Source of the DNA: a virus
Length of the DNA stretch: 59,726 nucleotides
Reading direction: 5' to 3' (one strand)
Virus record (IMG/VR): IMGVR_UViG_3300009285_001239
Location: 1-59,726 of that record
The notes under the pieces were generated by a model. That model worked only from the letters and a program-made list of their open reading frames with translations. It searched no databases and had not been told where the DNA came from. A program made the position numbers and the translations under genes. Each line of letters starts with the position of its first letter. The stretch's first letter is position 1. Positions 1 through 59,726 of this stretch are shown piece by piece.

Positions 1-1
1 A

Positions 2-163
2 AAGGATTTGCGGGGAGAGATCAAGTCGCTTGGTGTTAACCAGATTTTACTGCTGCTTTTGCTCAAGAAGAAATTCTCATTTCTCGGCACAGGCACAAAC
101 CCACTACCATCTTTTAGCATGGGTTGGTTAATTATTATTTACCCCCTTGTAGAGGGGGTATAA
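2..163 (+). CDS. Possible 3' end of a plus-strand gene (partial, convergent)
   Basis: An open frame runs from the window edge to a TAA at 161-163 and encodes 53 residues. It has a Leu-rich stretch, then Lys-Lys-Lys, and ends in a hydrophobic segment followed by LVEGV. It would be the only plus-strand gene seen and would converge on the long minus-strand operon. The strong hairpin at 117-176 overlaps its last codons, which fits a convergent gene end. No family was recognised. Because the start lies outside the window, the call rests only on the open frame and plausible composition, and it may be chance. Confidence 0.3.
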   Translation, partial: KDLRGEIKSLGVNQILLLLLLKKKFSFLGTGTNPLPSFSMGWLIIIYPLVEGV

Positions 164-176
164 TAATTACCCATGC
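117..176. terminator. Long imperfect hairpin at the convergent end (possible bidirectional terminator)
   Basis: Three nested inverted arms form a stem of about 24 bp: GCATGGGT (117-124) with ACCCATGC (169-176), TAATTATTAT (129-138) with ATAATAATTA (160-169), and ACCCCCT (141-147) with AGGGGGT (153-159). There is a 4-nt bulge, a 2-nt bulge and a 5-nt loop. It lies between the last minus-strand gene and a possible convergent gene. No T-run follows directly on either strand, so it is not a textbook intrinsic terminator. A second, weak minus-strand candidate is the ATAGT/ACTAT stem at 206-218 followed by a T-run just after the last stop codon. Confidence 0.5.
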
Positions 177-220
177 AAAAATGGTGGATTGTACCTTCAA
201 AAAAGATAGTAAAACTATAG

Positions 221-523
221 TCAATCTTGCAGTAATCTTTTGGTTATTTCTACAAGTAATCCTTGTGAAGGATCAGTGGTAAAAAATATAAAAATATCAC
301 TGTCAGATAACACAAACTTCTTACCTGTTTTAACTGAGGTTATGGTATATTTGAAAACTTGACGAGACAAGATTCTAGTAATTTTCCCGGTAATTGTTTG
401 ACTGTCGATATATTCATTCTCTACACCAACTAAATCTTCTACCATGAAACTATCTCCCCGGTAAATTTCATGTAATCTACTTGTCATCTCACAGTAAAGC
501 TTAGTACCGGGCTCTAGTTTCAT
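221..523 (-). CDS. Small phage protein, TKRxLL paralog family (member A)
   Basis: This 100-residue protein has unknown function. It begins with PGTKLYC, continues with GDSFMVEDL and GKKFVLSD, and ends with FTTDP followed by LLVEITKRLL. The same order of elements (a PGT-Y strand, a G-x-F-x-V element and a C-terminal TKRxLL helix) recurs in several other small proteins of this window, and most closely in the next gene upstream. Its ATG overlaps the stop of that gene as ATGA at 520-523. It is the last gene of the minus-strand operon. A small beta-barrel with a C-terminal helix is an inference. Confidence 0.8.
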   Translation of the reverse strand: MKLEPGTKLYCEMTSRLHEIYRGDSFMVEDLVGVENEYIDSQTITGKITRILSRQVFKYTITSVKTGKKFVLSDSDIFIFFTTDPSQGLLVEITKRLLQD

Positions 524-807
524 AGTAATAGTAATCTCAATGTTGCTTTCTTCAGTAGTTCGTCAGTGGGTTCCGTAGTAAAGAAGCTATCTAGTACTTC
601 CAAAAACCACTCGTATACTTCCATGGTTTCTAGTGACTGGCACACCACCAACGGCTTTTTAATGGGTGGGCGAAACGTACGGTACTTTAGCTGTATGACC
701 TTAAATGCTTCCCCTACTCGATAGACAGCTGATCCCGGATGGCAAAGATGGCAATAAACTATTGTCCCTACTTCATACCTACCCAACCTAGTTGTCTTGG
801 TGCTCAT
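520..807 (-). CDS. Small phage protein, TKRxLL paralog family (member B)
   Basis: This 95-residue protein has unknown function and is a clear paralog of its downstream neighbour: VGTIVYC matches PGTKLYC, VGEAFKVIQL matches GDSFMVEDL, and FFTTEPTDELLKKATLRLL matches FFTTDP followed by LLVEITKRLL. It overlaps the upstream gene's stop by 20 nt and shares an ATGA overlap with the downstream gene, so the three genes at the left end are probably co-translated. No transmembrane segment or catalytic motif is visible. Confidence 0.8.
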   Translation of the reverse strand: MSTKTTRLGRYEVGTIVYCHLCHPGSAVYRVGEAFKVIQLKYRTFRPPIKKPLVVCQSLETMEVYEWFLEVLDSFFTTEPTDELLKKATLRLLLL

Positions 808-1123
808 GAATAGCTAGTGCTCGTTTGGTAGCCAATACTTGCAGCTCTTCTGGGCAACTCAGTACGAAGTCAAAAGCTATTAACTTATCAAGTGTCAGAT
901 CCATCTTCTTAGAATCATCTTCTAGTGATTGAATAGTTATAAGCCGGTACTCAGTATCAATTCCTAGCACTTCAAACGCTTCACCGGGCTGAATCCACAA
1001 ACCCGGGTGCGTTAAGATTATCGGATAACCTTTACGATCAGGTCCACCACGGTAAATAACCATCCCAGGTTTTAATACAGCGTTAAGTAGGGATATACCT
1101 AACGCTGTATTTTTCTGAAGCAT
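788..1123 (-). CDS. Small phage protein, TKRxLL paralog family (member C)
   Basis: This is a 111-residue member of the small-protein family, with LKPGMVIYRGG, then PGEAFEVLGI, then EELQVLATKRALAIHE near the C-terminus. The frame is open further upstream, but that part would overlap the barrel gene by 82 nt. The ATG at 1123 lies 2 nt after that gene's TAG and is preferred. It differs from members A and B in an 18-residue insertion between the first two strands. Function is unknown. Confidence 0.75.
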   Translation of the reverse strand: MLQKNTALGISLLNAVLKPGMVIYRGGPDRKGYPIILTHPGLWIQPGEAFEVLGIDTEYRLITIQSLEDDSKKMDLTLDKLIAFDFVLSCPEELQVLATKRALAIHEHQDN

Positions 1124-1125
1124 GA

Positions 1126-1845
1126 CTAGAACGGTATCCGGCCCACCAGCACTAGCTCTTTGATTCCCCGAAAGGCCGAATCTTTTGCCCGTACTCCCGG
1201 TATCCATAAGTATTCAAGAGATAACGTCTTCCCTCCGATACCAATAGCCCCCATACCTGATAACCCATGACTAACCATGTGATAAACCCCAAACTGACGC
1301 CGATATGAATCCGGGTTATCGGCTTCTCCTTGATCTGGGACATCGGTGGTTTGCTCAGCTTGGTAAGCAACGATACCAATACGACCATAAGTCGTCAGTT
1401 TCCATACCGTTGTCTGAGCCTTACCACTGACTTCCAGTCCTTTGGCTTCAAAATAACTAAAGGCCCAGTTCGTTGCTGGGCAATGCTCATCACAGTGGTT
1501 GGGAGTTGATTCGACATACCTGAAGTCACCACCACTCAAAAACCCAGCAGCCAAGGTTTGCCTTCCCCATGAATGATAAGCTACACGATACCCCCAGTGC
1601 GGACTTACCATGGCTTCCCAACCCAGTAGCCATGCCGTGTCGCGGGTATTACTGTCTTGCTGAAAGGTGGGTTGGCGCCAAGTACCATCTGGCTCCAACC
1701 CCGCTACCGCCTTACCCACACCCAGCACTATCCCTTGGTCGTTGGCTGATGCCACTGAAACAACCAGGTGTAGTAGGATAAAGGATCCTACGATCAAGTA
1801 GCTGATCGTCTTACTGAACCAGTTGAATTTGTTTTCGTTACACAT
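1126..1845 (-). CDS. Putative outer-membrane beta-barrel protein with signal peptide
   Basis: This is a 239-residue protein. Residues 1-34 form a Sec signal peptide: a basic start, a hydrophobic core around residues 14-31 and a likely cleavage after ASA. The mature part has alternating amphipathic strands (for example YRVAYHSWG, TTVWKLTTYG, KTLSLEYLW) and ends in VLVGRIPF. A terminal aromatic residue is typical of outer-membrane proteins folded by BamA. Two cysteines close together (NHCDEHCPA) may form a disulfide. A GGAG sequence lies 8 nt before the ATG. Possible roles are superinfection exclusion or envelope remodelling, but this is inference; the family was not identified. Confidence 0.8.
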   Translation of the reverse strand: MCNENKFNWFSKTISYLIVGSFILLHLVVSVASANDQGIVLGVGKAVAGLEPDGTWRQPTFQQDSNTRDTAWLLGWEAMVSPHWGYRVAYHSWGRQTLAAGFLSGGDFRYVESTPNHCDEHCPATNWAFSYFEAKGLEVSGKAQTTVWKLTTYGRIGIVAYQAEQTTDVPDQGEADNPDSYRRQFGVYHMVSHGLSGMGAIGIGGKTLSLEYLWIPGVRAKDSAFRGIKELVLVGRIPF

Positions 1846-1887
1846 AGTTTATTCTCCGTTAGTTAAAGTTAACAACCTATACAACTA

Positions 1888-2046
1888 CTACCCCAAGAAC
1901 CAAGTGATTCGCCAGTGGTGTAGGGTAAAAGAAAACCAGGTATAGCAGCTGAGAACCCCAGCTAGGAACCACAGTATTCGCCCCAGCCATTTTCTTCGAA
2001 ACTGCTGCTCGTGTAACTGCTCTACCTGGTCAACCAATCCTGTCAT
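1888..2046 (-). CDS. 52-residue single-span membrane peptide
   Basis: The ATG at 2046 overlaps the upstream gene's TAA by one base (TAATG), which indicates translational coupling. The product begins with a charged, Gln-rich segment (LVDQVEQLHEQQFRRKW) and then has one hydrophobic segment of about 20 residues, GRILWFLAGVLSCYTWF. It ends in an aromatic and His-rich tail. It probably sits in the inner membrane with the N-terminus in the cytoplasm. It lies directly before the outer-membrane barrel gene. Function is unknown. Confidence 0.6.
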   Translation of the reverse strand: MTGLVDQVEQLHEQQFRRKWLGRILWFLAGVLSCYTWFSFTLHHWRITWFLG

Positions 2047-2267
2047 TAGTGAACCCTCCCTCTAGTCGGAGCGCTTTCCAGAATTCGATAAGGAAGTTTC
2101 TGCGAGTTAGCCCACTGAATCAACTCGTGTGTAGTTGCTGTCTGCAGTAGCTTTTTAGTACTGCCCGGAAGAGCCCAGACATTGGGATTTACCGGAGATA
2201 CCAGCACAAACTGAAACTGCCCGACGATAAACCGGCGTTGTAACTTTTGCATGTCGAGTAAATCCAT
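2046..2267 (-). CDS. Hypothetical protein (73 aa)
   Basis: A small soluble protein with no recognised domain. An AGGAGG sequence lies just upstream of the ATG. It contains two beta-like stretches (FIVGQFQFVLVSP, then NVWALPG) and an amphipathic helix around THELIQWANSQK. It lies between a Rossmann-like protein and a membrane peptide, with tight spacing on both sides, so it is part of the same operon. Function is unknown. Confidence 0.7.
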   Translation of the reverse strand: MDLLDMQKLQRRFIVGQFQFVLVSPVNPNVWALPGSTKKLLQTATTHELIQWANSQKLPYRILESAPTRGRVH

Positions 2268-2286
2268 TACTGCCTCCTGTTATTGG

Positions 2287-3045
2287 TTAGTGTGTCGGGC
2301 GGGTGGCTAAGTCTTCAAGTACACTTCTGAATTGCGTCAACCCGCCCGTCACCATGATTATATCCTGCTTCCGAACCGCCCGGACTTTGTTATATAACTC
2401 ATGGCTGATAAACCGGGTCCACGCAATCACATAGGTAGCCGTTCTGGCCATGTTGACTACATCCTGCCCGTTTACTTGCGTAACAAAGCGAAGATCTAAG
2501 TAGTCATTGAATTCCTTTTCCAGGTGTTGGTAGTCTTTATTCATACCCCCCACTATCAACACCTTTGGCCGTCGCGGCGTATCTGGTAGGGGGGTAATGG
2601 TGCGGTCAATTACTATCGACTCATCCCCTTTTAGTACTACTGGTGTGGGACATCGAGCCGCTTCCTTGAGTCCTTCTTGAACAATAGCCCGAACCTCGTT
2701 AAGAAGTTCCTGCTTAAAGGCCTTGGTAAGGTCAAGTAAAGCCTGCACCATGGGGGAATACTGCGGGGGTATGGGAGGGACTGGGGGCTCTTTTGCTTTC
2801 CGATCCCGCTCAATCACCTGTTCTCGTAACTTAATCTCGACACCTTTCACGAACCACTGAGCTTGCTGCGGGCTATTTAACCGGTGCCGTCGACGAACCG
2901 CTGGTAAACAGCATTGGGCTGAAAAAAGAAGGGAGACCCACGACCCGCGTAGGCCCCCCTGCTCACCAACTAACTCCACGGCTTTACTGATTATTTTGGC
3001 CTTCTCATCTTCGTTCCAAAAGATGCGAGGTGTTCCAGTTGCCAT
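2287..3045 (-). CDS. DUF2325-like Rossmann-fold protein
   Basis: This 252-residue protein has a helical N-terminal half that ends in a Pro-rich linker near residues 85-95. The C-terminal domain starts around residue 158 with RRPKVLIVGGMNKDYQHLEKE, followed by VVNMARTATYVIAWTRFISHEL and KQDIIMVTGGLTQF. This pattern (K-V-L-I-V-G-G, alternating strands and helices) is that of the DUF2325 family, a Rossmann-like domain of unknown activity. The N-terminal half is basic and may bind nucleic acid. The ATG at 3045 is preferred over the ATG at 3051 because it lies 8 nt after AAAGGAG. Confidence 0.75.
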   Translation of the reverse strand: MATGTPRIFWNEDEKAKIISKAVELVGEQGGLRGSWVSLLFSAQCCLPAVRRRHRLNSPQQAQWFVKGVEIKLREQVIERDRKAKEPPVPPIPPQYSPMVQALLDLTKAFKQELLNEVRAIVQEGLKEAARCPTPVVLKGDESIVIDRTITPLPDTPRRPKVLIVGGMNKDYQHLEKEFNDYLDLRFVTQVNGQDVVNMARTATYVIAWTRFISHELYNKVRAVRKQDIIMVTGGLTQFRSVLEDLATRPTH

Positions 3046-3084
3046 TGTCATAACTCCTTTAGTTAGTAGTTATACAGCTATGAG

Positions 3085-3360
3085 TTACTCCTCGTCAGGG
3101 GATTTCCCTTCCTTGGCCCCTTTTGAGATCGGAATAGCCCCACCCGCTTCGCGTACATCACCATCCATGGCCTCCAAGATACCTCGCATGGCATACACGA
3201 ACTTGAACCACTCACGGGCGTTCTGCTTACCATCAGTAAGCGGATACTTTTCCTTGTACCGCTCAATCTGGCGCTCGAACCGTTCGGCCATACGAAAACC
3301 GCGTAATGGCCGCTGGGCTTTTTCCTTCTTACCACCCTTCTTGACTTTGTCCTTCTTCAT
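3085..3360 (-). CDS. Hypothetical basic protein (91 aa)
   Basis: The N-terminus is strongly basic (KKDKVKKGGKKEKAQR) and is followed by a charged helical region with RFERQIERYKEKYPL and a Trp-Phe core around REWFKFVYAMRG. The tail is Gly/Lys/Glu-rich. AAGGAG lies 10 nt before the ATG. The other open frame over the same bases (3078-3335) has no ribosome site and is probably a shadow. A nucleic-acid-binding role is possible from the charge alone. Confidence 0.7.
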   Translation of the reverse strand: MKKDKVKKGGKKEKAQRPLRGFRMAERFERQIERYKEKYPLTDGKQNAREWFKFVYAMRGILEAMDGDVREAGGAIPISKGAKEGKSPDEE

Positions 3361-3393
3361 GTGACTGACACTCCTTAGTTAGTTGGTTAACGA

Positions 3394-3624
3394 CTACTTC
3401 TTCTTGGAAGGCCGCTTGTACCGCGGCATCCCACGAAACACCTGGTACCAGTTAGCCCCGGTACTGGCACTGAGCTTCTTGGCTTCGCACTTCTTAATGA
3501 ACCCCTGCCGAGCCGGCCGGTGATCATCGAAGTACTCATGCAACGCCTCTTTACGACTACCGCGACGATGCCCGCGGTATCCCACTACCCCCTTCTTGGG
3601 GTCACTTTTTGCTTCTGTTTTCAT
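3394..3624 (-). CDS. Hypothetical Lys/Arg-rich protein (76 aa)
   Basis: A very basic small protein: GYRGHRRGSRKEALHEYFDDH, a helix-forming middle (FIKKCEAKKLSASTGANW), and a C-terminus of RYKRPSKKK. The middle resembles a short helix-turn-helix, but this is not firm. A GAGGTGAG ribosome site precedes the ATG. It sits in a group of three small basic genes directly downstream of a strong promoter, typical of early phage genes that act on host nucleic acid or polymerase; that role is inference. Confidence 0.7.
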   Translation of the reverse strand: MKTEAKSDPKKGVVGYRGHRRGSRKEALHEYFDDHRPARQGFIKKCEAKKLSASTGANWYQVFRGMPRYKRPSKKK

Positions 3625-3676
3625 AACTCACCTCTTGTGTTTACTATACCGGCAAACGGCCGGCGCGCTTTACTTC

Positions 3677-3874
3677 TTACTTACTATGAATCTCGTCCTG
3701 ATAGAACTCACCAGCACTATACCGCCGCAGTGTGGCGATAGCCATATCATAAGGTACACGAGACTTGAAAGCTACCCATGCGACTAGTTCTCTGGCCCGA
3801 CGATCACCACTGTTTATTTTCTCCAACGTGACCCGTGCTGCCATGACTAATTGTCTACTGGTATACTTGGCCAT
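3677..3874 (-). CDS. Hypothetical helical protein (65 aa), first gene after a promoter
   Basis: This 65-residue all-helical protein has a basic face: TSRQLVMAARVTLEKINSGDRRARELVAWVAFKSRV is broken here into helices by SGD and SRV. It is the first gene after the promoter at 3929-3956, with an untranslated leader of about 50 nt that contains the TAAACA-N3-TGTTTA palindrome. That position suggests it is regulated by whatever binds the palindrome. Function is unknown. Confidence 0.7.
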   Translation of the reverse strand: MAKYTSRQLVMAARVTLEKINSGDRRARELVAWVAFKSRVPYDMAIATLRRYSAGEFYQDEIHSK

Positions 3875-3903
3875 GTTCTATCTCACTGGTTAATTTTAAT
3901 GAT

Positions 3904-3918
3904 TAAACAAAGTGTTTA
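3904..3918. promoter_or_regulatory. Palindrome TAAACA-N3-TGTTTA (putative operator, copy 1)
   Basis: A perfect 6+6 bp inverted repeat with a 3-nt spacer lies just downstream of the -10 box at 3929-3934, at about +4 to +18 of the predicted transcript. The identical 15-mer occurs once more, at 53365-53379, next to another candidate promoter. A shared site at two promoters suggests one phage or host regulator. The regulator is not known. Confidence 0.5.
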
Positions 3919-3928
3919 TACACGCAGA

Positions 3929-3956
3929 ATTATATATGCTGATAGATGAACCTCAA
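3929..3956 (-). promoter_or_regulatory. Sigma70-type promoter
   Basis: On the minus strand, TTGAGG (3956-3951) and a perfect TATAAT (3934-3929) are separated by 16 nt. The region between the recombination genes and the left small genes is 123 nt, the largest gap in the left 19 kb. The promoter drives 3677-3874 and the genes beyond. A palindrome overlaps the predicted transcript start region. Confidence 0.65.
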
Positions 3957-3997
3957 AGCATGAAGTTATCCAGGCATACATGGATGGAACTACGATA

Positions 3998-5800
3998 CTA
4001 CCGGTTTAGCGGTTCAAATAAGCTTCCATTCTCGTCAAACTGGACACTATATCGGGCAGCAAACCCACCAAACGAAATACTACGATGATCCAGTAGCCAT
4101 ACAGTCCGTCGTTGATCTTCGGCCCACTGTTGCAAAGTAGTCAATAAGTCTTCCACTCCCGTAGCACTCAGCCAGGCCGTGGGTTCGTCAAATACCTGCA
4201 CATTGACCTGCACTCCTTTCCGCGCCAGGATCAGGTTAGCCAGCCCCAGTTGGACCGCAATACGAAGTCGTTGTCGTTCCCCACCCGAGAATTCTTCTAT
4301 CGTTCGCGCTTTTCGATGGGTTGGAGAGTAGATAAAGAAGTGCAGTTTCTTCTGTATCGTTCCTGACTTGGTGGCTCGATCAGTACTGACTTTAATAGTC
4401 CAACCCAACAGCCCTAAGTGCTCCAGAGCTTCATTTACTTCCAGCTCAAGATGTTTCAATACCTGGTCAAGGATGTAGAGCTTGACCAGCTTGAACTCAC
4501 GAGACCAGAACTCATACCGTAACTTACGACGGGTCTTCTTCTGCCGGGTTGTTGTTAGTGTGGTTAACTGCCCCTGTAATACTTGTCGTTGTTTCTTGGC
4601 TCTATGCAGTAAGTCACGATGCGGATTATCTTGAGCCCGAACTACCCCTAACTCATTCTGCTTGACTTCAATATCTGTCTGTAGTTGCTGGATCCTATTC
4701 TGCCGGGACTGGGTTTCATCTTCTATTTGCGACTGTACAGTATCCCGCCGCATGGATATTTTGAAGCTACGAGCTTCGAGCTTCTTCAGTCTGATAACTT
4801 GTTGTTGCTTTTTAGTATCCAGTTGGTGCTGTTCCACTTCTACCCGGTGCTTCTCTGCCCGCAGGTGCTTTGTAGAAACAGTCTGCCCGCAGGTAGGGCA
4901 AACCGCTGTAACAGTTTCCAACGCTAGATACTGTTCTTGTAAAGTCACACTACGACTATGATTTTGGGCCTGCCGTTCCCGTAGCTTCACCACTTTTACA
5001 GTGAGCTTTTCGAGCTTTTTCTGTAGAAGGCGGAGCCGTTTTTGCAGTGTTTCGACGGGGCCTTCGTTCTGCTTCCGGGCTGCACGTAATTCCTCACCCC
5101 TCGTGGAAATGTCGGTTTGCAGGGTAGCTACTCGTTTGCGCTGATCCTTATCCCATTGGTTGACCTGCTCAGTGACCACAGTCAAATCTAGCTGCTGTAG
5201 CTGCCCCCGGACTCGTTCCTTCTCTAGTGCTAGAGATTGTAGTACTTCGTCAACAATAACTAACTGCTGCTTGGCCCTGTCAGAATAACTATCCCACTTC
5301 TCCAGTTGCAGGATCTCAGACAGAAGTTCGGTCTTAGCCGTTGGAGCCAACTCTACAAACCACTTACCGAACTGTGAAATTAGAACAGCATGCAAAAACT
5401 GCTCATAGGTCATCCCGAGTAGTTGGTCGATTCTGTCTTGGTCGACCACTTCCCATACCGTCCCGTTATAGACTTTAAGTACGTTAGGAGCCTGCGTTCG
5501 TTTGACGACCCACTCGACCCGATCTATCGTCAATTTTACTTTACCTCGACATGGTATGGGCTTACCCCAACTACGAATACTACTAGCCCGACTACCCGTC
5601 GAGGTGCGACCATAACAAACCCACGTCACTGCATCCCATAGGGTAGACTTACCCACTGCATTAGCCCCCATACGGGGGTATTGTTGATTACTACCAGTAA
5701 GATAAATCAGCCCCGGAGCGGGGGCTAACGGGAGGCGCTGCTTCTGCCGGAAGCTTTTGAATCCCTGAATGGTGAGTGATTGAAACTGGAGAGAAGCCAT
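3998..5800 (-). CDS. SbcC/Rad50-like recombination nuclease ATPase subunit (T4 gp46 type)
   Basis: This 600-residue SMC-like ATPase partners the SbcD-like nuclease encoded just upstream to process DNA ends. The Walker A motif GANAVGKST is at residues 45-53. Long coiled-coil arms flank a zinc hook, CPTC, near residue 301. The ABC signature FSGGERQR lies near 501 and Walker B, VQVFDEPTAW, near 537, followed by the LLDHR switch. It is shorter than bacterial SbcC (about 1,000 aa) and close to T4 gp46 (560 aa), so the coiled coil is short. Its start lies 1 nt after the preceding stop region. Confidence 0.95.
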   Translation of the reverse strand: MASLQFQSLTIQGFKSFRQKQRLPLAPAPGLIYLTGSNQQYPRMGANAVGKSTLWDAVTWVCYGRTSTGSRASSIRSWGKPIPCRGKVKLTIDRVEWVVKRTQAPNVLKVYNGTVWEVVDQDRIDQLLGMTYEQFLHAVLISQFGKWFVELAPTAKTELLSEILQLEKWDSYSDRAKQQLVIVDEVLQSLALEKERVRGQLQQLDLTVVTEQVNQWDKDQRKRVATLQTDISTRGEELRAARKQNEGPVETLQKRLRLLQKKLEKLTVKVVKLRERQAQNHSRSVTLQEQYLALETVTAVCPTCGQTVSTKHLRAEKHRVEVEQHQLDTKKQQQVIRLKKLEARSFKISMRRDTVQSQIEDETQSRQNRIQQLQTDIEVKQNELGVVRAQDNPHRDLLHRAKKQRQVLQGQLTTLTTTRQKKTRRKLRYEFWSREFKLVKLYILDQVLKHLELEVNEALEHLGLLGWTIKVSTDRATKSGTIQKKLHFFIYSPTHRKARTIEEFSGGERQRLRIAVQLGLANLILARKGVQVNVQVFDEPTAWLSATGVEDLLTTLQQWAEDQRRTVWLLDHRSISFGGFAARYSVQFDENGSLFEPLNR

Positions 5801-5801
5801 C

Positions 5802-6029
5802 TCATTTTCTAAGTAAAGCTTTGGTAATGGCTAACTTGGTAGCTTCATCTACAGTGCATGTATCTAAATTCACTGTCCACTCATCTGGAGAAAACTTAAG
5901 TTCTACTACGGGTAATTGGTTTATCCCTATTACTACTTTTACGTCTATTAAGTAATTGGCAATATCTACCCCATTGATAAGTACTGAGGTTTGCTGCCCA
6001 ACCCCTCGATAGATTATATCTACCTTCAC
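5802..6029 (-). CDS. Small protein between sbcD- and sbcC-like genes, TKRxLL-family member (D)
   Basis: This 75-residue protein ends in CTVDEATKLAITKALLRK, a diverged form of the TKRxLL ending. Its first part (VLINGVDIANYLIDVKVV, then VVELKFSPDEW) resembles the N-terminal third of the 207-residue paralog at 12352-12975 (FQGKDITHLVKQ, then LQILIQFNDGL). It overlaps the sbcD-like stop by 4 nt (ATGA), so it is co-translated with the nuclease subunits. A role with them is possible but untested. Confidence 0.75.
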   Translation of the reverse strand: MKVDIIYRGVGQQTSVLINGVDIANYLIDVKVVIGINQLPVVELKFSPDEWTVNLDTCTVDEATKLAITKALLRK

Positions 6030-7123
6030 TTGTCTTTCTCCATCAACACTAACGCGGTGTTAGCCAGCTTTTCGTCAATCTTTTTGTCTTGGCAATATCG
6101 CTCTAGTATCAGGTTAGGTTGGTTCTCAAACCGAATACCTAATCGAACCCGCTCAGTATCCTGATGCAGCGCTGTAGTATCTAAGTGAAACTGTAGTACT
6201 GACAGCTTCCACCTGTCGGCCCATTCCTGCACCTCTTCTTTTACCATCTGCCACCAGTCCAGACTTGACTTAGCTACCTTCAAAGTTACCTTGACCAGAT
6301 CTCCTTCTTGCACATCGAACTTAGCCAAGTAATCTTTAGCTTGTTGGACTGGCATGGGAATAGCTTCTTTCTTACTATATCTCGGTCTAGCTACCGGGAT
6401 CGTGATACTCCACTTCTTAGGAAAGACATCGAAGGTGGTGATAGGTATAAGATGAGCTTCTCCTCCCAAGATACGGGGATAGAACTTGTCTCCGAACCGT
6501 ACGTGATAGGGGCTACCCACATAAGTGACCTTTCCACAGACCTGCGGTACATGCACATCCCCGGAGATGATTGGAAGGGCACACTCTTTGAACAAGTCTT
6601 GCGAGATCCCTGTCAGAGAACTTCCCGTCTCGGCTTTGGCCCCTCTGACCGTCTGGTGCATGAATACTGCCCGTAACTTACCCGGCTTAGCCGATCCTTC
6701 TACATACATCTTTCTTATCTTGGGAAACTGCTTCCATACCCGGGGGAAATTCTGCTGATGGGGAATGAACCAACTCATCCCATATCCAGGCACTAGTAAT
6801 ACTCGTGGGGCAGTGATAACCGTTACCCGTCGTTGATACTTCAAGAAGGCAAAGAACGGATCCCCTTCATTCACATAGTCGTGGTTACCGGCCAAGATAT
6901 AGACATTGACCAGTGACGCTAACTTAGCAACATTTTCCGCTACTCGATTGACCAGTCGGGCCGGGTGCCTATCCTTGGCGTCAGTTAGGTCACCCAGAAT
7001 CAGGACCGACTTAACGTCTTGGTTTTTCTGGCACAGCCCGTACAGCAGAGGGAAGATCCCCCAACGATACTCGTCTCTAGGATTGTCGCTCAAGTGAAGA
7101 TCGGATGTGACCAATACACTCAT
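6026..7123 (-). CDS. SbcD/Mre11-like metallophosphoesterase nuclease subunit (T4 gp47 type)
   Basis: This 365-residue calcineurin-type phosphoesterase has all expected metal motifs: SDLHLS (residues 7-12), ILGDLTD, AGNHDY, a conserved His in MHQT, and SGDVHVPQ followed by YVGSPYHVRFGD. With the SbcC-like ATPase it forms a nuclease that resects or trims DNA ends during phage recombination. The start cannot be later because DLHLS begins at residue 8, so the 47-nt overlap with the end of the upstream nuclease gene is real. Confidence 0.95.
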   Translation of the reverse strand: MSVLVTSDLHLSDNPRDEYRWGIFPLLYGLCQKNQDVKSVLILGDLTDAKDRHPARLVNRVAENVAKLASLVNVYILAGNHDYVNEGDPFFAFLKYQRRVTVITAPRVLLVPGYGMSWFIPHQQNFPRVWKQFPKIRKMYVEGSAKPGKLRAVFMHQTVRGAKAETGSSLTGISQDLFKECALPIISGDVHVPQVCGKVTYVGSPYHVRFGDKFYPRILGGEAHLIPITTFDVFPKKWSITIPVARPRYSKKEAIPMPVQQAKDYLAKFDVQEGDLVKVTLKVAKSSLDWWQMVKEEVQEWADRWKLSVLQFHLDTTALHQDTERVRLGIRFENQPNLILERYCQDKKIDEKLANTALVLMEKDK

Positions 7124-7598
7124 TGAAGTCTACCTCAGATAGAAGCCGGTCAAAGGACGATACATACGCCGAGAGCCAGACTAGTTTGACGTTCGGTAAT
7201 ACGCATGTTTGATATCTTGTCAATATAAGAGTTTTGGTATTATTCTGCTTTGCTATCAGCAATGGGAGCTTACTCAGTTTCCGTGCTTGTTGTTCTAACT
7301 TCTCCCATGCGGCAGGAAGGATACCTGCCGGCTTATCCGTTAGTAACGATTCCAGTCGTAGGTTACGGTAAAACTTACACTCAATGACGAAGACATCAGT
7401 CAGGATATGCCCTTCAGGTAAGGTAGCGGCAATGTCTCCGGCATGCGTTGACTGCTTCATCACCGTTGCCCGTGACCCTGAACCCGCTGTCCGCCAGAAC
7501 AGATCAGTTCGTTTGCCTTTGGAGACCCACAGTGATAGTTGTTTGCAGACTGCCCTCTCGAAGGCCCCGCCTTTGTTTTTACCCGCGCCTTTTTTCAT
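7077..7598 (-). CDS. PD-(D/E)xK endonuclease (Holliday-junction-resolvase-like)
   Basis: This 173-residue protein has GGAFERAVCKQLSLW at residues 10-24 (the catalytic Glu helix), FWRTAGSGSRAT, HAGDIAATLPEG (catalytic Asp) and VFVIECKFY (E-x-K). This order is that of the PD-(D/E)xK superfamily, as in phage and archaeal junction resolvases. It lies between recA and sbcD homologs, which fits a recombination role. A restriction-like or VRR-NUC relative cannot be excluded. Confidence 0.75.
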   Translation of the reverse strand: MKKGAGKNKGGAFERAVCKQLSLWVSKGKRTDLFWRTAGSGSRATVMKQSTHAGDIAATLPEGHILTDVFVIECKFYRNLRLESLLTDKPAGILPAAWEKLEQQARKLSKLPLLIAKQNNTKTLILTRYQTCVLPNVKLVWLSAYVSSFDRLLSEVDFNECIGHIRSSLERQS

Positions 7599-7691
7599 CG
7601 TGCCTTCCTCGGATCTACTACTGTCTTAATCGGGATCCCTTTGTAAAAATACAGCAGGATTTCACCATCCCATTTTGTTTCGAACTCATTA

Positions 7692-7952
7692 TTACTTACG
7701 CTTTATACTTCCACGAACAGAAACATACTGTTCGTTGCCATCCTCTTCAACCCATAATGCAAGAGAGATCTTATCTCCCTTACTGATCTGGGTTTCAGAA
7801 ACCATAACTACTGTACCTCGATAGTCAGGGGAGTTACCAAACTTATTATTGTTTGGATCTACCGGGTAAACAACGCCTTTCAAAACCTTCTTAAAGGTTC
7901 CTCCCGCAAGTCTACCATTACGAGATTTTAGTTTACGCTTTTTTGTTGCCAT
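7692..7952 (-). CDS. Hypothetical beta-rich protein (86 aa)
   Basis: A basic N-terminus (ATKKRKLKSRNGR) is followed by beta-type segments GVVYPVD, GTVVMVSETQ, KISLALWVEED and QYVSVRGSIKRK, consistent with a small barrel. It is placed directly after the recA-like gene. The 93 nt that follow hold a 33-codon open frame ending in an ATGA overlap with the next gene but no standard start codon. Function is unknown. Confidence 0.65.
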   Translation of the reverse strand: MATKKRKLKSRNGRLAGGTFKKVLKGVVYPVDPNNNKFGNSPDYRGTVVMVSETQISKGDKISLALWVEEDGNEQYVSVRGSIKRK

Positions 7953-7977
7953 GACTATAGACCTCCTTTAGGTCAAG

Positions 7978-8976
7978 TTAGTACTTCCTCCGTTTGGGTA
8001 AAAACTGCTGCTCAATTTCATTCCAAACCGCTTTCACGATCTTGTCCAACTCTCGCATCTTTTGCTTGTACTCTGGATCGGATAACCGATTCAACTGCTT
8101 CCGATACTTGGGTAGCCCGGCCCGACTCAAGTGACGATCTACCCGTCCCAGTTCTCCCACCTGGGATAGAAACTCCAACGATGATCCCATTGAGTCGACA
8201 CCATAACCAAACAGGATTTCGAAGCCGCATTGACGAAAGGGCATACCTACTTTGTTCTTGGTCACCTGTGCCAGTACCGATACCCCCGTAGTCCGCTTCA
8301 CTCCGTTGATGGTGCGATAGATCTTCCCGGCCTCATGCAGTTCCAACACCTGACTGGCATAGAAATCCAGAGCCTTCCCTCCCGAGCGGGTCGTTTTCTT
8401 ACCGAAGGTAACACCGATCTTATCCCGCACCTGTGAGATAATAATGATTGCTAATCGTGACCGATCAATCCGCCGTACACACCGACGGAACAACTGCGAC
8501 AACTTCTTAGCCTTCTCCGCTCCGAATGATCCCTTGTCGATATCTCGTTCCATCTCGGAGCTGTCTGACAGTGAATCCAACGAGTCAACAATAAGTAAGC
8601 CCGGGTGTTTACGATTCTTCGTAGCCTCTTGGACTTCGTGGAACATCTGCTCCACCGTATCTACCCCTTCAATGAAGTTTATATTATCCACGGGCATCCC
8701 CAACGCAGAAGCAAACCGCCGATCAAAGGCGGCTTCTGCTTCCAGGTAATAAACTCGCCCGTCTGGGAACTGACGCAGGAAGTTAGCGCAGGCTTCAATA
8801 GCCAATAGAGTCTTTCCCGAGCTCTTATCACCCACAACATTCGCTATCCGTCCCAGCGGCCAACCCCCACCCAGTACACAATCCAATAGAGTACATCCCG
8901 ACTGGATGTACTGTACCGCCTTTTGCTCTAAGAAGTAACTACCTACCTTCTTCGGTTTGATCTTTTCCCGTTTCAC
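7978..8976 (-). CDS. RecA/UvsX-like recombinase
   Basis: This 332-residue strand-exchange ATPase has Walker A GDKSSGKT at residues 49-56, the catalytic region YYLEAEAAFD, Walker B LLIVDSLDSL, the L1/L2 region IIIISQVRDKIGVTFGKKT, and TRSGGKALDFYASQ. The length is close to bacterial RecA and T4 UvsX. With the gp32-like protein and the SbcCD-like nuclease it completes a phage recombination set. The likely start is a GTG at 8976 inside the end of the upstream gene (38-nt overlap). Confidence 0.93.
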   Translation of the reverse strand: MKREKIKPKKVGSYFLEQKAVQYIQSGCTLLDCVLGGGWPLGRIANVVGDKSSGKTLLAIEACANFLRQFPDGRVYYLEAEAAFDRRFASALGMPVDNINFIEGVDTVEQMFHEVQEATKNRKHPGLLIVDSLDSLSDSSEMERDIDKGSFGAEKAKKLSQLFRRCVRRIDRSRLAIIIISQVRDKIGVTFGKKTTRSGGKALDFYASQVLELHEAGKIYRTINGVKRTTGVSVLAQVTKNKVGMPFRQCGFEILFGYGVDSMGSSLEFLSQVGELGRVDRHLSRAGLPKYRKQLNRLSDPEYKQKMRELDKIVKAVWNEIEQQFLPKRRKY

Positions 8977-9178
8977 AGTATGAGTACCCCAGTAATGCTT
9001 GTTGAGCCCGCGCTACACACTGGGCCTTTTGTTCATCAGTCAAAAACTGCAGTGCTTCCCGTAACAAGAACCCCAAATAAACTAGCGACTGCTCCTCCTG
9101 TACGCTGAACTCACGGGCGACTCGATGCAAGGCATCTCCGGCCCGTGCTAGCAGTACATCATTCTGCTCCATATCCAT
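8939..9178 (-). CDS. Hypothetical helical protein upstream of recA-like gene (79 aa)
   Basis: An acidic, helical protein (ALHRVAREFSVQEEQ, then LLREALQFLTDEQKAQCV) that overlaps the recA-like start by 38 nt. The overlap suggests coupled translation. No known domain was recognised. A recombination accessory role is only suggested by location. Confidence 0.7.
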   Translation of the reverse strand: MDMEQNDVLLARAGDALHRVAREFSVQEEQSLVYLGFLLREALQFLTDEQKAQCVARAQQALLGYSYCETGKDQTEEGR

Positions 9179-9184
9179 AGAGCA

Positions 9185-9475
9185 TTACTCTTTGTTTTCA
9201 TAATACTTATCCAGTGAGTCCAGCGCTTTACGCAACACTATGCGAAGATCCTGCTTTCCCCAAAAGGTCACAGCACTGGAATCATCATCCCCAGGACGGT
9301 GCATGAATGGCCCCTTAAATACATTCGTGCCTAACTGCTTACCATCTTGGATTACCGGTACCGTTACTGGGAGTTCCAGATAAAACCGCAGCCCGGTAAA
9401 TAGTTGCCCATCGACAGTTTTACTGATGATCTCAATACGATCAGTCATCTCTTCTGCGTATACGTTTACTCGCAT
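9185..9475 (-). CDS. Conserved phage protein of unknown function (96 aa)
   Basis: It begins with MRVNVYAEEMTDRIEIISK and contains GLRFYLELPV, then HRPGDDDSSAVTFWGKQDL, and a closing helix. I recall this architecture (VNVYAEE start, DDDSSAVTFWG core) from many siphovirus genomes, where it is annotated only as hypothetical. It has AAGGAG before the ATG and overlaps the upstream gene by 10 nt. It is soluble with no catalytic motif visible. Confidence 0.8.
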   Translation of the reverse strand: MRVNVYAEEMTDRIEIISKTVDGQLFTGLRFYLELPVTVPVIQDGKQLGTNVFKGPFMHRPGDDDSSAVTFWGKQDLRIVLRKALDSLDKYYENKE

Positions 9476-9714
9476 GATTCACTCCTTAAGCGTGTGGTCA
9501 CTTGCGCTTGTGCTTTTTGTTGTGCCTCCTGTAATGAGGCTGCTGGCCCAGAAAGAAACGTGTGCCCATCTGTCACATACCAACCCTTAGGTGAGGCTCG
9601 TAATTCCCAGTCTCCCACTATCAGGGTAAAGCATTGCTCTAGTTGGGACACACGTTGCCAAACTGCCGCGTTACCGACGAGCCTTTTTCTTCCGAGGGGA
9701 CTCATCTTCGTCAT
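9466..9714 (-). CDS. Hypothetical protein (82 aa)
   Basis: The N-terminal 14 codons overlap, in another frame, the acidic tail of the gp32-like gene (44-nt overlap). The body has a beta-hairpin-like core, CFTLIVGDWELRASPKGWYV, and a Gln/Ala-rich C-terminal helix. An alternative ATG lies at 9705. Function is unknown. Confidence 0.65.
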   Translation of the reverse strand: MTKMSPLGRKRLVGNAAVWQRVSQLEQCFTLIVGDWELRASPKGWYVTDGHTFLSGPAASLQEAQQKAQAQVTTRLRSESCE

Positions 9715-10672
9715 CCTCGTCCTCGTCTTCTTCTTCCTCCTCCTCTTCGTCTTCTACATCATCGTCGTCTTCTTCCTCATCCTTGGGTTTCTTCTTTTTG
9801 GCCTTACGAGATGCCGGGCGATCCTCTTCTTCTTCGTCCTCATCCTCATCTTCCACGTCGTCATCCTCCTCATCTTCTTCCTCGTCTTCGTCCTCATCCT
9901 TAGCTGGCTTTTTGGACTTCAACTTCTTACGAGGAGCCTCTTCTTCCTCATCCTCATCTTCCGTCTCGTCCTCGTCTTCGTCTTCGCCCGTACCCATGAA
10001 TGCCGCCTTGATCTGGTCATAGGTAAAGAATTTGAGAACGCCCGGGATCGGGTTGTCCTTGATAAATTCCAAGGCGTCCGGGTTGTCCAAGGAGGATGGC
10101 TTGCGACCGATACGAATCCCGGTATACTTGGTTTTCATACCCTTTCCGGCCCGCTCAAACTCCACGTCATACCCTTCGTCCGGATTGTCAATCAGGAGCA
10201 GCTCACCACTGCGCTTGTCCACGGCCAACGAGGCCAGATCCCGATCAATAGTCATCGGCATCGACCACAGCTTGACGCCCTCATCTTCCTTGTCCCGATC
10301 TATCACCCACACCAGTACCCGATGTCCCGGACGCAGTTGGTTGGCATACTCTTCATCGGTCTTGGTACGGGCCGCTTCTTCACAGATTGGGCACTTCTTA
10401 TTCTTCATCTTGGCCGGGCACAAATAGGCCGCTCCTTCCCCACCCACGTCATAGTGGATGTAGATGTCATACCCATAGTGTTCTGCTCCTTCCCACGTCG
10501 GGGGAAGCATACGCACCAAGTTGGAATCTTCCTTGGGAGTGAACATCTGGATATTTCCTTTTACGAATGATGTCCGCCCTCCTCCTCCTTCGGCCCGCTT
10601 CCGCAGAGCTTCCTGCGACGGAGCGTGATACGAAAACCGGCTCCGTTTACTTCCATGCTTCATCTTTGCCAT
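9671..10672 (-). CDS. gp32-like single-stranded DNA-binding protein with long acidic tail
   Basis: This is a 333-residue protein. Residues 1-235 are globular and include IHYDVGGEG followed by YLCPAKMKNKKCPICEE. The His and three Cys are spaced H-x11-C-x8-C-x2-C, close to the zinc site of T4 gp32 (H-x12-C-x9-C-x2-C). Residues 236-333 are blocks of Glu/Asp broken by Lys/Arg patches such as RKKLKSKK. Acidic tails of SSBs bind partner proteins, but this one is unusually long. Neighbours are recombinase and clamp-loader genes. Plus-strand open frames opposite the tail are artefacts of the repeats. Confidence 0.8.
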   Translation of the reverse strand: MAKMKHGSKRSRFSYHAPSQEALRKRAEGGGGRTSFVKGNIQMFTPKEDSNLVRMLPPTWEGAEHYGYDIYIHYDVGGEGAAYLCPAKMKNKKCPICEEAARTKTDEEYANQLRPGHRVLVWVIDRDKEDEGVKLWSMPMTIDRDLASLAVDKRSGELLLIDNPDEGYDVEFERAGKGMKTKYTGIRIGRKPSSLDNPDALEFIKDNPIPGVLKFFTYDQIKAAFMGTGEDEDEDETEDEDEEEEAPRKKLKSKKPAKDEDEDEEEDEEDDDVEDEDEDEEEEDRPASRKAKKKKPKDEEEDDDDVEDEEEEEEEDEDEDDEDESPRKKKARR

Positions 10673-10678
10673 TGCTGA

Positions 10679-11185
10679 TTACTCCTGTTGTGGTTTACGT
10701 TGTGAAGTACGAGCGTCCTTTAACTTCTGACGCCCTGCTCGGTAAGCCATGTCTCCGGCCGGGCTGTTTCCCCGCACCGAGTCCGTGGTAAAATAATTTG
10801 CTACGTACAGATTAGCCAACATCTTAAGCATTGACGACCGCTGCTCAAACGCTGACTTCAACGCAGATACCCGATCCGTGAGATGCTTCTGAGTGAAGTA
10901 TTCCTGCTGGGATTCCTTGTACCGGGCATCCTGCAAAACCAACTCACTGATCTTACGCTCGGTAAACTTCTTGTCCTCTGCGTAGATCTTACGAAGCCGG
11001 GAACTGGTTTTGGCCTCGACCTCTTCCATGTCTCGTTTAGCCATATCCCGCTCTGATGTGACCTGCGCTTCCAGTTCCCCGATCTCATAGTAAAGACTGG
11101 GCTGATGCAGTGCTGCGCTGTCCAAAGCCGTCTTCTCAATGAGAAGCTTTTGCTCCAAGCGGTTAAGCTTTTCTTTTATCGACAT
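10679..11185 (-). CDS. Coiled-coil protein next to the SSB gene
   Basis: This 168-residue helical protein has heptad-like stretches: EKLNRLEQKLLIEKTALD, then ELEAQVTSERDMAKRDMEEVE, and ISELVLQDARYKES. The tail is basic and Gln-rich. It lies 6 nt upstream of the gp32-like gene. Position and size recall recombination mediators of the UvsY type, but no sequence motif proves this. Confidence 0.7.
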   Translation of the reverse strand: MSIKEKLNRLEQKLLIEKTALDSAALHQPSLYYEIGELEAQVTSERDMAKRDMEEVEAKTSSRLRKIYAEDKKFTERKISELVLQDARYKESQQEYFTQKHLTDRVSALKSAFEQRSSMLKMLANLYVANYFTTDSVRGNSPAGDMAYRAGRQKLKDARTSQRKPQQE

Positions 11186-11414
11186 GGCACGTCTTCCTCC
11201 TAGTAAGTTTTGGTCGTAGTGTCTTTACCTTTTTCTGCCGCTCACGTTCCTTTTGGAATATCTTGAACGGTTTTTGCTTGACTTCATAATCCATAGATCG
11301 TTTCACAGCATCCAGCGCTGTCTTTTCTTCTGTAGATATTCGCCCATCTACTACCAGACGACGAATAAGGCCGACTAGTGGGCCAACGTGATCGTTCGGT
11401 AAATAAATAACCAT
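11163..11414 (-). CDS. Hypothetical basic protein (83 aa)
   Basis: It has an N-terminal helical part (DHVGPLVGLIRRLVVDGRI) and a strongly basic C-terminus (ERERQKKVKTLRPKLTRRK). CAGGAGTCACTC precedes the ATG, and it overlaps the coiled-coil gene by 23 nt. It lies between clamp loader and SSB genes. Function is unknown. Confidence 0.7.
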   Translation of the reverse strand: MVIYLPNDHVGPLVGLIRRLVVDGRISTEEKTALDAVKRSMDYEVKQKPFKIFQKERERQKKVKTLRPKLTRRKTCHVDKRKA

Positions 11415-11444
11415 GAGTGACTCCTGACAGGATTTACTATTATA

Positions 11445-12368
11445 TTACCCTAACACACAAGTTCCAAGGGCCAGCAAAAAAGCTGCTCGTTCGGTACTTC
11501 TATTAAACGGTGTCTGAAATGCTTCCAGGACAGCCAAAAGTGGGGCGGCTTGGTTCTCATTTTTGGTGTTGGCTAACACAGCACCAGTGTAGTTCATCAC
11601 ACCAATCCGTAGTGACTCATACGATAGATCACCTTCCAACTTACCCAATACCAACATACATTGCTTCCAGTTTGCCCGACCCGATACCAACAACCGGTAG
11701 AACTCGATCGCTTCGGCCCCATCACCCGCTGCCGACATGAGAGACTTGGCTTCATTGACTGACCGAGCTGACCGGCATGCCGATAGATAAGTCAATGCTT
11801 GTCTAACACTACCTTGTGCCTCTCTAGCTATTACCTCTACCACTCCATCGGGTAATTTAAATTTCTCTATATGAATAACCTTATCCAAGTATTCTTCTAG
11901 TACATTAGACACCACCGCTCGTAAGCCGTAGCTGTGACTTCGGGTTTGAATGGTCTTAGGCACCTTATCCAGTTCAGTAGTACAGAACAAGAAGTAAACA
12001 TGCTTCGGGGGCTCTTCTACTATCTTCAGCAATGATTGCCATGCGGACTTCGATAACGACTGGCACTCATCTAGGATAACGACTTTGTTTTCCTTCTCAC
12101 CAAAACCCCGATACTGCAACGGCTCAACGATCTCTCGCATCGCATCTATACCGGTGTTGGTCGCGGCATCTATTTCCATGATCTGTGCCTGTACTTCGGC
12201 CGCCAAGATACGAGCTATGGTGGTCTTACCCACACCCGACGGGCCATGCAGTAAAATACTATGCGGAAGCTGCTTGGCATCGAGTAGTTTATTCAACGAA
12301 CGAACTACCTCATTTTGCCCAATGATCGCATCCAGTTCAGTGGGGCGGTATTTAACGTGAAGATCCAA
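11445..12368 (-). CDS. Clamp-loader AAA+ ATPase (DnaX/RFC/gp44 type)
   Basis: This 307-residue ATPase loads the sliding clamp. It begins with the family signature HVKYRPTELDAIIGQ, has Walker A GPSGVGKTT (residues 42-50), Walker B VVILDECQSL (Asp100-Glu101), the sensor-1 FCTTELDKVP, and TIQTRS in place of the SRC motif. An internal lid region, AREAQGSVRQALTYL, carries sensor 2. The start is a TTG at 12368, placed 5 nt after AAGGAG. No separate small clamp-loader subunit is obvious in the window. Confidence 0.92.
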   Translation of the reverse strand: MDLHVKYRPTELDAIIGQNEVVRSLNKLLDAKQLPHSILLHGPSGVGKTTIARILAAEVQAQIMEIDAATNTGIDAMREIVEPLQYRGFGEKENKVVILDECQSLSKSAWQSLLKIVEEPPKHVYFLFCTTELDKVPKTIQTRSHSYGLRAVVSNVLEEYLDKVIHIEKFKLPDGVVEVIAREAQGSVRQALTYLSACRSARSVNEAKSLMSAAGDGAEAIEFYRLLVSGRANWKQCMLVLGKLEGDLSYESLRIGVMNYTGAVLANTKNENQAAPLLAVLEAFQTPFNRSTERAAFLLALGTCVLG

Positions 12369-12975
12369 GTAGTCTCCTTTTGGTCACTTCAACTAATAAA
12401 TGATCTGGTATGATCGTATCGAATCCACAATCAACCAACTCCTTTGCCGAAAACCAAACCAAACCCAGAGCTTTAGTATTCAAGCATAGTGTATGGGCCT
12501 CAGCTGTTGATACAGGAATACCAATATCTAAACCGGGAACACTTCTAAGTACTTCGTAACTCTCACCCACTAAATTACTAGTGAATGTTCCTCTTTGTTT
12601 GCGGGTACTTTCGTACAGTGAAAAGATCATTGATCCTTCTTCCACCCGCTGTATCCGTCTTACCCGTGGTTGGTATACTGTTACCATATACTCGTTGACT
12701 ATGTCATAAACTAAAGAGTTTGCTAATTTTTCAGATGGTATTACCGCCCTCTTTATTACTTCGTGACTTATATCTCTGGAAATACATAACCCATCATTAA
12801 ACTGAATCAGTATTTGGAGCTCATACGGGCGATCATACTTAGGATTACGAATAATCTGCTTTACCAGATGTGTAATATCCTTACCTTGAAACGTAATAGA
12901 TTTGGTTAGATCTTCATTATGGATTTCGACAAACCTTGTCGAACCATCTATAGATTTAACTCGTGTGATGCTCAT
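12352..12975 (-). CDS. Two-part TKRxLL-family protein (member E, 207 aa)
   Basis: This is the longest member of the small paralog family. Its N-terminal part (FQGKDITHLVKQIIRN, then LQILIQFNDGLCI, then EVIKRAVI) resembles the 75-residue member at 5802-6029. Its C-terminal part (GESYEVLRSV, then PDHLLVEVTKRRLLGSSR) resembles the members at 221 and 520. It therefore looks like a fusion of two family modules. It overlaps the polymerase gene by 4 nt (ATGA) and the clamp loader by 17 nt. Function is unknown. Confidence 0.8.
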   Translation of the reverse strand: MSITRVKSIDGSTRFVEIHNEDLTKSITFQGKDITHLVKQIIRNPKYDRPYELQILIQFNDGLCISRDISHEVIKRAVIPSEKLANSLVYDIVNEYMVTVYQPRVRRIQRVEEGSMIFSLYESTRKQRGTFTSNLVGESYEVLRSVPGLDIGIPVSTAEAHTLCLNTKALGLVWFSAKELVDCGFDTIIPDHLLVEVTKRRLLGSSR

Positions 12976-15554
12976 GACCGTTTAGGTAATCCGAAGTCCT
13001 TGAATGAATCCCACTTACGATACTCTTCCAACTGATCCCACCGCTGCCCCACTTCTACCTCGACTAGTAATGGCACCATAATAAAGTCAAAGCGAGGGGT
13101 ACACATAATCTTGGCCATCTCTGCGGCTTTTTGTTTTACTTCCTTCTCAGGAACAATATGGAATAGCTGGTCGTGGATGTTGATGATAATAACATATCCC
13201 GCTTCTGACAAGGCATTCTCCGCATCTACTACAATGTCTGAAGCGGTTCCCTGAATCGGGGTATTGATAATTCTTCCACGATCTATTGGCCCATGACGAC
13301 GACGCCCAGTCAGCATCTCAACATAGCCACGCTTCTCATAGAATCCTTCCACCCGCTTTTGCCACCTCTGTACTCCGGGAAACATACCCCAAAATTCCTT
13401 CTCCATTCTGGTACCAATCCCCAACGGGATCTGTAATGATTCAGCACACGACTCAGTACGCGCTCCAAAAAACTTGGGGAATACCCAGCGATTCTTCATC
13501 TCAGTTCGCAAGGTCTTTACCAATTTCTTGGTATCATCCCCATCTACATCGAACTTCTTAATTATCCAATCCTTCTGGCGTGGATACAGTTTAAGTAAGC
13601 GCTCAGCCCAGTGCATGTGGATGTCGAAGTCTGTCCATAGAGCCTTAATGAAGTTCTCATCCTCACTAGCCATGGCGATCACGCGGGCTTCAATCTGCCC
13701 GTAGTCAGGGGCTATTATCTTATACCCGGGAAGAGCTTGGATATACCGCCGAACCACCCTATCGGCTTCCTGCCGCTTGGGAAAGTTCTGTAAAGAAGGA
13801 TCTTCGTATGACTTACGACCAGTGGCTGTCAATAATAAATTTACCCCCGGATGCAGTTTCCCATCTGGGTAAACTACCGAACGCACCCCTTCAATATAAG
13901 TCTGGTGCATCTTGTTATAGTGACGCAGTCGTAGGATATTTTTAGCTATCGGAAGTTGGATAGTGCTTAAGCGAGATTCCTCTGTGGAAATTCCCCCCTT
14001 CTCCGTCACCACCTCTCGCCGGTGTAGCATCTTGTGAAACAGCACCGCCAGATCAGTATTACTGAATGGATTAAATTCTCGGTGCTGCTTCTTTTGGAAT
14101 AGTTTAGACTCTGGGCACTGTAACACTTTTTGCTGAGCCTTTGCTACCCGCTTGGCGAACTTCTTACTCAAGGAATTAAGTTCGTCCATGTTGACGGGAA
14201 CCCCTTCGTGTATCCCCATCACTGTCGCTGGAGATGCCCGTACCAGATGTCGATAGATCCCCGTCAGCTTCTCATGGTCAACTGAGTGATTAAGTTTCTT
14301 TGTTCCCAATAAATAAGTATAGCGTGAATCTACCGCATTGTACCGTAACACGTCTTCTAGAGAACAAGCGATCAAATTAGTTTTATTCAACTGAGGCCCG
14401 ATGGTTTTGATATCCAAACCAAAGTGAATCAGAGTCAGCGTACCCAGCGACAGCATACCTTTTCGCTCATCCAAGGCATAGCCCATCGCCATAGTATCTC
14501 CCCACTGGGTACCATATAGAATTTTACGGCCGTAGAAGTACCGAAACCACAGTAACTCGTAGATCAGGTTGTGACAAATCTTAGTACCACTATGCAGGAT
14601 AAACCACTTAACTGCTTTATGTAATCGCACCTGCTGCTTCGGAGAAATCTTCCACTCGGGATGTGAGATAGGAAAAGCCACTGCCCGATCTCGCCCAGCT
14701 ACTGCCATACTAACTATCCGTGACTCAGGAGCATGAGGGCGCATGACTGTATCTGCTGCTTTATCTCCCGCAGCTACGGGCTTGGCGTGTGTTTCTACAT
14801 CAGTTCCCGTACTAGGTTCCTTAGCCAACTCTTTTAACGACCACTCAATCCTATCAACATCATCCAGTAACTCTACCCCATCCGTAGCCATCGAGGCAGT
14901 ATGCACTGTTGGTGGAACAGGAGGAAATTTAATTGCGGCAGCTAGTTGTTCTAAATCCTTTTCAAAAATCAACCGCACATCACCCATGGTGTAGTCATGC
15001 TTTTTGCGGTTAATGAATGATGGGTGCCAGATAGGGTAAAACCAACACGAGTGACTACCAATCTTGACTGGTAGTCTCCGTCCTCGCCAAGAACCAATAC
15101 CTTCCCGTATCTTAACTGCCCAATGTAAAGGAATACCTCCTGCACCGATAATGATTGCTGGTTTACTACGCTCAATATCTTCTTCGATGAACTTACGACA
15201 ACACTCGATCTCAGTAGGTATCGGAGTACGATTCTTTGGTGGGCGACAACGCAGCACATTATTCCATCGCAGTAACTTGTCATCTACACCTACTTTACGA
15301 AGTATTGATCGAACCAAGTCACCTGCATCTCCGACGAACTGTTTTCCTATCTTGTCTTCTTCTGCTCCCGGAGCTTCACCCAAGATATAAGCAATGGGGT
15401 GCTTAGCTCCCGTTGCCTCCATCTTCGGATGTTGTAATGGTTCGTTATTCAACGGACAGGCTCGACACCGCACCCGGTGCAGTGTTTCTATCGAGATCCC
15501 TTTGGCTGCGGCAATAGCCTTGGGCTTGGCATCATCTGAGTAAAAGAAGCCCAT
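12972..15554 (-). CDS. Uracil-DNA-glycosylase-like domain fused to family A DNA polymerase
   Basis: This is an 860-residue replicative polymerase. Residues 20-210 resemble family 4 uracil-DNA glycosylases: RCRACPL cysteines, ILGEAPGAEED (59-67 region), NVLRCRPPKNR and PIWHPSF. A 3'-5' exonuclease follows, with TDVET and YNAVDSRYTYLL. The polymerase palm has motif A DYGQIEARV near 618, a motif-B region RWVFPKFFGART, and motif C NIHDQLFHI near 794. Motif C is HDQ rather than the usual HDE. A glycosylase-like N-terminus on a phage family A polymerase is known from SPO1. Whether the glycosylase is active is unknown. Confidence 0.93.
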   Translation of the reverse strand: MGFFYSDDAKPKAIAAAKGISIETLHRVRCRACPLNNEPLQHPKMEATGAKHPIAYILGEAPGAEEDKIGKQFVGDAGDLVRSILRKVGVDDKLLRWNNVLRCRPPKNRTPIPTEIECCRKFIEEDIERSKPAIIIGAGGIPLHWAVKIREGIGSWRGRRLPVKIGSHSCWFYPIWHPSFINRKKHDYTMGDVRLIFEKDLEQLAAAIKFPPVPPTVHTASMATDGVELLDDVDRIEWSLKELAKEPSTGTDVETHAKPVAAGDKAADTVMRPHAPESRIVSMAVAGRDRAVAFPISHPEWKISPKQQVRLHKAVKWFILHSGTKICHNLIYELLWFRYFYGRKILYGTQWGDTMAMGYALDERKGMLSLGTLTLIHFGLDIKTIGPQLNKTNLIACSLEDVLRYNAVDSRYTYLLGTKKLNHSVDHEKLTGIYRHLVRASPATVMGIHEGVPVNMDELNSLSKKFAKRVAKAQQKVLQCPESKLFQKKQHREFNPFSNTDLAVLFHKMLHRREVVTEKGGISTEESRLSTIQLPIAKNILRLRHYNKMHQTYIEGVRSVVYPDGKLHPGVNLLLTATGRKSYEDPSLQNFPKRQEADRVVRRYIQALPGYKIIAPDYGQIEARVIAMASEDENFIKALWTDFDIHMHWAERLLKLYPRQKDWIIKKFDVDGDDTKKLVKTLRTEMKNRWVFPKFFGARTESCAESLQIPLGIGTRMEKEFWGMFPGVQRWQKRVEGFYEKRGYVEMLTGRRRHGPIDRGRIINTPIQGTASDIVVDAENALSEAGYVIIINIHDQLFHIVPEKEVKQKAAEMAKIMCTPRFDFIMVPLLVEVEVGQRWDQLEEYRKWDSFKDFGLPKRS

Positions 15555-15556
15555 GG

Positions 15557-16648
15557 CTATTTCGTGGCGACTAAATGCAGAATGGATTCACCAGCATAGA
15601 AGATAATAGCGTTCTTACTCTCGGTCAGAGTATCACACTTGGCCATGGCGCGGGCAAACTTCTTACCATCCACCATATACTCTTTACTCAAATTAAGAGT
15701 AGGCACTCGCTCTACGATACTACCCACTCCATCGGTAGTAGCTTGCAACCGGCAGCCATTCTCTTCTAGGTTAGGAGTAATACTGATCTCCCCCGATTCC
15801 CCTGCCACCAACATAGTACGCTCCGTAGCCAAACGGAGGGCCGGGGTAATCTTTACCAGCGCTTTTGCCGGTTTATGCTGGGCGATCAATTCATCCATTG
15901 CTGTATCCTCTAACGGCTTTACTTTAGCCGCGAGTAACACCTTACCAAACTCGGCCCGCACTACTTCCTTTCCAATCGTGAAAACCCCATTGTTCCAACG
16001 CTTACTAGATAGTAATCCTTTGTAGCGAAGCAGTTCAGATAGAAACCTAGGAGGAACTATACACTGCAGTTCCTCCTTGATTTTAGTACTGGTAGTAGCC
16101 TGAAACCGGGTGAGGGTAGTATTATCGGTAGCGTAAAAGCGCATACCCTTTGCCCCAACTTGCAATACGATACCTGACTGCCTAGCTACCGCTGGATTGA
16201 ATAAGAAGCAGTCAATACAAAACTGCAACCCATCTACCAACTCCGGCAGCTTCTCCATAGGAATACTGCATAGCGTCTTGCCACCAAACTCAGCTACCTC
16301 CTCCTTCTTGAGTAGAAAGTTTGACGCATCTAATATGGGAAGATCGGCCTTCATCCGCCCCACCTTCACCCGTAAACTATTATCCTTCTCGGTAGAAAGT
16401 TTCAGTTCTTTCTTCTCGTCGAATCCCTGTAGTAAATCCCATAGGACCCGTGGTACCGCCACCCCTAACTCGGTTGGTACCCCACCCACCCGTTCCAGCA
16501 GAATATCATCGTAAGAAAATACTTGTCCGTCTGAGGTAAAACAAAACGAGTGGACAATGGGTATCATCCGCATAGATGCTTCAGCGGGAAGAGCTCCTTT
16601 CACGAACTCCAGTTTTGATCTTAACTCGCCGACGGTCGTCACTAGCAT
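15557..16648 (-). CDS. Sliding clamp (DnaN beta-clamp type)
   Basis: At 363 residues it is the usual size for DnaN. It starts VGELRSKLEFVKGALP, like clamp domain 1. Later segments MRFYATDNTTLTRFQ and ALVKITPALRLATERTML match the strand-helix pattern of domains 2 and 3, and the tail SILHLVATK corresponds to the hydrophobic C-terminus of clamps. The start is fixed by AGGAG 9 nt before the ATG, inside the end of the transglycosylase gene (68-nt overlap). It lies directly before the polymerase gene it should serve. Confidence 0.8.
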   Translation of the reverse strand: MLVTTVGELRSKLEFVKGALPAEASMRMIPIVHSFCFTSDGQVFSYDDILLERVGGVPTELGVAVPRVLWDLLQGFDEKKELKLSTEKDNSLRVKVGRMKADLPILDASNFLLKKEEVAEFGGKTLCSIPMEKLPELVDGLQFCIDCFLFNPAVARQSGIVLQVGAKGMRFYATDNTTLTRFQATTSTKIKEELQCIVPPRFLSELLRYKGLLSSKRWNNGVFTIGKEVVRAEFGKVLLAAKVKPLEDTAMDELIAQHKPAKALVKITPALRLATERTMLVAGESGEISITPNLEENGCRLQATTDGVGSIVERVPTLNLSKEYMVDGKKFARAMAKCDTLTESKNAIIFYAGESILHLVATK

Positions 16649-17624
16649 TGATGGTCACTCCTAAAAATTGTTTTTGCACTTGAATGGCTTTCTTAGTCGT
16701 CTTACCCATTACTGACGACCAATACGTTTCCAAGCCCCATAATTCTTTTACTAACTTCCGCTGCATGACATCTATCAAGCAATCCCGATGCTGATTATTG
16801 GTCAGAGGATCACCAGCCAAGTATAGATGATGCCCGGTGAACCCGACCCGATCCTGCCAGTCCTTACGGATCATTTGCATCATCCGATCATACAATACAA
16901 TACCTACCACTGAACGAGCCAGGTGACTCTCCTGCATATCCTTAAAGGTATAGTCACACTCGGCAAATATCTTATCCATGTACTCACGCAACACCGGCGA
17001 GACAGATAAGTAATGCCCATTCTGATGCACCCGCCTGTCAGTAACAATCACCCGCTCAATCGTCACATTTCCTTTCCACCAAAAAGGAACACTGATATGT
17101 CCCATGGCGGCATTGTACCGCCAAGTAATCGAATCCACACTGTACCATGGCCACCGTGCAGCTAACCGCCCTGTCATGGCTAACCCATGCACCCGCGCCC
17201 GTGGATATCCTTTCTTATCGCAGATCAGCTTGAAGGTGGCATCTCCAAACGGGCGGTAGTCAAACCGCTCTTTTACTCCACCCATACCACCAACACAAAA
17301 GTACTCGTAGTTGTCCAGAATCCGCTTCAACCACTTAACATCCGAACGACTGTGGTAAACTGGGAGAGGTTTTAACCCACACGACTCCATGTACTTCAAC
17401 ACTTCCCAGGTAGCCTCTGGATTCCCGATCACATCCAAAGTCAAGTACATCTGCAGTTGATCCTTGAACTGATGTAGTGAACTAATATACCGCTGCAGAT
17501 AATCTTTGAATTGGTGGGTTTTATGAAACCGCCCTTTCAACGAATCGGGCATACCCGCCCCATACTTTTGGTACATCGAAAAAGCTCCCGAGTCGAGAGC
17601 CCACTTAATCCCGTTAGGCTTCAT
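16581..17624 (-). CDS. dpdA: DpdA-like DNA guanine transglycosylase (TGT superfamily)
   Basis: This 347-residue TGT-fold enzyme is predicted to exchange guanine in DNA for a 7-deazaguanine. Visible TGT features are ALDSGAFSMY with Asp11, YLTLDVIGNPE with Asp64, KPLPVYHSRSD, the glycine loop YFCVGGMGGVK, and RARVHGLAMTG. Context supports DNA rather than tRNA as substrate: it follows queC directly and lies among folE and queD, as in phages with 7-deazaguanine DNA. The frame is open to 17771, but the ATG at 17624 gives an 11-nt overlap with queC and starts at the conserved region. No C-terminal zinc site was seen. Confidence 0.85.
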   Translation of the reverse strand: MKPNGIKWALDSGAFSMYQKYGAGMPDSLKGRFHKTHQFKDYLQRYISSLHQFKDQLQMYLTLDVIGNPEATWEVLKYMESCGLKPLPVYHSRSDVKWLKRILDNYEYFCVGGMGGVKERFDYRPFGDATFKLICDKKGYPRARVHGLAMTGRLAARWPWYSVDSITWRYNAAMGHISVPFWWKGNVTIERVIVTDRRVHQNGHYLSVSPVLREYMDKIFAECDYTFKDMQESHLARSVVGIVLYDRMMQMIRKDWQDRVGFTGHHLYLAGDPLTNNQHRDCLIDVMQRKLVKELWGLETYWSSVMGKTTKKAIQVQKQFLGVTINASDDRRRVKIKTGVRERSSSR

Positions 17625-18312
17625 CGGGAAGCTGATGGTGTGTCCACCATAACTTGTAGGTTTCCCATAAGTCTGCCTTTTGTAGACTCTCCCGCATCTC
17701 GATGCAGTGATAACACGTACCACAAGGCATAGGCGCCACTCCATAGCAGTTCCAGAGTCGCCGCAGGTCAACTCCTTGTGTATGCAGGTACGTCAATACC
17801 TTTTCTTTTGGCCATGGTTCCGGGCGAGATAACGGGGCATCGAAACGAATATGCAGGCGCGAGTCTTCTGAGACATGGTCAATCACAGCTTCCAATTTAT
17901 GATAGAACTCAATACCTGTATCTCGAAAGGCATAGTTACTATACTGCACACACTCTGCTGACTTAGTACCCACTATAACAAACTGCAAGCCTAACGACTG
18001 TGCCCAGTTTGCTGCTTGTGCATTGATTACTAAATTTCTGATGGGTACATACGCTGCCGGAACCCCCTCAAACTCGGGAGGCAGACTTCGCATCATGTCA
18101 CACCGAGCAGTTAGCAAGCCCCGAAACCGCGCGCCAAACCGCTGCTTTAAGAACCTCCCAAACCACTCAGCGGCCTTCTGTTCCTTTGCTTCGTACTCAA
18201 CACCATAGGAACTAAAAAAGCCATAACACCTATCCACATTCGATTCAATAAGTACCCGCAATACAGCAGCAGCTGAATCATATCCCCCCGATATATGCGC
18301 CAAGATTTTCAC
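17614..18312 (-). CDS. queC: QueC, 7-cyano-7-deazaguanine (preQ0) synthase
   Basis: This 232-residue enzyme makes preQ0 from 7-carboxy-7-deazaguanine with ATP and ammonia. SGGYDS at residues 8-13 is the N-type ATP pyrophosphatase loop, and VPIRNLVINAQAANWA is the family helix. A C-terminal zinc site is formed by CYGVAPMPCGTCYHC. The start is a GTG that overlaps the aminotransferase stop (GTGA) and follows GGAGGTAGGCCT, so the two are tightly coupled. There is no amidotransferase extension of the Gat-QueC type. Confidence 0.93.
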   Translation of the reverse strand: MKILAHISGGYDSAAAVLRVLIESNVDRCYGFFSSYGVEYEAKEQKAAEWFGRFLKQRFGARFRGLLTARCDMMRSLPPEFEGVPAAYVPIRNLVINAQAANWAQSLGLQFVIVGTKSAECVQYSNYAFRDTGIEFYHKLEAVIDHVSEDSRLHIRFDAPLSRPEPWPKEKVLTYLHTQGVDLRRLWNCYGVAPMPCGTCYHCIEMRESLQKADLWETYKLWWTHHQLPDEA

Positions 18313-19397
18313 AGGCCTACCTCCAGTAATACTGAATGGATTGCCCGATTGAAACCCTCTACCTCTTCGTCAGTGATTGCCCCGATAGTGCATACTTGGA
18401 ATGCCCGTTCATCCCCCGGCATTCCGTAGGTCACATAATACCCGTGGTGAATCATTCGCTGACGAAACTCCGAGTACGAAAGCTTCTCGGGAAGAATAAA
18501 GTTCTGCACTACTCCGGCGCCAAACTTGGGATCAAGCTGTGGCAAAATCCCGGCCCGAATACGTAGAAAGGTTTGAATATCTGCCAACTGACGAGGGATT
18601 CGTTGCTGATGAAATACAATACCCGTACTATTCAGGTATGTACATGCTGCCTCTAAAGCGGAATACAACGCTACCGGTTGAGCAAAGCGGCACATACCAT
18701 TCTTGTCTTGGGCATTGACTTCATCCCATAGATCCAAATAGTAACTAGCACTACGAAACTGCCCAGATACCTCTAAAAAGCTTCTCGAAGCAAACACCAA
18801 CGCCAGCCCCGGGCAAGCCATAATTCCTTTTGACGAAGAAGCCGCCATGACATCCAGGTTAGCATAGTTAGCATTTACTGCCCACGCCACCGAAACAATA
18901 TCAGCCCCTATCCAGGCCCCATACTTTTTGGCTAACTGGGGAAGTTCTACCACCCCATTGAAGATACCCATCCGGGTTTCATGCACCACATAGTATACCC
19001 ACTTATAATCCCCCAACTGCAAACTAGACTCAACCACCGCTGAATCAATCGGGCGATCAAAAGGAAGATTCAAAACTTTAAAATCCAGATTAGCCGCACT
19101 GGCTTGGGTATAAAGACGTTGACCGAAGTACCCATTGACGAGCAGTAATCCTTTTCCCAACGAACTTAAGGCATGCAGACACACTTCATTCGCCGCCGTT
19201 CCTGTACCAGCAAATATCCCGGTGCGGTAATCAGATGACAACTCCAGCAGTGCCTTTGTCTCTTCCCGCACCGCATCGAAGATAGCCTGAAATATCGGTT
19301 CCCGATGATAGATGCAAGGAGGGTTTCCCAACGCGGCCCATACTGACTCGGGAATCTTCAAGGGTCCGGGAGTAAACGGAATCAATTTTCCGACCAT
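18309..19397 (-). CDS. Class V PLP-dependent aminotransferase in the deazaguanine operon
   Basis: At 362 residues it shows fold-type I class V features: PFTPGPLKIP at the start, FAGTGTAANEVCLHAL, YVVHETRMGIFNGV, GADIVSVAWAV with the PLP-ring Asp, and ASSSKGIMACPGLALVF with the predicted Schiff-base Lys. The closest families by motif are 2-aminoethylphosphonate-pyruvate and alanine/serine-glyoxylate aminotransferases. It sits between folE and queC, overlapping queC by 4 nt. That suggests it acts on the modified base or makes its amino donor. The substrate cannot be read from the sequence. Confidence 0.88.
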   Translation of the reverse strand: MVGKLIPFTPGPLKIPESVWAALGNPPCIYHREPIFQAIFDAVREETKALLELSSDYRTGIFAGTGTAANEVCLHALSSLGKGLLLVNGYFGQRLYTQASAANLDFKVLNLPFDRPIDSAVVESSLQLGDYKWVYYVVHETRMGIFNGVVELPQLAKKYGAWIGADIVSVAWAVNANYANLDVMAASSSKGIMACPGLALVFASRSFLEVSGQFRSASYYLDLWDEVNAQDKNGMCRFAQPVALYSALEAACTYLNSTGIVFHQQRIPRQLADIQTFLRIRAGILPQLDPKFGAGVVQNFILPEKLSYSEFRQRMIHHGYYVTYGMPGDERAFQVCTIGAITDEEVEGFNRAIHSVLLEVGL

Positions 19398-19402
19398 GGT
19401 GG

Positions 19403-19948
19403 TTATCCTTTTATCAAGTTAAAGAATTCAGCGCGGGCTGCTGGGTCTTTAAGGAAAGCCCCTTGAAGAGCTGAGGTCATAGTAACATGCCCCTGCTTTT
19501 GAATCCCTCGTGCCTCCATACAAAGATGGCGACATTCCAGCACTACTGCTACCCCTTGTGGATTTAGAGCTTCCCATAACGCATCAGCTATTTGACGCGT
19601 AAGACGCTCTTGCACCTGCAACCGTCGAGCAAAGATATCCACTACCCGACTGATCTTACTCAACCCTACGATCTTCCCGCTAGGGATATAGGCCACATGC
19701 GCTACTCCGAAAAAAGTAGCCAGGTGATGCTCACACATACTATAGACTGGAAGGGCTTTGAGTAGGACCATTTCGCTATACCGTTCTGCCCCATCTTCAA
19801 ATACCCGCAGAGCCTCTTCTGGTTTTTGTGAATAGCCCTGCGTAAGGAACTGCATGGCTTTTAGATACCGCTTTGGTGTTTCCTTCAATCCTTCACGGTT
19901 GGGGTCATCTCCCAAGTAAGAAAGAAGTCGACGAATTTCGTCCTCCAT
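19403..19948 (-). CDS. folE: FolE, GTP cyclohydrolase I
   Basis: This 181-residue enzyme converts GTP to dihydroneopterin triphosphate, the first step of 7-deazaguanine synthesis. It has [16 protein letters not shown], the zinc ligands in [11 protein letters not shown] and [32 protein letters not shown] and QIADALW. An ATG at 19948 is preferred over a GTG at 19951 because it lies 7 nt after GAGGA. The 133 nt before it hold no convincing gene. Confidence 0.96.
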
Positions 19949-20081
19949 CACTGAATCCTCAAAAGAAAAAGGGTACTACCACAGTATCCGACGCAGGAGC
20001 CATAAATGTATGGCATTGCCCTCGACTCGGCAGTCTCGTGGTTTGCAGCAAAGCGTACTGTGGGTTCCCCTTGAGTTGTGG

Positions 20082-20933
20082 TTACTTCTTGATCTTCCCT
20101 GCTTCGAGCAGATCCTTGTAGACGACCTGGAAGGAAGCATACCAACCACGGATCGAGCTGTCCTTCACATCAGTGAAGCCGCCCTTCTCCAACTTCGCTT
20201 TGATGGCTTCAAAGCTCATGGTGGGATTTGCTACCAGGAGAGACCGCACCTTGGCACTTGCCGAGCCGCCTTTTTTCTTGGCCGGCTTTTCCTTCTTGAC
20301 TTCCTTCTTACCGACTTTCTTCTTGGCCGGCTTCTCGTCTTCTTCTTCTTCGTCTTCTTCGTCTTCTTCGACTACCTTCTTGACGGGCTTCTTGCCTTTG
20401 ACCGCTGGCTTTTCCTTCTTCTTCACCGAAGACTTTTTCGAAGGCTTCTCATCTTCGTCCGCATCTTCGTCTTCTTCGCCGTCAGCTTCTTCAGCTTCAT
20501 CTTCGTCTTCTGAATCCGCGTCGTCAGATTCAGAATCTTCCTCGTCAGCTTCTTCAACCTTGGGTTTTTTCTTACCCTTACCCGGCCCTTTGGCTGCTTT
20601 CTTCTTTGCTGCTGGAGCTTCCTCTTCGTCTTCCTCGGCTTCGTCTTCATCTGCTTCCTCCTCGCTGTCTTCGGACTCTTCGTCCTCGTCTTCGTCACCG
20701 ACTTTCAGGCCGTCTTCGAAACTGGGAATGGTTTCCTGCTCGTTGACTGCCGCGATCGCCGCCGTTGCCCACTTCTGTGAATCCTTGGAGAGCTCTTCGA
20801 ACTCGTCGTCCTTCATAGCATTGATAAGGTCAACCAATTCTTCGAAGTACGACTCGGGACTGGTATAGTCGGCCCGCTTGATACCAGTCACGTTCTCCAA
20901 CTCCTTCTGTACTGCCACACTCGCTTTTGACAT
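20082..20933 (-). CDS. Three-part protein with acidic/basic low-complexity centre
   Basis: This is a 283-residue protein. Residues 1-75 form an acidic helical domain (SVAVQKELENVTGIKR, FEELVDLINAMKDDEFEELS). Residues 76-220 are alternating Glu/Asp and Lys blocks such as EEDEEEAPAAKKKAAKGPGK. Residues 221-283 are a small globular domain (VRSLLVANPTMSFEAIKAKL, then SIRGWYASFQVVYK) that resembles a winged helix. It may bind DNA and partner proteins, but no function is known. It lies between queD and folE. The plus-strand Ser-rich frame opposite the repeats is an artefact. Confidence 0.8.
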   Translation of the reverse strand: MSKASVAVQKELENVTGIKRADYTSPESYFEELVDLINAMKDDEFEELSKDSQKWATAAIAAVNEQETIPSFEDGLKVGDEDEDEESEDSEEEADEDEAEEDEEEAPAAKKKAAKGPGKGKKKPKVEEADEEDSESDDADSEDEDEAEEADGEEDEDADEDEKPSKKSSVKKKEKPAVKGKKPVKKVVEEDEEDEEEEDEKPAKKKVGKKEVKKEKPAKKKGGSASAKVRSLLVANPTMSFEAIKAKLEKGGFTDVKDSSIRGWYASFQVVYKDLLEAGKIKK

Positions 20934-20957
20934 TGTGAATAGACTCCTTTTGGTTAG

Positions 20958-21392
20958 TTAAAGATAAGCTTCCCCCAACCACTTTCTGGTTTCTTCTCCT
21001 CCCCCCTTCCCCATTTTAAGTCCTTCCGGTAATGACCAATCCCGCCGAAGTAAATACTCGGCCATGTTTTCAGCAGTCGGATTGAAGGGTACCAAGATAA
21101 CACCATCCGAGTTAAGTTGCAAGAGGGCAGCAGATACCGGATCTTCTTTCCATACCATGAACCGGTGATCCCAATTATCTTCTACCCACTGGCACAAGAT
21201 TGACTTGATTACCCCAAAATCCAGTACCCGCCCGAGACTATCTAATTCTACAGCCCCTTCTGCTTGGAATCCTCCTTTCACTGTAAAGTGAACTCGATAG
21301 TTGTGCCCGTGGAAATGCCGACACTTCGACTCATGCCCGTAAACTCGATGCCCTGCTGAAAAGTCATGAAACCGTGTAGCTGAAATTGGCAT
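20958..21392 (-). CDS. queD: QueD, 6-carboxytetrahydropterin synthase
   Basis: This 144-residue enzyme of the PTPS family makes 6-carboxy-tetrahydropterin from dihydroneopterin triphosphate. It has FSAGHRVYGHESKCRHFHGHNY with zinc His residues and the catalytic Cys, LDFGVIKSIL, DNWDHRFMV, NPTAENMAEYL, and a late Glu-Thr in GGEETRKW. CGGAG lies 7 nt before the ATG. It is the second enzyme of the preQ0 pathway encoded here. Confidence 0.94.
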   Translation of the reverse strand: MPISATRFHDFSAGHRVYGHESKCRHFHGHNYRVHFTVKGGFQAEGAVELDSLGRVLDFGVIKSILCQWVEDNWDHRFMVWKEDPVSAALLQLNSDGVILVPFNPTAENMAEYLLRRDWSLPEGLKMGKGGGEETRKWLGEAYL

Positions 21393-21404
21393 ACATACAC
21401 TCCG

Positions 21405-22385
21405 TTATAGATACGACAGAAACTGCTTGACTGCTTTCTTATTCATCGCACCAAAGTCTTTCCATGGTGCTGGACAGCAATTTATACCTACCACTCGTCG
21501 TCCATCTATTTGCCGAGCCACATGCAGCGCTTCAAACTCAAACTCGTTATCGAATCCCACCGTTACTTTATCGAAGTTGACACTGTAGTTCCACAAGATC
21601 TGTAACTGCTCTGCTGTTGGAGCTATTCCACATAAAGCAACCGCACGAATTCCCTGCTCTGCTCCATATAGATCCAGCTTAAGGGCATCTACTGGGCCTT
21701 CTGTGATTACTAATACCTTCCCAAAAGTTAGTAAGGCGTCGTAGTTAAACAGGGTGGACTTCAAATCCACTACACTCTCAGCAACCGGTAGGTTTTTATA
21801 GCGCAGTTCGGCCTCTGGATAAATGGATCTAGCTGTAAACGTAACTACTTCTCCATTCTCAAATACTGGAAAGATGACGCGGTCTTTATACTCGCCCGAT
21901 ATCCCTGCCCTCAGTGTATATCGAGAGATCACAGTTTTAGTTGACTCAGCAAACCGCGAACGAAGATATCGGTAAACCCGTTTAGTAGCTACATCAGTAG
22001 TAGATATCTTACGAAACTGGGATAGAAGGACTTCTTGCTGTGACTTGACTTTGGATACGGGAACTTGTGTAAGACTACTGACTACGTCCTGCATACTATT
22101 TGGATTCATTACTACCGCCGACCCATCCAGCATATCGTAGGCTAACGAAATACTACACCCCAGTACCTGTGCTACCAATATCGCCGGGTTCTTTCCTCGA
22201 TGGACCGCTGATCGCCAACAGCCATAATACCCAGTCTGTTTATTGACCCCTAGGTGCCAAGAAGGGTCGTTATCTCCACACCACGGACAACGTAGATTAA
22301 AATTCCCCCGCGCTACGTTGGGTCCGCTTTCCACGCACTCGACATTATGGGCCCGGAAAACTTCCAGCACCTTTTCACCAATCAT
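21405..22385 (-). CDS. DnaG-type primase (zinc finger plus Toprim)
   Basis: This 326-residue primase has an N-terminal zinc motif, CPWCGDNDPSWH followed by YYGCWRSAVH (Cys33, Cys36, His44, Cys56). The Toprim domain has VLVITEGPVDALKLD near residue 229 and VTVGFDNEFE near the expected metal-binding Asp. It is shorter than bacterial DnaG (about 580 aa) and lacks an obvious helicase-binding domain, as in phage primases. Its ATG overlaps the SNF2-helicase stop (ATGA). Confidence 0.9.
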   Translation of the reverse strand: MIGEKVLEVFRAHNVECVESGPNVARGNFNLRCPWCGDNDPSWHLGVNKQTGYYGCWRSAVHRGKNPAILVAQVLGCSISLAYDMLDGSAVVMNPNSMQDVVSSLTQVPVSKVKSQQEVLLSQFRKISTTDVATKRVYRYLRSRFAESTKTVISRYTLRAGISGEYKDRVIFPVFENGEVVTFTARSIYPEAELRYKNLPVAESVVDLKSTLFNYDALLTFGKVLVITEGPVDALKLDLYGAEQGIRAVALCGIAPTAEQLQILWNYSVNFDKVTVGFDNEFEFEALHVARQIDGRRVVGINCCPAPWKDFGAMNKKAVKQFLSYL

Positions 22386-23956
22386 AATTTACTTGTCCCG
22401 TTCAAGACAGCATCTAGTAGTTCGCGGTTTGACTGTAGATGTTGTAGCTGCTTTGGTTCTATAGTATCAGTACTCAATAGGAAGTACAAATACGATCTTT
22501 TGGTTTGACCGGTTCGATGGATCCGTTTTATCGCCTGTTTATAGGTAATCAAACTGGTCGGAAGCTCATAAAAAATGGCATGGTTGGCTACTTGCAAATT
22601 CAAGCCTACCGCACCAGATTCTAAATTAGCAAGCAGTACCCGTATCTTAGGATCCTCCAGAAACTTAGTGAGTGCTGGTACTTTGTTCTTGACCGAGCCA
22701 TCTATCTTGACGAACCTGACTTTCCCCCGTAGTGCTTTCTCTAGGGCTTTACCCGAAGCAATAAACTCATAAAAAATAACTACCTTGTCATCCTTCACTA
22801 ACGTCGGCAGCTGCCCGACTACCCACTCTATCTTGGAATTGGGAAATTCCAATATCCCGTAGTCGGTCTTCAAAAACGAAGAAGCCAACTGGCGTAGTTT
22901 CATAAAACTGTTCTTGAACTTTAGTAGCCCACCTTCTGCTTTACCCAGTAAAAGGGCGGCGGTTCGTACAGTGTCCCGAATCTGCTTATAGTAGGCGCTA
23001 GCTTCTGCTGCCAACGGGATAGAAACTTCTATCTCAACTAGTTCAGGTAGGTCATTGATCTCCGAGTCAGCATAAGCCAAGGAACGATGCTGTCGTACTT
23101 TCGTCAGTAGTTTCTTCTTACGACGATCAAAATGGTACTCGGGCCACCCTGACCAATAGTTCTGCTTAGCCGTAAAAAATGCGGCCCGATATAATGAGAT
23201 AGTGTTTCCTAATGTCGCTCCACGATCTATCAACTTAAACTCTGCCCAGAAGTCAATCGGATCTACTCCGGTAGGAGTACCTGTCAGACCATACCGATAA
23301 GGAATTACTGAACTAATAGCTTTGCATAACTTGTAAGTCAGGCTCTGATGATTTTTGCAGTTCTGGATTTCGTCAAACACCACCAGCTGAAACTGCCGGG
23401 CTAACCGCTTGACGTCTGCCAGATCTGGCACCATCCGGTTTTTGACTTTCCCATTTTTACCCACAACTTTAGTTAGGGTACAGAATAGATGCTGCAACCC
23501 TGCATAACTCAATACATACACCTCTGCCTCGGTATCTGTAACGAGCTGTGCTCGTCGCTGCTTGATTGTCCCCAAAAGGAGGGATGCTCGTAAATCACTG
23601 TGTGTTTTAACCTGTGTGCCCCAGTTGTAGACGTTTACCTCGTTTTCTACAATCACCAAGGCTTTTCGTATCTGCCCCAAACCCTTCCTAGCAGAAATAA
23701 TATCCAGAGCTATTTTGCTTTTACCAACCCCAGGATCGTAGAAAAATAAATACTCCTGACACCGTAACCCAGCATATAAACCTACCCATTGGTGAAACCG
23801 GGGGGTAGTTAATGGGCGAAACTGCCATCCCTTACGCACCGCTAAACGAAGTTCGCTTTGATGGAGCTTTTTCAGCTGCCGCCAGTCATCCCGCGGTTGG
23901 GCTAGGTAATCAGCAAGAGCTGATTTAGCTATCATCGGCTGGCGCATCTGCCCCAT
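22382..23956 (-). CDS. SNF2-like superfamily 2 helicase/translocase
   Basis: This 524-residue helicase has motif I YDPGVGKSKIALD near residue 75, motif Ia region KALVIVENEV, motif II VVFDEIQNCK near 195, motif III YGLTGTPTG, motif V GAVGLNLQVANH and motif VI QAIKRIHRTGQTK. The QxxxRxHRxGQ motif points to the SNF2/Rad54 group rather than plain DEAD-box. It may remodel replication or recombination intermediates, as T4 UvsW does. Its first 31 nt overlap the DnaB-like gene. Confidence 0.92.
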   Translation of the reverse strand: MGQMRQPMIAKSALADYLAQPRDDWRQLKKLHQSELRLAVRKGWQFRPLTTPRFHQWVGLYAGLRCQEYLFFYDPGVGKSKIALDIISARKGLGQIRKALVIVENEVNVYNWGTQVKTHSDLRASLLLGTIKQRRAQLVTDTEAEVYVLSYAGLQHLFCTLTKVVGKNGKVKNRMVPDLADVKRLARQFQLVVFDEIQNCKNHQSLTYKLCKAISSVIPYRYGLTGTPTGVDPIDFWAEFKLIDRGATLGNTISLYRAAFFTAKQNYWSGWPEYHFDRRKKKLLTKVRQHRSLAYADSEINDLPELVEIEVSIPLAAEASAYYKQIRDTVRTAALLLGKAEGGLLKFKNSFMKLRQLASSFLKTDYGILEFPNSKIEWVVGQLPTLVKDDKVVIFYEFIASGKALEKALRGKVRFVKIDGSVKNKVPALTKFLEDPKIRVLLANLESGAVGLNLQVANHAIFYELPTSLITYKQAIKRIHRTGQTKRSYLYFLLSTDTIEPKQLQHLQSNRELLDAVLNGTSKL

Positions 23957-25337
23957 TAGCCACCTCCGCTAGATATTCTTCTGGGCGCAGTAATAATGCT
24001 GCGTCAGTATTAAATTGCCCCGACTCATAAGATTGAGATATCACTACTGTAAAACCACTACGCTCATCTCGCACTTTTGCTGCATATAGTCTGGCCAGAC
24101 CTAACTGCTTCTCACTGGGGGTTTGGTTATAAGTAAGCACGACATCTGAGATCGCTGCCTTGGAGTAATCCTCACTCATGTGCTTTAACCCGATATAGCG
24201 AGCATCTTCTCCCTGCCGATTAGACTGGGTTGCGGTAATTACTGCTAAGTTCCGCTTCACTCCCAATCCTCGTAACTCTTTATAGACCCGTCCCGTATCT
24301 ACTCGCAGTAACTGTGTATCTATGTCCATTAAGTCGGCGTAGTCAATAATCAATACATCCGGGATGAACTTTTCTGTTCGTTCTAACAAATCCAAGTAAG
24401 CAGAAAGCTCTTTGATTGATAAACTAGCGGTAGGAAATTCCTTGACGATCAACTTGAACCGGTGAGCCAGATGCTGCTGGGTCAGACGTTTCTTGACCAG
24501 TAATAATCCAGAGTCACTACTCAATGCTTTACGCCGCAGATATTTGAAACGATGCCCCCGGTAAATACCCTGTCGCCTAGACAAGACAGTATACCGCACC
24601 CTCTGCTTCTCATGCCCCCGCACCAGCGCGAATAACGACTGCAAATACCGGGACAGGATCTTTGCTTCAGACATTTCCAACGTCACATGCAATACCTTAA
24701 GCCGCTGCATAAGACAATGCTTACCAATATGAATCAGCCCCCACGTCTTACCCCGATTGGTTGGGGCCATAAAGGTCAGTAGCCCTTTCCGTACTGGTCC
24801 AATCCCCAACTTATCAAAAGGGGGAATCCCCATCTTGAAAGCAGGGGGTTCGGTTTCTAGTTTATTCAATACCGCCCGAGCATCTCGTAAACTAACTCCC
24901 GGGTCGAACGCAGCATCATGCTGGGATATAGCTTTGAGAATGACATCCGAGGCCTTATCGAAATCCCCAAGCTGAACCAACTTGGCCGATTCTACTATAC
25001 CAGCCTTGAGTCGCTGCTGTGTCAAGAACTCTCGTAGACTACTGAGAATGAATTCTTCGTTGAATCCTTCTTTATAGACATAGTGCAGGTCTTTTAATGC
25101 CTGCCGGTAAGCTTCGGCTTTCCGATCTCGTCCAGTTAGTTCAGCATCTAGCAAGTCAGCTATATGCGCTTTAGGAGCCTTCCCGAACTTACGGTAATGC
25201 CGTACTGCTCGATCAGCTATCCGTCGATAGATCTCGTTATCAAATAGCTGAAGATGCACCAACCCAGAAGCAACTCCTGCTCCCAGGTCAGAATAGCACA
25301 AAAGGGTCAGGACATTTTCTTGTAGTGAAAGCTTCAT
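23925..25337 (-). CDS. DnaB-like replicative helicase
   Basis: This 470-residue helicase has an N-terminal helical domain with LFDNEIYRRIADRAVRHY and a RecA-type C-terminal domain with Walker A FMAPTNRGKTWGL near residue 192, the H1a region LHVTLEMSEAK, Walker B DVLIIDYADLMD and AVITATQSNRQGED. It should unwind DNA at the fork with the primase encoded two genes downstream. The tail is acidic. A basic region around RRQGIYRGHRFKYLRRK interrupts the ATPase core between the H1a region and Walker B. Confidence 0.9.
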   Translation of the reverse strand: MKLSLQENVLTLLCYSDLGAGVASGLVHLQLFDNEIYRRIADRAVRHYRKFGKAPKAHIADLLDAELTGRDRKAEAYRQALKDLHYVYKEGFNEEFILSSLREFLTQQRLKAGIVESAKLVQLGDFDKASDVILKAISQHDAAFDPGVSLRDARAVLNKLETEPPAFKMGIPPFDKLGIGPVRKGLLTFMAPTNRGKTWGLIHIGKHCLMQRLKVLHVTLEMSEAKILSRYLQSLFALVRGHEKQRVRYTVLSRRQGIYRGHRFKYLRRKALSSDSGLLLVKKRLTQQHLAHRFKLIVKEFPTASLSIKELSAYLDLLERTEKFIPDVLIIDYADLMDIDTQLLRVDTGRVYKELRGLGVKRNLAVITATQSNRQGEDARYIGLKHMSEDYSKAAISDVVLTYNQTPSEKQLGLARLYAAKVRDERSGFTVVISQSYESGQFNTDAALLLRPEEYLAEVANGADAPADDS

Positions 25338-25344
25338 CTACCAC

Positions 25345-27102
25345 CTATGGAAGATCTAACAACTTATGAAGTTGCAAACTTATTCGATACCCGTATCGTA
25401 AAGCGATGTCTTTAGTTAATTGAATGTTCCTCTTGGTTTTCTCCTCGTCATGCTCGTCGCATGGTTGAACATATACTGGGACCCCCCCATACGGGCGCAT
25501 CAGCTTATGCTCAGTATGTGTGTATGGTTTCAATGATTCAGGCACATCCCACTGCGTACCGATCAGTGGTAGCCCATCATCCATACTTACTTGCCCTTCT
25601 CGAATGATGTACTTGAAAGCGGTAGCCCGTTTATAAACATGAGGGTTCAGTACGGGAGTCTTGGGAGAGACCACAATAGATAACGCCCCGCTCGCCAGTA
25701 GTTCTTCTACTCGTTCTCTTTCTTCAGGCACTACCCACTTTGTTCCTGCCGTCTCTACCTGCGTGCAAATGTTATTTACTGCTAACAGAGCTACGAAGGG
25801 AATGAAATTTTGCAGGAAGGGTTCCCCACCTGTCAACACTACCCAACGCACCGGTGTCCCTTCCATTTTATGCTTTACCAGATAAACCAAGTTTTGAATA
25901 CTTATTGGTTCTCCTGTCTCGAATTCAGTATCGCAATTATGCGCTAAAACTGAATTCGCAAAATATGTATGAGTATCTTCTACCTCCAGATTGTAAACTT
26001 GAATTTTTCTAGTCAACGATCCCGCTAATCTAGCATAGGCTTTAGGATTACTAAGACTAGTGATATGCTCAATTTTTGTAACCTTAGCTCCATTATGAAC
26101 TATTTCGGATAAAGAGCTAATCAGTTGTCTAAGAGCTAGCACTCGCCCCGATCCATACGGCAAACCTAGGCTTCTAGCCTTAGGAGCTTGTACTGGAAGA
26201 CAGTACAAGCTATATCCTCGTTTCGAGAAATAGGCTTTTCTCTTTTTCTGCCATAGAAGATCTCTGCCTAAATACTCTGTCTGCTCACCAGACCAGACGT
26301 CTATCGTCTTGTTCGTTCCCAGCACTAAAAAATCAGGACAGTACCGCCCCACGAACAGCTTGCCATTTCCCACATATTTTATTGGAAGTTTAGCTTCCTC
26401 AACTGCTTGTATTACTAACTTTTCAATTGAAGAAATACTATGCTTTCTATTCTTATAAGAAGCGATAGCAACCGAATCCTGGCGCATGGGGTTGTCCGTC
26501 TTCATTCTTCGTTTAACTATTTTTCCTATATTAGTAGTTCTCCAAGTTTTCTTCATGCGTTTGCTAGACGCTACCCGAGCACCATTACTACGCACTCTTC
26601 GCAGCATAGCAGAGTGAACATGAGAAAGGGTAATCGGATTTCTTATGGTCATTCTATCACTTTGAGTTAATTCAAAAAGGATATCCCCTTCTTGTAACTT
26701 TCCAGCAGTGACCCAACCCTTACCAACTACGTATAAGGGGTGCTCGCTAGTAACATACAAACTTTTAGATCCTGTGTGTATCTTAAGTATCGAATTTACT
26801 TGACGGGTCCACACATTAGTTACTTTCTTTTTTACTATTTTACTTAAGTCGTTATCATAACTTAAAACCATAGTTCCTTTGAGAATATCCTTAATCCTTA
26901 CTTTAACCCCACTAGCAGTTTGGATCCACGTGCTACCACTAAAACAAAAGGTGCAACGTAAGTTGCAACCAGTCAATCGGACAAAAATAGCGGGGGTGCC
27001 AGATAGTGGCCCCTCTCCCTGAATAGTTTTGAAAACTGAGTTAACTGTTAACGCAACACCTGCTGCGTTAGACGAACCAACTAGTTTATTTTTTCCAAAC
27101 AC
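25345..27102 (-). CDS. queE: QueE, 7-carboxy-7-deazaguanine synthase, interrupted by an intein
   Basis: The 585-residue precursor splits into an N-extein (1-52), an intein (53-389) and a C-extein (390-585). Joined exteins give a 248-residue radical-SAM enzyme with KTIQGEGPLSG, GCNLRCTF-CDTEF and VVLTGGEPFLQ, converting carboxytetrahydropterin to 7-carboxy-7-deazaguanine. The intein lies between residues of the CxxxCxxC iron-sulfur motif, so the enzyme should be inactive until splicing. The start is a GTG 5 nt after AAGGAG. It is separated from queD by the helicase and primase genes. Confidence 0.93.
   Translation of the reverse strand: MFGKNKLVGSSNAAGVALTVNSVFKTIQGEGPLSGTPAIFVRLTGCNLRCTFCFSGSTWIQTASGVKVRIKDILKGTMVLSYDNDLSKIVKKKVTNVWTRQVNSILKIHTGSKSLYVTSEHPLYVVGKGWVTAGKLQEGDILFELTQSDRMTIRNPITLSHVHSAMLRRVRSNGARVASSKRMKKTWRTTNIGKIVKRRMKTDNPMRQDSVAIASYKNRKHSISSIEKLVIQAVEEAKLPIKYVGNGKLFVGRYCPDFLVLGTNKTIDVWSGEQTEYLGRDLLWQKKRKAYFSKRGYSLYCLPVQAPKARSLGLPYGSGRVLALRQLISSLSEIVHNGAKVTKIEHITSLSNPKAYARLAGSLTRKIQVYNLEVEDTHTYFANSVLAHNCDTEFETGEPISIQNLVYLVKHKMEGTPVRWVVLTGGEPFLQNFIPFVALLAVNNICTQVETAGTKWVVPEERERVEELLASGALSIVVSPKTPVLNPHVYKRATAFKYIIREGQVSMDDGLPLIGTQWDVPESLKPYTHTEHKLMRPYGGVPVYVQPCDEHDEEKTKRNIQLTKDIALRYGYRISLQLHKLLDLP
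25936..26946 (-). mobile_element. Intein in QueE with EDxHD/Vsr-like endonuclease domain
   Basis: This is a 337-residue element. It starts with Cys53 (CFSGSTWIQT, block A), has block B SLYVTSEHPLYV with Thr118-x-x-His121, and ends with block F VYNLEVEDTHTYF and block G NSVLAHN followed by the +1 Cys. Between the splicing halves are a basic, NUMOD-like stretch (MKTDNPMRQDS near 200-209) and a nuclease-like domain with Glu226, YCPDFLVLG (Asp257), TIDVWSG (Asp268) and RDLLWQKKRKAYF (Asp281), ending in GYSLYCL. That order resembles the Vsr/EDxHD homing endonucleases rather than LAGLIDADG. Whether the nuclease is active is not known. Confidence 0.88.
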
Positions 27103-27111
27103 AGTAGCTCC

Positions 27112-27444
27112 TTACTTACTTAGCTTACGATTGATCCGCTCTAACTGATCGTATAGATGATCTTCCCTGTCCACCCGCAATACCTTTCCCTCTTTAGTAA
27201 CATAGACAAGCATGTGACGCAGGTACCCCAGATCATTATACCCGTAGCAGCTAACCATCGCGTAGGCCGTCGGAATACGGTCCTGTGGAGCAGCCAATCT
27301 AGCATCCCATGCCATGACTTCTTGGTCATCCCGACATCCAGCCTTTCTGGCTTCTGGGTACTCAGCCAACCAATCCTTATTGAAGTTACTCAAGACACAT
27401 CCCGATAAAGAAAAAACCAACAGAGCTAATATAGCGCGTATCAT
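27112..27444 (-). CDS. Small lipoprotein (lipobox LSGC)
   Basis: The 110-residue precursor has a hydrophobic signal (IRAILALLVFSLSGC) with a lipobox ending at Cys16, then a soluble part with three more Cys. It should be lipidated and held in the periplasm. GAGGAGG precedes the ATG, and a pair of TACTGTTTAC repeats lies upstream. Phage lipoproteins of this size, such as T5 Llp, can block receptors to exclude other phages; that role is inference here. Confidence 0.8.
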   Translation of the reverse strand: MIRAILALLVFSLSGCVLSNFNKDWLAEYPEARKAGCRDDQEVMAWDARLAAPQDRIPTAYAMVSCYGYNDLGYLRHMLVYVTKEGKVLRVDREDHLYDQLERINRKLSK

Positions 27445-27470
27445 AACACACCTCCTCTAAATAACAGATT

Positions 27471-27498
27471 TACTGTTTACCACACTCATACTGTTTAC
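27471..27498. repeat. Direct repeat TACTGTTTAC x2, 18 bp apart
   Basis: The 10-mer occurs at 27471-27480 and 27489-27498 in the gap before the lipoprotein gene. Same-face spacing of about two helical turns (18 bp start to start) suits a DNA-binding protein dimer. No clear promoter consensus is visible next to it, so the regulatory role is tentative. Confidence 0.4.
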
Positions 27499-27501
27499 AG
27501 C

Positions 27502-27909
27502 TCAAGAACCACTACTGACATTTGAAACTATCCCATTCTCTGAAGCATCACCTGATTTAAGCAAGACCCGCTTAGTAGCTAACGCAGCAAACGAATCCGG
27601 CACTTGTCTACGCAACCCATATAAAAATGCCGCCTCATGCTGCATAATATGCTCATTACCATTTTCTAAACAAACCACTTGTAATGTTTTTGCCTTTATA
27701 ACTTGTACTTCAAATACTGCTCCCACTAAAGATCCTACTCGGCATAGATATAATAAGTCACCTACCTGTAACCCAGAAAACTCGTTCTTCACCATCGAGA
27801 AAATATCTTCTTTTGGGATAGGCCATCCATCAGCCGAAACAGTAAGCACCACTATAGGAACGCTATTAGTATTAGCGCTCACCCCCAACCAATACACACC
27901 CCCTAACAT
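27502..27909 (-). CDS. TKRxLL-family protein (member F, 135 aa)
   Basis: This family member has LQVGDLLYLCRVG, GAVFEVQVIKAKTLQVVCLENG and a C-terminal DSFAALATKRVLLKSG. Its N-terminal half (VYWLGVSANTNSVPIVVLTV) is not shared with the shorter members. GGAGG lies 8 nt before the ATG. It is first of four such genes side by side, with the fourth reading into it from 29121. Function is unknown. Confidence 0.78.
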   Translation of the reverse strand: MLGGVYWLGVSANTNSVPIVVLTVSADGWPIPKEDIFSMVKNEFSGLQVGDLLYLCRVGSLVGAVFEVQVIKAKTLQVVCLENGNEHIMQHEAAFLYGLRRQVPDSFAALATKRVLLKSGDASENGIVSNVSSGS

Positions 27910-27912
27910 ATT

Positions 27913-28185
27913 CTATCCCTCCCGAAGCTGATTGAAACTACTACCCTGATCCCGCATACGAGTCAAAATCTCTTCTCGTAATGCCACAAAGGAAGGATAT
28001 ACTTTACCCAGCAGATCAGCCACCTTTGGAACCGGCCCCATATCCGGAGATACCCGGACTAACTCACACGGGCGTTCACCGCTCTCCTCTGGTGCTTTAT
28101 ACCCACGGATATGCACCACTACCGAATGGTTCGGAGATAACCGAACCAAGCGCAAGGCAGAATAAGTGTCTACATTAGTGCTCAT
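27913..28185 (-). CDS. Diverged TKRxLL-cluster protein (member G, 90 aa)
   Basis: An ATG at 28185 placed 5 nt after AGGA gives a 90-residue product. The longer frame to 28290 would add a hydrophobic segment but lacks a ribosome site. The body has LRLVRLSPNHSVVVHIRGYKA and ends in YPSFVALREEILTRMRDQ, which lines up with the FAALATKRVLL ending of its neighbour but has lost the TKR. Membership of the family is likely from position and length, not certain. Confidence 0.65.
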   Translation of the reverse strand: MSTNVDTYSALRLVRLSPNHSVVVHIRGYKAPEESGERPCELVRVSPDMGPVPKVADLLGKVYPSFVALREEILTRMRDQGSSFNQLREG

Positions 28186-28280
28186 CTTAATCCTAAGTAC
28201 TACACCGACAGTTATACATACGAAACGAACCTGATAAAAAGGAATTGTTACCAGTTGCAAAATCCATTCCGAGCATATAT

Positions 28281-28682
28281 CTATCCCCACCCAGTAAGTA
28301 ATGCTCTCTTGGCATCATAGACAGCAATCTTCTCTGGTAGATAATCCATGATGTTGTACATGACCAAGTCGCTACCTTTTAATACTACCTCTTCCCCATT
28401 ACCCATACACCGAACCGTAACTGAGTGCAATTCAGACGTAACAGTAGTAGTAGTACTCAACACCTCCAACTCTCTCCCTGTCATTCCCGATGGAAGGAAG
28501 CTAGAACAAATATATAGGTGCGTACCCGGTTTCAAAAACCTACGCAGTGACCGCCACTTCTTTCGAATCCTTCTTCGATCATACCTCCCCTTCTTACGCT
28601 CAAGAGAATCTTCATCCCATGTATCAAAGTACCCTTTCTTAAAATCTCGAATACCGGGCGGCTTATTAGCTATTGTGGTCAT
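28281..28682 (-). CDS. TKRxLL-family protein (member H, 133 aa)
   Basis: A basic N-terminus (RKKGRYDRRRIRKKW) precedes the family core: LKPGTHLYICSSF, GRELEVLSTT, SVTVRCMGNGEEVVLKGSDL and a C-terminal PEKIAVYDAKRALLTGWG. GAGGT lies 8 nt before the ATG, which overlaps the upstream paralog by 17 nt. The basic extension suggests nucleic-acid contact, but function is unknown. Confidence 0.8.
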   Translation of the reverse strand: MTTIANKPPGIRDFKKGYFDTWDEDSLERKKGRYDRRRIRKKWRSLRRFLKPGTHLYICSSFLPSGMTGRELEVLSTTTTVTSELHSVTVRCMGNGEEVVLKGSDLVMYNIMDYLPEKIAVYDAKRALLTGWG

Positions 28683-29121
28683 AAGCGTCTACCTCGTCAC
28701 CAGCATCATCGAGTAATACTCGTTTGGTATCAACGATCGCCAAACTAGCTGGTAACTCTAACCGAATATCATACGTAACTAAATTACCGATATGAAGTTC
28801 AAACTTCCGACCAGAGATAACATCCTGACAATGTATTACCCTAAGTCTAGGATAGAGGTCTACCACCTCTAATTGTCGCCCACTAGCTCCTATTAGAATG
28901 AGTCCATCAGTAGAACAAATATAAACTAGCGCCCCTTTGTGTAGCCCCGGTTTCAACTCTAACCACTTCTTTTCTTCCCGCTGTTTTCGCTGCGCAACCA
29001 CTACCACAGTAGTCCGTTGTGCAGAGGCTTTACTAATTACACGCAGTAATTCCACATCCTGAATATGACCTATCTGGTACAAGATGCTAGAAGCCTTTGC
29101 TTTTTTCTGTGGCTTTTTCAT
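28666..29121 (-). CDS. TKRxLL-family protein (member I, 151 aa)
   Basis: The N-terminal 60 residues are basic and helical (KKPQKKAKASSILY, then VAQRKQREEKKWLE). The family core follows: LKPGLHKGALVYICSTDG, GRQLEVVDLYP, IHCQDVISGRKFELHIGNL and PASLAIVDTKRVLLDD. It is most similar to member H immediately downstream. It starts 2 nt after the metallopeptidase-VWA gene, so this paralog cluster is in the same operon as that module. Confidence 0.8.
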   Translation of the reverse strand: MKKPQKKAKASSILYQIGHIQDVELLRVISKASAQRTTVVVVAQRKQREEKKWLELKPGLHKGALVYICSTDGLILIGASGRQLEVVDLYPRLRVIHCQDVISGRKFELHIGNLVTYDIRLELPASLAIVDTKRVLLDDAGDEVDAYDHNS

Positions 29122-29122
29122 A

Positions 29123-30274
29123 TCACAGCTCCAAGCGCACTACTTCACCAAATGGCACCTGATCTTTATCTGTGGTCATTATCCACAACGTTGGATAGGG
29201 AGGGGCCTCCGTAGGAAAGCTGCCCCAACCATCTGTCAGATAAATCAAACAGGCCGGTTCCAACCCTTCCTTCTGCACCCACTCAAACGGGGGCGCAAAG
29301 TTCGTACCCCCTCCTCCCTTAGGGCGTAACTGCAAGTCATCTCCCGGCTCATACTCCTCTACCCGCTGCACTCGAGCGTCGCAGTAAATCACATGCACCC
29401 GTTCTGGCTTTACCTGCGCCATTATAGCAGAGATCTCCCCTGCGAACTGCTTCAGTTCTTCTGAACCAATGGAGCCGCTGGTATCGACCACCACCACCAG
29501 CGGTGGCATCTGCTCGGAGTGTAACACTGGTAAATACAGCCGGGATGCTACATACCGTGGATTAGGTCTCCGCCACGAGTAATCCAGCTTCGCTGCCTGC
29601 TGTACGAACCGGTGCAGTATCGCCTTCCAGTCCACCTTAGGACGTAAAGCTTCACCAACCCACCGATCCAATTCTGCTGGTAGCTTACCTTGCGATTTAG
29701 CTACCTTCGCCGCTTGGGCCGTGGCTATCTTCCAGTCAGCCTCCTGGTCAGCCGCTCCCTCTGCTGGGGCATCCCGCACCTCTCCCGGGCCATACGTCGA
29801 CCCACCTTGTCCTGGAGCTTGCCCTTGCTTTCCCTGCTGACCCCGCCCTTGCCCTCCTCCCTGCTTACCCGACTCACTATTAGGAAGTAAGGAATAGATC
29901 AGCTCCGCTGACTTACCTTTAAACTGTGGAGAGTTCAAACACCCGTCAGGAAGAGTCATACCAGCCCCTTCTACTATCGGGTTGATGGCATAGTCACAAG
30001 CATCATTCCACTTTTTCATATCTCGATGCTCACGACGCCACGGGTGCCCATTGGAACAATGTAACACCTCATGGCACACCACCCCCTTTAACTCCGCTTG
30101 AGATAGGGTCTCCACAAAGGCTGGGTTATATCCCAAATGTAAACCATCCGTCCACAACGTCTCACAAGCCGGATCCTCCTGACACCGTAACCGTAGAGCT
30201 AATGCCCCGAAGAAGGGTTCAGATAGGATCAATGCTGTACGAGCCCGCACGATCATCTGTTCGGCTTTATCCAT
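29123..30274 (-). CDS. VWA-like metallopeptidase-fold protein of a MoxR/VWA module
   Basis: This is a 383-residue protein. An N-terminal zinc-peptidase-like domain has VCHEVLHCSNGH (HEVLH, residues 68-72). A Gly/Gln-rich linker follows around 130-165. The C-terminal VWA domain has VVVVDTSGSIGSEEL, the DxSxS metal-ion motif, near residue 261, and LIYLTDGWGSFP. This matches putative metallopeptidase/VWA-like proteins (DUF2201 type, CobT-like), which work with MoxR-family ATPases such as the one at 31343-32395. The target complex or substrate is unknown. Confidence 0.88.
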   Translation of the reverse strand: MDKAEQMIVRARTALILSEPFFGALALRLRCQEDPACETLWTDGLHLGYNPAFVETLSQAELKGVVCHEVLHCSNGHPWRREHRDMKKWNDACDYAINPIVEGAGMTLPDGCLNSPQFKGKSAELIYSLLPNSESGKQGGGQGRGQQGKQGQAPGQGGSTYGPGEVRDAPAEGAADQEADWKIATAQAAKVAKSQGKLPAELDRWVGEALRPKVDWKAILHRFVQQAAKLDYSWRRPNPRYVASRLYLPVLHSEQMPPLVVVVDTSGSIGSEELKQFAGEISAIMAQVKPERVHVIYCDARVQRVEEYEPGDDLQLRPKGGGGTNFAPPFEWVQKEGLEPACLIYLTDGWGSFPTEAPPYPTLWIMTTDKDQVPFGEVVRLEL

Positions 30275-30464
30275 GATCCTTCTCCTCCTCTTCTAGAACA
30301 CCAAACGAGGCTTCCAACTCCTTATCCACCACTGCTCTGACCGCTTCAAAACTATGACCATGGATAGAGGCATTAAAAGACCGAGTATACTTACCACCTA
30401 CCAACTCCTGCACCTTTACTACCACACGCGTAGTGGGTTTAGGCTTTTTTCCGAAGTTAGCCAT
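30267..30464 (-). CDS. Small protein inside the MoxR/VWA module (65 aa)
   Basis: It has a basic N-terminus (ANFGKKPKPTTRVVVKVQEL) and an acidic C-terminus (GVLEEEEKDHG), with a possible beta-alpha core (FNASIHGHSFEAVRAVVDKEL). It overlaps both neighbours by 8 nt, so it is translationally linked to the module. Function is unknown. Confidence 0.7.
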   Translation of the reverse strand: MANFGKKPKPTTRVVVKVQELVGGKYTRSFNASIHGHSFEAVRAVVDKELEASFGVLEEEEKDHG

Positions 30465-31350
30465 TGGTCACCTCCATATACGCCGCCATAGACTTGTGGA
30501 TTGCTTCGGCCTCCTTCGCCACTTGCTTCCGCAAGACGTCGTCCTCCCGCAGGTTATCCATCTGGTACTTGCCCAGCTTGTCCAGTACCTGCTTCCGCAC
30601 CTGCTCCAACCGCTTGTCTTCGGTTAAGTTCAGGACTGGGATTTGCTCACAGAGCTCCTTGAGATTCCCTAACAATGAATCCCGCAGGACTGCGTCAGAC
30701 TTGGCCAGCCGGGTCGTAAACTTACCCGTCATATCATACAGGCGCTGCCACAGATCCTGCATAGCCTTGTCCAAGCTGCTACGGACATCCGACTCCAACT
30801 GCTTCCGTAACTGCCCCACTTGCTGATCACTCAGCTTGACTCGGAAGTCAGAAGCCGCTGGTACCGGGAAGGCCTTGACTCGCATCGAATACCACCCCTT
30901 GATACTAGCAACTTCGGGGTAATCTTCACCCCGATACATTGATCCCAGAAACTTCTTGGCCTTCTGTTGCAGCTCTGGGTATGAACTGACGAAGGTATGT
31001 ACCGCCGTATCGAACTCCTCCACCTGCTCCCGCAACTGATCCATATACTTCATGTATCCCGCGGTGGAGATGATACGCATACCCCCATCAGCCCATGGTA
31101 AGGTCAACTCACGATGCAAAGCCCGAGCCCGGCCAATACAGCGCTCGATCTCAGACAGGGCTGAGTTAGGAGGTAGTAACCGCTTACTATACACCCCCGC
31201 TGCCTTGGACTCGGCCTTGTGCGACTTCGCCACCTCTGTACTAATATCATCATCAGTGCGACGCGCCCACCAGGCTGTGACATCCAGATCCACCAGGATA
31301 GCCCTCGTAGATAAATCGAAGGGCTTACTCTGTTTCTTTACCTTAACCAT
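30457..31350 (-). CDS. DUF3150-like helical protein of the MoxR/VWA module
   Basis: This 297-residue, mainly helical protein begins AILVDLDVTAWWARRTDDDI and contains AKSHKAESKAAGVYSKRLLP, then long charged helices (KLSDQQVGQLRKQLESDVR and EQVRKQVLDKLGKYQ). The order AAA ATPase, this protein, VWA protein is the one I associate with DUF3150 in phages and plasmids. The domain name is from recall and moderately sure. It probably bridges or regulates the ATPase-VWA pair. Confidence 0.7.
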   Translation of the reverse strand: MVKVKKQSKPFDLSTRAILVDLDVTAWWARRTDDDISTEVAKSHKAESKAAGVYSKRLLPPNSALSEIERCIGRARALHRELTLPWADGGMRIISTAGYMKYMDQLREQVEEFDTAVHTFVSSYPELQQKAKKFLGSMYRGEDYPEVASIKGWYSMRVKAFPVPAASDFRVKLSDQQVGQLRKQLESDVRSSLDKAMQDLWQRLYDMTGKFTTRLAKSDAVLRDSLLGNLKELCEQIPVLNLTEDKRLEQVRKQVLDKLGKYQMDNLREDDVLRKQVAKEAEAIHKSMAAYMEVTNG

Positions 31351-32395
31351 TGAACACCTCCCCCCGCATCAGTTTCCCGACCGGGCTGGTTGCCATCTTT
31401 ACGAATGCTTGGGAATCGGTCAGAGCCGGCGTACGACGGACGCTATCCTTCATCAGAAGAACCGCGAACTCCGCATGTGATGCCTTGACCAACCGCTCTC
31501 CGTATCTTACCACTCGGTCGAAGTTCTGTGGGTTTGCTGCTGCGGCTAACGCCCCGCAAATAGCAAACAGAACCGAAGGCTCAGTTGGTACAATAGCTTT
31601 TTCCGGATCCTTTAGTACCTGTAGCGGATCTGGGAGCTGCCGGAACAACTTGAGGAAGGCCGTCAACTCCACTGCTGCTCCTTCCCCGACCGCACCCGCA
31701 TATACATGAAACTCCAGATCTGACGGGATCCCCAAGCCCATTGCCCGCCCCACCGCCGCCCACGTACGAGGACAGGGGCTATTACTGATGTCTGCCGAGG
31801 GATTAAAGTCATGCAACAGATCAGACCGGAATCGCAGGAAGGCGACTACCTCCGGCGGCATCTTATGTGTCAGGGCCCACTCGATCCAATCATCCAACGA
31901 CGTACGCAACTCGAGGATGCTGGAGAACCGTGACTTTACCGGCTCCAATATACCCCCCACTCCTGCACGATCACTACGCCGGTTGGTTGCCGCCATGAAA
32001 GTCACAGTATCAGATAACTTGTGACCGTTGATCTGCCGGGCCAGTAGTAAGTGCATGGATGCAGCCTGCACCGCTGGTGTCGCTTGTCCCAGATCATCCA
32101 GAAAGCATACCGTCGGCTTCTTGGTCTGGATCATCTGCTGTAACTCCCCATAGGGTAGGAACTCGGCGTGGGTTCCATCCTTACTCGGGAACGGGAAGCC
32201 CTTGTAGTCAGTTGGATCCGATACTGCCGGGTGACTCAAGATCAACTCGTACTTCAGATCCTGGGCTACCTGCGCCACGATATCCGACTTACCCACACCG
32301 GGAGGCCCAGCTATCAGAATTGGCTCCCGCGCCGGGATCAGCTTGGTCAGAAGCTGCGTTAACTGCTTCGGGTTTACTGCGACTGTGTTACTCAT
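31343..32395 (-). CDS. MoxR/CobS-type AAA+ ATPase
   Basis: This 350-residue ATPase has Walker A AGPPGVGKSDIV (residues 29-40), the MoxR-type SDPTDYKGFPF loop, Walker B TVCFLDDLGQATPAVQA, sensor 1 FMAATNRRSDRAGVGG and the arginine-finger region EPVKSRFSSI. MoxR ATPases act as chaperones for VWA partners, here at 29123-30274. A hairpin-bearing leader (32405-32435), identical to that before 33513-33800, precedes its AAAGGAG site. Confidence 0.92.
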   Translation of the reverse strand: MSNTVAVNPKQLTQLLTKLIPAREPILIAGPPGVGKSDIVAQVAQDLKYELILSHPAVSDPTDYKGFPFPSKDGTHAEFLPYGELQQMIQTKKPTVCFLDDLGQATPAVQAASMHLLLARQINGHKLSDTVTFMAATNRRSDRAGVGGILEPVKSRFSSILELRTSLDDWIEWALTHKMPPEVVAFLRFRSDLLHDFNPSADISNSPCPRTWAAVGRAMGLGIPSDLEFHVYAGAVGEGAAVELTAFLKLFRQLPDPLQVLKDPEKAIVPTEPSVLFAICGALAAAANPQNFDRVVRYGERLVKASHAEFAVLLMKDSVRRTPALTDSQAFVKMATSPVGKLMRGEVFNG

Positions 32396-32404
32396 TTTAC
32401 TACT

Positions 32405-32435
32405 CTCCTTTGCCTCATCTCATGAGGCGCTGATT
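32405..32435 (-). repeat. Leader hairpin repeat type A, copy 1
   Basis: A 31-nt sequence identical to 33807-33837. It contains the inverted repeat GCCTCAT-CTC-ATGAGGC (32412-32428). On the minus strand the hairpin ends next to the AAAGGAG ribosome site of the MoxR-type ATPase gene. It may be a translational operator or an RNA-processing site. Confidence 0.7.
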
Positions 32436-32442
32436 GAATTAA

Positions 32443-32598
32443 CTACGGTGCTTGCTTCCGGGTGAAGACACAATCCTTTTCGAACTGTACAAACCAGTCC
32501 GGTTTGCTGGGCCGCCGATCAATCCACATGGCCGTTACAAACGATCCAGCTATGAACCCGACCAGCAACCCAACATACAACCACAGTATTTCTTCCAT
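32443..32598 (-). CDS. 51-residue membrane protein
   Basis: AAGGAG lies 6 nt before the ATG. The product has one N-terminal hydrophobic segment (ILWLYVGLLVGFIAGSF) followed by a short cytoplasmic-type tail with RRPSKPDWFVQFEKDC. It fits an inner-membrane anchor of N-out or hairpin type. Function is unknown. Confidence 0.7.
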   Translation of the reverse strand: MEEILWLYVGLLVGFIAGSFVTAMWIDRRPSKPDWFVQFEKDCVFTRKQAP

Positions 32599-32620
32599 GG
32601 AACTCTCCTTACAGGTTAAG

Positions 32621-32980
32621 TCAGTTTACCGTCACCCACCGCATACAGGTTTGAATGAGATGGTTGTAATCACCACGCATCGCCTCCTGCTGAAATTGCA
32701 GGATCTCAACCTTGGATATACCACTACCCCGCAACGCGCGAGCCACCCGTCCCAGAATGGCATACGCATTACCATTCTGCTCACTGAGATCGACTTCGAT
32801 GTGCGGATACCTGCATACCAGTTCCAACTCGACTTCATGAAGTCGCCGCTCTTCACCAAGCCCATCTATTTTGACTATGTAAAAAGAACTGGGGGCTGAA
32901 ACCACTACCCCAGTATTATTCACAATAGATTTGGCTGGGCACTTATTAGTGACCCTAACTTTATCTCCGACATTAAACAT
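32621..32980 (-). CDS. Conserved phage protein with KOW/SH3-like start (119 aa)
   Basis: Residues 1-55 resemble a small SH3 or KOW barrel (FNVGDKVRVTNKCPA, TGVVVSA, FYIVKIDGLGEERRL). Residues 60-119 hold a helical segment: IEVDLSEQNGNAYAILGRVA, SKVEILQFQQEAMRGDYNHLI and CMRWVTV. I recall the second segment from many phage hypothetical proteins. Role unknown. Confidence 0.75.
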   Translation of the reverse strand: MFNVGDKVRVTNKCPAKSIVNNTGVVVSAPSSFYIVKIDGLGEERRLHEVELELVCRYPHIEVDLSEQNGNAYAILGRVARALRGSGISKVEILQFQQEAMRGDYNHLIQTCMRWVTVN

Positions 32981-32993
32981 AGCACACTCCTGC

Positions 32994-33275
32994 TTAAAGA
33001 CGTACTTCGTTAACGCGGAACTTCACCCACCAATGCGAGTTCTTCGCAACGCCAGCGCCGCCGCGAAATGGCTTGTACTCAGTTCCTTGAGCGACGATCT
33101 CCACAGCGAGTCTTGGCGTCTCCAGTGATTGTTTCACACGCTGCGCGAAGTCCTCAGCTGTGTGGCCGTGAGTAAAAAAGAACTCATTGCGCACCGTGAA
33201 GATGCCATCCTTGTGAGAGACGCTATCAGCGCCAATCACGTTCTCGCGAATAACTTTTACTGTCAGTTTAGTCAT
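32994..33275 (-). CDS. Hypothetical protein (93 aa)
   Basis: A soluble protein with alternating strand and helix pattern: LTVKVIRENVIGAD, GIFTVRNEFFFTHGH, AEDFAQRVKQSLETPRLAVE and NSHWWVKFRVNEV. It is preceded by a type B leader hairpin that ends in AAAAGGAG. No family recognised. Confidence 0.75.
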   Translation of the reverse strand: MTKLTVKVIRENVIGADSVSHKDGIFTVRNEFFFTHGHTAEDFAQRVKQSLETPRLAVEIVAQGTEYKPFRGGAGVAKNSHWWVKFRVNEVRL

Positions 33276-33283
33276 GCTAGTTT

Positions 33284-33319
33284 CTCCTTTTCATCATTGC
33301 CTCGATAATCGGCTGAGGC
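33284..33319 (-). repeat. Leader hairpin repeat type B, copy 1
   Basis: The first 19 nt (33284-33302) are identical to 34098-34116. GCCTC (33299-33303) can pair with GAGGC (33315-33319), with an inner CGAT-A-ATCG palindrome. On the minus strand it lies just before the ribosome site of 32994-33275. Confidence 0.6.
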
Positions 33320-33332
33320 GCACCGTCAGACA

Positions 33333-33509
33333 TTACTGTCTGGGTAACTCGTACTTAAATTCGTTCTTGTGAATCGTCTGCCCACACTTCAGATTCATAC
33401 ACTCGTATACTGTACCTCCAGGCAGTAATTCTACCTGACCACGACAATGTGAGCAAACCCTGCCCGCTTTTTTCTGCTTCGGTTTCTTCAGTAGGTGGAC
33501 TCGCTTCAT
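33333..33509 (-). CDS. 58-residue zinc-ribbon protein
   Basis: GGAGG lies 6 nt before the ATG. The product is basic at the N-terminus (KRVHLLKKPKQKKAGR) and has two CxxC-type knuckles, VCSHCRG and ECMNLKCG, spaced as in zinc ribbons. Such small ribbons often bind nucleic acid or RNA polymerase. No specific function can be assigned. Confidence 0.75.
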   Translation of the reverse strand: MKRVHLLKKPKQKKAGRVCSHCRGQVELLPGGTVYECMNLKCGQTIHKNEFKYELPRQ

Positions 33510-33512
33510 GAC

Positions 33513-33800
33513 TCACCTCCGACTACCAAGTAACTGGGGTTCGACCAGATGAAACTGCTCGGCCATCCCGACCGGTTCTGGTACCGAGACGAACTGCTCG
33601 ACAGCATTACGATCTGATGGGAGGGTGGTAATATACAGGGTGCGTTTACCGGAAATGAACTGACGGGCAGCTTGCAACCCATCCACCCCGATGAACCGCT
33701 TGATGGTGTCGCCCGTCTTGCGCCGCTTGACCATGAATAAAGTATCCAGTTGCTGTACTAACCGGATCCGCTTTTTGCGCTTTAGTTTTATCCGTTTCAT
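33513..33800 (-). CDS. Hypothetical basic protein (95 aa)
   Basis: The first 35 residues are strongly basic (KRIKLKRKKRIRLV and MVKRRKTGDTIKRF). The rest is mixed, with FISGKRTLYITTLPSD. A type A leader hairpin identical to that of the MoxR-type ATPase gene precedes its ribosome site, suggesting common control. Function is unknown. Confidence 0.7.
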   Translation of the reverse strand: MKRIKLKRKKRIRLVQQLDTLFMVKRRKTGDTIKRFIGVDGLQAARQFISGKRTLYITTLPSDRNAVEQFVSVPEPVGMAEQFHLVEPQLLGSRR

Positions 33801-33806
33801 TTTTTA

Positions 33807-33837
33807 CTCCTTTGCCTCATCTCATGAGGCGCTGATT
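33807..33837 (-). repeat. Leader hairpin repeat type A, copy 2
   Basis: 31 nt identical to 32405-32435, with the same GCCTCAT-CTC-ATGAGGC hairpin (33814-33830), next to the ribosome site of 33513-33800. Confidence 0.7.
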
Positions 33838-33871
33838 ATTAGTTAGTGTAAGATACTTACTGCATCACCAA

Positions 33872-34090
33872 CTAAAACTGTAGTGCTTGCTGAGCCGACT
33901 TTGCAGCAATCTCCGGATCTTTTGTACGCCACCAGCCAGATAACTGTGATACAAATTGGCCACTCGGAGCCTCAACTGATCCATACACCTCACCAGAGGC
34001 ATCTGACATCCATAAAAAATTATAACCGAAGCCCAACTCAATCACTCCTCCATCAGGGGCATTCTCAATTTTTTCAATTTTGCTTTCCAT
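33872..34090 (-). CDS. Hypothetical protein (72 aa), first gene after a strong promoter
   Basis: An ATG at 34090 lies 7 nt after AGGAG; the longer frame from 34111 would start before its own ribosome site. The product has GGVIELGFGYNFLWMSD and SGQFVSQLSGWWRTKD, and is beta-rich in the first half. It is the first gene downstream of the promoter at 34167-34195, with a type B leader hairpin. Function is unknown. Confidence 0.7.
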   Translation of the reverse strand: MESKIEKIENAPDGGVIELGFGYNFLWMSDASGEVYGSVEAPSGQFVSQLSGWWRTKDPEIAAKSAQQALQF

Positions 34091-34097
34091 GTTTATA

Positions 34098-34116
34098 CTC
34101 CTTTTCATCATTGCCT
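34098..34116 (-). repeat. Leader repeat type B, copy 2
   Basis: 19 nt identical to 33284-33302. GCCTA here can pair with TAGGC further upstream in the leader (about 34140). It lies between the promoter at 34167-34195 and the gene at 33872-34090. Confidence 0.55.
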
Positions 34117-34166
34117 ATCTTTTAATCAGCTCAGGTTTGTAGGCGATACCTGTTTTCGACATACAT

Positions 34167-34195
34167 ATTATAGGGTATGCAAACGAGGGAAACAA
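34167..34195 (-). promoter_or_regulatory. Sigma70-type promoter
   Basis: On the minus strand, TTGTTT (34195-34190) and a perfect TATAAT (34172-34167) are 17 nt apart. It starts just after the stop of 34196-34669 and should drive the small genes and MoxR/VWA module to the left. Confidence 0.65.
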
Positions 34196-34669
34196 TCACC
34201 CCGCCATCCGGTGATTACCTACGTTTTTAACGACCTGTGCTGAATACCCGGGAAATTCTGCTTCCAGCAAGGATCCGGCTTTGCGTAGCTGCTCACAGAC
34301 CGTCTTTATTGTCAACGGCACCCGCAACCGTTGCAAGCGAGATCCAACTACCCCATAACACAAGCGAGTCACCTCAGCTAGATCAATCCCCTTAGATAAC
34401 TCATGAACGGTCGTGTAGGCCTGCTTGATCGTGCGGGCCATGACTTGATGATTAGATAAGATCACATGCAGCGGAGGAGGGCTAGTGCTGGTATCCCGTT
34501 TCAGTAAAACTTGGATGACGGTATAGAACTGGAGAAGGCCACGATCGGTATCTGATTGCTGTTCTAATAACTGCTGTGCTGCAGTATGGATCCGCAGCAA
34601 ATCCTGGCGGGGAAGTAACGGAAGGAGAGCTAACAGCTTATCGGCTTCGCGCCGCACGTAACACCCCAT
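34196..34669 (-). CDS. Hypothetical helical protein (157 aa)
   Basis: A mainly helical, soluble protein (KLLALLPLLPRQDLLRIHTAAQQLLEQ is broken by prolines; then VMARTIKQAYTTVHELSKG, VCEQLRKAGSLLEAEF). It overlaps the upstream HTH gene by 32 nt, so the two may act together. No family recognised. Confidence 0.7.
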   Translation of the reverse strand: MGCYVRREADKLLALLPLLPRQDLLRIHTAAQQLLEQQSDTDRGLLQFYTVIQVLLKRDTSTSPPPLHVILSNHQVMARTIKQAYTTVHELSKGIDLAEVTRLCYGVVGSRLQRLRVPLTIKTVCEQLRKAGSLLEAEFPGYSAQVVKNVGNHRMAG

Positions 34670-34868
34670 CTAGTAGTGAGAATAAATCTAAGCGCTCGGT
34701 TTGTTTAGCCCACCGACGAATCGCCGGTAACCTATACCGAATCCCATCCCGTGTATCCCCTTTTATTCGTACCACTGGCATGCCGTGCCGCTTTCGCCAT
34801 AACCAGATCGTCACGCGGCTGCGGCCGACTATTTGTTGCAGGGCTTTCGTTGTCAATAAGTCGCTCAT
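34638..34868 (-). CDS. Helix-turn-helix DNA-binding protein (excisionase/Nu1-like)
   Basis: This 76-residue protein has a winged HTH of the MerR/excisionase type: LTTKALQQIVGRSRVTIWLW, RKRHGMPVVRIKGDTRDGIRYRL, then AIRRWAKQ. The pattern 'HTH, then MPV-x-R, then Y' is shared by AlpA-like regulators, excisionases and Nu1-type small terminases. No integrase was found and an IR overlaps its own promoter, so a transcription regulator is the best guess. Confidence 0.75.
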   Translation of the reverse strand: MSDLLTTKALQQIVGRSRVTIWLWRKRHGMPVVRIKGDTRDGIRYRLPAIRRWAKQTERLDLFSLLDGVLRAARSR

Positions 34869-34880
34869 GGGCTACCCGGC

Positions 34881-34909
34881 AATATATATGGTACCAGCCA
34901 GGTTAACAA
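34881..34909 (-). promoter_or_regulatory. Sigma70-type promoter with overlapping inverted repeat
   Basis: TTGTTA (34909-34904) and TATATT (34886-34881), 17 nt apart on the minus strand, lie before the HTH gene. An inverted repeat GGTTAA-N8-TTAACC (34901-34920) overlaps the -35 box and the stop of the spanin gene. It is a candidate operator for autoregulation. Confidence 0.5.
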
Positions 34910-34910
34910 A

Positions 34911-35399
34911 TTATTTAACCCCACCAGTTTGCTGAGAAAGCCACCAGTCCCTTACCGCGTCACAGCGGGCGAGCTCAGCTCGACACTGGACGGCGTTGTT
35001 AGCGTTGTGGCTGATCTCGGCTGGTTGGGTAATGGTTGAAATGGTTTGCTCTTCTCCAGTAGAGAGGGGGGTGGGCTCTGGCACGCCCCACGAGGAGTTG
35101 AGCAGGCTGACAGCCCCACGAGTAAGATCACAATCAGGATTCTGCTTAACATACTTGATTACCTCCTGTATCTGGTACTTCGGTTTCTCATTAGCCAATA
35201 TACCATACTGACCACTTAACCATGTCAGGGCCTCGTCAGATGCTTTCCTGGCTTTATTCGCCGATACTACATCCGCCTCCAACTGCGCTATCTTTCCCGC
35301 GTTATAGAATTGCTTGACGGCCCAACCACCCGCCGTCATACCGACTAGAAAGACTCCCCCGATGATGACTAACTTTGACTGCCAGGTTAAGGGATTCAT
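34911..35399 (-). CDS. Inner-membrane spanin (Rz-like)
   Basis: This 162-residue protein has an N-terminal membrane segment (KLVIIGGVFLVGMTAGGWAV) and a long periplasmic helical part (KIAQLEADVVSANKARKASD), the layout of Rz i-spanins. The o-spanin is embedded in another frame. The ATG at 35399 overlaps the nuclease stop (ATGA); a GTG at 35408 is possible but lacks support. Spanins fuse inner and outer membranes at the end of lysis. Confidence 0.85.
   Translation of the reverse strand: MNPLTWQSKLVIIGGVFLVGMTAGGWAVKQFYNAGKIAQLEADVVSANKARKASDEALTWLSGQYGILANEKPKYQIQEVIKYVKQNPDCDLTRGAVSLLNSSWGVPEPTPLSTGEEQTISTITQPAEISHNANNAVQCRAELARCDAVRDWWLSQQTGGVK
34952..35152 (-). CDS. Outer-membrane spanin lipoprotein (Rz1-like), embedded in Rz
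   Basis: This 66-residue precursor lies wholly inside the i-spanin gene in another frame. It has a signal peptide with lipobox LSACS (SRILIVILLVGLSAC) and a Pro-rich mature part (CQSPPPSLLEKSKPFQPLP). Embedded, Pro-rich lipoproteins of this size are typical Rz1. Its presence supports a Gram-negative host. Confidence 0.85.
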   Translation of the reverse strand: MLSRILIVILLVGLSACSTPRGACQSPPPSLLEKSKPFQPLPNQPRSATTLTTPSSVELSSPAVTR

Positions 35400-35851
35400 G
35401 GGCACCACCCTTGTCTAGCTCCACCACTATACGGTCGCCCAATACCCGCTTGAATCAACGCAGTAGTCAAACTAGTACCATCTTTACCCGTTACTACCGC
35501 ATCATCATACCGCCCACTATACTTGTCTGGTTTTACTGCTCCAATCATCAGTGGTTGGTTGGTTTGTATCCAGGTATCAGTGAATGCTTTTGCCTTGACT
35601 GCCAAATCTCGTTCACAAGCAGTAGAAGCCCGCAGCTCGGGGGTATCTACTCCTACTACTCGTATCGAAGCATCCACAATAATGGCTGGCCAGATAGTCA
35701 CATCTGCTCGGATGGTATCTCCATCTACAGCAATGGGAGCCGTAAGCTGATAGGGGCCAAAGAAAACGGCCTCCGCCGGTCTACAAAGTAGAGTAATTCC
35801 CAACACTACTAAAAACACAAACGGCCCGAAAAAGATCTCACGAAGTTTCAT
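35396..35851 (-). CDS. Secreted thermonuclease (staphylococcal-nuclease fold)
   Basis: The 151-residue precursor has a signal peptide (IFFGPFVFLVVLGITLL, cleavage after AEA). The SNase domain follows: VDGDTIRADVTI, IRVVGVDTPELR with catalytic Arg and Glu, KYSGRYDDAVV with the second catalytic Arg, and LIQAGIGRPY. It should act in the periplasm or after lysis. Placement in the lysis cassette is unusual. It may degrade incoming DNA or host DNA released at lysis. Confidence 0.88.
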   Translation of the reverse strand: MKLREIFFGPFVFLVVLGITLLCRPAEAVFFGPYQLTAPIAVDGDTIRADVTIWPAIIVDASIRVVGVDTPELRASTACERDLAVKAKAFTDTWIQTNQPLMIGAVKPDKYSGRYDDAVVTGKDGTSLTTALIQAGIGRPYSGGARQGWCP

Positions 35852-36177
35852 GGTGCCTCCGCTGGGGGTTTTAACTTACTCCGCTGGCCAATCACATCCA
35901 CCGCTGAATCAGCCATATATCCCATCATAAAAGCACTGGCTTTCGTCAACTCGTCTGTCCCGTATAATAACGAAAACCCAGCTACCGCCCCCACCACAGA
36001 CAAAATTGTCTGGTATGGATTACTCAGATAGTAGACTCGTGGGCTGATAAACTGGCCAGTGCCTGTCTTAATCTGAGAAAGAGCTTTCAGAAAATGAGTA
36101 GCCAATCCATACAGTAACATAGATACCGGGCTCACGAAAATAAACTGAGCCCATAGTGTAACTGTATCTATAGACAT
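35848..36177 (-). CDS. Holin-like membrane protein
   Basis: An ATG at 36177 placed 4 nt after AGGAGG gives a 109-residue protein with hydrophobic segments near residues 5-28 (LWAQFIFVSPVSMLLYGLA) and 55-75 (ILSVVGAVAGFSLLYG) and a charged C-terminus. Size, topology and position between amidase and spanins fit a holin. It overlaps the nuclease gene by 4 nt. Confidence 0.7.
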   Translation of the reverse strand: MSIDTVTLWAQFIFVSPVSMLLYGLATHFLKALSQIKTGTGQFISPRVYYLSNPYQTILSVVGAVAGFSLLYGTDELTKASAFMMGYMADSAVDVIGQRSKLKPPAEAP

Positions 36178-36187
36178 AATACCTCCT

Positions 36188-36526
36188 CTAACGAACACGA
36201 CTTAAAATTTCGGTTAACTTCTTATCCATACTCTGCCGCTGATCACGAAGCTCATCTCGTAGTATGGAAATCTTCCCATCCTGTTCTATTTTGTACTCCT
36301 GTAGCTTTTCCCTCAAAACAACTATATCTTTGTCTTGATCTCGGTTGGTCAAAAACGTACTAAATGCCCCTCCTATGATAGAAACAAAAAGGAGCGCCAC
36401 CACTGTCGTAACTATCTTCTTTACCCAATCCATAACCCCTTTTGGAGCATTGTGCATTAGTAAAAACCAGAAACCATCGCAGACATGGATAAACTTATCA
36501 CTAACAGAATGCAGTAGGTTAATCAT
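36188..36526 (-). CDS. Membrane protein with coiled coil in the lysis cassette
   Basis: This 112-residue protein has a central membrane segment (KIVTTVVALLFVSIIGGAF), then a charged coiled coil (DIVVLREKLQEYKIEQDG, ILRDELRDQRQSMDKKL). It overlaps the amidase gene (ATGA). It may be a second holin, an antiholin or a lysis regulator. Confidence 0.7.
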   Translation of the reverse strand: MINLLHSVSDKFIHVCDGFWFLLMHNAPKGVMDWVKKIVTTVVALLFVSIIGGAFSTFLTNRDQDKDIVVLREKLQEYKIEQDGKISILRDELRDQRQSMDKKLTEILSRVR

Positions 36527-37110
36527 AACTGCTCCAATGCTGCGACTGCATCTAGCAATCCTTTAGCTATTATTTCGCACCCTATATCCCGTACCCCTTC
36601 TATAACCCCCCGGTTATAGATAAACTCCGGCTCAATAATTAACGAAACCGGCTTAGTCTTGGCCAAGAAGTAATCTACCTTCTCATCCCCTTCTACATCT
36701 CCAGGGTAATCTACATGTCCCGGACTATCCTGTCGATACCATCCTTCCTTTATTCCCCGACTGGGTGGAAAGATAGAGCTCATAGCATTCTGCACTATCT
36801 GTGCCGCCGCTTGCCCCTTCTTTGACCGTGGGCAATATAGCGTCTCACATCCTTTCTGCTTCTTGGAGATGTCGCTATTGAAGTGCACCTCTGCCACCAG
36901 TACGGGAACTGGGCGATAAGTATTTATCCACTTTACCTTATCCCCTAACCAGCTACTAGGGACGACAGCTACTCCCATCTGCTGCCGAATATACAGAGCA
37001 ATTATGGTTACCCAATGAGTAGCCTCTTCATGCTCACACCAAGTACGATTCTCATCCGGGAAGCACGCCCCCGGCTCTTTTGGATAATGCCCCGCTGATA
37101 AAAGGATCAT
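36523..37110 (-). CDS. Endolysin: N-acetylmuramoyl-L-alanine amidase (Amidase_3)
   Basis: This is a 195-residue zinc amidase cleaving the peptidoglycan peptide from MurNAc. Visible motifs are MILLSAGHYPKEPG with the first zinc His, an early Glu in CEHEEATHW, VAEVHFNSD with the second His, KGCETLYCPRS, and the catalytic Glu in LIIEPEFIYN. It has no signal peptide, so export depends on the holin. An upstream ATG at 37140 is possible but would overlap the tail gene; AAAGGA lies 12 nt before the chosen ATG. Confidence 0.88.
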   Translation of the reverse strand: MILLSAGHYPKEPGACFPDENRTWCEHEEATHWVTIIALYIRQQMGVAVVPSSWLGDKVKWINTYRPVPVLVAEVHFNSDISKKQKGCETLYCPRSKKGQAAAQIVQNAMSSIFPPSRGIKEGWYRQDSPGHVDYPGDVEGDEKVDYFLAKTKPVSLIIEPEFIYNRGVIEGVRDIGCEIIAKGLLDAVAALEQL

Positions 37111-37126
37111 AGTCTTCTTAAGTCCT

Positions 37127-37732
37127 TTAACCGAATCCATACCGTCTAAAATTTCCAGAACTTATATTACCAGATGAAAACCTCCATCGAACTCCAGTAA
37201 TAGGGCTAGTTCCTCCCCATAACATTCCGTGACTTAACCAAAACGGAATATCGTCTGATGATCTAATATAAGTTGCCCAGCTCCAAAACTTATGATATGT
37301 AGTAGTTGCTGGCTTCCACATAATAATTCTGGCACTTAACCCCTGCCCAGCAGCATTTCCTACTTCATCACCAGCTGATGTTTGATTTATACTAAATGTG
37401 GCTTTATTCGCTTCACCAGGGGCATGATCGTAATACCCAGTAGTACTCCAAGTAGGTCCAGCTCCAGTACCCACTTCCATAAGCAGATTAGATGCATCTG
37501 TTGCTGGAATCACATCCAGCAACTCATATACCTCTAACGAATAAGTACTTCCGATACCGGTAAACTCAATTGTAGCTGACGAACTAGCCGTCTGACTAGA
37601 TACTGGCAATCGTAAAATACTTGGGGCTCCAGAATCCCCCGCCGCCATCGCCGCAAAGTTATCATACAGTTGGGTCATCTTAGTGCTGGTCAGCACCGAC
37701 CCAAAAGGAAATGTTAGGGTTGTCCAAGTCAT
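37127..37732 (-). CDS. Tail-tip or fibre-like structural protein
   Basis: This 201-residue protein starts WTTLTFPFGSVLTSTKMTQLYDN, like many phage tail-fibre N-termini, and ends with PITGVRWRFSSGNISSGNFR, a repeated ending in fibre and tail-tip proteins. The middle has GGTSP, SSSATIEFTGIG and other Ser/Thr-rich beta segments. It is the last structural gene before lysis. The receptor role is inferred. Confidence 0.75.
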   Translation of the reverse strand: MTWTTLTFPFGSVLTSTKMTQLYDNFAAMAAGDSGAPSILRLPVSSQTASSSATIEFTGIGSTYSLEVYELLDVIPATDASNLLMEVGTGAGPTWSTTGYYDHAPGEANKATFSINQTSAGDEVGNAAGQGLSARIIMWKPATTTYHKFWSWATYIRSSDDIPFWLSHGMLWGGTSPITGVRWRFSSGNISSGNFRRYGFG

Positions 37733-37966
37733 TTACTTTTTCCCTAGCACTTTAAGCATAGCTTCTGGAGGGATCAGTATTGCTGAATGTTTTAACCGAT
37801 CTAATACCTCCGCCGTAAAAGCCAGATGTTGTGGGCACAAATAGGGGTTCTCATCTCCATCCAGAACAATTCCCTGCAACTGACCCCAGTTGGGAAACCC
37901 TTCCCCATTGGATTGCTCGGTGTAGGCAATACCACAAATACCACAAACTACAGTTCTCTTTATCAT
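37733..37966 (-). CDS. Small Cys-rich protein in the tail module (77 aa)
   Basis: It has VCGICGIAY near the N-terminus and YLCPQHLAF in the middle, four Cys/His groups that could bind one metal. The C-terminal helix ends in LKVLGKK. It lies between the hub-like gene and the fibre-like gene with almost no spacing. Function is unknown. Confidence 0.7.
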   Translation of the reverse strand: MIKRTVVCGICGIAYTEQSNGEGFPNWGQLQGIVLDGDENPYLCPQHLAFTAEVLDRLKHSAILIPPEAMLKVLGKK

Positions 37967-37969
37967 AAG

Positions 37970-39424
37970 TCAAAACCCCAAAATGTTATCACTGTCTAAA
38001 ACTCCGTAAACAGAATCATCCAGTATGAAATACTTTCCTATCGAGTAAGGTTTCACATCGAAAATTACCTGATGCTGTAACCCTCTATCCAAAACCACGG
38101 TGTGCTCAACCCCACGAACTAGATGATCGGTTCCAACAGAAGTCAGCGACTCAACTATATGGATAACCGCCGCCAAGTCAGTAGATAAGCAATCAGGAAA
38201 CTGATTACTAATTCCTACCCGCAGTTCCGGAAAAACATTTTTGTACTTAGCCAACAAAAAGTCAGCATGATCGCGCATAAACGGTAAGCTAGAAAACAAC
38301 TCAGACGTCAATGTGAAATCTTTTATTCCATAAACATTTTGTGAAGAGGTATCCTGTGTACCATAAGAAAGCATTGGCTTCTTCTGGGCACTATACCCAC
38401 GAAGCTGAAACTTCGTTGCATAAGCAGCGGTGGCTGTTCCATTCCACACACTACAGACCGCCGACCCACCAAAAAAAGTAACCTGTACTGAGCAGTTATT
38501 AGTTAAATCACTAGCCCCACTATTGGTAGTACTTCCAAACCAGTAATCTGTACTCGCTACCGGGGTCACCATTCCGGTAGCTGGAGCGCTCTCTGTGGGT
38601 ATATCCGGGTCAACATAGTTAAGTAAAAACCCAATACCAGAACTAGATGGTATAGTTACCGCTTCCTGTAGCTGACTTACTACCTGTAATGTACTAGCAC
38701 TTACCCTCGGCTCGACCGCCGCTACGATATTATTCCTCACTAGTTCATCAGTCAAAGAATAATCATACGAGTAAAAATCACCCACTAAACTCAACGTAGC
38801 GGTTCTACCCAAACCAAAGTATCTATTACGAAAAACAAACTGCCCGGCTCCATCCACGTACCCAAGATAGCTGCCAAACTTGATTATAGAATCTAATGCT
38901 TGGTTAGGTTGACGATCCTGAATCCAGTAAAAAGTAGCTGCCTCTGTAAGGTCAACTGCTTCTATAGTAGCCACATCTGTAGTTACTACTCCAGATAAAG
39001 ATAAGGTGGTAGCTACTAATGAACTGATTACTGTATCTGTAAATAGAGCACTTTTTATTCTTCTACGTTGCAGTACTGAAATAAGGTCATCAGCCTCAAG
39101 TACTGCTTGGCGCATACCAATCCTGGGATCCACACCAACACGATTGATATACCCCTGAAATAAATTATAACTACTTCCCGCATAAGTAGCAGTCATCTTT
39201 AGACGCTTATTCGTAGTCAACATCCCAAAATAAGGAGATGATGAATTTTGCGGGCTAAATCTTCCTGTCTCATTATCGAAACTAACTGTCGCTCGACCAG
39301 CACTAAAGTTATTATCGACATCCGCCAGAGCACGGGTAAAGGTAAATCCTAAACAATGAGAGGATACGTTGGTAAAACTGCCGGAAACAAACTCAATGGC
39401 AACGGTATAAACTGGATCAGCCAT
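37970..39424 (-). CDS. Tail hub/baseplate-type protein
   Basis: This 484-residue protein lies directly after the tape measure. It starts YTVAIEFVSGSFTNVSSHCL and has ATVSFDNETGRFSP, LFQGYINRVGVDP and a C-terminal KPYSIGKYFILDD then VYGVLDSDNILGF. The combination of a short N-terminal barrel, a hub-like middle and its position fits distal-tail or hub proteins of siphoviruses. The ATG at 39424 is preferred over a GTG at 39433. Exact role not certain. Confidence 0.75.
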   Translation of the reverse strand: MADPVYTVAIEFVSGSFTNVSSHCLGFTFTRALADVDNNFSAGRATVSFDNETGRFSPQNSSSPYFGMLTTNKRLKMTATYAGSSYNLFQGYINRVGVDPRIGMRQAVLEADDLISVLQRRRIKSALFTDTVISSLVATTLSLSGVVTTDVATIEAVDLTEAATFYWIQDRQPNQALDSIIKFGSYLGYVDGAGQFVFRNRYFGLGRTATLSLVGDFYSYDYSLTDELVRNNIVAAVEPRVSASTLQVVSQLQEAVTIPSSSGIGFLLNYVDPDIPTESAPATGMVTPVASTDYWFGSTTNSGASDLTNNCSVQVTFFGGSAVCSVWNGTATAAYATKFQLRGYSAQKKPMLSYGTQDTSSQNVYGIKDFTLTSELFSSLPFMRDHADFLLAKYKNVFPELRVGISNQFPDCLSTDLAAVIHIVESLTSVGTDHLVRGVEHTVVLDRGLQHQVIFDVKPYSIGKYFILDDSVYGVLDSDNILGF

Positions 39425-41513
39425 AGCGACCACTTTCTCGCTGTATGACTCGCATCATACTTCTAGTAAATTGAGTCATACCAATATCATTCAATACCAA
39501 CGGCCCCTGAACCTGAACCACCATACCTCCAGATCCACCAACTGCAGAACCATTCAATGGAGTTACTCTAATACGCTCTGCCCCCGCCTCACCCACACGA
39601 ATCATGGTGGGTCGAGTAACAATCTGCTCGCCTCCGTGTTGCATCCCTCCTAATGTGGCACCAATACCTCCTCCCGCCATTGCCGATTGCATAATCACTA
39701 GCGAACTTCCTCCAGAAGCAAAAGCAAGAGCTGCTCCAGCGATCATACCTACCAAACCAAGACCTTTCGATCTGCTAGACCCACTAGATAGGGCAGTTAA
39801 AAAAGCAGCGAATCCTACTAGTGCCCCGGCCGCCTGAAGCGAAGCCATAGTCGTCTGACTCATAGCTCCAGATGTTCCTGCTGCTGTACTTCCTACTTGC
39901 TGCATCCCAGCAGACGCTTGATTAGCCGCTAAAGAAGCATCTGTAGCACTTAATGCTAATTGATCTGTTGCTTGTGCCGCTTGTTTAGTTCCGCCAGCCG
40001 GCGTTCCTCCCGCCGTAACTTTTCCCCCTCCAAAAAGACCACCTAACCCTTCTAGTAAACCACCGATCGGTGTTCCCGGACCAGCTATGATTGGAAAGAT
40101 TTTACCGGCAACCGCTTTAGCTAACTCAGCCATAATAGCTTTACCAATACCTCGAAACAGATCGGTGATACCATCTCCGAAACCTTTAGCTCCAGTAAAA
40201 ATATCCTCAAACGTCTGAGTCCACACCCCATAAACACTTTTGGTGGCATCCAACGAACTGAATTTGGCATCCTTAGATACCTGGCGCCAAAACTCTTCCG
40301 TTTCAGAACGAAGTCTACTTAACTCTTCCCTAATCTTTTTATGTACCAATACCCCAGTATCTTTGGTCAGGTCAAGACTGGCATCTAGGCTTTTTAAAGC
40401 GACTATATACTCATCTGTAGATAATGCAGTGAACTTTAACTGCTCTACCTGTTTGGAAAAGGCCTGCTCACTAGTATCAGCAATCTTACCAGTAAGCCTG
40501 AGTCGCTCTTGTGCGTTTTTTCCCACCTCTGCCCTTTCTTTTTCCAGTAAAGAAATTCTTTGAGCATATGTTATCTTACCAATACGTAACTCATAATCAG
40601 CGGTAGCTTCTTCCAACGCCCTGCGCTTTTCATTACCTCCTAAGTAAGAATTGTATATAGTAGTAGCTGCGTCTGATGCCGCTTTCTTAGTTGTTTCATA
40701 CATCCCCATAGCAGCAGTTCCAACGCGCTTAGCACCCGATACCATCAGATCAGTACCAGCCTTCATCATTGGATTATCAAAGGCCTCTTTTACCGCCACC
40801 GCTACCGGTTTAAAAGCATCAGCTAATTGCTGCCCACCACCTTTGAACTCAGCCCAACCCTGCTTAACTCCTTCCGAATCTCCAGAAAAAGCACTGGTTA
40901 GGATTTTACCCAATCCTTTTGCCGAAGATACTAACCCATCCCAAACTCCTTGCAAGAAAGTCACTACTCCCTGCCAACTAGGCATCAACTTGGAAACATC
41001 CACATCCAGCATCCCGATAATGATATTTCCTAAACCATGAGCAATTTCACCCAGCCCTGACCAGATTTCTTTTAAGTATTTCCCGATTGACCCCCACACC
41101 ACTGACGCAGCTGCCTTTACCTTATCCCAGTTGGCAATCAAAGCCACACCAATAGCAATTGCCGCCACTATAGCCCCCACAAACCCACCTACGAGAGTTA
41201 CAGTTAGCTTAACTGCCCCCATCAAGACACGAGTAGCTTGTGCTACTGCCGTCAAACTAATAGCTACCGCTTCTAGCTTCCCTTGCAGTTCGGAGTTGTT
41301 TCTGGCGAAGAGCGACATCAGTGCTGCCATACCAGCTACTGTCTGGGTAACATCACGGATAATCATCCGAAACTCAGTGAAAGCTTTAGTCGAACTTTGT
41401 GCTGCTTTTGCGGTAGCTGTTGAAGCTGTCGCTGCCTGCTGCCCTAACGCAGCCAACCCAGACGCCGCTTCCTGAGCGCCTTGTAACTTGGTGGTAAGAG
41501 TGACCCCAGCCAT
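39417..41513 (-). CDS. Tail tape-measure protein
   Basis: This 698-residue protein has Ala-rich helices at the start (AAQSSTKAFTEFRMIIRDV), hydrophobic segments around 100-125 (VTLVGGFVGAIVAAIAIGV), Trp-containing repeats (VWGSIGKYLKEIWSGLGEI), a helical middle and Gly/Ala-rich C-terminal stretches. It ends near TMIRVGEAGAERI, a motif common at tape-measure C-termini. At about 0.15 nm per residue it predicts a tail of roughly 100 nm. Confidence 0.9.
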   Translation of the reverse strand: MAGVTLTTKLQGAQEAASGLAALGQQAATASTATAKAAQSSTKAFTEFRMIIRDVTQTVAGMAALMSLFARNNSELQGKLEAVAISLTAVAQATRVLMGAVKLTVTLVGGFVGAIVAAIAIGVALIANWDKVKAAASVVWGSIGKYLKEIWSGLGEIAHGLGNIIIGMLDVDVSKLMPSWQGVVTFLQGVWDGLVSSAKGLGKILTSAFSGDSEGVKQGWAEFKGGGQQLADAFKPVAVAVKEAFDNPMMKAGTDLMVSGAKRVGTAAMGMYETTKKAASDAATTIYNSYLGGNEKRRALEEATADYELRIGKITYAQRISLLEKERAEVGKNAQERLRLTGKIADTSEQAFSKQVEQLKFTALSTDEYIVALKSLDASLDLTKDTGVLVHKKIREELSRLRSETEEFWRQVSKDAKFSSLDATKSVYGVWTQTFEDIFTGAKGFGDGITDLFRGIGKAIMAELAKAVAGKIFPIIAGPGTPIGGLLEGLGGLFGGGKVTAGGTPAGGTKQAAQATDQLALSATDASLAANQASAGMQQVGSTAAGTSGAMSQTTMASLQAAGALVGFAAFLTALSSGSSRSKGLGLVGMIAGAALAFASGGSSLVIMQSAMAGGGIGATLGGMQHGGEQIVTRPTMIRVGEAGAERIRVTPLNGSAVGGSGGMVVQVQGPLVLNDIGMTQFTRSMMRVIQRESGRYG

Positions 41514-41515
41514 AC

Positions 41516-41716
41516 TCAGATCCGGTTATGATACTGGCGAGCTTCGTTCCAGGTTTCCAGAGTTTCTCCTCTGGCTGAAACAGTCGCCACAACACTAGCC
41601 CAACCATCTGCAGAAAGTACAGTAGAGAACTTAGTCTGGTTCTGTTCTTTAACTAATACCCGAACCGAGCCATCTGCTTGACGTTCAAAAAATAAACCGT
41701 CCCTAGCATGAAACAT
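41516..41716 (-). CDS. Small conserved tail-region protein (66 aa)
   Basis: It begins MFHARDGLFFERQADGSVRV and continues KFSTVLSADGWASVVATVSA, ending in a charged helix. I recall similar small proteins next to tape-measure genes of siphoviruses, with the same ARDGL-FERQ-DGSV start. Function unknown. GAGGG lies 7 nt before the ATG. Confidence 0.78.
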   Translation of the reverse strand: MFHARDGLFFERQADGSVRVLVKEQNQTKFSTVLSADGWASVVATVSARGETLETWNEARQYHNRI

Positions 41717-41733
41717 AATGCAGCCCTCTACTA

Positions 41734-41874
41734 CTACCGTGGTGCTGTGTTTCGTTTTTCTAGTTGTATCAACTCTACCAAGTAATCTATTTCCTGTGGT
41801 GTCAACTCAGCTACCTCATCCTGCGTCCAACCATACGCCGCTCCCAATACATGGACGGCGTCTAAGAAGGGCGG
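41734..41874 (-). CDS. Frame -1 extension of the tail assembly chaperone
   Basis: In the -1 frame relative to 41862-42170, an open stretch encodes FLDAVHVLGAAYGWTQDEV then LTPQEIDYLVELIQLEKR. It has protein-like composition but no ATG or ribosome site, and begins just before the chaperone stop. Tail chaperone genes of siphoviruses commonly make such a longer product by -1 frameshifting. The overlap sequence C-CCT-TCT-TAG allows Pro-tRNA slippage onto CCC but is not a classical heptamer. The exact slip site is not established. Confidence 0.6.
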   Translation of the reverse strand, partial: PPFLDAVHVLGAAYGWTQDEVAELTPQEIDYLVELIQLEKRNTAPR

Positions 41875-42170
41875 TCAAGTGCCTGGTGCCCCGCTTTTCG
41901 ACTAAGCGCCTTGATAAGAGCCAACAAGTTAGGATCTTCCATCTCCAGCTCGTCAACGTCGGCTTGAGTAATGGTTGGATCAGCCTTCTGAACCACATAA
42001 GCCAACATTGCCGCCATCGAATCCACATCCCCCGATTCAACATCCTTTGCCAGAATTCCCTGCTTCTTCAGAGCCTTCCAGTCCTTGATCTTCAAAGGTA
42101 TATGGTTGGTAAAATCCAATACCCGTCCGCACAAGGTTATCGCACTGGCTTTGATCTCAGTCTCTACCAC
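41862..42170 (-). CDS. Tail assembly chaperone, short form (102 aa)
   Basis: A helical protein between tail tube and tape measure, the standard place for lambda G-type chaperones. It has EIKASAITLCGRVLDFTNHI and an acidic middle, QADVDELEMEDPNLLALI. The start is a GTG 6 nt after GGAGG. A -1 shifted extension follows (41734-41874). Confidence 0.7.
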   Translation of the reverse strand: MVETEIKASAITLCGRVLDFTNHIPLKIKDWKALKKQGILAKDVESGDVDSMAAMLAYVVQKADPTITQADVDELEMEDPNLLALIKALSRKAGHQALDRPS

Positions 42171-42185
42171 ATCCCACCTCCAAAC

Positions 42186-43142
42186 TTAGTAGTTAGACTT
42201 CGTATTGAACAACGACACCTTTACCGCTTGAGCGCTACCTGAATGATAGCGGGCCATTGCTTCGAACTGCACCGTCAACCGCTCACGCCCAGGCATACCC
42301 GTCGGAAAAGTTTTGTAAACCACGCGGGGCATATCTACCTTCATAGAAAAGCTATTGGCCCGGGTAAAGTTAACAACAAAGGCTTGCTCCGTCTGGTTGA
42401 CAAAATTGGTATACTCCGTCAGGTTATCGAAGCCAATGGTACCAGTCAAGTTAAGCACCTGCGGAGCCGTCCGCATAAGCTTGGCTGGGTATACCGAAGA
42501 GTTCAACCGGGCGATTCCTTCCACCCCTACATTAAAGTCCAACGACAATGCTTCCAGTAAAGCATTACCCGCCCCACCAATCGAGATAGAACAAGTATCA
42601 AAAGCAAAGGGAAAGGTTGGTGAGGTTGGGAAGGTAGGGCTACTCTTAGCAATCACACTGACCGCTCGTGCTACCATGTGCGCCGTACAACGAAGATCTT
42701 GGTTCGGCTGCACCGCCATCGTAAACCTCGATACCGCTCCACCGGTATACTGAAACGCACTAGTCACATCTCGAAAAATCTCGAACGTATACGGAGGAAT
42801 CGGACTATCCGTCGAAAAGTCCGTGAGTGCAAAAGTGAAGTCGTTTTGGTACAAAAATCCAGACAGCACTGTACTGCCAGACATCGTACCCAACACCGAC
42901 CGCAAAAAGAAGCCCAACGGGATCGGGTGCCCAGGAAAGACAATATCTCCTTCTGCTCGAAGGATCCCGGACATATCATCAGCCATATACATACGCCCAC
43001 CGATAATATTCTTCACGTCAAACCGATCAATCGCCAGTGTTAGATTCTCACTATATGCTTCTAGAAAGTCTGTCGCCGCGACTGCGGTTCCCCACACTGT
43101 TTCTTTGGCTAATCCAATATGCCCTGCAAAACCGTACGACAT
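42186..43142 (-). CDS. Major tail tube protein
   Basis: This 318-residue protein begins GFAGHIGLAKETVWGTAVAA, the usual start of a tail-tube family, with EALSLDFNVGVEGIARLNSS and LTVQFEAMARYHSG near the end. It is beta-rich throughout. It precedes the chaperone and tape measure. Its leader holds an AGGCGT/ACGCCT hairpin (about 43153-43186) just before AAGGAGG. No sheath protein is adjacent, supporting a non-contractile tail. Confidence 0.85.
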   Translation of the reverse strand: MSYGFAGHIGLAKETVWGTAVAATDFLEAYSENLTLAIDRFDVKNIIGGRMYMADDMSGILRAEGDIVFPGHPIPLGFFLRSVLGTMSGSTVLSGFLYQNDFTFALTDFSTDSPIPPYTFEIFRDVTSAFQYTGGAVSRFTMAVQPNQDLRCTAHMVARAVSVIAKSSPTFPTSPTFPFAFDTCSISIGGAGNALLEALSLDFNVGVEGIARLNSSVYPAKLMRTAPQVLNLTGTIGFDNLTEYTNFVNQTEQAFVVNFTRANSFSMKVDMPRVVYKTFPTGMPGRERLTVQFEAMARYHSGSAQAVKVSLFNTKSNY

Positions 43143-43186
43143 AATACCTCCTTAGGCGTAATTTGCCTTCATTGATACTCGACGCC

Positions 43187-43639
43187 TTAAACAGTAGTAG
43201 CTTTTACGTCTGCTACCAGTACCACTTCACCACCACTCATGAACCCAGTATTACCCGGAATCCGTCCAGAGGGCATTTCTCCGCCCTCCAACCACGAAGT
43301 CGATACGTTATTAGTTATTGTTCTATTCTTCATCAAAGCCACCTCTACTTTACCTAGTATGTCGTCCCGCTTGTGGATGGCCTCTTCAATCGACTCCAAC
43401 GTAAACGCCCAACACCAAATACTAAACCGACACAGCATCCGGGTACTGATTCCTGCCCCGATACCCTGCATATCTGCCGGGGCATCACGCCGGTCTAAAT
43501 AAATTCCGACCCACGGTGCTGCCTCTGCCCCAAACATCAGCTCTGCCTCTACGGTAACTGTAGTGCCAGTTAAAGTAGCATCGGCTTGCAACAACGTCTG
43601 CAAAGCTTTCTCAATAGCATAATAATCAACTCTAGCCAC
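43187..43639 (-). CDS. Tail terminator-like protein (150 aa)
   Basis: It starts VDYYAIEKALQTLLQADATL and has EAAPWVGIYLDRRDAPAD and SIEEAIHKRDDILGKVEVAL. Size, alpha/beta layout and position just before the tail-tube gene fit the gpU-type terminator that caps the tail. It overlaps the upstream gene by 8 nt. The assignment rests mainly on position. Confidence 0.7.
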   Translation of the reverse strand: MARVDYYAIEKALQTLLQADATLTGTTVTVEAELMFGAEAAPWVGIYLDRRDAPADMQGIGAGISTRMLCRFSIWCWAFTLESIEEAIHKRDDILGKVEVALMKNRTITNNVSTSWLEGGEMPSGRIPGNTGFMSGGEVVLVADVKATTV

Positions 43640-44183
43640 CAGAGCTCTCTGCCTTTGCTAACTGCACTGCCCGATCAATATAGGCCTGCACTATTTGCTC
43701 AGCCATCAACTGCGCAGCCTGCAGTGATGGTAACAACGGGCGTGACGGTAATCCCGGATGATGCACCTCTCGTCGCATAATCTGACCACTCATTGTCCAA
43801 AACCGCAACGCCTTTCCATGCACTGGGCGAATAATATATGGGCGCGTACCAAAATGGTGGTACGCAGCATAGGGGTTTTCCGTACCCACTATAACTGCAT
43901 CCGAACCAATCACCTTCATCCCCGCCGAACCAAACGATACGAACGACTGACGCATCAGCGGGAAAATATCCTTTCCGGCCTGCTTGGGATCAGACCGAGA
44001 GTTAGGCCGTAACTTAGCCCATGGTTTCTCGATACCCTTCGCCTTGAAGTTTTGATCTATCCAGTAAAGATAACGCATACCAATCAATTTAAGTATTGCC
44101 ACAGGGTTGATCGCCCGTCGGACTCGCGCTAACTCTTTTTGCGCTTCCGTAGTATCCAACTCTATGACCAAACCAACACCCAT
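43632..44183 (-). CDS. Phage virion morphogenesis protein (Mu gpG-like)
   Basis: This 183-residue protein has TTEAQKELARVRRAINPVAI, WIDQNFKAKGIEKPWAKLRP, ENPYAAYHHFGTRPYIIRPV and HHPGLPSRPLLP. These are the marks of the phage virion morphogenesis/tail-completion family (Mu gpG, P2 gpS). The family acts at the head-tail joint. AAGGAG lies before the ATG. Confidence 0.85.
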   Translation of the reverse strand: MGVGLVIELDTTEAQKELARVRRAINPVAILKLIGMRYLYWIDQNFKAKGIEKPWAKLRPNSRSDPKQAGKDIFPLMRQSFVSFGSAGMKVIGSDAVIVGTENPYAAYHHFGTRPYIIRPVHGKALRFWTMSGQIMRREVHHPGLPSRPLLPSLQAAQLMAEQIVQAYIDRAVQLAKAESSGG

Positions 44184-44185
44184 GG

Positions 44186-44677
44186 TTAACTCCTTGTTGC
44201 GTCAATGTCGTCAAGCATACTAGGATCTTGAATCATATCTTCCCATGCCCCATCGTGCATAGTAGGATAACGATCCTGCTTATCAGACCAGACATCTGCC
44301 ACGTCACTCCGACCTTGCACTATCTGCCCACTACTATCCACCAGAGCTACCTTTCCAGAAGCGATCTCATTCAGTAAGTCAATGGCCGACTTGAACCTGT
44401 CCGGCCATACTGAATCATTAATCTTCTCTTGCGTAAAAATACGCTTAGTCAATATCTCGTATAACGAGATATCTATCGCCAACGTTTGTACAACTGGCGG
44501 AGCATCAGAAAACGGAACTTGATAAAGCTTGGCTAACTTGGAGTCAATCAGAGCTTGCGCTCCCTGAATGAAAAAAGCCAACGTTGCTGACGTAATGGTT
44601 GATACCGAACCAATCGCCGGAACCGTCATAGTCAGATCCCCCACCACACAATAACTCACCGGTAGTGTAATAGGCAT
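44186..44677 (-). CDS. Head-tail connector (DUF1320, Mu gp36-like)
   Basis: This 163-residue helical protein has TLAFFIQGAQALIDSKLAKL, VVQTLAIDISLYEILTKRIF and YKSAIDLLNEIASGKVAL-type segments, the order seen in Mu gp36-like connectors. The C-terminus is acidic. AAAGGAGG precedes the ATG. It starts the joint-and-tail block. Confidence 0.8.
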   Translation of the reverse strand: MPITLPVSYCVVGDLTMTVPAIGSVSTITSATLAFFIQGAQALIDSKLAKLYQVPFSDAPPVVQTLAIDISLYEILTKRIFTQEKINDSVWPDRFKSAIDLLNEIASGKVALVDSSGQIVQGRSDVADVWSDKQDRYPTMHDGAWEDMIQDPSMLDDIDATRS

Positions 44678-44692
44678 CTGACTACCTCCTTT

Positions 44693-47587
44693 CTACCAAA
44701 CCTGGCCTACTGGAAACTGGGCCAACTTTTCCTTCGTACGCGCTAGGATCTCTACTTCTGCATCCTCGTTAGAAGCAAACCGATACACTGACGTACCATT
44801 TACCTGCGCTTTATCCTTAGAGGCCGCCATCTGAAATGCCACCTCTATACCTTTACCCAACATCGTGACTGCCTGCGAATAATACTGCAACGAGTCAATA
44901 TGTGCGTAGTGCGGCTTACCCAAGAAATACTTACGATACAGTGAGATCGTCTCGTCACAGCGATGCTTGATCTCGTCGGTTACTTTACCTCCATTCTGCT
45001 GGAGCTCATACATGGATAATAACATATTATCCCGCATAATGAAATGCTTCTGGAGGATTCGATCCGGGTACTTCTCGATATCTTTTTTCAGTAATGGATA
45101 GTTACGCTCAAACCGCTTCCGACGAATATCCTCAACCAGATAACCCAGATGAGCAATATGCGCGTCAGATATAACTATAGTACTACCCGGACCCTCATTC
45201 AATACTTTTTCCGGGTGCTCATGGATCATACCAAACCAACGCAAGCCCCGACCATTACGAAATAACCGTACTGGCATATCTGGGTCAAAGTGAGTATCTA
45301 CAGCAAAGTGGTGCTGGCGAATGGAATACCCATCATGGCAATTCCACCGTAGGTACTTGTGAATATACCTGGCTCCCAGTAACTTCTCGTCAGTATCCAA
45401 CCACAAAATCCAATCCATGGTGCAGTGCTGGAGCCCCTCATTACGGGGAGTTTCAAATCCAGCTTGCTTAGGATCGCTACCTTTGACTAACTTAGCTCCA
45501 TAGCTAATAGCTATAGCCTGTGCTTCTGCAGACAAACCACAGTCCACTATAATCAACTCATCCTGCACATCTACCAACGCTTCTAAGCACCACCGTAAGG
45601 TTTGCTCACTGCCCGGTCCGGCTATCATGTTGACCGACACTGTTTCCCGAGGCCGCACTAACGATACCTTACGAACCATATCAATAGGATTGCAGTCAGT
45701 CCCATCTACCTGATACTCAATCCAGAACCAACCTTGTGGATCACCAGTCACCTCACTGATAAAAGCGGGCTGCGTACTAAGTGATAGTTTTGGCTTACCT
45801 CGAAACATATCCCGAAGATCGTGCATATCGAACTCCCAGATATGGGCACGATATGGGCTGGTGCGATAACTTGCATATTCCCACGGGCCATAAGGAACTG
45901 TGGCTAAAAACCAACCGCTTGGCTTTACATACCGCTGTAACTCTGTTGCTAAAACCCACGGCTCTGGAACATGCTCAAGGATCTCAAAGGCGAATACCGC
46001 ATCAGCTTTTTCGTAGTTAAGAGCAGTAAACTCAGTAGAACTGTAAAATAATACGTTATCCGGGTACTTAGCATTTTTGACTTTGTTTCGTTGTGCCCGG
46101 TCAAGAATACTTGCATCCAAATCCACACCAATGACTTTAAGATCTGGGCGCAGATTACTCAATTCAATAGTAAAGGCACCATGAGCACACCCGTAGTCAA
46201 TCAGAGTCTTTACTTCTAGATGCTGTAATAACCACATCCGCACTTCTTGAAAACGAGGAGCTTCCCCAGCAATTAAACCGTAGTACTCATCTTGCCGCTC
46301 AGTGCCGACCTCTTGGTACTGCTCAGCATAAATCTTCTGATACTGGCCTTCGTAATCCCCCGTATCCACAAACCCCCACTGCTTAGTCAACTCAGTCTGC
46401 ACGCTTTCTAACTGATGCTGTTTAGCCAGTTCTCGTGCCACCATGATATTTGAATGACGCATAAAATGCCGAGCCCTAGTTTCAGGGGTGCCTTTTCTAG
46501 CAGAAAGCTCCTTAAAGAACATATCTGACCACTGCTGCGCCACCGCCGCCCAATCAAGAGTGGCTGCCTTTTCCAAACCAGCTATCGACGCCGCTTTCCA
46601 TAACTGGTCATTTTGCACATACGAAAGCACCGCTTGACTAAATAGTTCTGCATAGGAATCTTCCCAAGGAGATCCAGGAATAAGCACGCCTGCTCCAAAA
46701 GCAATTGTTTCCCGTAGCGCTCCACGATCCGTAGTGACAATAGGAAGCCCAGCCGCTTGTGCTTCCATTGCCGAAATACAACTAATTTCAGCAAAGTCCT
46801 CGTTAATCTGCGATGGTGTTGGGTACACATACACACCGCAGCTTTTATAAAGCTTGACCAAATCTGCTTTATTTAATTCCCCATGCCACACGACCGAAGG
46901 TCCATAGCGTTTCATAAGAGAATCTAAAGCTTGGTAAAATCCAGCTAAATGCTCTACTGGATTCTTATACGAGCAAAGATGTAATGTGATCCCAGGCTCC
47001 TGCTTCAAGAGCTTGGGTAAAATTCGTTCCAGTAGATTATCTAATCCTCGCTCTGGGCGGGCAGCATAAACCAATGCTTTACGATCACGAATAGCAGTAC
47101 CGGCTTGCGTATTGAATAGTTCGCAATCAATACCATTACGCGTAATAAATAGAGTATCATCTGATAAGCCATACGTCTGCTTATACTGCTCTCGCATGAA
47201 CTCAGATAACACCACTATCTTATCTGTATTCCACAACACCCCACGAATAGTGCTAACCTGTCTACCTAAAGCTAGGTCGTGGCACCACAGAATATTCAAC
47301 TTGGAAGCGTGTCGACGAGCAAAGGTTTCTGGGATTCGTTGTACGATAGCCACATCATGGGGGTTCATACGCTGGTGAAGCTCATACTCAGCTATCGAGC
47401 GATAAACTACCCCCTCAAATCTTCCAGGAGCTCCATTAGAGAATACAGTTACATAATGTCCCAATTTAGCCAGCTCCTTTGCTAAGTAATACCCAGCAGT
47501 TTCGGAACCTCCTAAACTTTGCTGGGTAGCGGTTTCACCATTAAATGGTAAACCAGGAACATACAAACTTATATCTAATTTCTGCAT
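44693..47587 (-). CDS. Glycosyltransferase - methyltransferase - glycosyltransferase fusion
   Basis: This 964-residue protein has three enzyme domains. Residues 1-380 are GT4-like (QQSLGGSETAGYYLAKELAK, AARPERGLDNLLERI, ISCISAMEAQAAGLPIV). Residues 430-640 are a SAM methyltransferase with TLIDYGCAHGAFTIELS near 464 and VIGVDLDASIL. Residues 650-870 are GT2-like with ELIIVDCGLSAEAQAIAI, PRNEGLQHCTMDWILWLDTD (a DxD motif) and RLFRNGRGLRWFG. The C-terminus is helical. Embedded among virion genes, it may modify virion proteins or host glycans. The acceptor is unknown. Confidence 0.9.
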   Translation of the reverse strand: MQKLDISLYVPGLPFNGETATQQSLGGSETAGYYLAKELAKLGHYVTVFSNGAPGRFEGVVYRSIAEYELHQRMNPHDVAIVQRIPETFARRHASKLNILWCHDLALGRQVSTIRGVLWNTDKIVVLSEFMREQYKQTYGLSDDTLFITRNGIDCELFNTQAGTAIRDRKALVYAARPERGLDNLLERILPKLLKQEPGITLHLCSYKNPVEHLAGFYQALDSLMKRYGPSVVWHGELNKADLVKLYKSCGVYVYPTPSQINEDFAEISCISAMEAQAAGLPIVTTDRGALRETIAFGAGVLIPGSPWEDSYAELFSQAVLSYVQNDQLWKAASIAGLEKAATLDWAAVAQQWSDMFFKELSARKGTPETRARHFMRHSNIMVARELAKQHQLESVQTELTKQWGFVDTGDYEGQYQKIYAEQYQEVGTERQDEYYGLIAGEAPRFQEVRMWLLQHLEVKTLIDYGCAHGAFTIELSNLRPDLKVIGVDLDASILDRAQRNKVKNAKYPDNVLFYSSTEFTALNYEKADAVFAFEILEHVPEPWVLATELQRYVKPSGWFLATVPYGPWEYASYRTSPYRAHIWEFDMHDLRDMFRGKPKLSLSTQPAFISEVTGDPQGWFWIEYQVDGTDCNPIDMVRKVSLVRPRETVSVNMIAGPGSEQTLRWCLEALVDVQDELIIVDCGLSAEAQAIAISYGAKLVKGSDPKQAGFETPRNEGLQHCTMDWILWLDTDEKLLGARYIHKYLRWNCHDGYSIRQHHFAVDTHFDPDMPVRLFRNGRGLRWFGMIHEHPEKVLNEGPGSTIVISDAHIAHLGYLVEDIRRKRFERNYPLLKKDIEKYPDRILQKHFIMRDNMLLSMYELQQNGGKVTDEIKHRCDETISLYRKYFLGKPHYAHIDSLQYYSQAVTMLGKGIEVAFQMAASKDKAQVNGTSVYRFASNEDAEVEILARTKEKLAQFPVGQVW

Positions 47588-47681
47588 CTTAAAAGGTGCT
47601 CCTGAAATTAAATTTTCCGGTCACGCCGGCCGGTAGGCTGGTTCGGTCATTGCAAGCAACCTTTTTCGTACAGGATGGACA

Positions 47682-47917
47682 TTAAATTGTCCGTGCCAGA
47701 ATCCCTACAGCCACGGCCAGCGTCTTGATTGCGTCCTTCGCGTCAGCAAGGGTGTTGATGTTGTTATCCACCCACGTCATCACTTGTGCCGGAGTCATAT
47801 CGCGCAAGGCTTTCAGTTTGGCGTACTTCCCCGCGTCCCGCGCTGGATCGATGTGCGCTGTTTCAGGATTTCGTTGAGCGCCTTGCGAAAGGCGGCGTCG
47901 CGTTTATCCGCCATCAT
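47682..47917 (-). pseudogene. Small gene broken by a -1 frame change
   Basis: The first frame starts ADKRDAAFRKALNEILKQ and stops after 34 codons. The -1 frame continues with HIDPARDAGKYAKLKALRDM, then TPAQVMTWVDNNINTLADAK and AIKTLAVAVGILARTI before a TAA. Together they look like one helical protein of about 75 residues. No known slippery heptamer was seen, so a mutation or a sequencing error is likely. A 12-bp direct repeat, TCGGTCATTGCA, occurs at 47643-47654 and 47944-47955 around it. The remaining bases 47588-47681 hold no convincing gene. Confidence 0.5.
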
Positions 47918-47947
47918 GCACCGCTTGCTTAATGTGGTCGAGGTCGG

Positions 47948-48307
47948 TCATTGCAGGCACCACGGATCGGCATCTGTGGGAACTGGTGTCCCTATTGACC
48001 ATGCCCATAATGCTCCCGGAGCCACGGACACTGCCGTTCCCACGGTGCTAGTCGTTGTCATCCCCATGAACAAATCACCCGCCATCGTCTTGCTGCAATA
48101 GTTTGTCGTATCCACGGTCCATTTAGCGTAAATGGCTCCGATGTTGCTGACGTACTGAACACCGTTGGCGTTGGTGGAAACGGTGCAGTCGCATTTTACC
48201 TGAATGTTATATGCGACCTTGATCGCCGCCTTGGCGTAGTCGAGAGAACTGATGGGCGCGGCTTGGGCCATGCCAGTGAAGAGCAAAAAGAAGATCAGTT
48301 TTTTCAT
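47948..48307 (-). CDS. Secreted hypothetical protein (119 aa)
   Basis: It starts KKLIFFLLFTGMAQAAP, a signal peptide with cleavage after AQA, then a Cys-containing mature part with VKCDCTVSTNANGVQYV, GDLFMGMTTTSTVGTAVSV and DPWCLQ. The ATG at 48307 overlaps the end of a short upstream frame. It should be periplasmic. It lies in an island whose base composition differs from the flanking structural genes. Function is unknown. Confidence 0.65.
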   Translation of the reverse strand: MKKLIFFLLFTGMAQAAPISSLDYAKAAIKVAYNIQVKCDCTVSTNANGVQYVSNIGAIYAKWTVDTTNYCSKTMAGDLFMGMTTTSTVGTAVSVAPGALWAWSIGTPVPTDADPWCLQ

Positions 48308-48384
48308 GCTGTTCCCACCCTGCAAGCAGAAACCAAATCCGCTCTGGTAGTGCGGGTTTGGCTGATTACTACGTTGCTCGGCAT
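48304..48384 (-). CDS. 26-residue peptide with a strong ribosome site
   Basis: AGGAGG lies 5 nt before the ATG and the stop overlaps the next start (ATGA). The product, NVVISQTRTTRADLVSACRV in its core, is too short for any family call. A 27-codon frame at 48369-48452 also has an ATGA link to the gene upstream, so this stretch of 140 nt may hold one or both peptides. Confidence 0.4.
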   Translation of the reverse strand: MPSNVVISQTRTTRADLVSACRVGTA

Positions 48385-48448
48385 GTTGCCCTCCTATTTC
48401 CCCGGCAGGCTGGTTCTAAGCCGTTGTCCCAAGGACAATCAAACATCC

Positions 48449-48625
48449 TCATGTATTTGCCTTCTTCGGAAGCCCCCGACAGTAAGCAATTACTGCTTTT
48501 GTGTTATCGCTCGGCAGGGCGCTTTGCACAAGCCCATTTGCCACCATAGTGGGGACGCCCTGCTTTGCCAGAAAACTCACGCGCTTGGCACGTTCAACAG
48601 CGGATATGGGAATTTCATTTATCAT
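48449..48625 (-). CDS. Small protein (58 aa)
   Basis: The ATG at 48625 overlaps the upstream stop (ATGA) and follows AGGAG by 5 nt; the longer frame upstream is Arg-rich shadow. The product is INEIPISAVERAKRVSFLA followed by KQGVPTMVANGLVQSALPSD, helical and soluble. Function is unknown. Confidence 0.65.
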   Translation of the reverse strand: MINEIPISAVERAKRVSFLAKQGVPTMVANGLVQSALPSDNTKAVIAYCRGLPKKANT

Positions 48626-48864
48626 AATATCTCCTGCTCCAGAATCAGATGCGCCGGGTCGGCGGCGATCTGGGCCAGCACAGCATCTTCGCAGACGATC
48701 TCGCACACCAGCATGTTTGGCGAGGGCGATAGCTGCTCCGCCGCTTGTCCGGTGATGTCCCGACAAGACTGATGCGGGGTGTCGAACAACGCCGGGTAGT
48801 GCACGATATTGCCTTCCGCGTTCGTACGCTGCTTCCAGTATGTTATGACTTGCGCTTTAATCAT
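48622..48864 (-). CDS. Small protein (80 aa)
   Basis: The ATG at 48864 overlaps the upstream stop (ATGA). It has IKAQVITYWKQRTNAEGNIV, CRDITGQAAEQLSPSPN, then MLVCEIVCEDAVLAQIAADP. The tail (AHLILEQEIL) recalls small proteins next to phage structural genes. No function assigned. Confidence 0.7.
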   Translation of the reverse strand: MIKAQVITYWKQRTNAEGNIVHYPALFDTPHQSCRDITGQAAEQLSPSPNMLVCEIVCEDAVLAQIAADPAHLILEQEIL

Positions 48865-49508
48865 GTGGCTGTCACCGTGAAATCGTCCCAAGTAGAAATG
48901 CCGCTTGAATAGCTGGAGTCTTTACCAATGCCGCACTTCGTCACCGCCGCTAGAAAGGACGATGTATAGCTGGCGCTGTTTCCCAATTCATTACGAATTG
49001 TCAACTGGCTTCCGCCATCCTCAACTTCCGCCCAGTTAGCAATCGTTGTCGGGTTATCGGCAATACTCGCACGCATGCTAAGGACGCCGCCGCTCACTTC
49101 GATTAGCTTGACTGTATTAACTCCTCCAGTGAGTATCCGCGCTGCCAACCAGTAATTGGCGTCGGACTGATACCGAATAAAAACGCCCACTTCGGCGCCG
49201 CCGAAATTGGTAGCATCAGTCATGGTGGCGCGTACCTTAACTGGTGCTTGTCCTATCTCGACCGCATAGCCAGCGGCACTGAAACTCGAACTGCGTTGCA
49301 CCTTATTAGTCTGAACGGTATGCGCCACGCTGCCTAATTGTACCCACCCGTTCCCCGGCAGATTAGTTGGCGCTATGGTGTGTGCGCTGAGCGCCGTGGT
49401 ATCGGCGTCGGTGAACGTATCCGAGATCAGAAGCGTGCCAGCCGGATAGCCACTCGGACGTGGCCTCCGCGTGAATCCTAGCCCCAGACCAAGACCGAGT
49501 GATGGCAT
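48861..49508 (-). CDS. Beta-rich virion surface protein (215 aa)
   Basis: After a Gly-rich start (SLGLGLGLGFTRRPRPSGYP) the sequence runs SDTFTDADTTALSAHTIAPT, VFIRYQSDANYWLAARI and WAEVEDGGSQLTIRNELG, a jelly-roll or lectin-like pattern found in phage tail and head-fibre proteins. It is joined to the upstream gene by TGATG. It may decorate the capsid or bind glycans. Confidence 0.7.
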   Translation of the reverse strand: MPSLGLGLGLGFTRRPRPSGYPAGTLLISDTFTDADTTALSAHTIAPTNLPGNGWVQLGSVAHTVQTNKVQRSSSFSAAGYAVEIGQAPVKVRATMTDATNFGGAEVGVFIRYQSDANYWLAARILTGGVNTVKLIEVSGGVLSMRASIADNPTTIANWAEVEDGGSQLTIRNELGNSASYTSSFLAAVTKCGIGKDSSYSSGISTWDDFTVTAT

Positions 49509-49813
49509 CAGGACCTCTTGAATCCGACCATCTGAGCGTTAGTCAAGGTCGTGCCTATATCGTTGATGCGTAGCACTGTTCCCGGCCAGTATTCACCAGC
49601 CAATACGTTCAACGCATGCACAGCACCATTCCCGGATACCAACGACACAGCACCGGCGGCGTCAAAGCGTATGCCGATAAAAGTTCCGTTTGGGTCAGCA
49701 GTAGCGTCGTGCTGCGTTACGGCATAGCTATTGGGTGAAGCATCGACCAGCGCCGCGCCGTCGATACCCAACCACGCTTTAAACTTACCAGTAATTGCAT
49801 CTACTAGCATCAT
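49508..49813 (-). CDS. Small virion-module protein (101 aa)
   Basis: The start at 49813 follows AGGAGG by 8 nt. It has VDAITGKFKAWLGIDGAALV, TFIGIRFDAAGAVSLVSGNG and AGEYWPGTVLRINDIGTTL. It is coupled by TGATG to the lectin-like gene. It is probably structural, from context and beta-rich composition. Confidence 0.65.
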   Translation of the reverse strand: MMLVDAITGKFKAWLGIDGAALVDASPNSYAVTQHDATADPNGTFIGIRFDAAGAVSLVSGNGAVHALNVLAGEYWPGTVLRINDIGTTLTNAQMVGFKRS

Positions 49814-49848
49814 ACTAACCACCTCCTTCCAGTACGACTAGTAGATTA

Positions 49849-50175
49849 CTACGAGGTGTACTCCAAGCGCCACATGATGGTCGAATTAAATGCCCGACCT
49901 ACACCATCGGCCCACCCCATGGTAAACGAATTACCCGGGTTGATCGAAGTGACCACACACGGAGCCCCAAACCCGGAATTCTGCAACGTAGATAACTGTA
50001 AGGTATGGTGCACCAGCATGTCCGACTTGGCACAGGTGGTTGAAATTACCGCCGTCGCCTGCCCTGAACTGAGGGTCGTACGCCCGGCCCACTGATTAGC
50101 CCGACTCTGCGCCTGCGTGGTGAGTGGCCCGCGTAATTCTGGGGCGTAAAGTTGCTCGAGTGTTTGCTTTCCCAT
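49849..50175 (-). CDS. Small virion-module protein (108 aa)
   Basis: It has LTTQAQSRANQWAGRTTLSS, QATAVISTTCAKSDMLVHHT and NPGNSFTMGWADGVGRAFNS then IMWRLEY. I recall the pattern (TTLSSG-x-A-x-VIST...SD) from small structural proteins after capsid genes. AGGAG lies 9 nt before the ATG. Role unknown. Confidence 0.7.
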   Translation of the reverse strand: MGKQTLEQLYAPELRGPLTTQAQSRANQWAGRTTLSSGQATAVISTTCAKSDMLVHHTLQLSTLQNSGFGAPCVVTSINPGNSFTMGWADGVGRAFNSTIMWRLEYTS

Positions 50176-50371
50176 TGTCTTTTACTCCTTTCGCTGTCGA
50201 CTGCCGCTTGCGGATTTGTTGCCCGGACTCCATGGGGGAAACCTCATGACTGAAGTCATCCAGTTCCAACTTGGCACTGGTTGAGATTTGCCCCCAGGTA
50301 TCGCGGGGGAAGTCCTTAATATCCCCCTTCCGAAACAACCGTCCCACGTCTTGCGTGAACTCTCTTAACAT
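50096..50371 (-). CDS. Small head-module protein (91 aa)
   Basis: It lies 9 nt after the capsid stop and overlaps the next gene by 80 nt. The first part, LREFTQDVGRLFRKGDIKD then FPRDTWGQISTSAKLELDDF, is familiar from proteins next to phage capsid genes. The C-terminal part is basic (RKRQSTAKGVKDNGKAN). No ribosome site is clear, so coupling to the capsid gene is likely. Confidence 0.65.
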   Translation of the reverse strand: MLREFTQDVGRLFRKGDIKDFPRDTWGQISTSAKLELDDFSHEVSPMESGQQIRKRQSTAKGVKDNGKANTRATLRPRITRATHHAGAESG

Positions 50372-50380
50372 GGCACCGAG

Positions 50381-51328
50381 TTACAACGTACCCGTGATGG
50401 CGTAGGCCAGAGCCGGGGCGATTACCTTCTCGTCCTGGTAATAACCCGCTTCCAGCACTTCGGCCTTGGCACCCGGATCAGGATGGGCATAGCGTACCAC
50501 CGACATGGGAGAAGGCGTACCCGCCGGCTGCCACTGAAAGGCCAGACCAAACGTTGCCGTTTCCAAGCTAACACCTGGAACTACCCGACACAGAAGCATG
50601 TTGTTGCCCCAGATATTGGTCAGGCTCGCCGTCGCGTTTTCTACCGCGTTGTTGAGAATACCCTTACCGATCAGGAGACGATCCACCGAGAAGCACTTGG
50701 CCAGTTCTGAATCGGCCACAAATCCGCCCGACGTGTACTTATACATGTCGAGAAGAGCCGGGTGCCGGCGTACCACTGAGTACGTATCCTGATCCATAAC
50801 CAGAGTGTTTGGTACCAAACCCGTATTCTGGCGAATAAAGGCATGCCCGGTAGTAACAACCCCGATGGGATCTGAGTTGATGAAGTCCGAGAACTTCGCC
50901 GTACCCGTCAGAGCCACACCCGAACCCACATTACTGATCGAGGTGACCATCTGAGCAATACGCTGCTCCAACCCCCGCAGTAACCCATCCACCACATTCA
51001 TGGTGTGCGAATCACGCAGGCGCAAGGCTGCATCCGCATTGGCCAGATCTTCCACCGACATCTCGGCCGCCAGCGCATGGTTGTCGCAGTAATACGCATC
51101 CGAACTGACCAGGAAGTCAATACGGCGCGGTGACGTCTTGGGAGCTCGTAACGTCTGATGCACCCGCAGCCAGGTGTTCTTGTCCACGGTGTAGTACTTC
51201 CCGCTTTGTTTCGCTACCGGAACAGATGGGAATAGAGCCGTTCCAATATAGGTGTCGGTACTTTGAAATGCCCTAACCGCCATATTGGTCAGTGGTACGT
51301 CAAAGTATAAATCGCGTCCTGTGGGCAT
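50381..51328 (-). CDS. Major capsid protein
   Basis: This 315-residue protein starts DLYFDVPLTNMAVRAFQSTD and has IGTALFPSVPVAKQSGKYYT, GLLRGLEQRIAQMVTSISNV, NTLVMDQDTYSVVRRHPALL and QDEKVIAPALAYAITG. These are typical for HK97-fold capsid proteins of this type. TAAGGAGG precedes the ATG. It follows decoration and protease/scaffold genes, the expected order. Confidence 0.88.
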   Translation of the reverse strand: MPTGRDLYFDVPLTNMAVRAFQSTDTYIGTALFPSVPVAKQSGKYYTVDKNTWLRVHQTLRAPKTSPRRIDFLVSSDAYYCDNHALAAEMSVEDLANADAALRLRDSHTMNVVDGLLRGLEQRIAQMVTSISNVGSGVALTGTAKFSDFINSDPIGVVTTGHAFIRQNTGLVPNTLVMDQDTYSVVRRHPALLDMYKYTSGGFVADSELAKCFSVDRLLIGKGILNNAVENATASLTNIWGNNMLLCRVVPGVSLETATFGLAFQWQPAGTPSPMSVVRYAHPDPGAKAEVLEAGYYQDEKVIAPALAYAITGTL

Positions 51329-51388
51329 TGCTGTGCCTCCTTAAACTTGTTGCTGTCTTACTGAATTTATTAGTGCGAGATACAGGGC

Positions 51389-51772
51389 TTACGCCACCGC
51401 ACCCCAACGCACCGGGGAATACAACTGAGCGCTGATAATGTCTCCATCAGCACCCGCTGTCGCCAATGCCTGACCAAACGCCATCGCACCAGATGTCACT
51501 TTGATAGCGCGCGCCGAACTGTTGGTGGTAAGATGATCGCCAGCCGTAACTGCCGCCCCGACTTGCACCTTACTACCACCACCACGGGCCACCGTAGCTG
51601 CTTCCTGTGACTGGGGTTTGTTCTGCAATACTCCGCAGATCAACGACGAGTTCGCGCTCGTCGCCAGGTTGCACAGGTTTTCCCCGACCAAGGCCACCAC
51701 ATGAAACTGGTGAGCGCTTAAGTCGGCGTTGGCTTTCAAAGCCACCGTGTCTTGTAAACCGTACTCAGCCAT
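51389..51772 (-). CDS. Capsid decoration protein (DUF2190-like)
   Basis: At 127 residues, with ALKANADLSAHQFHVVALVG, GGGSKVQVGAAVTAGDHLT and GAMAFGQALATAGADGDIIS, it matches the small beta-barrel decoration proteins that sit between scaffold and capsid genes. AAGGAGG precedes the ATG. Confidence 0.82.
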   Translation of the reverse strand: MAEYGLQDTVALKANADLSAHQFHVVALVGENLCNLATSANSSLICGVLQNKPQSQEAATVARGGGSKVQVGAAVTAGDHLTTNSSARAIKVTSGAMAFGQALATAGADGDIISAQLYSPVRWGAVA

Positions 51773-51821
51773 AACTTGTTACCTCCTTCTTGAATTGGAC
51801 TCTACCCGTCCGCTTGCTGTG

Positions 51822-52496
51822 TTAGTGCACCGCCGCTGTGGGGGTGGCGTACCTCGTTTTCAGTGCCGGATCGGCCTTGAATACCGCCGTCATTGCCTTC
51901 TGGTAATCCTTGTCGGGATCCAGCTTGTGCTCCATGCAGTAGGCCAGCGTCTTGTCATGCACTTCTTCCGCCGCCGACTTCTGATCGTCACCATGTTCCC
52001 GCTCACCGTCTTCACGGGCCATCTCGGTGAAGAGCTTCTCAGCCTTCCCGTTGACGTAAGAAATCAACCCATCGATGATGGCTTCCGGGGTACGATCTTC
52101 CGTCTTACCATCACCCATCGAGAACTTGACCACCTTGGAGGCCTCACCACCACGCGTCGCCGTATCCAGCAAAGCTTGCAGGTACGTACGCATGGCCGGG
52201 AGCTTACAGCTGTTGGCCTTCATCTTGATCCGTTCCTGCCGGCGCTCTTCACCCATCGCCGTCAGAGTCGTTGTGGTTTCCTTGAGTTGCGCTTCCAAAG
52301 CTGCTACACGCTCACTGCTCTTGTTACCTTCATCGAGCTTCTTGCTCAATTCAGTAACCTTAGCCGTCAGTTCGGCTATCTTGGCGTCCTTTTCAGAGGT
52401 GTTGTTCTTTTCCTTCATGACGCACTTTCCATCCTGCATCATTCCCATCGAACCATCATCCATCTTACACTCGTCACCATCTTTGGCATCAGCCAT
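51822..52496 (-). CDS. Scaffolding protein from an internal start
   Basis: Inside the protease gene an AAGGAGG lies 4 nt before an in-frame ATG at 52496. Translation there gives a 224-residue product: acidic start (ADAKDGDECKMDDGSMGMMQ), a coiled coil (AKIAELTAKVTELSKKLDEG), and the C-terminal part of the fusion. This is the arrangement of lambda C/Nu3. The ribosome site is stronger than that of the full gene. Confidence 0.65.
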   Translation of the reverse strand: MADAKDGDECKMDDGSMGMMQDGKCVMKEKNNTSEKDAKIAELTAKVTELSKKLDEGNKSSERVAALEAQLKETTTTLTAMGEERRQERIKMKANSCKLPAMRTYLQALLDTATRGGEASKVVKFSMGDGKTEDRTPEAIIDGLISYVNGKAEKLFTEMAREDGEREHGDDQKSAAEEVHDKTLAYCMEHKLDPDKDYQKAMTAVFKADPALKTRYATPTAAVH

Positions 52497-53264
52497 AAGG
52501 CCTCCTTCTTGAAGATAAGCCACATCGTAGTTTTTGACAATTCCCGTACACGAAGAAAACAACTCATGCAGAGGCTTGAGACTGGTCACTGCAGGTACGT
52601 CCGCGCCTAACAAAGCAACGGCTTTTAGTGCCCGCTTGAACGTCTTACCCCCCGTGTGCAGGTTCCAGTAAACTTCCGAACTCACCCGGTCATAGCCCCG
52701 CTGCTTGATTGCATCGTAGACCGTCTTGGGAATGTTCGTAATATCCGCGACCAACTTTCCACCTGCTCTACGCAGATTCTCGACCCAACCGACCGCGGGT
52801 TTACCGGGGGTCTCGTCATGCCCTAACTTCAATGGAGCGGTGTAGCCAGCGTCTTTGGCTGACTGCACGATCAAATCCAGATCCTGCTCAGTATACTCAT
52901 CCCCATTATGCTTGCCAGTGGCAAACACTTCCACATCTTTGAGGTCGAATACTTCGGGGGGATCCAACTCTTGGTCATACTGGTGGGAATCATCTAACGT
53001 CTTGGCATACTCTTCCCACGACTGGCCTGCTAAAGCTTCTGCGGCTATCACGGCCTGCTTGGCAATATCAGCAGCACCAGCGGCCCAGGATGTTCCCTTG
53101 GCTAACTCAGCAGCGTGGTTGGCTTGTTTAGCGGCCTCAACGGCCCGTTCTTGTGCTTGGGCGGTGCTTTCTGAATCGTGACAACCGAGTACTTTAGACT
53201 TGTCCTGCGTCAGCAAACACCACTTACTGCCGCGCTTCTCAATCACGTAATTTCGCTGTGGCAC
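51822..53264 (-). CDS. Prohead protease-scaffold fusion (Mu gpI-like)
   Basis: This is a 480-residue protein. An N-terminal segment (WCLLTQDKSKVLGCHDSEST) and an Ala-rich helix precede the protease domain (about 100-250), with DVEVFATGKHNGDEYTEQDL, LKLGHDETPGKPAVGWVENL (catalytic His) and GYDRVSSEVYWNL (catalytic Ser). Residues 257-480 are an acidic, coiled-coil scaffold. Mu-type proteases of this family cleave the scaffold during head maturation. The start is a GTG 10 nt after GGAG. Confidence 0.85.
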   Translation of the reverse strand: MPQRNYVIEKRGSKWCLLTQDKSKVLGCHDSESTAQAQERAVEAAKQANHAAELAKGTSWAAGAADIAKQAVIAAEALAGQSWEEYAKTLDDSHQYDQELDPPEVFDLKDVEVFATGKHNGDEYTEQDLDLIVQSAKDAGYTAPLKLGHDETPGKPAVGWVENLRRAGGKLVADITNIPKTVYDAIKQRGYDRVSSEVYWNLHTGGKTFKRALKAVALLGADVPAVTSLKPLHELFSSCTGIVKNYDVAYLQEGGLMADAKDGDECKMDDGSMGMMQDGKCVMKEKNNTSEKDAKIAELTAKVTELSKKLDEGNKSSERVAALEAQLKETTTTLTAMGEERRQERIKMKANSCKLPAMRTYLQALLDTATRGGEASKVVKFSMGDGKTEDRTPEAIIDGLISYVNGKAEKLFTEMAREDGEREHGDDQKSAAEEVHDKTLAYCMEHKLDPDKDYQKAMTAVFKADPALKTRYATPTAAVH

Positions 53265-53331
53265 TGTTCTGGTACTCCAGCAATTGACGGCTTCTGTTCT
53301 TCTTGTAATTTGTTCTTCTAGTTATACAGGC

Positions 53332-53360
53332 ATAATAATGGAAAACACTAGCAGGCACAA
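53332..53360 (-). promoter_or_regulatory. Sigma70-type promoter before head genes
   Basis: TTGTGC (53360-53355) and TATTAT (53337-53332) on the minus strand are 17 nt apart. They lie in the 112-nt gap before the protease gene, the first large gap inside the structural operon. The palindrome at 53365-53379 lies 4 nt upstream of the -35 box. Confidence 0.45.
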
Positions 53361-53364
53361 GTAG

Positions 53365-53379
53365 TAAACACTTTGTTTA
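53365..53379. promoter_or_regulatory. Palindrome TAAACA-N3-TGTTTA (putative operator, copy 2)
   Basis: Identical to 3904-3918. It overlaps the stop of 53377-53532 and lies next to the promoter at 53332-53360, here upstream rather than downstream. The shift in position may mean opposite effects of the same regulator, but that is inference. Confidence 0.5.
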
Positions 53380-53532
53380 ACTTTCTGTCTTCCCCAGTGT
53401 CGCCGCCAACTTATACAACACCGATGGCAACTCATGCAGACAAAACTGCATCTTGTGAAAGTCATTCCCAACTGACCGTATCCGATTGGCCAATACTTTC
53501 AGTTCTCGCTGTACGTCTTCCGAGCTACTCAT
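53377..53532 (-). CDS. 51-residue helical protein
   Basis: The ATG at 53532 overlaps the stop of the membrane-protein gene (ATGA). It encodes SSSEDVQRELKVLANRIRSV then FHKMQFCLHELPSVLYKLAA, a soluble helical protein. The same frame stays open to 53859, but that part is Arg/Gly-rich and overlaps two genes. Function is unknown. Confidence 0.6.
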   Translation of the reverse strand: MSSSEDVQRELKVLANRIRSVGNDFHKMQFCLHELPSVLYKLAATLGKTES

Positions 53533-53729
53533 GCTATGAAAGGGGGGCCAGAACTCGGGGGTGTGACTGGGTTCACCTCGGGCGGCTTCCCGCCGAGTAA
53601 AACCAGTAGCCCGGCCGGTATCAGACATAGCCCGATCACCACGACCAGAAACACCGCGCAGATACCGATTGCCGCCCCCGTTACCCCGACCATGGTCCAC
53701 CATATCAATCTCCTTAGTAGTAAGTTCAC
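53529..53729 (-). CDS. Membrane protein (66 aa)
   Basis: The frame starts at a GTG directly after the glycosyltransferase stop (TAAGTG). It has a basic lead (NLLLRRLIWW), a hydrophobic segment VGVTGAAIGICAVFLVVVIG that continues to LCLIPAGLLVLLGG, and a Pro-rich tail (KPPEVNPVTPPSSGPPF). One or two spans are possible. An ATG at 53693 is an alternative start. Function unknown. Confidence 0.6.
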   Translation of the reverse strand: MNLLLRRLIWWTMVGVTGAAIGICAVFLVVVIGLCLIPAGLLVLLGGKPPEVNPVTPPSSGPPFIA

Positions 53730-54668
53730 TTAAATCCGCCCTTGTCTTACCCGCTCCATGTACGGGACAATTTGCGCCAAACACGCTTCGTGTTCCCGTC
53801 CATAAACACTGGCTCCACACTTGATTATCTGAAACATGATAAGCGGTGAAGAACCCCACCGTTCATAGAACAAGGCTTCTCCCTTGGCTATTTCCTCATG
53901 CCCTTCCATACCCCGCTTCTTGATCGTAAGATGGTTCAAGTGATGTACTTGCACACCACAGTGACGATAGGCCCGTAACCCGGCGGTATAGACACGCATC
54001 AGTAAATCCGAGTCTGAATAACCCCCGTTAAAGGCTTCATCCAACTCCCATCCTTTACGAAAGGCCATGATTGGTGTATAACTACCCTCCACGATCAATC
54101 CCGGGATGGGGTGGGCTGGACCGACGAACGCTCCCGGCTCAGCCGTAGCGACTGATGATAGTCCACAGTCTGGATACCGTTCAAACGGCTCAAGTAACGC
54201 TTCCAACCACCCTTCGGTAACCAAGATATCATTACCCATGAATACTTGAATATCTCCCGACGCTGCTCGTAACCCAGTATTATGATCTTTGACTACCGTC
54301 GTCTTCTCGGGGCAGTGAATGTACTTGTCCACCCGCAGATCTGGATCTGCCAATGAGCTCCATGACAACTTCTCGAAGTGCTTTGTTCCTGTCTCCACCA
54401 ACACCAGTTCATAAGGCAATTTAGTACTCACCCGCATAGTCTTGATGCACAACTCCGTCAACGCGATTAGAAATGGGTCGTCTCCTACCATTACTGGTAG
54501 CACTACCGAAAAGGTATACGGCCTTCCAGGAGGGTCTTCTAATAACTCTCCACACGCATCCCCTATGACCCGCCACACATCGGTCATATCTGCGGACTCA
54601 GCATAGCACTTAGCCCGTACTTGCCGTACCCCTCGCTCCAACCGATCCAGTCTTTCTTGCATAGACAT
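53730..54668 (-). CDS. GT2-family glycosyltransferase
   Basis: This 312-residue protein has a helical N-terminus (QERLDRLERGVRQVRAKC) and then YTFSVVLPVMVGDDPFLIA, YELVLVETGTKHF, DHNTGLRAASGDIQVFMGND and FNGGYSDSDLLMRVYTAGLR. These are GT2 features: nucleotide-binding strand, the N-x-G acceptor turn, a DxD-like GND and an E/D-D catalytic region. It lies upstream of the protease, so virion or capsid glycosylation is possible. Confidence 0.82.
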   Translation of the reverse strand: MSMQERLDRLERGVRQVRAKCYAESADMTDVWRVIGDACGELLEDPPGRPYTFSVVLPVMVGDDPFLIALTELCIKTMRVSTKLPYELVLVETGTKHFEKLSWSSLADPDLRVDKYIHCPEKTTVVKDHNTGLRAASGDIQVFMGNDILVTEGWLEALLEPFERYPDCGLSSVATAEPGAFVGPAHPIPGLIVEGSYTPIMAFRKGWELDEAFNGGYSDSDLLMRVYTAGLRAYRHCGVQVHHLNHLTIKKRGMEGHEEIAKGEALFYERWGSSPLIMFQIIKCGASVYGREHEACLAQIVPYMERVRQGRI

Positions 54669-54687
54669 AGTTATCTCTCCTAGTTAA

Positions 54688-54900
54688 CTACTGTTTTTTC
54701 CTCACCTCAAAATGAAATACCCCGTCGTTGATACTCATGAGTACCACATTACCGCCCGTATCGTCGACTTCAGCTACGGGGATTGCTACTGTCCCACCCA
54801 ACCGCTTCAGCAGTACAATCAGTAGCTGGTCTTTTAACTCATCCAGTACCGCAGCATGCTCTGGGGCCCCTTCTCGAGCCATATCTATCCCTCTACCCAT
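54688..54900 (-). CDS. Small conserved phage protein (70 aa)
   Basis: The ATG at 54900 is 6 nt after AAGGAG. It has EHAAVLDELKDQLLIVLLKR then LGGTVAIPVAEVDDTGGNVV and FHFEVRKKQ. I recall the KDQLLIVLLKRLGG-IPVAEVDDTGG pattern from phage hypotheticals. Function unknown. Confidence 0.75.
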   Translation of the reverse strand: MGRGIDMAREGAPEHAAVLDELKDQLLIVLLKRLGGTVAIPVAEVDDTGGNVVLMSINDGVFHFEVRKKQ

Positions 54901-54945
54901 CACTCACTCCTTTTTAACTCATTCTCACCAACCAGTACTGCACCA

Positions 54946-55356
54946 TTAGTGTGTACCGACTGACCAGCCCTTCGCTTGATTGAAGTTACGACCATACGTT
55001 CCGGCCGCCGACGACGTGTCATTCTGTATCCGAAAGGTCACCGCAAAGTCTCCGTTCTTCTTCCAGCCAATATGAGTCTGCAAATACTGCTTCTTACTAT
55101 CGGGATGACCGGACCAACGGATGTGAATTCCCACGAAGAAGGGCAACATGACCCGGATAAAGACGATCCCGTTATAGTACAATGACGCATCATGCGCGCG
55201 CCCGCGTAACAACGTTAACTCGATGTTCTTGAGATCTGGGTACAGAGTATTACCCGCCCCCCACATGAAGGTCATTATCGGAAAGATCCATTTCTCCGGT
55301 AAGGTTAGCCGATCTGCCCACTTACCCACCACTGCTCGAATGTTTGCCCAATCCAT
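54946..55356 (-). CDS. Hypothetical protein (136 aa)
   Basis: The ATG at 55356 follows AAAGGAGG. It has DWANIRAVVGKWADRLTLPE, LKNIELTLLRGRAHDASLYY, GIVFIRVMLPFFVGIHIRW and a C-terminal GRNFNQAKGWSVGTH. Hydrophobic but not clearly membrane-spanning. No family recognised. It starts the shift from the small-gene island to the head module. Confidence 0.7.
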   Translation of the reverse strand: MDWANIRAVVGKWADRLTLPEKWIFPIMTFMWGAGNTLYPDLKNIELTLLRGRAHDASLYYNGIVFIRVMLPFFVGIHIRWSGHPDSKKQYLQTHIGWKKNGDFAVTFRIQNDTSSAAGTYGRNFNQAKGWSVGTH

Positions 55357-55372
55357 GATTACCTCCTTTAAG

Positions 55373-55495
55373 TCACCACTCGTTCCAGTCCCACCCTTTA
55401 AATACCTGACCGAACCAGTATAACACACCCACCAACACTATTCCGGCTAAACCCAACAAAATACCAGTGCCGATCATGGCTAGCTTGAAGCTCAT
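55373..55495 (-). CDS. 40-residue membrane peptide
   Basis: Joined by ATGA to the gene upstream. One hydrophobic span, LAMIGTGILLGLAGIVLVGV, followed by YWFGQVFKGWDWNEW. It probably sits in the inner membrane. Function is unknown. Confidence 0.6.
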   Translation of the reverse strand: MSFKLAMIGTGILLGLAGIVLVGVLYWFGQVFKGWDWNEW

Positions 55496-55680
55496 ACTCG
55501 TATCCCCCATCCTATATAATGCCCGCAGGCCTGCTTGACGACACACACTATCTTCTTGACTACCGCTATCCGCCCTTCTACCAACCCCCTTTTAGTGACT
55601 CGATCTACTAATACCACTGTACCCCGCTTACGCAGAGTCTTGAGTTCTTGCTGTATGAGACAAAAGCGCTCCATACTCAT
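55492..55680 (-). CDS. Hypothetical protein (62 aa)
   Basis: The ATG at 55680 overlaps the upstream membrane-peptide stop (ATGA). Product: RFCLIQQELKTLRKRGTVVL, then GRIAVVKKIVCVVKQACGHY. Beta-rich, basic, with two Cys. Function unknown. Confidence 0.6.
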   Translation of the reverse strand: MSMERFCLIQQELKTLRKRGTVVLVDRVTKRGLVEGRIAVVKKIVCVVKQACGHYIGWGIRV

Positions 55681-55772
55681 GGATGCAACACTCTCCAATA
55701 CTGCACTACTAACGGCCCAAGGGTTAGTACTATAGCCAACAAAGCTAACACAACTTGTAGATATTTACTCAT
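55677..55772 (-). CDS. 31-residue membrane peptide
   Basis: The ATG overlaps the end of the coiled-coil gene upstream by 8 nt and the stop overlaps the next ATG. The product is nearly all one span, YLQVVLALLAIVLTLGPLVV. Short lengths of this kind are hard to confirm, but both ends are coupled to neighbours. Confidence 0.5.
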   Translation of the reverse strand: MSKYLQVVLALLAIVLTLGPLVVQYWRVLHP

Positions 55773-56148
55773 TGATCTTGGCGAGTATTTCTTCAAGTTC
55801 ATCTGCCGTTTCTCCACAGCCTTCATTGCGTAACGCTTCAATGGCTATATCTCTTATCGCCTCCACCAGCATCTTCACTTGGGCCTGCAAACTGTTTGCT
55901 ACCCGCCTGCAAGCGCCGAGTTGGTTGTTCGATGTTTCCAGTTCAGAATGGGCCGCTTGATATGCTGTCTGGGCCTCACTGAGTTCCTTCTCTGCCTTCT
56001 CCGCCCTATCCCGCTCTAAGAGCAGGTCGTGGTCTTTGAGGGCGAGTTCGCGTTCGAGTTGACGAGCAAATATTCGCGGAACATAAGTATCGCCTTCATG
56101 AGTAGCATCATATCCAGATATGACATCTGTTCTCGGTGTATCACTCAT
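55765..56148 (-). CDS. Coiled-coil phage protein, SDTPRTD type (127 aa)
   Basis: It begins SDTPRTDVISGYDATHEGDT and continues FARQLERELALKDHDLLLER, with a long coiled coil and an acidic end. Proteins with this start are common, uncharacterised genes of enterobacterial phages. AAGGGG lies 6 nt before the ATG at 56148. Confidence 0.75.
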   Translation of the reverse strand: MSDTPRTDVISGYDATHEGDTYVPRIFARQLERELALKDHDLLLERDRAEKAEKELSEAQTAYQAAHSELETSNNQLGACRRVANSLQAQVKMLVEAIRDIAIEALRNEGCGETADELEEILAKINE

Positions 56149-56375
56149 TTGATTCCCCTTTCGAGCAGCAGGGCGCGGATGATTTTTACTAATTGGTGCT
56201 CCGCACCCCAATCCAGAATAACGGCTTTTGCCTTCTTCTCCGCCTCGGTTTCGATGTGAGGTGCGGCGTCGAACATGGCTTGAAAACCGGCTACATGCGT
56301 GTAATCTTCCATCTCGTCAATAGCCTTTAGCATTTTGTCTGTCGGCTCGCGGGAGATAAGTTTATGTTGGGTCAT
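56145..56375 (-). CDS. Hypothetical protein (76 aa)
   Basis: Soluble and helical: ISREPTDKMLKAIDEMEDYT, FQAMFDAAPHIETEAEKKAK, QLVKIIRALLLERGI. The PTDKMLKA start is common in phage accessory genes. ATGA overlaps link it to both neighbours. Confidence 0.7.
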   Translation of the reverse strand: MTQHKLISREPTDKMLKAIDEMEDYTHVAGFQAMFDAAPHIETEAEKKAKAVILDWGAEHQLVKIIRALLLERGIK

Positions 56376-56725
56376 TTAGCCTCCAGTCTGGATTTGAGGT
56401 AGGGCGGAATATCCCTTTCATACCACTGAGAAATTATGTGTTGTATGGACACCCCTTCTCTATCAAATAGCCAATCCAAGCTCTCCTTCGCCTGCCGCAG
56501 CTCGATAACTTCTCCCTCAGTAGCCGCCCATCGTTCTGTGGCAGCGTCTCGTTGCGCACGCAGGTTTATGTTGGCCTGCCGCAGTTCGGTGAGTTCGGCG
56601 GAGAGGGAGCGGAGATAATCAACTTGTTCAAGATGCCATCTATATTGAGCGTTTGTTGATTCGCAATTAGCATGATCTTTATGCCACTTTGCCAGTTCTT
56701 CAATCTTGTCCGTGTCAGTGGTCAT
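56372..56725 (-). CDS. Coiled-coil protein (117 aa)
   Basis: DKIEELAKWHKDHANCEST, then a coiled coil LSAELTELRQANINLRAQRD continuing to EGEVIELRQAKESLDWLF, and a C-terminal YERDIPPYLKSRLEAK. ATGA overlaps on both sides. Function is unknown. Confidence 0.7.
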   Translation of the reverse strand: MTTDTDKIEELAKWHKDHANCESTNAQYRWHLEQVDYLRSLSAELTELRQANINLRAQRDAATERWAATEGEVIELRQAKESLDWLFDREGVSIQHIISQWYERDIPPYLKSRLEAK

Positions 56726-56964
56726 GGCTTAATCTTAAGTCTCGGCATCCATCCATAAACGGCGCGTCCAGTGGAAGTGTGTGTATAGAACTGCACATTC
56801 TCTCCACGCCGTCTAAGTTTCCTTGCCCGCTTGGCGCATACTTTTCTGCTTATAAGTTTAAAAGCCATTGGTTGATTTACACTTTTCTCTATTTGATTTC
56901 TCAAATGTGAAATCTTTACCATCTCCATTTCCATCCTAACGGATATTTCTTTTGCCGTGGTCAT
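56722..56964 (-). CDS. Hypothetical basic protein (80 aa)
   Basis: The ATG at 56964 is preferred over a GTG at 56985. The product has TTAKEISVRMEMEMVKISHL and a basic second half with VCAKRARKLRRRGENVQFYT. It is the upstream end of the ATGA-linked set. Function is unknown. Confidence 0.65.
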   Translation of the reverse strand: MTTAKEISVRMEMEMVKISHLRNQIEKSVNQPMAFKLISRKVCAKRARKLRRRGENVQFYTHTSTGRAVYGWMPRLKIKP

Positions 56965-57046
56965 ACCTTCATCCTTCCGTTTCACTCGTTCGCTGTCAGG
57001 TTGAGGCGGGCTTCGTTGCCTTCGAGGGTGGTCTTGTCGAAGCGTT

Positions 57047-57388
57047 TCATGGCTGCCCCGGGGGTTGTGGTTGTTTTTGCCAGTGTGTTACAGAATCATA
57101 TTCCCACCCACCAAAAAATTCCCAACCTATGAATTTCATTCTCTTAACAGGGTGCAGTATTCTATTATCGGTCATAGAGCGCGGTCCGTCATTAACTATG
57201 ACGAGATAATAAGGGGCATAATGAATAAGATCATTTGACCTTAATGGTTCTGGCAATCTCTCATTACATGGAATCCACCGCTGCCTGTCCAGAAGCTCGA
57301 TCAGCTTGTGGGCGATTTGGCTTGCCTCGGTACCTTTCCATGTTTCAGAAATCTTTTCCGCCAGCTTGCGGGCTTCGTCGTCGTTCAT
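57047..57388 (-). CDS. DUF551-domain protein (113 aa)
   Basis: The start at 57388 gives NDDEARKLAEKISETWKGTE, then RQRWIPCNERLPEP, YYLVIVNDG, RMKFIGWEFFGGWEYDSVTH and WQKQPQPPGQP. The WIPC-ERLP and TH-W-P-P elements define DUF551, a small domain frequent in phages of Enterobacteriaceae. Function is unknown. Confidence 0.8.
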   Translation of the reverse strand: MNDDEARKLAEKISETWKGTEASQIAHKLIELLDRQRWIPCNERLPEPLRSNDLIHYAPYYLVIVNDGPRSMTDNRILHPVKRMKFIGWEFFGGWEYDSVTHWQKQPQPPGQP

Positions 57389-57735
57389 TTCTCTCTTTCC
57401 TGTCAATAATGAGGGTCTGGATGAGTCGCCAGTTAGTCCATATACTTTCGCTTCGACCTTTCGGTTTGGCAGGCGCACAGGCTGATACAACTCATCCTTC
57501 CCCAACACCCCGTGAACCGCACAGGGACGGTAGTAAAAACGTAGGGCTGGCCGAGGAACGCTAAGATAACCCCCTGTCGCCGTGATACCATTTCTGGCCC
57601 TATACGCAGCCCCACGCTCCTTTTGGAGACTTACATTATACATCTACCCTTATTCTTACCTCAACCTTCTACTACCCACCAGTTACTTTCCTTTATGTGA
57701 CTGACCATTACTTTACTTATTACTACTGGTGTGTA
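57389..57735. other. 347-nt stretch without a supported gene
   Basis: The DUF551 frame stays open upstream to 57643 (with VPRPALRFYYRPCAVHG and LYQPVRLPNRKVEAKVYGL), and another frame is open at 57433-57615. Neither has a well-spaced ribosome site, so either may be a shadow or an eroded gene. From 57644 to 57735 nothing is seen. Confidence 0.4.
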
Positions 57736-58119
57736 TTAACCGGCTAAGGCTAGCCGTTCCTCTTCGGTCGGGATACACAACTTCTTACCCTGATACCACT
57801 CCTCGTCCTCGAACTTCTTTTCCGACTCGACTAACGACCCGTACTTCTTGACCATCTTGAACACGTTACTCCAGTCCGGAAGACTACTCTTGGCTTTGGT
57901 ACCACTTGGTTCCAACTGGAGGTAAGTACGGCCTCGCAGATACCCATAGGCTAACTGGGCTTCTCTCGCCGCTCTTCTCAACGTATGTCTGCGATGCTCA
58001 CATAACTGACTGCGGAGTAAGGCGTTGTCCTGCCCTTTCAACTTTACTTCTTCTTGCCGAATGATACGTGCTTCTGCGGCTAACGCCTTGACTTTCACTT
58101 TCAGAAATTTGACTGACAT
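57736..58119 (-). CDS. Hypothetical basic protein (127 aa)
   Basis: Strongly basic helical start (SVKFLKVKVKALAAEARIIR), then LCEHRRHTLRRAAREAQLAY, and a more acidic end with VESEKKFEDEEWYQGKKLCI. AAGGAG precedes the ATG. It lies between the tRNA-like sequence and the small-gene island. Function is unknown. Confidence 0.7.
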   Translation of the reverse strand: MSVKFLKVKVKALAAEARIIRQEEVKLKGQDNALLRSQLCEHRRHTLRRAAREAQLAYGYLRGRTYLQLEPSGTKAKSSLPDWSNVFKMVKKYGSLVESEKKFEDEEWYQGKKLCIPTEEERLALAG

Positions 58120-58210
58120 GGTATATGCTCCTTGATTAGATTCACTGGTTGATCTGAACTACTACTCAGCTACTCAACCAGGAGGGCCGCGGGCCGGCCA
58201 TTCACGTATC

Positions 58211-58280
58211 GGGAACGCGCCACGGGAGTCGAACCCGTAGGACTGGGATTGAAAGCCCGTCCGGCTCCACAGCGACGCGT
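58211..58280 (-). tRNA. tRNA-like sequence with short D-arm (tentative)
   Basis: On the minus strand a 7-bp acceptor (ACGCGTC with GGCGCGT, one G-T pair) encloses a canonical T-arm (ACGGG-TTCGACT-CCCGT). A central hairpin GGACGGG/CCCAGTCC has the loop CTTTCAAT. The loop would read as anticodon UUC (Glu) or, shifted one base, UCA. The D-arm is cut to about 10 nt and the whole is about 67 nt, shorter than a normal tRNA. The 3' end is CCC rather than CCA. It may be a decayed tRNA. Confidence 0.45.
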
Positions 58281-58286
58281 ATTGAT

Positions 58287-58508
58287 CTATCCATTTTCTG
58301 CCTGTTTCAGCTCGTCATACCGCTCTACCCGTGCTTCCCAGGTACCGATCCTCTCGGAATGCCATGGTCCTTCTACGTAATACCCAAACATACGCAGTAG
58401 ATTAGTTGCTGCCAGCATACTGAACTGGCGTACCTGCACTGTTACTGTCGCTTTCCCGTCCCTCACCCATAGTGTTCTTGTTAGTGGGTAATACTTGGCT
58501 GTAGCCAT
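58287..58508 (-). CDS. Hypothetical protein (73 aa)
   Basis: ATAKYYPLTRTLWVRDGKAT, VTVQVRQFSMLAATNLLRMF, then EGPWHSERIGTWEARVERYD. It resembles a small alpha/beta domain. GGGGGTG precedes the ATG. The tRNA-like sequence follows its stop by 6 nt. Confidence 0.7.
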   Translation of the reverse strand: MATAKYYPLTRTLWVRDGKATVTVQVRQFSMLAATNLLRMFGYYVEGPWHSERIGTWEARVERYDELKQAENG

Positions 58509-58532
58509 CTTGGCACCCCCTGTGCTTTTCCA

Positions 58533-58796
58533 CTAGTGCATCCAGATAGGATAAAACTTCATGACGCGATAAGATTCACGGTGAGGACTGACGATCAATG
58601 GTGGCTGTCTCGGATGCGATACGATAAAGAAGGGACCATTCATTGTCCCTGTCGTCGGAGTAAATAATACCGTTAACCGACTCAGCTTGGTTTGCTTACG
58701 ATCATACCCTAGAGGTAATTCTACCTCGAACTGCCCACCGCAGTCATGGCAATAGAAATTGATACTGACCGGGCGCTGTCTTTTACTTGAAGCCAT
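58533..58796 (-). CDS. Zinc-knuckle protein (87 aa)
   Basis: The ATG at 58796 overlaps the end of the head gene by 14 nt. It begins ASSKRQRPVSINFYCHDCGG, giving one CxxC knuckle, then FEVELPLGYDRKQTKLSRL and PFFIVSHPRQPPLIVSPHRE. Only one CxxC is seen, so zinc binding is uncertain. Function unknown. Confidence 0.65.
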   Translation of the reverse strand: MASSKRQRPVSINFYCHDCGGQFEVELPLGYDRKQTKLSRLTVLFTPTTGTMNGPFFIVSHPRQPPLIVSPHRESYRVMKFYPIWMH

Positions 58797-59726
58797 CTTG
58801 GATGAGGTCTTCTGCTTTACCAATATCGGATGCCGTAATTATATCATCTTCGTTGATGGAAATCCCGACCGGTACCGGCACCAGTATGCTACGGCAGTTA
58901 TGATGATTGGGCGGGCTGAGTCTGTCCAGCTCTGGTTCGTCCATAGGAATAATCTTCCCGTCCAAGAATCGGCATACCTCTGTCGTCCGCTGATCTAGTA
59001 CGGCTGAGTACTTCATGGCCTGCATGAAGTCCGCTATGTCTGGGTCTCTCGCCGCTATCAGTCTTCCTTGGTTATAGGCTTCTGTCGCATTGGTGCGGAT
59101 GATCGTCTGCAACTGACTCGGTTCGATCGGCTCGCCATCTCTCAATACCCGATCGTTACCCACGAATGGCTCGAACATATCCGTCAACTTCTGAAGCGTG
59201 TCCCCCATCGGTTCGCCGAACTTGAGAGCATTACTCAAAACGATCTGGGCCTGCTTGACCAACTTATCATTCAGTACCCCAGTAATGGTCAGCTTCTTAG
59301 CATCCAACCATCTTAATGCTTCTTGCGGGCTGAATAATGGCTCGTTCTGAAATGCTTTAGTAGCGCTAAAGGTGCTACTTATCTTCTTACTAACTATATA
59401 TGAGCCCCCTTCCAACTCCTTAGAAATAGAAAATCCAGTTTTGGTGTAAAACCCGATATTAGAATCATCTACCTCAGCTGAAATAGTTTTAGCCCCGTAT
59501 TTATTTTTAACGGTGTTAGTATACTCATTAACCAACTTCCTACCATTACCTGCAGAAAGTGAGCCAAGCATTTCTATTTTAGCGTCACTTGTTTTAAAAT
59601 CCATTCTTCCGGCAAGGGCGCCAGATACTTCTCCTTTACTAGTTACTACATATAAATATGTGCGACCTTTACGTAAACTAAGATTTTTATTGGTTTTGAT
59701 ATTATCAGATAGTACTCGGTCAATAT
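58783..59726 (-). CDS. Mu gpF-like minor head protein with GNAT-like domain (5' end outside window)
   Basis: The frame is open to the window edge, so the start is not seen; 40 codons lie upstream of the first ATG at 59604. The C-terminal half carries the MuF domain: IIRTNATEAYNQGRLIAARD, MKYSAVLDQRTTEVCRFLDG and RLSPPNHHNCRSILVPV. The N-terminal part looks like an acetyltransferase: TYLYVVTSKGEVSGALAGR, LGSLSAGNGRKLVNEYTNTV (acetyl-CoA loop) and DDSNIGFYTKTGFSISKEL (GNAT motif B). MuF proteins are portal-associated and may enter the host. Such a fusion suggests a virion-delivered effector. Confidence 0.8.
   Translation of the reverse strand, partial: IDRVLSDNIKTNKNLSLRKGRTYLYVVTSKGEVSGALAGRMDFKTSDAKIEMLGSLSAGNGRKLVNEYTNTVKNKYGAKTISAEVDDSNIGFYTKTGFSISKELEGGSYIVSKKISSTFSATKAFQNEPLFSPQEALRWLDAKKLTITGVLNDKLVKQAQIVLSNALKFGEPMGDTLQKLTDMFEPFVGNDRVLRDGEPIEPSQLQTIIRTNATEAYNQGRLIAARDPDIADFMQAMKYSAVLDQRTTEVCRFLDGKIIPMDEPELDRLSPPNHHNCRSILVPVPVGISINEDDIITASDIGKAEDLIQDGFK

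Follow-up and report, generated by a model that had tools for sequence, protein, structure and literature searches.

The window, i.e., the whole 59,726-nucleotide stretch of an IMG/VR virus record that was analysed, encodes a protein in which a GT4 glycosyltransferase, a methyltransferase and a GT2 glycosyltransferase are joined in one chain, and this fusion belongs to the core genes of one clade of uncultured siphoviruses. The protein is probably a soluble cytoplasmic enzyme that glycosylates a virion protein of the phage itself, with the GT2 domain starting the glycan, the GT4 domain extending it and the methyltransferase capping it. Judging from the three domains, a methylated oligosaccharide is a reasonable expectation for the product.

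The fusion protein and its three domains

The first-pass annotation had described a 964-residue GT4 - methyltransferase - GT2 gene. Its coordinates proved exact, its three domains are intact according to Pfam, and its strand is the minus strand. The open reading frame starts with an ATG at 47587 and ends with the stop codon at 44693-44695; the plus strand of the same interval has no open frame and many stops. The gene and its domains are as follows.

44693..47587, minus strand: GT4-methyltransferase-GT2 fusion, 964 aa (from the ORF, Pfam, conservation and AlphaFold2)
46496..47587, minus strand: GT4 domain, residues 1-364, GT-B fold, with E267-x7-E275, the GGSE loop (26-29) and RPERG (177-181)
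45668..46414, minus strand: class I SAM methyltransferase, residues 392-640, with motif I D464-Y-G-C-A-H-G470 and the acidic D489
44696..45667, minus strand: GT2 domain and C-terminal helical part, residues 641-964, with D731-T-D733-E734 and H789-E790-H791-P

The Pfam matches, every one of which exceeds its curated cut-off, are Glyco_transf_4 (residues 26-156), Glyco_trans_1_4 (172-307), Methyltransf_23 (456-596) and Glycos_transf_2 (661-735). An AlphaFold2 model calculated from a 31-sequence alignment reached a pLDDT of 90.3 and a pTM of 0.89, with weak spots mainly in the linker near residues 410-440 and in a loop near 570-580. Invariant or near-invariant in this alignment are E267-x7-E275, the GGSE loop and RPERG of the GT4 domain, D464-x-G-x-x-x-G470 and D489 of the methyltransferase, and D731-x-D733-E734 and H789-E-H-P of the GT2 domain. 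The first domain thereby has the features of a retaining GT-B enzyme of the GT4 type (E267 and E275 invariant in the 31 sequences, Pfam above cut-off), the second those of a class I methyltransferase (D464, G466, G470 and D489 invariant or nearly so; PF13489 at 52 bits versus a cut-off of 27) and the third those of a GT-A enzyme of the GT2 type (D731-x-D733 invariant; PF00535 at 26.8 versus 23.3 bits). In comparisons with GT4 enzymes, MshA among them, the GT4 domain reached VIA Z scores of 28-34 (best 33.9 over 339 residues), and its fold relatives include MshA, HepE, BshA and many more; the predicted fold as such says nothing about the acceptor. A hydrophobic segment of the membrane-helix type was not found in the fusion protein.

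Inteins favour the active sites of indispensable proteins. Five relatives of the fusion contain one (L007, L010, L013, L037 and L041; HNH in three): that of L007 splits GG from SETA in the GT4 loop motif, that of L041 lies within E-x7-E, and those of L010, L013 and L037 are placed immediately before I-H-E-H-P. Because of this preference, the insertions at three catalytic motifs of the fusion lend independent support to the importance of these motifs. In a further relative (L009, 1653-4717) GT4 and methyltransferase-GT2 are encoded by two overlapping ORFs with a TGATG junction; either the gene has split naturally, or this is an unfused form, or the sequence contains an error. A GT4 domain on a separate, overlapping ORF implies that the single chain is not essential.

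Conservation and place in the capsid-neck operon

Searches of IMG/VR yielded 13 loci in a first scan and 49 in a profile scan, and nearly all of these loci either are cut by contig ends or hold the fusion in full, at 34-52% identity; the same fusion is present in about 45 uncultured viral contigs. A gene artefact was ruled out by this conservation, which extends over dozens of independent contigs and leaves the active-site residues invariant. Among GenBank phages no full-length fusion was found (tblastn, E 1e-5), the seven matches being at the level of GT4 only, with a coverage of 20-35%. The fusion was also absent from plasmids, which gave partial matches only, covering at most 43% of the methyltransferase-GT2 query. 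The search of genome contigs returned one bacterial contig, L015, in a Patescibacteria bin. This contig was rejected as a bacterial homologue, as it is phage DNA with the same neighbours as in L005, and among 287 genomes of the phylum of that bin only that of L015 and an unrelated phage, L194, matched at E 1e-30. Two pieces of an L005-like phage (L015, L191 and L192; G012) are found inside the Patescibacteria MAG, either as a hint at the host or as a binning error.

The gene had been placed by the first-pass annotation between the head joint and the head genes, which agrees with the adaptor (phrog_195) on one side and the major head protein (phrog_1005) on the other. A head maturation protease is also among its structural neighbours in the window, together with the following genes.

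50381..51328, minus strand: major capsid protein (phrog_1005, 4.6e-69)
44186..44677, minus strand: head-tail adaptor (phrog_195, 1.5e-13), its start 15 nt past the stop of the fusion
43632..44183, minus strand: tail completion / neck protein (phrog_26, 1e-12)
42186..43142, minus strand: tail tube protein (PF18906, 3e-21)

Nearly all loci with enough flanking sequence show the order protease, decoration protein, major capsid protein, small proteins, (variable genes), fusion, adaptor, tail completion, terminator and tail tube, and in 33 of the 49 loci the fusion overlaps the adaptor gene or is separated from it by no more than about 30 nt. Additional searches used the capsid and tube proteins as queries in order to limit bias. 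Regarding the 45 non-identical loci that hold both capsid and tail tube genes, the fusion lies between them in 24 (8 of which were retrieved by the capsid or tube query alone) and is absent from 21, the latter representing a more distant outgroup with the same gene order. Accordingly, all 24 clade loci that span capsid to tube contain the fusion, versus none of the 21 outgroup loci. The gap between capsid and tube measures 4.5-16 kb with the fusion, whereas it is mostly 1.5-3 kb without it (near 5 kb in one case). No glycosyltransferase is annotated at the corresponding place in Arthrobacter phage Ottawa, Vibrio phage 13VV501A and Microbacterium phage ValentiniPuff, which are cultured and have a related capsid protein; the tail tube protein was unmatched among GenBank phages. 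As an exception, the copy of one phage (L047-L050, L056), 35% identical, stands beside SbcC/SbcD/RecA-like genes instead. A 537-aa protein without a match to the fusion stands immediately before the adaptor in L140, and the fusion was not seen upstream of the tube gene in L124; both are short contigs and ambiguous. The place of the gene in the virion operon constitutes no more than an association with virion proteins.

Proposed glycan synthesis and possible acceptors

Because the fold search with the whole model was dominated by the GT4 domain, the GT2 part was folded separately (pLDDT 90.8). The resulting model matched SunS and ThuS with VIA Z scores of 19.5-21.4 over 264-269 residues, including the helical C-terminal part; the alignment spans residues 1-314 of the 324 in the model, i.e., the SunS/ThuS-type fold extends beyond the GT-A core. 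For other GT2 enzymes the Z score did not exceed 14.9, with about 160-210 residues aligned, and TarP, TarS and RmlT are among the lower-scoring kin. A profile of the domain compared with the PDB placed GmaR (8e-23), ThuS (2e-15) and SunS (5e-13) on top, followed by chondroitin synthase (2e-9). The fusion GT2 is not called SunS, because it scores 18.1 bits with the SunS equivalog family TIGR04195, versus a curated cut-off of 350. GmaR transfers GlcNAc onto flagellin (PMC9638930), and SunS and ThuS transfer a sugar onto Cys or Ser of peptides (PMC6405829). Among solved structures, the fusion GT2 is nearest to these polypeptide glycosyltransferases, a shared fold not being proof of function.

Genes for sugar metabolism and transfer accompany the fusion. 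The separate GT2 gene that had been noted in the window was confirmed:

53730..54668, minus strand: separate GT2-family gene, 312 aa (PF00535, 8e-8)

A second GT2 is present in L041, L078 and L005. Relatives of the gene at 53730-54668 immediately precede the fusion in L005 and L010, and one is close to the fusion in L041, where a further methyltransferase adjoins the second GT2; L078 has putative methyltransferase ORFs. In L010 the fusion is preceded by a UDP-glucose dehydrogenase, a B12-binding radical SAM protein and a GT2, and followed by an FkbM methyltransferase. A cassette of about 4.6 kb (L039, 11128-15703) between fusion and head-tail adaptor encodes a UDP-glucose dehydrogenase, a C-methyltransferase, another methyltransferase and a GDP-mannose-4,6-dehydratase-like protein. 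Sugar-nucleotide genes beside the fusion are understandable if the enzyme builds a variable glycan and depends on nucleotide-sugars to do so.

We propose the following course of the reaction, including its order of steps, sugars, linkage and purpose. The virion protein would be modified before or during assembly. Most likely, a nucleotide-sugar would serve as donor for the SunS/ThuS/GmaR-like GT2 domain, which would attach the first sugar to a side chain of a protein of the capsid, decoration, neck or tail. The GT4 domain would then add a second sugar, and the methyltransferase would O-methylate and thereby cap the glycan. The purpose would probably be shielding of the surface or tuning of adsorption.

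Two genes between capsid gene and fusion encode proteins rich in Ser and Thr:

49849..50175, minus strand: small protein specific to the clade, 108 aa, 23% Ser+Thr, in most cases encoded between the capsid gene and the fusion
48861..49508, minus strand: 215-aa protein, 22% Ser+Thr, from the variable slot that separates capsid gene and fusion

The 108-aa protein accompanies the fusion in many loci, had no match among GenBank phages and no solved relative, and is a candidate acceptor by its position and composition. Tentatively, the fusion may be a one-protein glycan assembly line (polypeptide initiation, elongation and methyl cap) that is an obligatory core of the capsid-neck module of the clade and has as its target a dedicated small head protein rich in Ser and Thr, such as this one. 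In other phages the slot between capsid and fusion holds Laminin_G_3 proteins (L004 and, just under the cut-off, L031). Directly before the fusion in L006 (5081-6262) it contains a glycosyl-hydrolase-like protein (Glyco_hydro_cc, 2e-12), possibly a virion depolymerase, and upstream of the fusion in L007 (190-1398) a TnpB/OrfB-like IS605 gene.

Other acceptors have to be weighed against a virion protein. The enzyme might alter a host surface polysaccharide (LPS, capsule or teichoic acid) and thereby block superinfection or adsorption to debris; the GT4 folds include WaaG (LPS) and TarM (teichoic acid), the weaker GT2 relatives named above act in its favour, and O antigens with methyl-capped polysaccharides are known (PMC2943079). 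This is nevertheless unlikely, as the GT2 domain with its helical tail matches peptide glycosyltransferases much better than polymer glycosyltransferases, the gene is locked between capsid and neck genes in the late block, and the fusion shows no membrane segment. Lysogenic conversion is not evident either, since a tyrosine-type integrase was found neither in the window nor in four of the five other long records (the L039 record has one); lysogenic serotype conversion was rejected on the integrase and membrane-segment results. Quite improbable is the glycosylation of a host protein such as flagellin or pilin, changing motility or receptor display during infection. It would be in line with the flagellin glycosyltransferase GmaR as the top solved relative of the GT2 profile, but GmaR has TPR and anti-repressor parts whereas the fusion has no Pfam TPR match, and the link to capsid-neck genes is constant across a diverse clade.

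The first-pass annotation had suggested a virion protein or modified DNA as the acceptor. The latter, i.e., addition of a methylated sugar to 7-deazaguanine or hydroxymethyl-pyrimidine in the phage DNA, draws on DNA-modifying viral glycosyltransferases cited in PMC12619734 and on these genes of the window:

16581-22385, minus strand: 7-deazaguanine set of tRNA-guanine transglycosylase/DpdA-like (phrog_887), QueC, FolE-like and QueD
25345-27102, minus strand: QueE-like radical SAM protein with an intein (Intein_splicing, 4.5e-14)

A class V aminotransferase lies within the 7-deazaguanine region, at 18309-19397. The intein of the QueE-like protein is apparently inserted within the CxxxCxxC cluster motif, before the third Cys (CNLRCTF / CDTEFETG). 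Among the 11 other fusion-bearing records (several partial, six of 52-90 kb), none contains DpdA or, above the cut-off, QueC. The thymidylate-synthase/hydroxymethylase family PF00303 is absent from all 12 records including the window, so that the co-encoded hydroxymethylase typical of DNA glycosyltransferases acting on hydroxymethyl-pyrimidines is missing. DNA glycosylation was rejected as the main role on these three results, and with the GT2 kin being polypeptide enzymes it appears highly improbable. The virion-protein part of the earlier claim is supported by the clade-conserved position, the SunS/ThuS/GmaR-type GT2 and the adjacent sugar-nucleotide genes in relatives.

Relation to known systems

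Virion glycosylation is known from few phage isolates. According to PMC12363180 and PMC12619734, mycobacteriophages Che8, Corndog and Myrna have virion glycans on capsid and tail tube, with Che8 gp110, Corndog gp38 and the Myrna GT as the enzymes (Freeman et al. 2023, cited therein). As described there, those systems likewise use phage-encoded glycosyltransferases, whereas here three catalytic domains, a methyltransferase included, are united in one protein; no mycobacteriophage record is among the seven tblastn matches of the fusion at E 1e-5. With SunS, ThuS and GmaR, its best PDB profile matches, the fusion shares the GT2 core and the DXD motif, and with SunS and ThuS also the helical C-terminal part, but it is only about 17% identical, adds GT4 and methyltransferase domains and is encoded in a virion operon, not in a glycocin or flagellar locus. 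WsaE of Geobacillus stearothermophilus, a trifunctional enzyme of S-layer glycan synthesis (PMC2943079), is likewise soluble and combines two glycosyltransferase domains with a sugar O-methyltransferase in one protein; the glycan capped in this way is meant for a protein surface layer. However, the WsaE methyltransferase is N-terminal, whereas the order here is GT4-methyltransferase-GT2, so that the architecture is not WsaE-like; WsaE uses lipid-linked polyrhamnose and ABC export, whereas the fusion has no evident lipid or export step.

The unrelated phage L194, a contig in another genome of the phylum of the L015 bin with terminase-like, portal-like and major head (phrog_1328, 1e-59) genes, encodes a 776-aa GT2-TPR-GT4 protein (8864-11194) downstream of the head gene, from which a single small ORF separates it. 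It is followed by another GT4, a DegT sugar aminotransferase, two GT2-looking genes and then structural-looking genes. As in the fusion, a related GT4 (E 1.9e-47) and a GT2 of broadly similar type form one chain downstream of the major head gene and among sugar genes; unlike in the fusion, the order is swapped, a TPR linker is present, a methyltransferase domain is absent and the capsid is of another family. This is a case of convergence, with the same two activities again beside a capsid gene.

The fusion could find use as a tool for building a glycan on a protein, from the first sugar through extension to the methyl cap, with no need of lipid carriers or export. With three steps in one chain that is core to a whole uncultured clade and encoded next to the capsid gene, the acceptor can be guessed and the guess can be tested.
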